This document shows positions 1-23,991 of a DNA stretch of 23,991 nucleotides, piece by piece. Both the position numbers and the translations under genes were made by a program. The notes beneath the pieces are model-generated. The model worked only from the letters and a program-made list of their open reading frames with translations. It was not told the origin of the DNA and ran no database searches. The stretch covers positions 1 through 23,991 of the IMG/VR virus record IMGVR_UViG_3300009526_000062; one strand, 5' to 3'. Origin of the DNA: a virus. Each line of letters opens with the position of its first letter. Positions within the stretch are counted from its first letter, which is position 1.

Positions 1-940
1 TAACACCTAAATTACCATCTTTGTTTATTGTAACAAAATTGTTTGTTGTACCACCATCTGGAGTTGTTCCTAATACTATGTTTCCTGGTACTGAACTAGA
101 AGCCACTGTTGCTTGAGAGTCAACACCTGCTACAATAAAACTAGACTGTACATATGCTGAACCATCGTGACCGTAATTAATATAACCAAACAATGAATCA
201 TCTGCAACACTCACTGTTGGAGTTACAATTGAACCTCTAGATGCATATGTTTCTATTGAGTTGAATGTGTTGGCATTACCAGCATCTGAATAAAGTCTTA
301 ATGCATTTCTAACTGTGTGATCTGTGTTGAATATTTCTAAACCAACACCTGCCACTGAACTGTTTGTACCTATTTGAATTCCGTTGCCTGTTAACAGATT
401 AATAACACTGCCATCAAAGTCTAACACACTGTTTGTGATTCTGTCCGAAGCACCATCTATTCTTAATGTGTTATCATCAGCATTTACTGTACCTTTGTGA
501 GTACCAATTGAAGTACCTGTAATTGTTTTTGCTGTGTGATCAATTATTGTTGTGGCGTCACTTGCTTTTGTGTCACCTGTTAATGTTGCTGTCACTGTGC
601 CTGAGTTGGCATTTACTACAACTGTTGAATTGTCTGAAACTATGTTACCTGTAAATGAAGCCGCTTCAATCTCGCCTGTTGCTATAATACCGTTAAAGTA
701 TCCTGTTCTCCAAGCCGCAGTTGTTGTTCCTAAATCTCTTGTGTTAGATGCATCTGGTGTAATATCGCTGTTGACTGAAAGATATTGTGCCGCTAGTGTT
801 GTGTCTACTTGGTTTCCACCTACAGTAGTACCATCACCTACATATAATTTTTTTGTATCTGTTGTGAATATTAATTCACCTGCTATCGGTGTTATTCCAG
901 TTCTCTCTGCGTCTGTTCCACGTCTTATTTGTAATGCCAT
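1..940 (-). CDS. Phage tail-fibre/structural protein, N-terminal part (cut by window edge)
   Basis: This is a virion surface protein, most likely a tail fibre or fibre-like structural protein. The N-terminus (about residues 1-42) reads MALQIRRGTDAER, then GELIFTTDTKKLYVGDGTTVGG. This matches the short N-terminal module of Mtd-type and other marine phage fibres, which attaches the protein to the particle. The rest is rich in Thr, Ser, Asn, Asp and Val with repeated TGT/DGS-type segments, as expected of beta-rich fibre shafts. About 313 codons are present and the frame stays open to base 1, so the C-terminus, which would hold any receptor-binding tip, lies outside. The start at 940 is supported by a strong AGGAG about 9 nt upstream and a late promoter at 972-979, which fits a late virion gene. 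The fibre class is known by resemblance; the exact role is inferred. Confidence 0.75.
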   Translation of the reverse strand, partial: MALQIRRGTDAERTGITPIAGELIFTTDTKKLYVGDGTTVGGNQVDTTLAAQYLSVNSDITPDASNTRDLGTTTAAWRTGYFNGIIATGEIEAASFTGNIVSDNSTVVVNANSGTVTATLTGDTKASDATTIIDHTAKTITGTSIGTHKGTVNADDNTLRIDGASDRITNSVLDFDGSVINLLTGNGIQIGTNSSVAGVGLEIFNTDHTVRNALRLYSDAGNANTFNSIETYASRGSIVTPTVSVADDSLFGYINYGHDGSAYVQSSFIVAGVDSQATVASSSVPGNIVLGTTPDGGTTNNFVTINKDGNLGV

Positions 941-971
941 TTGTAATATGCTCCTAACGTATATTATAGTG

Positions 972-979
972 TATTTATT
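972..979 (-). promoter_or_regulatory. T4-type late promoter for the tail-fibre gene
   Basis: Minus-strand octamer AATAAATA matches the T4 late consensus TATAAATA at 7 of 8 positions. It lies about 31 nt upstream of the fibre ATG at 940, with AGGAG between. No -35 element is seen, as expected for promoters read by a gp55-like late sigma factor. Its position before a virion gene supports the call. Confidence 0.65.
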
Positions 980-1003
980 CCGCTGTGCAGATTGCTGGAG
1001 TTA

Positions 1004-1333
1004 CTATTTCCGCTTTTTTAGGAAGGTTTTAGTACGTTTTTGAATATCTGCTTTAACCTTGTTTGTATCTATCCTAAAATCAACGTTTTTGATGCTGTTT
1101 CCGTAATGTTGAAACAGTTCCTTAATATTCTTCTCTAATTCCTTGTTGGTCAATTTCTGACGGTTCTTTTTAACACGAATTTCCCAATTCTTACCGTCTC
1201 TGAATTCTACTTTAATAGACAGCAAATATTCAATTGGTATTGACTCTATGTGTAGGTCCGAAAATACTTCGGGCCAGTGAGCCACTACTTCCTTTGGCAA
1301 TTGTTTTTTACGGAATTTGACCACTACAGACAC
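1004..1333 (-). CDS. Conserved marine T4-like phage protein, function unknown
   Basis: A 109-residue basic protein I cannot assign. It resembles small proteins found beside structural genes in marine T4-like phages, with a conserved-looking core around HWPEVFSDLHIESIPIEYL and a Lys/Arg-rich end (TKTFLKKRK). No signal peptide, membrane segment or enzyme motif is visible. Translation starts at a GTG codon at 1333, six nt after the stop of the upstream gene at 1340, with only a weak AAG-type ribosome site, so it is probably translated by coupling. The basic tail could bind nucleic acid or a virion component, but that is a guess. Confidence 0.6.
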   Translation of the reverse strand: MSVVVKFRKKQLPKEVVAHWPEVFSDLHIESIPIEYLLSIKVEFRDGKNWEIRVKKNRQKLTNKELEKNIKELFQHYGNSIKNVDFRIDTNKVKADIQKRTKTFLKKRK

Positions 1334-1339
1334 TATGCT

Positions 1340-1912
1340 TTACTTAGACTTTTTCTTAGTAGGTACAAGTTCTTCTGCTTGTTCTCTAAGTATTTTTGCC
1401 TCTTTATACAAACGATCAGCATCACTTCTTAAATTAGCCGCTAATCTCTCATCTGTTAAAGGTTGCTCTTTACTTGCTGATGACAACTGACTTGAAGCAA
1501 CAGGAGTAGCAGTATTCGTTTTTACTGACTTCACTGCTAGGTCATCAACTGATACACCTTTTTGTTTAGCAATGACTATGTTCAATTCATCTAACTGAAT
1601 TGTTGCTGTTGTGTTTGGTGTCATTATAACTGTGTCAGTTGGAACTTTTCTCATAAATCCACCTGTGTGAAATTTATTCAACATAACTTGACTGTCTGGT
1701 GTCATATTTCTTTCTAACACTTCAAACAATTCAAATGCAGTTTGACCTTCATTGCTTTCAACAACTTTGATTAAAGCATCATGATCCAATGGATCTATTT
1801 TTGCTGTTTCGATTACAACTGCTGATTTCGAATCACCAGGAATTGTTCTGTAAGCAACGACAACTTTTTTTCCGCTACCTTTTAATTTTCCTACATGTTT
1901 TATATCGGCCAT
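1340..1912 (-). CDS. Conserved hypothetical phage protein (190 aa)
   Basis: Unrecognised function. The N-terminal half (about residues 1-115) looks folded: KGSGKKVVVAYRTIPGDSKSAVVIETAKIDPLDHDALIKVV, then a segment with FELFEVLERN. The middle is a Ser/Thr/Ala-rich linker (about 130-150). The C-terminal part is a charged helical segment, likely coiled coil (about 150-190), ending in KKKSK. The ATG at 1912 overlaps the upstream stop as TAATG and has GGAGG about 8 nt upstream, so the start is well supported and translation is coupled to the 100-residue gene before it. Similar proteins occur in marine T4-like phages. The location beside structural genes suggests, without proof, a minor virion or assembly role. 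Confidence 0.65.
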   Translation of the reverse strand: MADIKHVGKLKGSGKKVVVAYRTIPGDSKSAVVIETAKIDPLDHDALIKVVESNEGQTAFELFEVLERNMTPDSQVMLNKFHTGGFMRKVPTDTVIMTPNTTATIQLDELNIVIAKQKGVSVDDLAVKSVKTNTATPVASSQLSSASKEQPLTDERLAANLRSDADRLYKEAKILREQAEELVPTKKKSK

Positions 1913-2214
1913 TATTTTGCCTCCGTTGGTTTATCATCTTTTGGTGTATTGGCATCTTTTTGAGACTGTTCAACAATCTTTAAAAATGCTTCTAGTTTAT
2001 TATAAGTTGCACCCACCATTGCCATTTCGTTGGCTTTGAATGCTCCTCGTTGACTTGCAACGTCGATAATTTGTTTAAGGACGTTTAAGTCTTGAACAGT
2101 AAGTTCTGCTCCAGCACCTGCTTGAACTTTTGGTGCCATGCCTGCAACGTCTTTTCCAACTACTTCATCTTTCGTCGGAGTCGTTACAGTTTTTGTTTGG
2201 TTTGTATCTGTCAT
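1912..2214 (-). CDS. Conserved small acidic phage protein, function unknown
   Basis: A 100-residue protein with disordered, charged ends and a conserved helical core, ELTVQDLNVLKQIIDVASQRG followed by AFKANEMAMVGATYNKLEAFL (about residues 37-78). This core resembles a family of unknown function that is common in marine T4-like cyanophages and pelagiphages. No catalytic motif, signal peptide or membrane segment is visible. The ATG at 2214 has AGGAGC about 9 nt upstream. Two more genes follow with overlapping or near-overlapping ends (1912, 1340), so 2214-1004 is probably one transcript. I saw no clear promoter in the 36-nt gap upstream. A weak late-like ATTAAATA lies around 2250 but has two mismatches. 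Confidence 0.65.
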   Translation of the reverse strand: MTDTNQTKTVTTPTKDEVVGKDVAGMAPKVQAGAGAELTVQDLNVLKQIIDVASQRGAFKANEMAMVGATYNKLEAFLKIVEQSQKDANTPKDDKPTEAK

Positions 2215-2250
2215 TTTAAAATGCTCCTTTATTATTGTATACAGAAGTAT

Positions 2251-2538
2251 TTAATGACGTTTGATATATGGGCAACTAAGATTGAATATTGATAGCTCTT
2301 TGGAGTTTTCGAATCCTACCAAAATATGGTTTACAATTTTTTTGTCTACATCAACTCCTAAATGTTTACCAATATAGAATCTTCCTTTTAGGTTTTCCAA
2401 AATCCACTTTTCCAAAAGTTCTTCGTTGTCATTCCAATCATAGTTTAATTTGAGGAATTCTAATCCGTGAGGTTTTTTGGTAAACTGCCTACAGTTGAAA
2501 TAATTTAACGGGTTTACTTGATTAGTTTTTGAAAACAT
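2251..2538 (-). CDS. Conserved small phage protein, function unknown
   Basis: A 95-residue protein without a recognisable motif. The C-terminal half (NLKGRFYIGKHLGVDVDKK, then FENSKELSIFNLSCPYIK) has the look of a small alpha/beta fold seen in marine T4-like phages. It is not a membrane protein. The ATG at 2538 overlaps the stop of the metallopeptidase/VWA gene as TAATG, so it is translated in that operon and may be co-expressed with the MoxR/VWA pair. Whether it works with them is only suggested by this coupling. Confidence 0.55.
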   Translation of the reverse strand: MFSKTNQVNPLNYFNCRQFTKKPHGLEFLKLNYDWNDNEELLEKWILENLKGRFYIGKHLGVDVDKKIVNHILVGFENSKELSIFNLSCPYIKRH

Positions 2539-3794
2539 TATTCATAATGCACAGTAGTACCAAAAGGTGCCTCCATGTTCTTGTCGTGGTGACCATTGAT
2601 AACAAATACTGTATCGCAATATTCTTCATCACCCCAACCATCCCATGTGTAGCCATCTGTAAACATTATAAATTTTTTAGGAACAATGTCGTTTTCTTTC
2701 ATGTATTCCCAATTAGCCATAAAGTCAGTACCACCGCCACCTTCTATTTTGTATGATTCTAATGTTTCACTAGATGTATTAAAGTCTTGTTCATTGTGAA
2801 CATCAGTGTCAAAACACCATATTTTAATGTTGTAATCTCTGTATTGTTCCATAATGCTTTGTACTTCACCTAAAAAATCTTCCACTTGTTGATTCATAAT
2901 AGATCCTGAAGTATCAATAGCAATACAAATGTCTATTGTCTCATCGTAATTTGTGCCTGGAAGTATTATTCCTGAATGCCATCCTTTTCTACTAGGTCTT
3001 GAAAATGTGTAATCATTTTTAATTACACTTTGAATCTGTTGCTGTAATAATTCTCTCCAATTCATTTTAGGTTCTGTGAATTGTTGAATAATTCTTTCAA
3101 TTTCTGCTGGTAAATTTCCAGCACCAGCCGCCTGTGCCGCCGACATCATTGATTCTTTTATCTCATTCTTAATATTTTCTAGTTCTTCTTTTGAATATGT
3201 AGGACCTTTACCTTTTCCGCTACTGTTAGGACCTTGCGTTGTTCCACCTGTACTTTCACCTTTTTCCCAATCAATGTGTTCGTCTAACAGTTTACCTAAC
3301 TGTTCCATTTGTTCTTTACCTTTTTTATAAATGTCGTCATACACGGCTTCACTTGCCCAACCGTCATATTTCCAATCTTGAAATATCTGAACATTTTTTG
3401 GCTTTTCACCAATGTTATCTCTAACCAAAGTATTGTTCACAATATAATCACAAGCAATATTATGAAGTTGTGGATCTCTGTCTTCTCTTCTTGTCATGTG
3501 ATCAAACACACAATGAAGAATCTCATGTGCTATAACAAATTCAATTTCTTTAGATGTCATCTTGCTGAAAAACTCTGTGTTAAAAAATAAGTTTCTGCCA
3601 TCAGTTGCGGCAGTAGGACACCAATCATCACACTCTTTAATTTGTAATCTTGTTGCCATGTTACCAAAGAAAGGATGTCTTAATAACAATCCAACTCTAG
3701 CAACCACAATTTTATCAATAACTTCTGCTCTTAAGTTTTTTAATTCTTCTGGACTTAATTCTTTTTTTTCTATTTCTAAAGTGTCTGTGCTCAT
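2538..3794 (-). CDS. Metallopeptidase-like (DUF2201-type) protein with C-terminal VWA domain
   Basis: A two-domain protein of 418 residues. The N-terminal region holds a zincin-type HEILH motif at about residues 90-94, followed by ACDYIVNN near 114-121, as in DUF2201-type metallopeptidase-like proteins. A Gly/Ser-rich linker lies at about 181-198. The C-terminal domain is a von Willebrand A fold with a full metal-binding (MIDAS) set: DTSGS at 294-298, GGGGTD at 352-357 and FTDG at 378-381. Such proteins pair with MoxR AAA+ ATPases in bacteria as chaperone-like modules that remodel or load metal into target proteins. Here the ATPase gene lies directly upstream, at 3880-4992. Known family pairing supports joint function; the target and any real protease activity are unknown. 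It has its own strong promoter (3801-3829) and no ribosome binding site, so its mRNA is probably leaderless. Confidence 0.85.
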   Translation of the reverse strand: MSTDTLEIEKKELSPEELKNLRAEVIDKIVVARVGLLLRHPFFGNMATRLQIKECDDWCPTAATDGRNLFFNTEFFSKMTSKEIEFVIAHEILHCVFDHMTRREDRDPQLHNIACDYIVNNTLVRDNIGEKPKNVQIFQDWKYDGWASEAVYDDIYKKGKEQMEQLGKLLDEHIDWEKGESTGGTTQGPNSSGKGKGPTYSKEELENIKNEIKESMMSAAQAAGAGNLPAEIERIIQQFTEPKMNWRELLQQQIQSVIKNDYTFSRPSRKGWHSGIILPGTNYDETIDICIAIDTSGSIMNQQVEDFLGEVQSIMEQYRDYNIKIWCFDTDVHNEQDFNTSSETLESYKIEGGGGTDFMANWEYMKENDIVPKKFIMFTDGYTWDGWGDEEYCDTVFVINGHHDKNMEAPFGTTVHYE

Positions 3795-3800
3795 AATACT

Positions 3801-3829
3801 ATTATACTTTCTTTTGGTAAATTAGTCAA
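3801..3829 (-). promoter_or_regulatory. Sigma70-type early promoter, probably leaderless
   Basis: Minus strand: -35 TTGACT at 3824-3829, 17-bp spacer, -10 TATAAT at 3801-3806. Only 6 nt separate the -10 hexamer from the ATG at 3794, so transcription should begin at or next to the start codon. No Shine-Dalgarno sequence is present. Confidence 0.85.
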
Positions 3830-3840
3830 CTCTTTTTTGG

Positions 3841-3869
3841 TATAGGGCACCGGTAAAAAGTGCCCTATA
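3841..3869 (-). other. Perfect 10-bp inverted repeat (RNA hairpin) after the MoxR-type gene
   Basis: Arms TATAGGGCAC (3841-3850) and GTGCCCTATA (3860-3869) are exact inverted repeats around a 9-nt loop. The hairpin starts about 10 nt after the stop codon of the ATPase gene and lies just upstream of the next gene's promoter. On the minus strand it is followed by CCAAAAAAG, not a T-run, so it is not a standard intrinsic terminator. It could be an mRNA-stabilising 3' hairpin, an RNase processing site, a factor-dependent terminator or a DNA operator. Confidence 0.6.
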
Positions 3870-3879
3870 TTCAACACTA

Positions 3880-4992
3880 TTATTTGATGCTTTGAGCGGC
3901 AGTAATATATTTGCCGTATTTTTCGTGGAATTCATCAAAACATTTAACAGCATCAGGATCAATCGGTAATTGATACTGAGTTAATGCCATCTTGATACCC
4001 ATAACAACAAGTTCTGTATCAAAATTATCCATCATAAATCTAAGAAATTTATTAACTTTGTCGTTAAATTTCTTATCTTTTTTGTCATTTGCTTCTTTGA
4101 GTTCATAACATAGTGAAACCGTAAGCGAGTACATTGCTGATATTTCTTTCGATTTCAGTTCTGTTATTTTTCCTTCAAGTATGTCTGAAGGATTAGGTAA
4201 CTGCGAAGCCACCTTTCGGTGAGCCATGAACTTAACTGCAAGTCCTTCACCCACTGCACCACTGACCAAGTCAGTTATAGTGTTTTCATCTAAATCATCT
4301 GAAAGTAATTCACTCACAAATGACCAAGATCTCGGAGTAGCAAAAGAACGACTAGGTGATTTAGGATCAAAGTCGTATAGGTCTTTTTTGCTAAAAGTTA
4401 GATATCCAACAACATCTTTGTTAATGTTGTTAGCCACTGACCATTCAAACCAGTCATCAAATTCTGGTTTCATTTCTAAGTGGATAAATCTGTTTGCCAA
4501 CGGAGCCGGCATTCTGTAAACAACACCTTTGTCTGCCTCTCTGTTACCAGCCGCCACAATAAGAACATTTTCAGGCAATTCGTATTGACCTACTTTTCTG
4601 TTCAATATAAGTTGATATGCCGCCGCCTGTACTGAAGGTGCCGCAGAATTCATCTCATCTAAAAACAACACAATATTTTTGTGCTTTTTAGCCATTGCTG
4701 AAGTAGGCAATTCTGAAGGTGATGCCCATGTCATGTTGTTTTCTTTTGAATTGTAATAAGGAATACCTTTAATATCTGTAGGTTCCCATAAACTTAATCT
4801 GATATCAATCACCTTAGCATCAATATCTTTAGCAATTTGATGAATAATATCTGATTTACCAATACCAGGGCCGCCCCATAAAAATATTGGTCTTTTAATT
4901 TTTAATGCGTGTAATATACTTGCCTTTGCTTTGTTAGGCGAAAGTTGTCTAGTTGTAAGACCAGCATCTTGTATTTTACTTTGTTTTACCAT
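3880..4992 (-). CDS. MoxR-type AAA+ ATPase
   Basis: A 370-residue AAA+ ATPase of the MoxR type. Visible motifs are Walker A GGPGIGKS (40-47), Walker B IVLFLDE (107-113), sensor 1 AAGNRE (147-152) and an arginine in ANRF (168), which is the expected trans-acting finger. MoxR ATPases form rings that work with VWA-domain partners to mature or activate target proteins. The partner here is the metallopeptidase/VWA protein encoded next (2538-3794). The start at 4992 has a strong GAGGAG, and a promoter with exact 17-bp spacing lies about 25 nt further up, so this gene is probably made early. The 85-nt gap to the partner gene carries a hairpin and a second promoter, so the two are co-located but separately expressed. 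The ATPase call is secure; the client protein is unknown. Confidence 0.9.
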   Translation of the reverse strand: MVKQSKIQDAGLTTRQLSPNKAKASILHALKIKRPIFLWGGPGIGKSDIIHQIAKDIDAKVIDIRLSLWEPTDIKGIPYYNSKENNMTWASPSELPTSAMAKKHKNIVLFLDEMNSAAPSVQAAAYQLILNRKVGQYELPENVLIVAAGNREADKGVVYRMPAPLANRFIHLEMKPEFDDWFEWSVANNINKDVVGYLTFSKKDLYDFDPKSPSRSFATPRSWSFVSELLSDDLDENTITDLVSGAVGEGLAVKFMAHRKVASQLPNPSDILEGKITELKSKEISAMYSLTVSLCYELKEANDKKDKKFNDKVNKFLRFMMDNFDTELVVMGIKMALTQYQLPIDPDAVKCFDEFHEKYGKYITAAQSIK

Positions 4993-5024
4993 TTGTACTC
5001 CTCGTTAAATTGTTGTTATACTTA

Positions 5025-5053
5025 ATAATACATTCTGACGTACCAAAAGTCAA
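5025..5053 (-). promoter_or_regulatory. Sigma70-type early promoter of the MoxR-type ATPase gene
   Basis: Minus strand: -35 TTGACT at 5048-5053, 17-bp spacer, -10 TATTAT at 5025-5030. The leader to the ATG at 4992 is about 25 nt and contains GAGGAG. A second TTGACT at 5064-5069 has no matching -10. The 109-nt gap 4993-5101 contains nothing else I can support except a lone DnaA-box-like 9-mer at 5092-5100. Confidence 0.8.
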
Positions 5054-5101
5054 GTGCCTAAGAAGTCAAGGTTTATGCGGGTAATTTGATCTGTGGATAA
5101 C

Positions 5102-5491
5102 TTATTCTGTGGATTCTAGTCGGGAAAGTGCTTTGTTGATACCATATTTTCGGATATCTCCAGAAAACAACATCAATTCCATTGCTCTCCTTTCGTTGGT
5201 AACAATAATGCCATCGTCTGCTAGGTAGTAAGGACAGTTTAAATACTTGTCCAAAAATATTATAGTCTGTGTGGTAAGGTTAAAGTCAGTAGGAAATGGT
5301 ACATCATATGTTTGCAGTTGCAGTTTGTCTTTGATAAATTTTAATCCTTCATCAGTTAGACGTAAACCACCTGAACCTTTGTCTCTAGTGTTCTTCCACC
5401 AAGACGGCATATACTCTTTCAGAGTGTTTTCGCTGATGCCTATATCAGCCTGTTTTAAGAAGATTTTGGTGTAGGTTTCTTTCCAATTCAT
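5102..5491 (-). CDS. Conserved marine T4-like phage protein, function unknown
   Basis: A 129-residue soluble protein. The segment SWWKNTRDKGSGGLRLTDEG (about 30-50) resembles a winged-helix-like or small helical DNA-binding arrangement in layout, and FLDKYLNCPYYLADDGIIVTNERRAMELMLFSGDIRKYG (about 78-117) is the kind of strongly conserved block seen in homologues in marine T4-like phages. No enzyme motif is visible. The ATG at 5491 overlaps the upstream stop as ATGA, so it is co-translated with the 96-residue gene and shares its late-type promoter. A virion or late regulatory role is possible but unproven. Confidence 0.6.
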   Translation of the reverse strand: MNWKETYTKIFLKQADIGISENTLKEYMPSWWKNTRDKGSGGLRLTDEGLKFIKDKLQLQTYDVPFPTDFNLTTQTIIFLDKYLNCPYYLADDGIIVTNERRAMELMLFSGDIRKYGINKALSRLESTE

Positions 5492-5778
5492 TTTTCACTG
5501 ACAGTTTCACCCTGGGTCAATTTGACCACTGTGAAGTCTTCAGTGTTGAACATGGTGTTCATCTTTTTGGCTAGATTGAATGCGTGTCCAGGATTTGAAA
5601 ACGATACTTTCTTGTATTTTGGTCCCGGGTAGTTGTTCAGCATGTTTGCTGATTTTAAATTGAATGGTTTATTTTTGTAGAACACTGCCCATATACCTTC
5701 AGCCGCAAGTACCTGTTCGCTCTTATAAGATTTGCGATCGGTGGATTCTAGTAATATAGTCGGCTTAGGTCTACTCAT
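5488..5778 (-). CDS. Conserved marine T4-like phage protein, function unknown
   Basis: A 96-residue basic protein. The stretch NYPGPKYKKVSFSNPGHAFNLAKKMNTMFNTEDFTV (about 49-84) looks like the most conserved part and would suit a small nucleic-acid or virion-binding fold, but I cannot name it. The ATG at 5778 lies only 10 nt after a T4-type late octamer (5789-5796) and has no Shine-Dalgarno sequence, so the late transcript may have a very short leader. A 19-bp palindrome overlaps the start codon. The 3' end overlaps the next gene by 4 nt. Expression late in infection is the best inference. Confidence 0.65.
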   Translation of the reverse strand: MSRPKPTILLESTDRKSYKSEQVLAAEGIWAVFYKNKPFNLKSANMLNNYPGPKYKKVSFSNPGHAFNLAKKMNTMFNTEDFTVVKLTQGETVSEK

Positions 5779-5790
5779 ATTATATGAGTA
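5772..5790. repeat. 19-bp palindrome across a start codon
   Basis: Arms of 9 bp, tactcatat and atatgagta, are exact inverted repeats around one central base. The palindrome covers the ATG of the 96-residue gene (5778) and touches the late promoter octamer at 5789-5796. It could be an operator for a dimeric DNA-binding protein. As RNA, pairing would hide the start codon. Confidence 0.5.
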
Positions 5791-5796
5791 TTTATC
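5789..5796 (-). promoter_or_regulatory. T4-type late promoter for the 5778-5102 gene pair
   Basis: Minus-strand octamer GATAAATA matches the T4 late consensus at 7 of 8 positions and is followed 10 nt later by the ATG at 5778. It sits in the 33-nt gap between the 79- and 96-residue genes, next to a small CTACC/GGTAG stem. Confidence 0.6.
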
Positions 5797-5811
5797 TACC
5801 TTGAGGTAGTA

Positions 5812-6051
5812 TTATAAATTACCGCCGTCTACTTTAACTTCTATAGTTTCTGCTTCTGTGCTGTTATTCTGTGCTATTAGACCCTCATAGTCGCCCGCTA
5901 AACGGGCCAACACTGTGGCTAGGCTATACGTGACTTGCTTGGCTGTGTTGATGTCTAAACGCACTTCTTTTTGGTTACTGAGGTCTGCACCTTTAACTTG
6001 TTGTATAAATTGTTGCAGACTGGCTGTATTAATAGGGTAATTTGTTGGCAT
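5812..6051 (-). CDS. Small helical conserved phage protein, function unknown
   Basis: A 79-residue protein, mostly predicted helical by eye: TASLQQFIQQVKGADLSNQ, then KEVRLDINTAKQVTYSLATVLARLAGDYEGLI. The charged, periodic pattern suggests a two-helix oligomerising protein. Marine T4-like phages carry similar short proteins of unknown role. It starts at 6051 behind GGAG about 8 nt upstream and overlaps the end of the previous gene by 23 nt, so it is co-transcribed with it. No catalytic or membrane features are seen. Confidence 0.6.
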   Translation of the reverse strand: MPTNYPINTASLQQFIQQVKGADLSNQKEVRLDINTAKQVTYSLATVLARLAGDYEGLIAQNNSTEAETIEVKVDGGNL

Positions 6052-6526
6052 TACTTAACTCCGTTTTCATTTCTAATGATGTTCTAAATGGTCCTTTGTA
6101 AGGATAACTGTCTAATGTTAATAATTTAGGACAGTAACTTCTAACCCATCCTTTTTCAAATTGAATAACATAGTACCCAGCACAGTATAAACTTTTAGAT
6201 TTTTTACTTTTATTAAACAATGGTAATTTACGTTTCACATCGAAAACCATATTGAATGCTTTAAATTTTGAAGGGTAATCATAAACTGAATTATCTTCGT
6301 TTTCCTTCTCTTCTATTGGTATACTTAATGTTGACCCCCACATCAACTCTCCATCAAAACTTCCTTGGAGTTGTTGTTGATTATCAAACAGTCTAGTACC
6401 ATCGGTACAACTAAACATATATCTTCTATCTTCTTGTCTACATATAGTTCCTACTTTTTTTCCGTCGGATTCTAATATCCAGAATCTATTTTCTAATATC
6501 GGCTTTGCAAAAAATTTATTTGTCAT
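6029..6526 (-). CDS. Conserved marine T4-like phage protein, function unknown (165 aa)
   Basis: A 165-residue protein with no motif I can assign. The N-terminal half appears beta-rich (ENRFWILESDGKKVGTICRQ, then RRYMFSCTDGTRLF). The second half contains FNKSKKSKSLYCAGYYVIQF and WVRSYCPKLLTLDSYPYKGPF, a pattern I associate with a conserved but uncharacterised family in marine T4-like phages. Four cysteines are scattered rather than arranged as a zinc site. The ATG at 6526 overlaps the stop of the nuclease gene as ATGA, so it is coupled to it. It may therefore act during DNA processing, but only context supports that. Confidence 0.6.
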   Translation of the reverse strand: MTNKFFAKPILENRFWILESDGKKVGTICRQEDRRYMFSCTDGTRLFDNQQQLQGSFDGELMWGSTLSIPIEEKENEDNSVYDYPSKFKAFNMVFDVKRKLPLFNKSKKSKSLYCAGYYVIQFEKGWVRSYCPKLLTLDSYPYKGPFRTSLEMKTELSNANKLPY

Positions 6527-7521
6527 GCTATTGCCTCCTCTTTAAGTTTATATTTTGCATTTAATGGTTCTGCATACGTCTGTGGATATTCTGCAATTTT
6601 TTGCATATCCCATTTAGCACAAAATTTTATTAATTTTAATCCTACTTGTTCAACAGTTTTAGGTTTAATATCATTGATAGCATCGTTAATCAATGTTCTT
6701 ATTTCTTCAGGTTGTGCTGTTAAGTCACACAATGTTATATTTCTTTGAAAGTCATCCATCACTCTGTGTTCGATGCCATTGTGATCAACCCAACGTTGTA
6801 ACATTATATTGTTCCAATTATATCCTTTAGAATTTCTATCTTCAAATGCTTCTTGCAAACCAACTTTCTTTTTAGTTCCTTTTGTTCTAACTCCGGGATA
6901 AGCACTGAACACATTGTCAGCAGTATCGCCTCTCATACATTTTTCAAACAACAACCATTGAGGATTGGGTGCAGGTTTTTCTTCTTTGGTCTTTTTATCT
7001 ATTACTCTTTTTCCTTTTGGGTCAAAATATCCTTCATGTGTGGTTGTTACTTCAGTTATTCCATTGTATTGACACACATTAGGGGCGATCAATTGAGCAA
7101 AGTCACCGTCTGTTGAAACAATAATATGATTATCATCTGGATGTGATTGTACCCAACCTGCAATTAAATCATCTGCTTCAAGTTTAGGATTTTGAATAGA
7201 AGTACAATTTGTTTTTGTTTCAATAAATTCGTTAAAATTATCAAAAGTTTCCCAAAATATTAAATCTTCTTCGACTTCTTTTTCTGTTCTGGCGTCTCTA
7301 GCATTTTTTCTATTACGTTTATAAGGTTCATAAAAGTCTTTACGCCAACTTCTACCTTCCAAACAAAATACAACATGGTCACCTTTAAAATCCTGCCATA
7401 CTTTACGAACACTGTTTAATGTGATATGTAAAGCCATTCCTACCTTAGAATCCAAATCACTCTGTATTGCGTGTTTGGCTCTAAAAAATGTATTGGCTGT
7501 GTCTACAATTATATAATTCAT
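6523..7521 (-). CDS. rnh: FEN/T4 RNase H-type 5'-3' exonuclease
   Basis: A 332-residue structure-specific nuclease of the flap endonuclease (PIN-like) superfamily, closest in size and layout to T4 RNase H, which removes RNA primers and flaps on the lagging strand. Acidic metal-binding positions are visible in order: IIVDTAN with Asp7, FCLEGRSWRKDFYEPYKRNR (52-71), EADDLIAG (115-122), STDGDF (136-141) and RGDTADNV (197-204). These are followed by a helix-hairpin-helix-like YPGVRTKG (208-215) that would bind DNA. All key acidic clusters are present, so it should be active. It is coupled by TAATG to a small upstream coiled-coil protein. The family call is strong; assignment to T4 RNase H rather than another phage FEN-type exonuclease is probable. 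Confidence 0.85.
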   Translation of the reverse strand: MNYIIVDTANTFFRAKHAIQSDLDSKVGMALHITLNSVRKVWQDFKGDHVVFCLEGRSWRKDFYEPYKRNRKNARDARTEKEVEEDLIFWETFDNFNEFIETKTNCTSIQNPKLEADDLIAGWVQSHPDDNHIIVSTDGDFAQLIAPNVCQYNGITEVTTTHEGYFDPKGKRVIDKKTKEEKPAPNPQWLLFEKCMRGDTADNVFSAYPGVRTKGTKKKVGLQEAFEDRNSKGYNWNNIMLQRWVDHNGIEHRVMDDFQRNITLCDLTAQPEEIRTLINDAINDIKPKTVEQVGLKLIKFCAKWDMQKIAEYPQTYAEPLNAKYKLKEEAIA

Positions 7522-7751
7522 TACTCGATATCTGTTCTAACAATGTGCTTTCTTAATGCTCTGACAAGTTCTTCTATTTTGTCTATACAACCAATTAGAT
7601 CTCTGTCTGTGATGTACTTGCTTTTCTCTTTAAGTTTGTCGTATTCCTTAAGAGATATCTGTACAGTTGGGGCATAGTTCTCTTGGTGTCCTACACTCTC
7701 ATTTTCCATTGAGGCGTCTAGTGCTCTTTGTTTTTCTTCTGAGTCTGTCAT
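7521..7751 (-). CDS. Small coiled-coil protein, function unknown
   Basis: A 76-residue charged protein. The first 25 residues are acidic and probably disordered; residues 30-76 (ISLKEYDKLKEKSKYITD, then LIGCIDKIEELVRALRKHI) form a likely coiled coil. No enzyme or membrane motif is seen. The start at 7751 is followed by a TAATG junction to the FEN-type nuclease gene, so the two are co-translated. A role as a small partner of that nuclease is possible but is only context. Confidence 0.55.
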   Translation of the reverse strand: MTDSEEKQRALDASMENESVGHQENYAPTVQISLKEYDKLKEKSKYITDRDLIGCIDKIEELVRALRKHIVRTDIE

Positions 7752-7759
7752 ATTATCTC

Positions 7760-8155
7760 CTAACTTATTTCTGATTTATCTTCACTTAAATTTTTAGTAT
7801 TAATGTATCCAGCACCTCTTGTAGGATCTAAACCTTCTTCATCAAGAATATTTTGAGCTATTGTTCTGAACCAACCATCTACTATTTGTTCATTTGATTC
7901 TCCTTTGTAGCCTGCATCTAACAATTTCTCAATAAACTCATTGTTCCAATCCAGTTCAAAGAACCCGTTTCTTATGTTGTCTCCATTAATTTTTGTGTCT
8001 AACACAGCAACCCAAGGTTCACCTTTTGCTGTTGCTTGTTCTTTTTCTTTCATTAATGCATCTAACTTTGGATTTTTACTAGTTTCTTTAGAAGTTGTTT
8101 CTTTCTTCTTAATAAACTTGTCCTTTACTTCTTTAATTTTCTTAATGATGTCCAT
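7760..8155 (-). CDS. Conserved marine T4-like phage protein, function unknown (131 aa)
   Basis: A lysine-rich N-terminal helix (about 1-30) precedes a folded part with GEPWVAVLDTKINGDNIRNGFFELDWNNEFIEKLLDAGY and QIVDGWFRTIAQNIL (about 45-106). This block resembles a conserved uncharacterised family of marine T4-like phages. No catalytic residues can be named. The ATG at 8155 has GGAG upstream and stands 32 nt after the end of queE (8188); the stop is 8 nt before the next gene. Its place between queE and the nuclease genes may be historical rather than functional. Confidence 0.6.
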   Translation of the reverse strand: MDIIKKIKEVKDKFIKKKETTSKETSKNPKLDALMKEKEQATAKGEPWVAVLDTKINGDNIRNGFFELDWNNEFIEKLLDAGYKGESNEQIVDGWFRTIAQNILDEEGLDPTRGAGYINTKNLSEDKSEIS

Positions 8156-8187
8156 TATTATTCTCCATTTTTTCCTTGTTTATTTTA

Positions 8188-9087
8188 TCAAGTCCCCCAG
8201 GCATTTCCGAATATGTCGACGTGTAGTCTAGGAGTGTATCTCCATCCTTTTGCCATTGCCAATTCGGCAACTCTTTTTGTGTTGAGTGTGTATGTTTCTG
8301 ATCTGCCTCCCAGTGGCATGACATAAACGGGAACGTTGACTCCCACTTGATTGAACTCGGCAACTGCTTGTGCAACTTCATCAACATCGGAAGAATCAGC
8401 AACCACAAATTTGAAATACATTTCACTGTTAGGAATCCCATTATAAGACCTAGCAATTTCAGGTTTAATAGCAGTGTCCCACGGTTCACCTGATACGGAA
8501 AGTTTTGGAGAGCATGACCAAGTGACTTGGAATCTGTTTTGTTTTCTAAGATAGTCTTCAAAATCCTTATGTAAAGTCTGCGTTGTGTTTGTTTCGAAAG
8601 TAACATTTTTTAAATCCTTCATTCTTGGATGTTCAAATAGTTCGATGTATGTTCTTTGCCATCCTAACAAAGGTTCACCGCCTGTTAAAATAAAGTGTAC
8701 ATCTTGTCCATTAGACATAGTCCACTTGCCTTCGGGAGTTAAAGATAATATATGATCCACAACCTCGTCAACAGTTTTATCCATCATGAACTTTTTAAAC
8801 TCAGGATAGATACTGGCATAAGTGTCACAGCCTGTATGAATTATTGGCAAGTCTTCAAACTTATCCACTTTGTCGATAATCCCCTCATCTAACAACTTCT
8901 TAACTTCTGGATTGTATTTTATTCCTTGTTTGAGTTTTTCTGCTCTGTTTGGTTCTTTATCTAATCCAAAGTTCATACAACGAAAATTACAACCAAATGT
9001 TCTTAAGAACACACTGGGTACTCCAACAAAACGTCCTTCGCCTTGTATGGAATAAAATGCTTCTGAATATCGAAGTTTACTACTCAT
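8188..9087 (-). CDS. queE: QueE-like radical SAM enzyme (7-carboxy-7-deazaguanine synthase)
   Basis: Probable 7-carboxy-7-deazaguanine synthase, which rearranges carboxy-tetrahydropterin to the deazaguanine ring. The N-terminus RYSEAFYSIQGEGRFVGVPSVFLRTFG (6-32) and the LTGGEPLL motif (134-141) are typical of QueE. The cluster region is unusual: Cys33 and Cys37 are present as CNFRC, but the third cysteine expected at residue 40 is Phe. The nearest later cysteine is Cys87 (IHTGCDTYAS), after an insertion of about 45 residues, and probably supplies the third iron ligand. At 299 residues it is longer than E. coli QueE (223). folE lies directly upstream (4-nt gap), and a QueD-like gene and a DpdA-like gene lie elsewhere in the window, which supports a 7-deazaguanine pathway. 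Another radical SAM reaction cannot be excluded. Confidence 0.8.
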   Translation of the reverse strand: MSSKLRYSEAFYSIQGEGRFVGVPSVFLRTFGCNFRCMNFGLDKEPNRAEKLKQGIKYNPEVKKLLDEGIIDKVDKFEDLPIIHTGCDTYASIYPEFKKFMMDKTVDEVVDHILSLTPEGKWTMSNGQDVHFILTGGEPLLGWQRTYIELFEHPRMKDLKNVTFETNTTQTLHKDFEDYLRKQNRFQVTWSCSPKLSVSGEPWDTAIKPEIARSYNGIPNSEMYFKFVVADSSDVDEVAQAVAEFNQVGVNVPVYVMPLGGRSETYTLNTKRVAELAMAKGWRYTPRLHVDIFGNAWGT

Positions 9088-9091
9088 TGAT

Positions 9092-9766
9092 TTAGTTATG
9101 ACCTTTCATGCTTAAACATATATCATAGAACTCTTTCTTAAGAGGAGCATGTTTATCAAACGCACCCAACATGATAGCAGTTGTCATATCTGATTCATGT
9201 TCTCTTACACCTCTGTGTGTCATGCAATGATGTTCTGCTTTGATCAGTACAGCCACATTTGGAGTCTTTGCATATTTTTGTAATGCTTCAGAAATCTGTG
9301 TTGTCATTTCTTCCTGTATCTGAGGTCTTTCAGCAATGTGATGAACTAATCTATTAAATTTAGATAATCCAATAACTTCTTTTTCTGGAAGAACACCTAT
9401 CCAACACTTACCTACAATATTCTGAAAGTGATGAGCACAAGTTGATTTAACACTGATTGGACCACTTGTGTATAAACTTCTATAACCCATGTTAGGAAAA
9501 GAAGTAATTTTAGGCGGTTGAACAAATCTACCACCAAATATTTCTTTTATGTACATTTTAGCAACACGTCTTGCAGTCTCTTTTGTGTTGTGATCATTTT
9601 CAGTATCAATTACTAATGCATCGAGTACTCCTGAAAATGAATCTTCAACTTCTTTCTGAAGTTCTTCCAACTCGCCTTGTTCTACAAAATCAGCAATATT
9701 GTCATTGCTATGAAATCTAACGTCTTTTTCTTTAAGCCTTTGTCTTATTCGTTCAGATGCTTTCAT
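9092..9766 (-). CDS. folE: GTP cyclohydrolase I
   Basis: Converts GTP to dihydroneopterin triphosphate, the first step of both folate and 7-deazaguanine synthesis. The 224-residue length and core match FolE: zinc ligands Cys110 and His113 in STCAHHF, and Cys181 in HHCMTHRGV (179-187), with IGLSKFNRLV (132-141) between. The usual CEHH has become CAHH, a substitution at a position normally held by Glu, which may be a phage-type variant. Its ATG overlaps the stop of a small upstream gene as TAATG, with GAGG before it, and queE follows after 4 nt. This folE-queE pair, under the promoter at 10003-10031, makes a pathway to carboxy-deazaguanine more likely than folate supply. Confidence 0.9.
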   Translation of the reverse strand: MKASERIRQRLKEKDVRFHSNDNIADFVEQGELEELQKEVEDSFSGVLDALVIDTENDHNTKETARRVAKMYIKEIFGGRFVQPPKITSFPNMGYRSLYTSGPISVKSTCAHHFQNIVGKCWIGVLPEKEVIGLSKFNRLVHHIAERPQIQEEMTTQISEALQKYAKTPNVAVLIKAEHHCMTHRGVREHESDMTTAIMLGAFDKHAPLKKEFYDICLSMKGHN

Positions 9767-9978
9767 TAATTCCTCTTGATGTATGTTTCTAAAACTTCTA
9801 ATTGATCATGGTATTCAGCAATCACTTTTAATTCTTTTTCTATAGTTTCAAGAATGTCTCCGTGTTCACCAATTCCCACAGCCTTCTCCATGTATATTTC
9901 AACATTGGCTTTGTGTTTTTCTATATGTCCTTTGGCGTGTGCCACAAGTGCATCATATATGTGTTGTCTACTTGCCAT
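9766..9978 (-). CDS. Small helical conserved phage protein
   Basis: A 70-residue, almost entirely helical, His/Glu/Lys-rich protein (YDALVAHAKGHIEKHKANVEIYMEKAV, then KELKVIAEYHDQLEVLETYIKRN). It looks like a helical hairpin and would probably dimerise. Similar short proteins occur in marine T4-like phages. It is the first gene behind the strong promoter at 10003-10031, has GGAG upstream, and is coupled by TAATG to folE, so it leads the folE-queE operon. Function unknown. Confidence 0.6.
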   Translation of the reverse strand: MASRQHIYDALVAHAKGHIEKHKANVEIYMEKAVGIGEHGDILETIEKELKVIAEYHDQLEVLETYIKRN

Positions 9979-10002
9979 TTTTATTTCTCCTATGTTATTA
10001 CT

Positions 10003-10031
10003 ATATTAACAAATTTTATCTAATTTGTCAA
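10003..10031 (-). promoter_or_regulatory. Sigma70-type early promoter of the folE-queE operon
   Basis: Minus strand: -35 TTGACA at 10026-10031, 17-bp spacer, -10 TAATAT at 10003-10008. It overlaps the 3' end of the SGNH hydrolase gene and lies about 25 nt before the 70-residue gene that leads into folE and queE. The leader contains TAGGAG. Confidence 0.8.
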
Positions 10032-10614
10032 TGATTTGTTTAAGAACAATTTGGTTTCCTTCTTCAGTGTAGTGATTAATTTCACCTCTATGTTCATGCC
10101 AAATATCTGTTAAATCTAATGTGTTCTTTTCAAAAGCAAATTGGTTACTGATACTAAAATTGTCCACAGCCAAATATGGAATTGGTATGAATCTGTTTAT
10201 TTCTTCACGTAAAATTTGATATAGATCTTTTTGGTACTCATCATCGTAATGATGATAAAACCAATTTTTAGCAGTTTTCAACCCTGGATTGAACCAATCA
10301 ACTTTATCGTGTAAATCAGAGTATATCAAATCACAATGTTTATGTAACCCTTGTTTGTGTACAGGATGTTTAGGTGTGTGTATTCTGCTAGGACTAGTAT
10401 GACACACAATAACACAATCATAATTGTTAACCCAATACGAATCATGAGCACTTAAATCATGTAATTGTTTCAGTATTTTATATTCTCCCACACCAGCCTG
10501 TGCCAAATTGTTCACAGCATGAGTTTCGGATAATACCAAAGGCCAACCGATACCTTCACCACCGGGCCATTCACAACCAAAACTGTCGCCTGTTATTAAT
10601 ATTCTTTTAGCCAT
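10006..10614 (-). CDS. SGNH/GDSL-family hydrolase-like protein (first of a tandem pair)
   Basis: A 202-residue protein with the opening strand and nucleophile of SGNH hydrolases, RILITGDSFG (4-13, Ser11). NLAQAGVGE (37-45) fits the second block with its glycine, and a C-terminal NHYTEEGN (180-187) has the histidine expected of the last block. The family removes acyl or acetyl groups from sugars, lipids or other small molecules. It overlaps the neighbouring SGNH-like gene by 19 nt and both are similar in plan, so they may be old duplicates. No signal peptide is visible, so it probably acts in the cytoplasm. The substrate is unknown; the nearby glycosyltransferase suggests sugar chemistry as one option. 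Confidence 0.65.
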   Translation of the reverse strand: MAKRILITGDSFGCEWPGGEGIGWPLVLSETHAVNNLAQAGVGEYKILKQLHDLSAHDSYWVNNYDCVIVCHTSPSRIHTPKHPVHKQGLHKHCDLIYSDLHDKVDWFNPGLKTAKNWFYHHYDDEYQKDLYQILREEINRFIPIPYLAVDNFSISNQFAFEKNTLDLTDIWHEHRGEINHYTEEGNQIVLKQIIDKLDKIC

Positions 10615-11414
10615 TTCAAATATTCTGTTGCTATTATTGTATGATATTGATTGTTAAAATGTTCTTTGTCTTCAATAAAATAATCTTCTGCTTTGTGTCC
10701 TAATGTATTTAGATGTTGTTCCACACTCTGTTCAGCTCTTTTCAGGGTATCAATTTTACCAAAATAATCTGACTCACTGGGCCACACACCTCTGCTTCTA
10801 AAATTAAACACATACAACTTTGTGTTATTTGCTGTACACATCTTATCCCACATATACATATTTTTTAAAAATTCTCTTTTTTCTATTATAGTGTTGCACT
10901 CGTAAAACAATTTTACAGACATATAAGGATCTTTTCTTAGATCAGGTGATGTCAACCCATGTTCTGCTGAAAAGCCAATACTTGGTATTTTTTTATAATC
11001 ATCCCCCACAGGCTTCTGTAATATCTGCACAGTGTTTCCTGCAACAGGTTGATCAGAAAATTTTCTAACATTTTCAGTTGATTCTGGATGTTCGTATGTG
11101 AATTGATCTAATGGACCTGCTTCATGTTGTAAGTCTGGATCAAAACTTAATTCTATTCTATTCAACGGAGCCAAACAAATAAACACTTCGTCGATATCGT
11201 TATATTTAGAAAACATATTAGCCAACCAAATTGTGTACAAGTTGTTAGTTGCACCTGGTTGAGCATAAATTATAATGTCTTTATTGTGAATTTCAGAATA
11301 TTTTACTGCGTAATTATTATCGTTCCAAAATGTAAAACTACCTGGACCAACTTGTCCTTCAATGGTTTTATATCCTACTGTGTGGCTATCGCCTATAAAA
11401 AGTGATCTGCTCAT
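10596..11414 (-). CDS. SGNH/GDSL-family hydrolase-like protein (second of a tandem pair)
   Basis: A 272-residue protein starting SRSLFIGDSHTVGY, with the GDS nucleophile motif (8-10), a second-block IYAQPGATNN (about 49-58) and a late histidine in the C-terminal segment FNNQYHTIIA. It is larger than its downstream neighbour and contains an extra middle part (about 90-190) with no recognisable motif. It lacks a signal peptide. The ATG at 11414 overlaps the oxygenase stop as ATGA and its end overlaps the smaller SGNH-like gene, so all three are expressed together from the promoter inside the phosphoribosyltransferase gene. The fold call rests on the N-terminal motif; activity and substrate are inferred only. 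Confidence 0.6.
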   Translation of the reverse strand: MSRSLFIGDSHTVGYKTIEGQVGPGSFTFWNDNNYAVKYSEIHNKDIIIYAQPGATNNLYTIWLANMFSKYNDIDEVFICLAPLNRIELSFDPDLQHEAGPLDQFTYEHPESTENVRKFSDQPVAGNTVQILQKPVGDDYKKIPSIGFSAEHGLTSPDLRKDPYMSVKLFYECNTIIEKREFLKNMYMWDKMCTANNTKLYVFNFRSRGVWPSESDYFGKIDTLKRAEQSVEQHLNTLGHKAEDYFIEDKEHFNNQYHTIIATEYLKWLKEY

Positions 11415-11977
11415 TGTTTTACCTTTATATCAAAGTTTGCAATACAACGTGGGCCATTTTTAGGAATCCCACCTCCATGCATTATTTTACCATTAAAGAT
11501 AATTGCTCTACCTTTTTTTGGCTCAACTGATTTTATAATTTTTCCATCATTGTCAAAAAATACTGTATCTCCATCTGCATCATTAACAAAATAAATCACT
11601 GCCATATGATCTACTTCTATATCAATGTGAGGTGCATAGTGTGTTAGTTCTGTTGCATGTGGTACTGTGATAAACACCCTTGCCAACATAATATTTTGCA
11701 ATATTAAATCATTTACATTGCACAAAGCCTGAGCCACCATTCCAAAATTGTCAAGGTGTTTACTGATTGATGTATGTGATTTAAGCAAATGTACAAAACT
11801 TAACGGCGGTTGATTTGTTTCTTTAGCAGTTATTTCATATTTGCATTTAAAATCAACACTGGGATCAATGAACTCTTCGCCTTTGTTTTTAACACCTAAT
11901 GTAATTAACTCAAGATGATCTTGCAAATAAGCAGGTATTAGATCATCATAAACTTTGATAAATGGTTCATTATTCAT
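11411..11977 (-). CDS. 2-oxoglutarate/Fe(II)-dependent oxygenase (prolyl-hydroxylase-like)
   Basis: A 188-residue dioxygenase of the 2OG-Fe(II) class, which hydroxylates a protein, nucleic acid or small molecule. The iron site is visible: His117-x-Asp119 in YAPHIDIE, distal His167 in GKIMHGG, and Arg177 in GPRCIANFDI to hold 2-oxoglutarate. I place the start at ATG 11977, giving MNNEPFIKVYDDLIP, which is the usual N-terminal pattern of this group. It overlaps the HIT gene stop; an earlier alternative start would add 11 residues. Marine T4-like phages often carry several such oxygenases. The target is unknown; neighbours include SGNH-like hydrolases and a HIT protein, so carbohydrate or nucleotide chemistry is possible. 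Confidence 0.8.
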   Translation of the reverse strand: MNNEPFIKVYDDLIPAYLQDHLELITLGVKNKGEEFIDPSVDFKCKYEITAKETNQPPLSFVHLLKSHTSISKHLDNFGMVAQALCNVNDLILQNIMLARVFITVPHATELTHYAPHIDIEVDHMAVIYFVNDADGDTVFFDNDGKIIKSVEPKKGRAIIFNGKIMHGGGIPKNGPRCIANFDIKVKQ

Positions 11978-12353
11978 TTTTTGTGTAATCCCCTTTGCCT
12001 GGTATAACATTCCTTACACCACCTTTGGGATTTTCACAATCACCTTTTTTCCTAGGAATAAGATGAACGTGTGGATACATCACAGTTTGCCCTGCCGCTT
12101 CACCAACATTGATCCCAACATTGTATCCGTCAACAACACCTTTGGCAACATTGTCATTGCCTATTTTAATTGCAAGTTCAACACATCTAATAAGTCTTTC
12201 TTGTGTTGCTTCTTTAGGCACTATTAAAGAATGTCCTTCTGTAACTGGATATCCGTCATTGTACCACATCATGTCTTTAAAATCATACACCACATCTGTC
12301 CAAGGTGCTCTTCCGTCTTTCTTTGCTTTTTCTAATGTGTCTACTTCTATCAT
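11970..12353 (-). CDS. HIT (histidine triad) family nucleotide-binding protein
   Basis: A 127-residue HIT protein that would hydrolyse or transfer nucleoside phosphates. The motif GQTVMYPHVHLIPRKKGD (88-105) keeps the two critical histidines, His95 (nucleophile) and His97, while the first of the usual triad is Tyr93. Upstream PVTEGHSLIVPKE (36-48) matches the HIT N-terminal half. I chose the ATG at 12353, giving MIEVDTLEKA: it has GGGAG 8 nt upstream and overlaps the phosphoribosyltransferase stop as TAATG. A perfect promoter lies about 50 nt upstream inside that gene. The substrate is unknown; the neighbouring purine phosphoribosyltransferase suggests nucleotide metabolism. Confidence 0.85.
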   Translation of the reverse strand: MIEVDTLEKAKKDGRAPWTDVVYDFKDMMWYNDGYPVTEGHSLIVPKEATQERLIRCVELAIKIGNDNVAKGVVDGYNVGINVGEAAGQTVMYPHVHLIPRKKGDCENPKGGVRNVIPGKGDYTKNE

Positions 12354-12802
12354 TACCATTGCTCCCAAGGAAATACAATCCATTGTGGATTTTCTTCTTT
12401 GTTTATATTATAGCACCAATAATCTAATGTGTCAAACTTGCTTGGCTTATTGTGTATGATTGCGGCTGTTTTTACTCTGTCTTCTCCACCAAAATTTTCA
12501 CGAATGAATTTGAATGTGCTACCGGAATCATTAATGTCATCGATAATTAATATTTTTTTTTGAAATGCATAGGCTTTTTCTAGATTAGATAAATCTGGTT
12601 TTGCTTTATGATCTCTCAATCTAACGTCTAATACTTCGTGTGGAATATGCATTCGATGACTCATATACACACCAGGAATACATCCACCTCTGTTGATACC
12701 CATAACAAGGTCAGGTTCAAATCCATCTTTACCCATTTGCTCACAGATTTTATCCATGCCGTTTCGAACCTGTATCATTGTAAAATAAACTTTATTGTCC
12801 AT
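12353..12802 (-). CDS. Purine-type phosphoribosyltransferase (Gpt-like)
   Basis: A 149-residue type I phosphoribosyltransferase, which joins a free base to PRPP to give a nucleotide. The PRPP-binding signature ILIIDDINDSGST is at 84-96, and the N-terminal DLVMGINRGGCIPGVYMSHRM (31-51) matches xanthine/guanine phosphoribosyltransferases, which share this short length. A plausible role is recycling guanine to GMP; a DpdA-like enzyme in the same genome would free guanine from DNA by base exchange. It is coupled to an upstream unknown gene and to the HIT gene downstream by TAATG overlaps. Base specificity cannot be settled by eye, so uracil or hypoxanthine are less likely alternatives. Confidence 0.8.
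   Translation of the reverse strand: MDNKVYFTMIQVRNGMDKICEQMGKDGFEPDLVMGINRGGCIPGVYMSHRMHIPHEVLDVRLRDHKAKPDLSNLEKAYAFQKKILIIDDINDSGSTFKFIRENFGGEDRVKTAAIIHNKPSKFDTLDYWCYNINKEENPQWIVFPWEQW
12407..12435 (-). promoter_or_regulatory. Perfect-consensus sigma70 promoter inside the phosphoribosyltransferase gene
   Basis: Minus strand: -35 TTGACA at 12430-12435, exact 17-bp spacer, -10 TATAAT at 12407-12412. Both hexamers are perfect. The site lies within coding sequence (codons for FDTLDYWCYN) and about 45-50 nt before the HIT gene ATG at 12353, so it should add transcription of the HIT, oxygenase and SGNH genes. Confidence 0.75.
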
Positions 12803-13152
12803 TAGTAGTTCTCTTCATCTGGGTTTTTAGAACAATAATCTGTATAACAGATTCTCCAAACGTTCTTAAATTTTTCATATGCTATTTGTAATGAAGGATA
12901 ATCGTCACACACTTTATCTATAGTTTCTAAAGTTGGTACTGTGTCTTCAAAAGGTTTACCAGGTAAGAAATCGTCAAACTTCATATTTTCAAAACCTTTC
13001 CCTGCATCTGGACCAAAGTCAATTGGTGCTGTGATAGACATTGATGATGGTGAGGATGTCGAATAACTCACAACCGGTCCTGATGAACTACTAGTGAGTG
13101 ACTCAGAATCGACACTCCATATTTCTTCTTCTTGTTTTTTACTAATTGTCAT
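12802..13152 (-). CDS. Conserved small phage protein, function unknown (116 aa)
   Basis: A 116-residue protein with a Ser/Thr/Pro-rich, probably disordered first half (about 15-45) and a conserved-looking folded end: GKPFEDTVPTLETIDKVCDDYPSLQIAYEKFKNVWRICYTDYC (about 65-107). The end resembles an uncharacterised family in marine T4-like phages. There is no membrane segment or catalytic motif. The ATG at 13152 has AGGAG upstream. Its end overlaps the phosphoribosyltransferase start as TAATG, so the two are co-translated. No clear promoter was found in the 25-nt gap before it. Confidence 0.6.
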   Translation of the reverse strand: MTISKKQEEEIWSVDSESLTSSSSGPVVSYSTSSPSSMSITAPIDFGPDAGKGFENMKFDDFLPGKPFEDTVPTLETIDKVCDDYPSLQIAYEKFKNVWRICYTDYCSKNPDEENY

Positions 13153-13177
13153 ATAAATTTAACTCCTTTAAGATATA

Positions 13178-13738
13178 TTAATATAACTCTTCTACTTTAT
13201 CACAAATCTTAAGTCTTTTTGCTTCTTTGGCATCTAACCACACATCCTGTGGTGGCAGTAAAATTTCTCTAATTTGTTTTTCGTTCATGCCTATACATTT
13301 TTTGTAGTGTTCAATCATTCGTTTTGTACTCAGTTCGAATTCTTTAACTCTTGCATACAGTTCGTGTTCTTTACCTGCACTGCCCCAACTGTATTGGTGT
13401 GATAGTATTGCAGTATTAGGTGTTAATATTCTTGAACCTTTTTTACCTGCTATGAATAATAAAAATCCACATGACGCAATTAATCCTAATCCCACAGTTT
13501 TAATTGGTATAGTACTCGCTTTCATTGTATCAATCAATGCAAATGCGGCGTGTACATCTCCACCAGGTGAATTAATTATCAAAGTTAGTTGTGGTAATCT
13601 TGTGTCTGCTAGATTGTGATTCATAATCCACTGAATGCAACTTCTACAAGATTCCATTGTGATGTCTTCCATCAAAACGTAAATACCGTTAGATGCTAGA
13701 TTATTTTGTTGTTCTGGTGGTCGTCCTTTTTTAGCCAT
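13178..13738 (-). CDS. clpP: ClpP-like serine protease
   Basis: A 186-residue ClpP-family peptidase. The substrate-binding SPGG (57-60), nucleophile Ser89 in IASCGF, His114 in LSHQYSWG and Asp165 in PPQDVWLDAKEA match the ClpP catalytic triad, so it should be active. I start it at ATG 13738 (MAKKGRPPEQ), which has GGAG 9 nt upstream; an earlier in-frame start would add five residues. It overlaps the glycosyltransferase end by 8 nt. No ClpX or ClpA is encoded in this window, so it may use host ATPases or a phage one; the MoxR-type ATPase here is not a known ClpP partner. Marine T4-like phages have similar clpP genes. Confidence 0.85.
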   Translation of the reverse strand: MAKKGRPPEQQNNLASNGIYVLMEDITMESCRSCIQWIMNHNLADTRLPQLTLIINSPGGDVHAAFALIDTMKASTIPIKTVGLGLIASCGFLLFIAGKKGSRILTPNTAILSHQYSWGSAGKEHELYARVKEFELSTKRMIEHYKKCIGMNEKQIREILLPPQDVWLDAKEAKRLKICDKVEELY

Positions 13739-14783
13739 TTGATAAAACTCCATATAGTTTATTGCCTGAAAAATATTGTTCTTTCAGTTTTGTTTTTTGT
13801 TTTATAACAGCAGGAGCATACTTTGAATAGTTTTCCATGTAATCATCTATCTTAGCCATCAACTGTTTTTTGTGTTTTCTGTAACTTTCCATATTCTCTG
13901 TCCATTCACTTGGGTATAAGAATTCATTTAGTGCCATCTCTTTGTAACTTAATCTGTCAGGCATCATTGGAATAACTCCAAGTATAGCACCTTCATACCA
14001 ACTGATACCTAATGTTTCTTGTAGATTAGCACTGAACATTAATTTTGCTTCTCCTAACAAGTTATGATATTCGTTTTTAGATAAAGTTTTTTCCTGACAA
14101 ACCACAAATTCATATTGTGGTAAAGCATTTTTTAAATCTTGAAATATAGCAGGTTGTTTTTCAGGAGCCATTCTATGTGGGAAAAGAATAATATCTTTCT
14201 TCTCCATGTTCTGATACATATCCAAAGTGTGTTCCATATACTCCATGGGCCAACCTACTTTTACAACTTTATCATTGTCTCTGGCTTGTGTAAATGTTTT
14301 AGAAAATAAATCAATATGAAATTGTGTAGCAAAGAAATTGTGATCAAATGTATCAAACATTGCCTGTTCTGTGTTTCTTACCCAAGGTTTATCTCCAATC
14401 AGTCTACCTAAGAAGTCTTGCGGATCATATGAACCGGCGTGCCACATACCGCCTATCTTAATTTTTACTTTTAACAGTTCTGCCATATACTTTAATTGTA
14501 ATACTGTGGGATTCCATGCATCTGTATACAAAAAGTAATCACCATCTTTTATTTTGCCATCGCAGAACAATTTACCTATCTGTTGCATTTGATTGGCTTT
14601 GTAAACATTAGTGCCACCAAAGTTTAAAAATGCTCCAGGTGTAGTTGCTTGTGGAGTATCTCCGCCACTAATAGACACAACATCCAAATTAGTAGCACGT
14701 TTAAGTTGTTTAGGAAGATTAGACTTCCATTCCTTTGTGTACCTTGTGTCAACTGCTTCTAAGTCTACTATATAAATTGTCAT
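13731..14783 (-). CDS. GT-B fold glycosyltransferase (GT4-like)
   Basis: A 350-residue transferase with the layout of GT-B enzymes. The second domain carries FPHRMAPEKQP (201-211), where Arg204 and Lys209 would bind the nucleotide-sugar phosphates, and ANLQETLGISWYEGAILG (252-269), an E-x7-E motif (Glu256, Glu264) characteristic of GT4-type enzymes. Such enzymes add a sugar to another sugar, lipid, protein or modified base. It shares an ATGA junction with the 54-residue membrane protein upstream and overlaps clpP downstream. Its place in the DpdA-to-QueD region makes glycosylation of a modified base one hypothesis; surface or virion glycosylation is equally open. Confidence 0.75.
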   Translation of the reverse strand: MTIYIVDLEAVDTRYTKEWKSNLPKQLKRATNLDVVSISGGDTPQATTPGAFLNFGGTNVYKANQMQQIGKLFCDGKIKDGDYFLYTDAWNPTVLQLKYMAELLKVKIKIGGMWHAGSYDPQDFLGRLIGDKPWVRNTEQAMFDTFDHNFFATQFHIDLFSKTFTQARDNDKVVKVGWPMEYMEHTLDMYQNMEKKDIILFPHRMAPEKQPAIFQDLKNALPQYEFVVCQEKTLSKNEYHNLLGEAKLMFSANLQETLGISWYEGAILGVIPMMPDRLSYKEMALNEFLYPSEWTENMESYRKHKKQLMAKIDDYMENYSKYAPAVIKQKTKLKEQYFSGNKLYGVLSNG

Positions 14784-14944
14784 TTATTGTCCATGTTTAA
14801 AATAATTGTTAGTCCGGCAAATGCTCCGAACGAATAAAAGTAAATGTCATTTAGCATTTCATTGCCGCCTGTTAGTGGATGAGGCATAGTAATACCAAAT
14901 CCTATTAAACAGGCAAAAGCAATAATACCGGACAAGTAAATCAA
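14780..14944 (-). CDS. 54-residue two-helix membrane protein with TTG start
   Basis: A short gene between the QueD-like and glycosyltransferase genes. The TTG at 14944 lies 3 nt after the upstream stop, with GAGG about 8 nt before it. The stop TGA overlaps the ATG of the glycosyltransferase (ATGA at 14783-14780), as in the other coupled pairs here. The product (initiator, then IYLSGIIAFACLIGFGITM, a short loop PHPLTGGNEMLND, then IYFYSFGAFAGLTIILNM) has two hydrophobic segments of membrane length. It fills an otherwise empty 163-nt gap exactly. No function can be assigned; it may anchor the glycosyltransferase or act alone. Reading-frame fit and hydrophobic pattern support it; the TTG start is inferred. 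Confidence 0.6.
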   Translation of the reverse strand: MIYLSGIIAFACLIGFGITMPHPLTGGNEMLNDIYFYSFGAFAGLTIILNMDNK

Positions 14945-14947
14945 GGA

Positions 14948-15331
14948 TTAATCCTCAACATGGTAGATGCTCTCACTACCATTTTCACCATCTTCGCTAA
15001 CGTTGATGATAATCTCTCTACCTGGGTATTTTTTAGTAATTGTTTCATATAGATCATCACTTATCATTTCGCAAGATTTATAATCCAACTGTAAAGTTTT
15101 TTCTGCATACAGTTTTTCTAACCATCTTTTGAATTGAATAAATTCAATGTCTCGATCATCGTGAAATACTTCAATCTCAACTTTAAAATGAAATATATGT
15201 CTGTGAGGATACCCTAAAAATGATACATCATACTCGTCGCCTGTTGCTAATTTTGGATCATCCAATGCCGCAGGATATTTGTGAATGCCTTCTTTTTTAA
15301 ATGTTACCCATATAAATGTTTTTTTATTCAT
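14948..15331 (-). CDS. QueD/PTPS-like T-fold protein (probable)
   Basis: A 127-residue protein whose layout matches 6-carboxytetrahydropterin synthase (QueD, about 120 residues). His17 (GIHKYPAA) and the His43-x-His45 pair (YPHRHIFHFKVEIEV) fall where QueD has its zinc ligands (AAHRL and HGH). IEFIQFKRWLEKLY (62-75) matches the IDF-ELK helix, SDDLYETI the SE-LA-WI helix, and Glu113 (NVSEDGENGSESIY) the pterin-anchoring glutamate. The catalytic Cys that normally precedes the HxH pair by four residues is missing, so it may be a divergent or altered enzyme. QueD would link FolE and QueE in 7-deazaguanine synthesis. The gene has a perfect sigma70 promoter only 5 nt upstream, so its mRNA should be leaderless. 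By-eye alignment, moderate confidence in the fold. Confidence 0.55.
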   Translation of the reverse strand: MNKKTFIWVTFKKEGIHKYPAALDDPKLATGDEYDVSFLGYPHRHIFHFKVEIEVFHDDRDIEFIQFKRWLEKLYAEKTLQLDYKSCEMISDDLYETITKKYPGREIIINVSEDGENGSESIYHVED

Positions 15332-15336
15332 AACTA

Positions 15337-15365
15337 ATTATAGCAATTTTATTCGTCTGTGTCAA
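15337..15365 (-). promoter_or_regulatory. Perfect-consensus sigma70 promoter, probably leaderless
   Basis: Minus strand: -35 TTGACA at 15360-15365, 17-bp spacer, -10 TATAAT at 15337-15342; both hexamers are perfect. Only 5 nt lie between the -10 and the ATG at 15331, so the transcript should begin at the start codon. It overlaps the 3' end of the upstream 175-residue gene. Confidence 0.85.
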
Positions 15366-15876
15366 CGTCAATTACTGTATCTCCCACATATTCTTTCCAA
15401 TCTGTATAGTGCATATCCTTGGTAATTTCTTTTAGGTTTCTGCTCCAAACACCTGTGTTTGAATGTCCCCAAGTAACATCATCTATTTTAAGAGTAGCAT
15501 TACTATTCACTTTGTAAATGTTTGGAATTTTAGCACTTATCATTGGAATAAATTTTTTATAACTCATTAAACCTGTACTTGTAACAGTTTCCATATATTC
15601 TATACCAAAATCAAGTGTTATCCAAAAGTCTTTGTCTAATAATGATTTGATCATTTCATACCACGGCTTTATCTGTTGTTCGTTGTTGATAACAAAACTT
15701 TGACTAGTTCCAAAATATATGTGTTTTGCTTTGTGACTGACAGCCAATTTTTCAATTTCTTCAGCGGATCTAACACCAACCACAAAAAGTGTTTGCCAAC
15801 CTTTTGCTATTGTGTTTTCTATCTCGGTACCTGTAAAGTATATTACCTGTTTTCTTTTTGCTGTGTCTAAAGCCAT
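15349..15876 (-). CDS. Unknown protein next to the QueD-like and dehydrogenase genes
   Basis: A 175-residue soluble protein I cannot assign. It has alternating strands and helices (KQVIYFTGTEIENTIAKGW, QTLFVVGVRSAEEIEKLA, FWITLDFGIEYMET) and a conserved-looking end (LKIDDVTWGHSNTGVWSRNLKEIT, then HYTDWKEYVGD). There is no PP-loop, so it is not QueC, and no zinc or radical SAM site. The ATG at 15876 has GAGG upstream and overlaps the MDR dehydrogenase end by 10 nt. I have the impression that marine T4-like phages carry similar proteins. Its position in the deazaguanine/sugar region makes it a candidate partner, without further evidence. Confidence 0.6.
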   Translation of the reverse strand: MALDTAKRKQVIYFTGTEIENTIAKGWQTLFVVGVRSAEEIEKLAVSHKAKHIYFGTSQSFVINNEQQIKPWYEMIKSLLDKDFWITLDFGIEYMETVTSTGLMSYKKFIPMISAKIPNIYKVNSNATLKIDDVTWGHSNTGVWSRNLKEITKDMHYTDWKEYVGDTVIDVDTDE

Positions 15877-16769
15877 TCTATGTATCCTCTGCTGTATCCT
15901 GGCATTCTTTGATTGCCTTCTTTAAAAGCATCATGCCATTCTGTTTTTCTATTATATCCTTTGCTCCAAAATTTATCTATGTTCAAAGCACCCTTTTCAA
16001 TCATGTTAACTGCTGTCTTCATACATCTTTGAAAATCTTTTTGTCTAGGAGATGGAAACACAACAGTGACAGCATTCCATAACAGTTTGCTAAATGATGT
16101 TGTAATTTTATCTGTTTTCTCTGCACCTAGCACAATTAATCCTTGTGGTTTTATGATATCTCTTACAAAGACTTCATCTCTAGTGTTTAAATCTATCACA
16201 ATATCATACATTCCTTCAAATGTATCTTTTAAATTGTCGCCCCAACGTTCTTTGTTGTGACTGCCTATTACATCTATTTGAAAGAAATAATTAGCACTTA
16301 GATATTGATACACAACCCAACTAAGAAATCCACTGCCTATAATGGCAATTCTTGATTCTTTGCTGTTACGTTTTTCAAACTGGTATTCTTCTTGCATGAC
16401 TACATTCAATCCACAAGCAACTGGTTCTATGATGTATTTAGGGTCTGCTTCAGGAACACTTACATAAGTTCCTTTATCAGCATTGTATTGATCAGCATAA
16501 GCAGGCTCACCCCTTGTTGCAACATAATCTCCCACATCAATATCTTTTACTTCGCTACCTATTTCTAACACTTCACCTAAACCTTCATGACCTTGCATGT
16601 TCAAAGGAAGTGGACCAAAGTCTCCATTCATCATATCTATATCACTTCTACACACACCAGTAAAAACACTTTTTACTCTTATTTGATCGGAGGTAATATC
16701 AGGTACTTCAAAATCACCTTCTTTGAATTCGCCTTTACCTTCAGTGTATAATATCTGTACTTTTGTCAT
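15867..16769 (-). CDS. Zinc-dependent MDR (alcohol-dehydrogenase-like) oxidoreductase
   Basis: A 300-residue medium-chain dehydrogenase. The GroES-like N-terminal domain holds the catalytic zinc ligands Cys40 (TGVCRSD), His61-Glu62 (QGHEGLGEVLEIG) and the late Glu115 (IIEPVACGLN). A Rossmann motif, IAIIGSGFLS, follows at 141-150. The structural-zinc cysteine lobe is absent and the protein is shorter than typical (about 340). I chose ATG 16769 because AGGA lies just upstream; a longer frame would reach into the previous gene without a ribosome site. It overlaps the MocA-type gene by 29 nt. The pair of dehydrogenases suggests a sugar or polyol conversion; the substrate is unknown. Confidence 0.8.
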   Translation of the reverse strand: MTKVQILYTEGKGEFKEGDFEVPDITSDQIRVKSVFTGVCRSDIDMMNGDFGPLPLNMQGHEGLGEVLEIGSEVKDIDVGDYVATRGEPAYADQYNADKGTYVSVPEADPKYIIEPVACGLNVVMQEEYQFEKRNSKESRIAIIGSGFLSWVVYQYLSANYFFQIDVIGSHNKERWGDNLKDTFEGMYDIVIDLNTRDEVFVRDIIKPQGLIVLGAEKTDKITTSFSKLLWNAVTVVFPSPRQKDFQRCMKTAVNMIEKGALNIDKFWSKGYNRKTEWHDAFKEGNQRMPGYSRGYIEWL

Positions 16770-17652
16770 TAATTTTTTCCTGTATGTATAAATCTTGTTC
16801 CAATTGATTGTTCCAAAACATATCATCTTCTAGATGTATCAAACTGTCTTTGATCATTTCTTTATATGCTTCTTCTGGACATAATCCTAAAGGTATTGAT
16901 GCTAAATGTGATTCTCCATCTTTGTAAAAATGTATAGCCATGTCATCGTGTAAGTTAGTTTTCCAATTAGCATACAGTATATAGGTTTTGTTACCATCTG
17001 TCAATTCCATAGTGGCTGAATCATCTACATCATAAACTCCATCTTCATTGACAACACCATAATCTGTGCCTGTGCAATCTGACAAGTTCCATCGTTGCTC
17101 TGTGTGATACTGTTTAACTTTAAAATCTTGATAACTGTTCTTGTTCACTGACATCATTATACTCATTAAGTGAGGCAATAAATCTCTACTCACACCACCA
17201 AATGCTTTGCTCTTATCTGTAAACCATGTTCCTGGACCAGGAATTCTATTTTTGTTTACCCAGTTGATCTGTATCATATCACTTGCTTCACAATTTTCTG
17301 CTATCTGTTTGATATTGTTTCTCCACTGATTGTTCTTTGTCATCATAAATCTTGTTGACTTATTTAGGTTCGTAAGCAATCTCCAGTGATTAATTGTTTC
17401 CACACCTGGCTTCTCCACAAACACAATCTTTGTGTGTTCTGCTAATTTTAATGCTGTCTTGTAGTGTAAATGATTAGGCACACAAATATGAGCAGTGTCA
17501 AATGGTGCATGAGCTGTTATGGCTGTTGTAAGTTCTGTAAAGTCTGCACCAGCATTAGGATTTATATCTACAGTAATCACTTCATGTCCCATTCTTTTTA
17601 GAATGCTAACGTATAACTGTCCAAATCCTAATCCAACAACCAAACTTTTCAT
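16741..17652 (-). CDS. Gfo/Idh/MocA-family NAD(P)-dependent oxidoreductase
   Basis: A 303-residue dehydrogenase of the Gfo/Idh/MocA family, usually acting on sugars, sugar nucleotides or inositol. The N-terminal Rossmann fold has SLVVGLGFGQLY (3-14) with Asp29 after the second strand (ITVDIN, favouring NAD). HICVPNHLHY (55-64) and FVEKPG (78-83) are the signature loops of the family. The C-terminal half has the open beta-sheet pattern of the substrate domain. The next gene is an MDR dehydrogenase, overlapping by 29 nt, so they are a co-translated pair. An internal promoter-like site lies at 16976-17004. Nearby glycosyltransferase and DpdA-like genes allow a role in making a sugar for base or surface modification. 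Confidence 0.8.
   Translation of the reverse strand: MKSLVVGLGFGQLYVSILKRMGHEVITVDINPNAGADFTELTTAITAHAPFDTAHICVPNHLHYKTALKLAEHTKIVFVEKPGVETINHWRLLTNLNKSTRFMMTKNNQWRNNIKQIAENCEASDMIQINWVNKNRIPGPGTWFTDKSKAFGGVSRDLLPHLMSIMMSVNKNSYQDFKVKQYHTEQRWNLSDCTGTDYGVVNEDGVYDVDDSATMELTDGNKTYILYANWKTNLHDDMAIHFYKDGESHLASIPLGLCPEEAYKEMIKDSLIHLEDDMFWNNQLEQDLYIQEKINDKSTDIIH
16976..17004 (-). promoter_or_regulatory. Possible internal sigma70 promoter in the MocA-type gene
   Basis: Minus strand: -35 TTGACA at 16999-17004, 17-bp spacer, -10 TATACT at 16976-16981 (one mismatch). It lies in coding sequence, about 200 nt before the MDR dehydrogenase start. It shares the exact spacing of the other promoters here but is less certain. 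Confidence 0.4.
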
Positions 17653-17654
17653 TG

Positions 17655-17846
17655 TTATAATGTATCCTGCATTTTCTTTAATTGTGTTTTTAAAAACAGT
17701 TTCATCTTTTTAAATTTTAAAAGAATTTCTTTACTGCCCCATGATCTATCATAAGAACGTTCAGACTCCATTTCATTAACTTTACTCTTGTACCAGTTGT
17801 ATTCTTTCTCAACTGACTTTACTTTTCTACTTTTTCTTATTGCCAT
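17655..17846 (-). CDS. Small basic helical protein, function unknown
   Basis: A 63-residue Lys/Arg-rich protein (MAIRKSRKVKSVEKEYNWYKSK, then SKEILLKFKKMKLFLKTQLKKM), mostly helical and likely to bind nucleic acid. The start at 17846 is set by a strong GAGGAGG about 8 nt upstream and lies 1 nt after the stop of the DpdA-like gene; the longer open frame that begins inside that gene has no ribosome site. The stop is 2 nt before the MocA-type ATG, so it is co-transcribed with both. It may be an accessory factor for the DpdA-like enzyme, on context only. Confidence 0.55.
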   Translation of the reverse strand: MAIRKSRKVKSVEKEYNWYKSKVNEMESERSYDRSWGSKEILLKFKKMKLFLKTQLKKMQDTL

Positions 17847-17847
17847 T

Positions 17848-19329
17848 TTAAGCCTCCTCAAATAGGTTAGAAAATTGTGTACTTGCATTCACTGTCTTTT
17901 TACCTGTTGCTCCTCTAGTGCCAATGATTGACATCCAGAATCTTGAAAACTCTTCGATTACCATGTTTGCCTCATCTCTACTGCTGGTGGCAAATATGGC
18001 ATCCACAATATCTTTAAAAGCAACTCTATCAAACTTCTCTTCAACCAACATTTTAGGATTTAAACCTAAATCATATTGACGATTTGCTTCTTGCACTGCT
18101 GAAATATGTGTCCACACATTGTGTGCCATTTGTAGTGTGTAACTGAATGAGTCCCAAGATGTTCTACCTTCATTGCCCATCTTGTTTAAATCACCCGGTT
18201 TATAACAGGTAACATCTTTCAGCATCAATCTTTTACTGATAGGACTGTCCATAAATCTTTCAAATATACCTTTTTCTAATACAGCATCTCTAAACAATTT
18301 TGTTTCTGTTGAAAAATCTTTATTATCAACACTTGGTTGCATTCTGTATGTCCATTTCTTTTTGTCTTTAATTTCTATGTCAGTGTAAATTTGACCATTA
18401 GCACTGGCTAAGAAAGGTGAAGCACAATCAAATGTGATCATAAAGTTTGGATTGTGATACTTTCTAATTGCTCTTTGAACATCTGTTAACAACACTGCCC
18501 ATTCTAATTTACTTGTTCCTAAAAAGTGCATAACATCATGCACACCTTTTTCTAATAATCCATCAAATCTCAATGCCACTAGACGTTTCAATGCCAAGTG
18601 TATATCACACATGTTCTGTCCACCCATTGCCCAACCATTAAAGTGTGTGCTAGGAAATTGTTTAGGATCACAGTAGTGTTTCATTTGTGTGTACCAATCA
18701 TCTGCTTGTTGAAAGTTTTCACCTTGCAGTACATTTAAAAATTTACAATTACCGTTACGATTTTTCATAAAGTAATCATTGTTGATTTTTGTGCCATCAA
18801 CTGCTTCTTGATATGAACTGATTTTACTTGCCGCCGCACCTGCAGGAGAACGAGATACCCAAGCAGGTATATCTAATATCATACCATAATCCATGTTGCC
18901 ATCCATAAACGCCAACACTTGTTCACGTTTCTTTTTGGCTTTAGGACAATTGACATCTTTCCAGTCGCCTTCCCAAACACCTTTACCTATTTGGAAACCA
19001 CCCGAGTCACCTAGTACCCAGTTATCTTTTCTATCTCTGTTTCTGATGATGTCGTCTCTCACAGAAAAGTGATCCATATTTAAATCAGCATGACCCGCCG
19101 AATATAAATGCCACTTGTAATAGAAATAAGTGTCTTTAGAACTCAAATAATTCATACCCTCAATATCATGTTCAAAGTTCTGTGGAACTCTTTCAGGTTT
19201 AATGTAGTCTTCTTGATGTCTTGCTTTACCAAGATCCCTAGCATAAAAACTGCTCAAAGCAGGAAGAAAAGTTGCGTAGTCCTTCTGCTTTTCAGTTAGG
19301 TTGTCAGTGGGTATGTTTTTCTTTTCCAT
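17848..19329 (-). CDS. dpdA: DpdA-like DNA-guanine transglycosylase (TGT fold)
   Basis: A 493-residue member of the tRNA-guanine transglycosylase superfamily. It probably exchanges guanine in DNA for a 7-deazaguanine base. Numbers here count from an upstream in-frame TTG, three residues before the ATG. DSGGFQ (111-116) is the base-binding signature with its catalytic Asp. LQGE (204-207), GWAMGG (235-240) and HFLGTSK (271-277) match the TGT barrel, and FDCASP (303-308) holds the expected nucleophile Asp304. The CxCxxC zinc site that tRNA enzymes have after this point is missing, and the protein is longer than bacterial TGT (about 375), as in phage DpdA. FolE, QueE and a QueD-like protein in the same window support the DNA role. 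I use ATG 19329, 1 nt after the upstream stop. A tRNA substrate is the main alternative. Confidence 0.8.
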   Translation of the reverse strand: MEKKNIPTDNLTEKQKDYATFLPALSSFYARDLGKARHQEDYIKPERVPQNFEHDIEGMNYLSSKDTYFYYKWHLYSAGHADLNMDHFSVRDDIIRNRDRKDNWVLGDSGGFQIGKGVWEGDWKDVNCPKAKKKREQVLAFMDGNMDYGMILDIPAWVSRSPAGAAASKISSYQEAVDGTKINNDYFMKNRNGNCKFLNVLQGENFQQADDWYTQMKHYCDPKQFPSTHFNGWAMGGQNMCDIHLALKRLVALRFDGLLEKGVHDVMHFLGTSKLEWAVLLTDVQRAIRKYHNPNFMITFDCASPFLASANGQIYTDIEIKDKKKWTYRMQPSVDNKDFSTETKLFRDAVLEKGIFERFMDSPISKRLMLKDVTCYKPGDLNKMGNEGRTSWDSFSYTLQMAHNVWTHISAVQEANRQYDLGLNPKMLVEEKFDRVAFKDIVDAIFATSSRDEANMVIEEFSRFWMSIIGTRGATGKKTVNASTQFSNLFEEA

Positions 19330-19330
19330 A

Positions 19331-19546
19331 TTATCCAAATGCCTTTATTGCTAAAAGTGGAACCAACCAAGGAAACACCAAATGTTCAATTAACTCATAA
19401 ATTACCAACACAGAGAGCAGTATTGCCCACAGTCTTGATGTTCTTGCTTTATGACTCACATATGTAAAAATTTTCGAATGCCATGCTCCGATCTTTTCCA
19501 CAATACCTGGTTTGTTACTTTTTACAGTCGTTCTCTTTTTAGCCAT
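19331..19546 (-). CDS. Small single-pass or hairpin membrane protein
   Basis: A 71-residue protein with a basic, lysine-rich N-terminal part (MAKKRTTVKSNKPG) and a long hydrophobic stretch, RLWAILLSVLVIYELIEHLVFPWLVPLLAIKAFG (38-71), which would span the membrane once or form a hairpin. The start at 19546 has AAGGA just upstream, 6 nt after the clamp gene stop. It ends 1 nt before the DpdA-like ATG. It is part of the clamp-DpdA transcript. The function is unknown; similar small proteins are seen in marine T4-like phages. Confidence 0.6.
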   Translation of the reverse strand: MAKKRTTVKSNKPGIVEKIGAWHSKIFTYVSHKARTSRLWAILLSVLVIYELIEHLVFPWLVPLLAIKAFG

Positions 19547-19552
19547 ATGTCC

Positions 19553-20281
19553 TTATTTTGTTTGTGCAGGCAGTATGTAATTGTATTCACCAATTCCACT
19601 ATCCACAGTTATTTGCATTGCTCCTTGATCAGAAATACTCATTTTAACTTTTCCGTCAAGACTCAAAATACTGATCACTTGTTGTATCGGCCAACTCCAA
19701 GTGTTTTTTAATTCACCTGTTAGATTAGATTCAAATACAAATGATCCTGCGTGTGAATTAGCATCACCAAAATAAAACATCAATGTGTTGTTTTCTGTTT
19801 TTATAGTAAACACAGTTTCTTCAACATGTGCCGCCGCTTGTAATTTCAATCTGTGTATTGCCGCAAGTTTAGGTTCAAAATTAATATCCCAATTAGACCC
19901 TTTAAATTTAACAGACTTTAACTTTTCATTAATAATTTCAGTACTCATAAATCTGTAATCATTTTTAAAATCTCCACCTGCATTTTCAAAGTGAATATGT
20001 GTTGGAATAGTTTTACCATTTCTTTCTGCTGATTTGATTTCGATCTTTGCTTCTTTTTGATACTCTGGACATTTTAAGTGTAAAGCCAGTTTGTCTAAAT
20101 TAGGCATACCAAATACACCATCGAATTCGTTCACTTTAGTATTTGTGTTTGCTGAAAGAATAACTGATCTGTCTTCAGCCATACTTTCTATTTTTGTTTG
20201 TTCTTCGTTACTCACTTTTACAAGGCTAAGAAATCCTAGCGAATGTGTATGTGCAACGATGTCTTGTAAGATGTCTTTCAT
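19553..20281 (-). CDS. Sliding-clamp-like protein (gp45-type, divergent)
   Basis: A 242-residue protein that I read as a divergent DNA polymerase sliding clamp; T4 gp45 has 228 residues. Supporting features are a two-domain repeat of strand-rich segments, FDGVFGMPNLDKLALHL (53-69) where gp45 has its NLNGFLGILSL-like interdomain segment, and a C-terminal QITVDSGIGEYNYILPAQ (223-240) typical of phage clamps. The resemblance to T4 gp45 is weak, so a paralogue or clamp-like regulator remains possible. It stands close to DNA polymerase, whose C-terminus has a clamp-binding-like tail, and is driven by its own strong promoter at 20305-20333 with GGAG in the leader. The gp44/gp62 loader genes are not in the window. 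Confidence 0.55.
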   Translation of the reverse strand: MKDILQDIVAHTHSLGFLSLVKVSNEEQTKIESMAEDRSVILSANTNTKVNEFDGVFGMPNLDKLALHLKCPEYQKEAKIEIKSAERNGKTIPTHIHFENAGGDFKNDYRFMSTEIINEKLKSVKFKGSNWDINFEPKLAAIHRLKLQAAAHVEETVFTIKTENNTLMFYFGDANSHAGSFVFESNLTGELKNTWSWPIQQVISILSLDGKVKMSISDQGAMQITVDSGIGEYNYILPAQTK

Positions 20282-20304
20282 TTTTTTATTCTCCTGTTTG
20301 TTAT

Positions 20305-20333
20305 ATTATATTTAGGTTTTGTCGAAAAGTCAA
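20305..20333 (-). promoter_or_regulatory. Sigma70-type early promoter of the clamp-DpdA operon
   Basis: Minus strand: -35 TTGACT at 20328-20333, 17-bp spacer, -10 TATAAT at 20305-20310. The ATG at 20281 follows after about 23 nt with CAGGAG between. It lies in the gap of about 55 nt after the DexA-like gene and probably drives the clamp-like, membrane and DpdA-like genes. Confidence 0.85.
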
Positions 20334-20336
20334 CTA

Positions 20337-20885
20337 CTAATTGTTCCATCTTGACTTTACTCCAAAATGTTTATAAGCCTTCTGCACACTTTTGGCTTGG
20401 AAATAACAATCCGCCAATGCATTGTGAAGTGACATCTGTATGTCTTTTCTTGGATCTTTTGGTAACATATTGAACAGAGTTCTTGAATCTCTAATTTGCC
20501 AATAGTTCCAAGGACAAGGTTGCCCTAGTTGAGCATACAAATTCTGTAATATGGCGTAATCAAAAAGTGGACCTTGGCACCATAATTCGTCTATGCCTAC
20601 ACACCATTTGTTTAATTGTTTTACCATACTGTTTAATGAAACTCTATCTTCATCTCCTAGTGCTTCATCTCTAATTTTTTCATCTTGTCGACCCCACCAT
20701 TCTAAAGTGTTTTCATCAACATGACGACCCAATGCACTTTGTTCATCAACATCTACTCTTAGGTACAATCCTGCATTTGGTTCTGCATCTGAGTATGGAT
20801 CAAATTTTATAGCACCCAATGTTAACAAAGTAGCATCTGGTCTGGTGCTCAATGTTTCCAAATCTATCATTCCGTGTGTAGACAT
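20337..20885 (-). CDS. dexA: DexA-like 3'-5' exonuclease (DnaQ fold)
   Basis: A 182-residue DEDD exonuclease resembling T4 DexA (227 residues). Acidic motifs are visible in order: MIDLET (6-11), CQGPLFDYAIL (103-113) and SLHNALADC (about 152-160), the last giving the His and Asp of the third motif. The segment TLEWWGRQDEKIRDEAL and WNYWQIRDSRT also match T4 DexA closely in pattern. Such enzymes degrade single-stranded DNA and may help break down host DNA. The ATG at 20885 comes directly after the polymerase stop with GGAGG inside the polymerase tail codons, so it is translationally coupled to gp43. It could aid proofreading or repair. The family call is firm; the exact role is inferred. Confidence 0.8.
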   Translation of the reverse strand: MSTHGMIDLETLSTRPDATLLTLGAIKFDPYSDAEPNAGLYLRVDVDEQSALGRHVDENTLEWWGRQDEKIRDEALGDEDRVSLNSMVKQLNKWCVGIDELWCQGPLFDYAILQNLYAQLGQPCPWNYWQIRDSRTLFNMLPKDPRKDIQMSLHNALADCYFQAKSVQKAYKHFGVKSRWNN

Positions 20886-23555
20886 CTATCCTCCAAAATC
20901 AAAAAGATTGTTAAATGTGTTATTACTTTCGGTTGACTTAATGTCCCAACCTAATACTCCAAGCAAGTTGCCAAGTTTATTATCGATCACTGTGCTTTCC
21001 ATTGTAGCATCATCAAATGGCAATTCTTTAAACCATTCTGGAATACGCAATTCATCTACAGGATACGCAACACTGGTAAAGTCTAATGGATTCTTTTTTA
21101 ATTTACAAACAATTACTTTCATACCATCCATAATTTCTTGCGAATACTTGTCACTGTTCATACGTTTAAGTGTGTTCCAGTTAATACTTGCTCTTACGTG
21201 TCCAGGCATGTTTGCTTTGCCCAGTCTTGCTTCTTTTTTAGAATATTCACCTATGTTGTTTGCTCTACGTGGAGATCCTTTCTCCCAGCCTGGTCTTGTT
21301 TTAAACTCATTTCTGAATTGTGTAATTTTATCTAACACTTGTTCTTCTGTGTTATCGGACAACACCATTAATAGTAATTCAGATAAGAAGTTCTGAATAT
21401 ACACAGGTGTGTCTGATCTTTTTAAATCTAGTCCCATTGCTTTAATTTTGCCTGCCTTGCCGTCTTGATCAGCTCTAAATCCTTCTAAATCATAAATCAA
21501 TATCGCATATCTTTTCTTTGTGATAAACAAGCCTGATGTTGCTACAGATTCTCTACCTGCTTGAATTACTTCTGCTCTTGATTTCAAACAGTGAAATGCC
21601 TGACCCATAAATTTTTTAAATGAATTGTTCACTTCTCCAGCAACTTGATCATATAGTTTTACAACACTTTCTTTTGTCCAAGGTATTTGTCCCGCATCTA
21701 TTTCCTTTTTAAGAACTTCATATGCTGAAAAATAAGCCGAGTCTGTGTCACCATAAATTAATGCTTTGCCTACATGATCATACTCGCCAGTTATCACTTC
21801 ATTGATCTTGGATGCCATGTGTTTAGATATCTGTCTGCCTGATAATGTTGTTGATTGTCCAATACGTTTGTCAAAGAATCTGCAACCTGGATTAAGAATA
21901 GCACCATACAAACTGTTCAAGTTAATCTTTTTAACCAGTTGCCTTTTATCCCAGAATTCCATTTCTGCTTCGTTCTTTGCTTCTTTGGCTTTCTTTAACA
22001 TAGACTGCATATCTTTACGTTCACTATACCAACGTTTAAGTAATCCAGGAATAACACCTTCAAATTCGCTTGTGAATATTGTTCCATTTGCACTTATCAT
22101 CATAGGATTATTACTATCGAAAATCATCTTATAGATTTCAGCACCACTCATTATGTCTACTTTTCCATCTTCCCAATCCACATTAATACTGATATCTTTT
22201 CTTTTTTCCATTACAGCGTCATATTCTAATGATCCAAAATGATTTTCCCATGCACCTGCAAATGATTTTTTTTGCAATGTCATTTGTTCATCAATGTATT
22301 CATCTGTGTATGTTGGTCTCAGTTGTCCCATTACACATTCAGGAGCCATGTTTAAAGCTCTAATCACAGACGGATACAGCGAATTAATATCCATCGAACC
22401 AATCCATTTGTGCAATCCTTTTTTAGGATATGCCACATAAGCACCTGCGGCTGATGTTGAGTTGTCATCTCTTTTTGGTCTATTTGGTACTTGTACACCT
22501 CGTCTGTGTGCTTCATTTATAATTGCTTGTTCTGTAACTGCAACTGCACCCATAGTGGTTTGTAGTAAAACTGTGTTACTGTGTGCTAGTTCATTTGATA
22601 ATGCTATGAATCTTAACTTACGATCCAACTTATCCAATAGTGCCACGTCTTGTCTGTTGTATTCTATGAATGTTCTAAAGTCTTGATTGTAAAGTTGATC
22701 TAAACTTCCTTCATACACAGTTTTAGTCTCACCTATTTCATGGTCACCAATAGCATCTAATCTATATGAATGTCGTTCTTCGTAAGTGTATTTTCTATAA
22801 AGTTCCAATGAGTCTAAATGTACTCTGCCAACTAAATCATAAGTTTCTTGTTCTCTACCATATCTTTCAAAAGTTCTTTTCTTAGGCATTTGTTTCCACA
22901 AACATAAACGTCTTGTGTCATCTTTGCTCATTACCTTTTTAATTCTGTTTATGATATATGGTAAGTCGTAACCTTCTGAATTCCACCCTGATATTACATC
23001 AGCGTCTTCAATAATATCTAAAAATGCTTTGATCATATCTGCTTCATCTTTATACAGATACACATTGTCTATGCCTTTTGTAGTTTCTTTGGCTTCTTCT
23101 ATGCCCATTGTTTTAGGCGGTATGGCAAATGTAACCATAGTGCCTAACCATTGTAACGAAACGGTGATTGCTGTGATTGGCATGAAAGGATCACTGGGTT
23201 GACTAAATCCTCTTTCAGGATCATAATCTGTTTCAATATCAAAAAATGCTATATTTAAATCAGGAGCATCTTGATTAAGATAGTTTTCACTTAAACATTG
23301 AAAGATAGGATTTATATCAGATTCAAATAATGTTTTGTTTCTGTTAATTGCAAGTTCTTTGTGAAAATCTTTTGAGTTCTTTGAAACAATTCTACTTAAA
23401 GGTTTACCGGTGGTACTTTTAAACTTTCCACCTGGATCTTCATGATAGAATGTGTATTTGATTGGATATTCTTTGAATACCCTTTCTTTGTTTTGTCGTT
23501 CAACAACTCTGATGATGTCAGAGTTTCTGTCAAAATATCCGTCTATGTAACTCAT
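20886..23555 (-). CDS. 43: Family B DNA polymerase (T4 gp43-like)
   Basis: The replicative polymerase, 889 residues (T4 gp43 has 898). The 3'-5' exonuclease domain shows Exo I FFDIETD (104-110), Exo II SGWNSEGYDLPYI (189-201) and Exo III YNRQDVALLDK (299-309). The polymerase domain shows motif A MDINSLYPSVIRA (388-400), motif B LVKKINLNSLYGA (540-552), motif C YGDTDS (601-606) and KKRYA (680-684). All catalytic aspartates are present, so both activities should be intact. The C-terminal NNLFDFGG resembles the clamp-binding tail of T4-type polymerases. An 8-bp stem with an 8-nt loop abuts its AGGAG ribosome site and may be an autogenous operator. No sigma70-type promoter is obvious just upstream, so it is probably read from the GMP reductase side. 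Confidence 0.97.
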   Translation of the reverse strand: MSYIDGYFDRNSDIIRVVERQNKERVFKEYPIKYTFYHEDPGGKFKSTTGKPLSRIVSKNSKDFHKELAINRNKTLFESDINPIFQCLSENYLNQDAPDLNIAFFDIETDYDPERGFSQPSDPFMPITAITVSLQWLGTMVTFAIPPKTMGIEEAKETTKGIDNVYLYKDEADMIKAFLDIIEDADVISGWNSEGYDLPYIINRIKKVMSKDDTRRLCLWKQMPKKRTFERYGREQETYDLVGRVHLDSLELYRKYTYEERHSYRLDAIGDHEIGETKTVYEGSLDQLYNQDFRTFIEYNRQDVALLDKLDRKLRFIALSNELAHSNTVLLQTTMGAVAVTEQAIINEAHRRGVQVPNRPKRDDNSTSAAGAYVAYPKKGLHKWIGSMDINSLYPSVIRALNMAPECVMGQLRPTYTDEYIDEQMTLQKKSFAGAWENHFGSLEYDAVMEKRKDISINVDWEDGKVDIMSGAEIYKMIFDSNNPMMISANGTIFTSEFEGVIPGLLKRWYSERKDMQSMLKKAKEAKNEAEMEFWDKRQLVKKINLNSLYGAILNPGCRFFDKRIGQSTTLSGRQISKHMASKINEVITGEYDHVGKALIYGDTDSAYFSAYEVLKKEIDAGQIPWTKESVVKLYDQVAGEVNNSFKKFMGQAFHCLKSRAEVIQAGRESVATSGLFITKKRYAILIYDLEGFRADQDGKAGKIKAMGLDLKRSDTPVYIQNFLSELLLMVLSDNTEEQVLDKITQFRNEFKTRPGWEKGSPRRANNIGEYSKKEARLGKANMPGHVRASINWNTLKRMNSDKYSQEIMDGMKVIVCKLKKNPLDFTSVAYPVDELRIPEWFKELPFDDATMESTVIDNKLGNLLGVLGWDIKSTESNNTFNNLFDFGG

Positions 23556-23565
23556 TTATTCTCCT

Positions 23566-23589
23566 TTTTGTCATTTGTGGCTGACAAAA
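23566..23589 (-). promoter_or_regulatory. Hairpin at the gp43 ribosome binding site, possible translational operator
   Basis: Minus strand: TTTTGTCA (23589-23582) pairs exactly with TGACAAAA (23573-23566) around an 8-nt loop GCCACAAA. The stem ends next to AGGAG (23565-23561), and the ATG follows at 23555. In T4 and RB69, gp43 represses its own mRNA by binding a hairpin with an 8-nt loop at this same position. The loop sequence here differs, so function is inferred from geometry and location. Confidence 0.55.
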
Positions 23590-23619
23590 TACCTAAAATC
23601 AATTGTGGATGATTCTTCC

Positions 23620-23859
23620 TTACTTTATATAATATAATAGTATACCTCCGAAACCCATTGCTGTCAATACTAAATTTGTTACAATCAGTGCCGGTTCTTT
23701 CCAAAGAAAGGATACTATTAACCAAATTATTCCACCCAAAGCCAAAAGCAATGGACCTACAGGATATAATTCAGGAAATCCTGCGTTTATAAAAGTGCCT
23801 ATGATTAATACTGCGGTTGCTAGCCATTTTAGATTTTTGCCTGTTGTTACCTTTTTCAT
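23620..23859 (-). CDS. Small membrane protein, conserved in marine phages
   Basis: A 79-residue protein with a basic start (MKKVTTGKNLKW) and three hydrophobic segments: LATAVLIIGTFINAGF (13-28), VGPLLLALGGIIWLIVSFLW (33-52) and IVTNLVLTAMGFGGILLYYI (59-78). A conserved KEPALIVTN loop (53-61) joins the last two. It resembles a family of short membrane proteins of unknown function (DUF6552-like, from memory) found in marine phages. The ATG at 23859 lies 3 nt after the GMP reductase stop with no good ribosome site, so it is probably coupled. The function is unknown; a nearby polymerase does not imply a replication role. Confidence 0.65.
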   Translation of the reverse strand: MKKVTTGKNLKWLATAVLIIGTFINAGFPELYPVGPLLLALGGIIWLIVSFLWKEPALIVTNLVLTAMGFGGILLYYIK

Positions 23860-23862
23860 AAA

Positions 23863-23991
23863 TTAATTTGTTTCATATCTATCAAATACTCTGTTGATTA
23901 CATTGTTCACTCTTACAAAGTGTGCCGCTTTAGGCATATCTTTGATACGTCTTGCTCCAATATAAGTGCAAGTGCTTCTTACTCCACCTAA
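23863..23991 (-). CDS. guaC: GMP reductase, C-terminal end only (cut by window edge)
   Basis: The last 42 codons of a GMP reductase-like protein. GGVRSTCTYIGARRIKDM, then KAAHFVRVNNVINRVF, match the C-terminus of GuaC, where GG-RS-CTYVGA is the family-specific segment; IMP dehydrogenase ends differently. The enzyme would convert GMP to IMP with NADPH, in purine salvage. The rest lies beyond the window, so start, length and active-site cysteine are not visible. In this genome it may help balance guanine nucleotides drawn on by FolE or refilled by the phosphoribosyltransferase. The family call is strong for such a short piece; intactness is unknown. Confidence 0.75.
   Translation of the reverse strand, partial: LGGVRSTCTYIGARRIKDMPKAAHFVRVNNVINRVFDRYETN

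Follow-up and report, generated by a model that had tools for sequence, protein, structure and literature searches.

The window, the whole 23,991-nucleotide stretch of IMG/VR record IMGVR_UViG_3300009526_000062, comes from a marine virus of bacteria and carries the genes listed in Table 1. An earlier note, made from the letters alone, had recognized a FolE, a QueE, a QueD-like protein and a DpdA-like transglycosylase and had proposed that together they form a 7-deazaguanine DNA modification system. All four open reading frames are present on the minus strand where the note placed them, and the system is well supported as a whole by the FolE and QueE profile matches and by the tRNA-guanine transglycosylase (TGT) fold of the DpdA-like product. 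The best reading is that the window holds most of a QueC-independent module of this kind.

Table 1. Genes and promoter-like site of the putative modification module in the window
Feature	Position	Strand	Evidence
QueE, 7-carboxy-7-deazaguanine (CDG) synthase	8188..9087	-	PHROG 2076 'QueE-like radical SAM', E 1.1e-50
FolE, GTP cyclohydrolase I	9092..9766	-	PF01227, E 2.5e-45, over cut-off
Purine-type phosphoribosyltransferase	12353..12802	-	PF00156, E 7.5e-13
GT4-like glycosyltransferase (GT)	13731..14783	-	PF00534 in family; neighbour of PHROG 17812
PHROG 17812 protein, second QueD-like T-fold protein	14948..15331	-	PHROG match; fold
Perfect extended sigma-70 promoter-like site, 12/12	15337..15365	-	Just before PHROG 17812 start codon
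175-aa protein, no sequence-based assignment	15349..15876	-	Usual place: between DpdA and PHROG 17812
Zinc-type alcohol dehydrogenase, accessory	15867..16826	-	PF08240, E 8.8e-11
GFO/IDH/MocA oxidoreductase, accessory	16741..17652	-	PF01408, E 1.1e-7
DpdA-like guanine transglycosylase	17848..19338 (TTG start) or 17848..19329 (ATG)	-	TGT fold; invariant motifs

The FolE and QueE calls of the earlier note hold on the matches in Table 1. NCBIfam models match FolE below their cut-offs and QueE below the equivalog cut-offs. The cluster cysteines of QueE (C33, C37 and C87) are invariant in 15 sequences, with 49 residues separating the second and third. Among the 200 stop-to-stop frames of the window, the profiles of five other module families gave one match each, and a QueD profile made in this study gave none. 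The QueC profile also matched none of the 200, in agreement with the note, which had seen no QueC here.

The DpdA-like product had no informative match in Pfam, PHROG or NCBIfam, and its family profile found no match among PDB sequences. The 20 best Foldseek matches of its AF2 model (pLDDT 88) are all tRNA-guanine transglycosylases with a probability of 1.00, yet the TM-scores by query length are 0.30-0.41. Superposition on 2ash gave a VIA Z of 18.2 over 305 residues at 4.5 A, which confirms the TGT fold; the structural test that the earlier note had set for its proposal came out in its favor. The motifs DSGGFQ, LDIP and FDCAS are found in the product, and D111-S112-G113-G114-Q116, D156, Q205, G235 and D304 are invariant in 35 sequences of the family. 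The two catalytic Asp are presumably among these residues, the Asp of the set having been equated by eye with Zymomonas TGT D102/D156/D280. The phage context suggests that the substrate is DNA, not tRNA.

The small gene that had been assigned the QueD step encodes a member of PHROG 17812 and did not prove to be QueD. The structural model has a QueD-type T-fold, and its VIA Z to T-fold relatives other than QueD (10.4 for dihydroneopterin aldolase, 9.8 for a QueF-like protein) nearly equals the QueD-type scores of 11.8 and 11.1. Of the QueD residues, PHROG 17812 retains three His of metal type and two Glu of ligand type: H17, H43, H45 and E88 are invariant in 36 sequences and E113 nearly so, and the three His and an SCE motif are invariant across phage, bacterial and archaeal members. 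The catalytic roles in QueD belong to a Cys and an Asp-His pair, which are present in 10 companion QueDs (C38 and D81-H82) and missing from PHROG 17812. The Cys position is occupied by Leu39, invariant in the 36 sequences, when aligned by eye on the HxH motif, or by Val36 in hhalign; the Asp-His position is Glu-Lys. A separate PTPS-family QueD is encoded by 10 of 11 named carriers of PHROG 17812 (one per lineage, out of 26 records) and by a 148-kb relative of the window whose DpdA is 96% identical. No PTPS match was found in D479, nor in 16 of 24 IMG/VR records, where fragmentation is perhaps the cause. In searches with the family itself, no member of 27 matched PF01242 (PTPS) at E 0.1, no NCBIfam model matched any of four copies, a profile search of PDB sequences yielded weak matches only (E 0.2 or worse), and the phiST copy found no relative when scanned against viruses. 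The protein is QueD-like in fold only.

These observations bear on an alternative in which DpdA inserts CDG itself, giving dCDG, and 17812 acts as the pathway's QueD or as a helper of that enzyme. The presence of FolE, QueE and DpdA, the missing QueC and the QueD-like fold are all in its favor, and dCDG is reportedly a natural phage base. We nonetheless consider it unlikely, given the substituted catalytic positions and the second, PTPS-family QueD of nearly all named carriers; it would also leave the GT unexplained.

The earlier note had allowed that QueC might lie elsewhere in the phage genome, and the relatives make this improbable. QueC matches were counted as strong from 120 bits upward, a line set after the scores were seen: the lowest strong score is 121.7, and the best scores that fall short of the line reach 35.9 at most. 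By this measure neither the 11 named carriers nor 32 large IMG/VR records contain a strong QueC. By comparison, strong QueC is present in 12 of 15 chosen non-carriers, a contrast flattered by a partly hand-picked set in which 9g, nt-1 and CAjan are published QueC phages and Bipper is a published QueC-less one. Over the family cut-off the counts are 1 of 11 and 14 of 15. The corresponding Fisher p-values, 4.9e-5 and 2.1e-5, are nominal only, and some records are related. D479 has a weak partial match (32.8 bits), short matches slightly above the cut-off (24.7 and 22.9 bits) occur in two of the 32 IMG/VR records, and the 148-kb relative has no QueC-family match. The QueC profile was built from one seed and rebuilt with three, and the result was unchanged. 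Some phages appear to have exchanged one gene for the other: nt-1, KVP40 and pf16 have QueC and no 17812, and ACP17, X1 and BUCT-ZZ01 the reverse. We also considered that QueC was missed through the window being a fragment; the lack of strong QueC in the carriers speaks against this.

The 7-deazaguanine bases of phages have so far been explained mainly via QueC and preQ0. In another alternative, the standard preQ0/archaeosine route operates here with a host-supplied or very divergent QueC, 17812 being an accessory. Hosts can have QueC, D479 has its weak QueC-family match, and Bipper likewise lacks the gene, in our search as in PMC6884629. That no strong QueC turned up in any of the 11 named carriers or the 32 IMG/VR records would, however, be unexpected if 17812 were an accessory, and 17812 is kept near FolE-QueD-QueE in two Methanosarcinales contigs, so that we regard this route as quite unlikely. 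Both contigs hold QueD-QueE-FolE and 17812, and their fetched flanks contain neither DpdA nor GT; 17812 thus goes with the genes for CDG and not with DpdA. Streptomyces loci also have 17812 without DpdA in the fetched flanks. Such loci argue against the idea that 17812 is a base-binding partner of DpdA and not an enzyme, as does the invariance of its three His and SCE motif from phages to archaea. Though the protein is small, conserves ligand-type residues and mostly shares a gene run with DpdA, we find that idea very improbable.

Gene order in relatives connects 17812, DpdA and the GT. Among the 219 loci fetched that contain 17812 (not deduplicated), 174 have the order DpdA, 17812, GT. Before deduplication, the well-flanked loci were split by the query that found them, 35 coming from the DpdA scan and 55 from two 17812 scans. 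All 35 of the former have both DpdA and GT, and among the 55 found through 17812 alone each of the two is present in 54. Of 148 distinct IMG/VR loci, 68 had enough flank to be kept; DpdA is found in 67 of these, GT in 67, both in 66, FolE in 64, QueE in 58 and QueC in none. Five Magnetospirillum/Rhodospirillaceae loci have overlapping genes in the order GT-17812-DpdA-QueD. The DpdA-17812-GT gene order is more than chance. The earlier note had suggested that the inserted base could be the carboxy form; since no other genes accompany the system in these relatives as constantly as those for the second T-fold protein and the GT, a bare carboxy base is possible but less likely than further processing.

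Among the 11 named carriers, three queries found no transglycosylase in RHph_I1_18, D479, Ahp1 or Bakedbeans, which also lack the GT; because the same profiles miss the known 9g DpdA, absence of the enzyme from these four is not established. The window DpdA family gave no meaningful hhalign alignment with 9g DpdA and a weak one with the phiST candidate. The transglycosylases of ACP17, X1 and BUCT-ZZ01 form one family with the nt-1, KVP40 and pf16 protein, and a profile of this second type recognized no carrier among the 11 but those three, its own seeds, and neither 9g nor Bipper.

The GT probably adds a sugar to the inserted base. At E 0.1, PF00534 (Glycos_transf_1) matched 17 of the 28 sequences of the family, the best of them at E 8e-12, but not the window's own copy; a profile search of PDB sequences gave weak matches only, at E 0.2 or worse. 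By tblastn the family is present in 20 of 50,697 phage records, and 16 of the 20, about five lineages, also have 17812. In PhiXhv-12 a distant homologue lies two genes after Gat-QueC, following Gat-QueC and a PIG-L deacetylase, and is itself followed by a PF01408-family gene. It is somewhat unlikely, in our judgment, that the 7-deazaguanine part is correct and the GT and sugar-type genes are only neighbours that serve another base or a surface glycan. GT clusters of jumbo cyanophages are thought to make surface polysaccharide (PMC7824862), and 6 of the 11 named carriers are without GT; but the rarity of the family outside 17812 carriers, its place beside Gat-QueC and the overlapping genes in Magnetospirillum argue for a role in the module.

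Other genes recur less regularly. The 175-aa family was found in 184 loci; in phages (tblastn, E 1e-3) it is confined to ACP17 and the PA5oct-like phages, each of them a carrier of PHROG 17812. No assignment could be made by sequence, and its profile was also without match among PDB sequences. The phosphoribosyltransferase family, present in 106 loci and with a homologue near queE and queD in BUCT-ZZ01, could salvage the guanine freed by DpdA. The GFO/IDH/MocA oxidoreductase, which possibly takes part in sugar chemistry, and the zinc-type alcohol dehydrogenase were rejected as core genes, with 78 loci each against 184 for the 175-aa protein. The early-type promoters that the earlier note placed on the synthesis genes found weak, partial support. 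Perfect extended -10 sites precede the 17812 gene and the gene at 11970-12383, but sigma-70-like sites are not in overall excess in the window (62, with 54.1 expected, sd 8.6), and the nearest good site upstream of folE (10031-10003) scores 10/12.

The scheme that we favor is as follows. CPH4 would be made by FolE together with a canonical QueD whose gene lies outside the fragment, and QueE would convert it to CDG. The 17812 protein would then process CDG in QueC's place; a first guess is decarboxylation to 7-deazaguanine, a choice based on pathway position and the activity predicted for DpdL, not on catalytic residues. The DpdA-like transglycosylase would swap guanine in phage DNA for the processed base, to which the adjacent GT would probably add a sugar, and the product might protect the DNA from host nucleases. 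Taken as a whole, a QueC-independent route with CDG processing by 17812, insertion by DpdA and probable glycosylation seems to us evenly poised between right and wrong. Slightly more tentative is the proposal that the DNA of these phages, and of the bacteria with the Magnetospirillum gene run, contains a glycosylated 7-deazaguanine for which a repurposed QueD-fold enzyme replaces QueC, DpdA performs the swap and a dedicated GT4-like enzyme adds the sugar, possibly at C7.

If this scheme is true, these phages may end up with a base that has yet to be described. A T-fold protein in QueC's place together with a GT predicts a base chemistry absent from the literature searched: among papers on deazaguanine and phage glycosyltransferases, judged by titles and the starts of abstracts, the window module is not described, and a search for DpdL with 7-deazaguanine returned no match. 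A deazaguanine synthesis and incorporation system has already been noted in PA5oct (PMC7824862). The strongly conserved PHROG 17812, a family of unknown function, gains a likely one, and the module is widespread among marine phages. PA5oct, ACP17, X1 and BUCT-ZZ01 are named, sequenced phages that carry it.

Several known systems are close to the window module. Like 17812 carriers, the DpdA2-type phages nt-1 and KVP40 have a PTPS-family protein, QueE (with, in KVP40, the same long insert as in the window) and a transglycosylase of the ACP17/X1/BUCT-ZZ01 family; unlike the window module, they have QueC and lack 17812. The nt-1 transglycosylase gene lies between the PTPS and QueC matches, a position that fits the published DpdA2, and dPreQ0 is reported in nt-1 DNA, with dG+ and dADG also in one of the two accounts (PMC12028318, PMC8306585). 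Phage 9g, with the Gat-QueC route, shares the early genes with the window but has QueC and no 17812; in PhiXhv-12 this route is accompanied by the distant GT homologue. A QueC-less product would fit the dCDG/dDG phages reportedly described by Cui in 2023, where DpdL is said to be a predicted CDG decarboxylase; PHROG 17812 may be the published DpdL, and we know of no glycosyltransferase in that work. E. coli QueD and other PTPS proteins have the T-fold, His and Glu in common with 17812, which lacks their Cys and Asp-His and of which Pfam PTPS matches 0 of 27 members. As in T4 hydroxymethylcytosine glucosylation, a phage GT would decorate a modified base after replication, but the base and chemistry differ, and the window GT is GT4-like.

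Judged by gene content, PHROG 17812 (hereafter 17812), a protein family annotated as of unknown function, appears to stand where QueC would be. Twenty-six named phages were examined for 17812 and QueC, and 17812 was found in eleven. A strong QueC (at least 120 bits) occurs in none of these carriers versus 12 of the 15 other phages, and a QueC over the family cut-off in 1/11 versus 14/15. Several of the non-carriers had been selected as known QueC phages, which flatters the contrast; the carriers' zero is the firmer figure. The 32 large IMG/VR records with 17812 likewise yielded no strong QueC, with two short matches just over the cut-off. In two Methanosarcinales contigs (L225 and L226) 17812 accompanies QueD, QueE and FolE, with no DpdA transglycosylase or GT4-like glycosyltransferase (GT) in the fetched flanks, as if its place were in the metabolism downstream of QueE and not with DpdA. 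From their gene content these contigs look like a 7-deazapurine metabolite cluster. L225 also has a methyltransferase in the cluster, and ABC-transporter-like genes were recognized by eye in L225/L226. A distant 17812 homologue in Streptomyces NEAU-Y11 (L227/L228) lies beside QueD, FolE and a deaminase, and no QueE was found in those flanks.

The four reading frames named in the earlier note (FolE, QueE, a QueD-like and a DpdA-like protein) are all present in the window, FolE matching PF01227 at 2.5e-45 and QueE matching PHROG 2076 at 1.1e-50. The note had seen no QueC, and the QueC profile built here agreed, giving no match in the window; nor did a QueD profile. The QueE cluster motif reads CX3C, and 49 residues separate it from the third Cys (GCDT). 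KVP40, PA5oct and X1 likewise have a long insert between the second and third Cys, and the short form is found in phiST, ACP17 and the Methanosarcinales. Most genes in these 23,991 bases lie on the minus strand, homologues of annotated phage DNA polymerases and of a sliding clamp are encoded, and the window is read as a T4-like marine phage. Megablast of bases 8000-20000 against the named phage collection gave no close phage relative.

Coordinates of the features discussed (window positions unless another sequence is named)
Feature	Sequence	Coordinates	Strand
QueE	window	8188-9087	
Phosphoribosyltransferase	window	12353-12802	
GT	window	13731-14783	-
17812	window	14948-15331	-
Promoter-like site	window	15337-15365	
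175-aa family	window	15349-15876	
DpdA-like transglycosylase (17848-19329 in the earlier note)	window	17848-19338	-
Sliding clamp homologue	window	19553-20281	
DNA polymerase homologue	window	20886-23555	
PTPS-family protein	G003	78403-78786	
Longer proteins with C-terminal 17812 domain	Bakedbeans, MA9V-3	L234:5230-6381, L235:5461-6342	
Four-gene row with GT	PhiXhv-12	L236:3669-7755	
Vut_1 (PF02592) transporter		L154:10616-11215	
GMP reductase/IMPDH-type gene		L176:6656-7675	

The 17812 protein (127 aa in the window) had been proposed as the QueD of the pathway, of which only the QueD-type fold stands. No member of the family (0/27) matches Pfam PTPS, and the structure model (pLDDT 94.0) is a T-fold. 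Foldseek ranked E. coli QueD first (E 2.6e-4), and VIA gave Z scores of 11.8 for archaeal PTPS, 11.1 for QueD, 10.4 for dihydroneopterin aldolase and 9.8 for QueF-like. Because other T-folds are not far behind in the VIA scores, it is the predicted superfamily that is firm, with QueD/PTPS the nearest member by both methods. Across 36 sequences H17, H43, H45 and E88 are invariant and E113 nearly so. The catalytic residues of QueD are a Cys and an Asp-His pair, and both occur in the ten QueDs compared, which come from the same genomes or similar ones, the Cys a few residues before an HG(H/Y) motif. In 17812 a by-eye alignment anchored at HxH puts invariant Leu39 at the position of the Cys, hhalign puts Val36 there, and Glu-Lys replaces Asp-His. 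Furthermore, a PTPS-family protein besides 17812 is present in 10 of the 11 named carriers (residues checked in four) and in G003, a 148-kb relative of the window, where Cys and Asp-His are intact. Thus 17812 is not the QueD of the pathway but a second T-fold protein that has been remodelled. In Bakedbeans and MA9V-3 it occurs as the C-terminal domain of a longer protein. A perfect promoter-like site ends about 5 bases before the 17812 ATG (15331), so that the predicted transcription start roughly coincides with the start codon; the transcript would be leaderless, or that promoter would serve downstream genes.

Family-profile searches gave no informative match for the DpdA-like protein, and it was the structure model that bore out the predicted transglycosylase fold. 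The refuting outcome named in the earlier note, a predicted fold other than TGT, thus did not occur. The 20 best Foldseek matches of the model (mean pLDDT 88.3) are tRNA-guanine transglycosylases (TM-scores 0.30-0.41 by query length), VIA gave a Z of 18.2 across 305 residues, and DSGG-Q, D156, Q205, G235 and D304 are invariant in 35 relatives. The transglycosylases of ACP17, X1 and BUCT-ZZ01 share a family with proteins of nt-1, KVP40 and pf16, phages in which QueC is present and 17812 absent. A small candidate in phiST, recognized by eye from its motif, belongs to a family in six phage records of two lineages, all with 17812.

Among 55 well-flanked loci found through 17812, DpdA and GT each occur in 54; a deduplicated set of 68 loci has both in 66, FolE in 64, QueE in 58 and QueC in none. 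In Magnetospirillum (genome contigs, some MAGs) the GT, 17812 and DpdA genes overlap and are followed by QueD. The full module is nonetheless one arrangement among several. GT is absent from six of the 11 named carriers, and in four of these (RHph_I1_18, D479, Ahp1 and Bakedbeans) three queries, of a kind that also misses the known 9g DpdA, recognized no transglycosylase; 17812 may therefore act without DpdA or with an unrecognized one. A 175-aa family encoded in the window occurs in 184 loci, in PA5oct-like phages and in ACP17, and has no known relatives.

The GT (350 aa) is GT4-like, PF00534 matching 17 of 28 family members, the window's own copy not among them. By tblastn the family is found in 20 of 50,697 phage records, 16 of them with 17812, which amount to about five lineages because eleven are close PA5oct-like phages. 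The other four are PhiXhv-12, the one examined, and three almost identical to it in the GT gene. PhiXhv-12 encodes in a row a Gat-QueC fusion, a PIG-L deacetylase, the GT and a GFO/IDH/MocA oxidoreductase. This row is a second link of the GT family to 7-deazaguanine genes and to sugar chemistry, and hints at an amino-sugar on deazaguanine. Its Gat-QueC gene is annotated as fructose-6-phosphate aminotransferase. Further genes found within the module in some relatives are of sugar epimerase type (18 loci), resemble DegT aminotransferases (10) or encode a Vut_1 transporter (6), with one representative of each family identified; we take Vut_1 to be a YhhQ-type transporter. A GMP reductase/IMPDH-type family in 11 loci possibly serves guanine recycling.

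These data make some form of QueC-independent 7-deazaguanine DNA modification probable. GTP would be converted to 7-carboxy-7-deazaguanine (CDG) by FolE, a QueD encoded elsewhere and QueE; the steps after QueE are those we infer. 17812 would act on CDG, and our tentative first guess, at somewhat less than even odds, is decarboxylation to 7-deazaguanine, since that base has reportedly been found in phage DNA and Cui 2023 reportedly predicted DpdL to be a decarboxylase. DpdA would then swap the processed base into DNA, the released guanine perhaps being salvaged by the phosphoribosyltransferase. GT may add a sugar after insertion, though a glycosylated base falls somewhat short of an even chance.

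In the literature searched we found neither a glycosyltransferase linked to a 7-deazaguanine module nor a QueD-fold protein taking the place of QueC, the latter being new only if 17812 is not already DpdL. The type of system to which the module belongs, 7-deazaguanine DNA modification, is already known.
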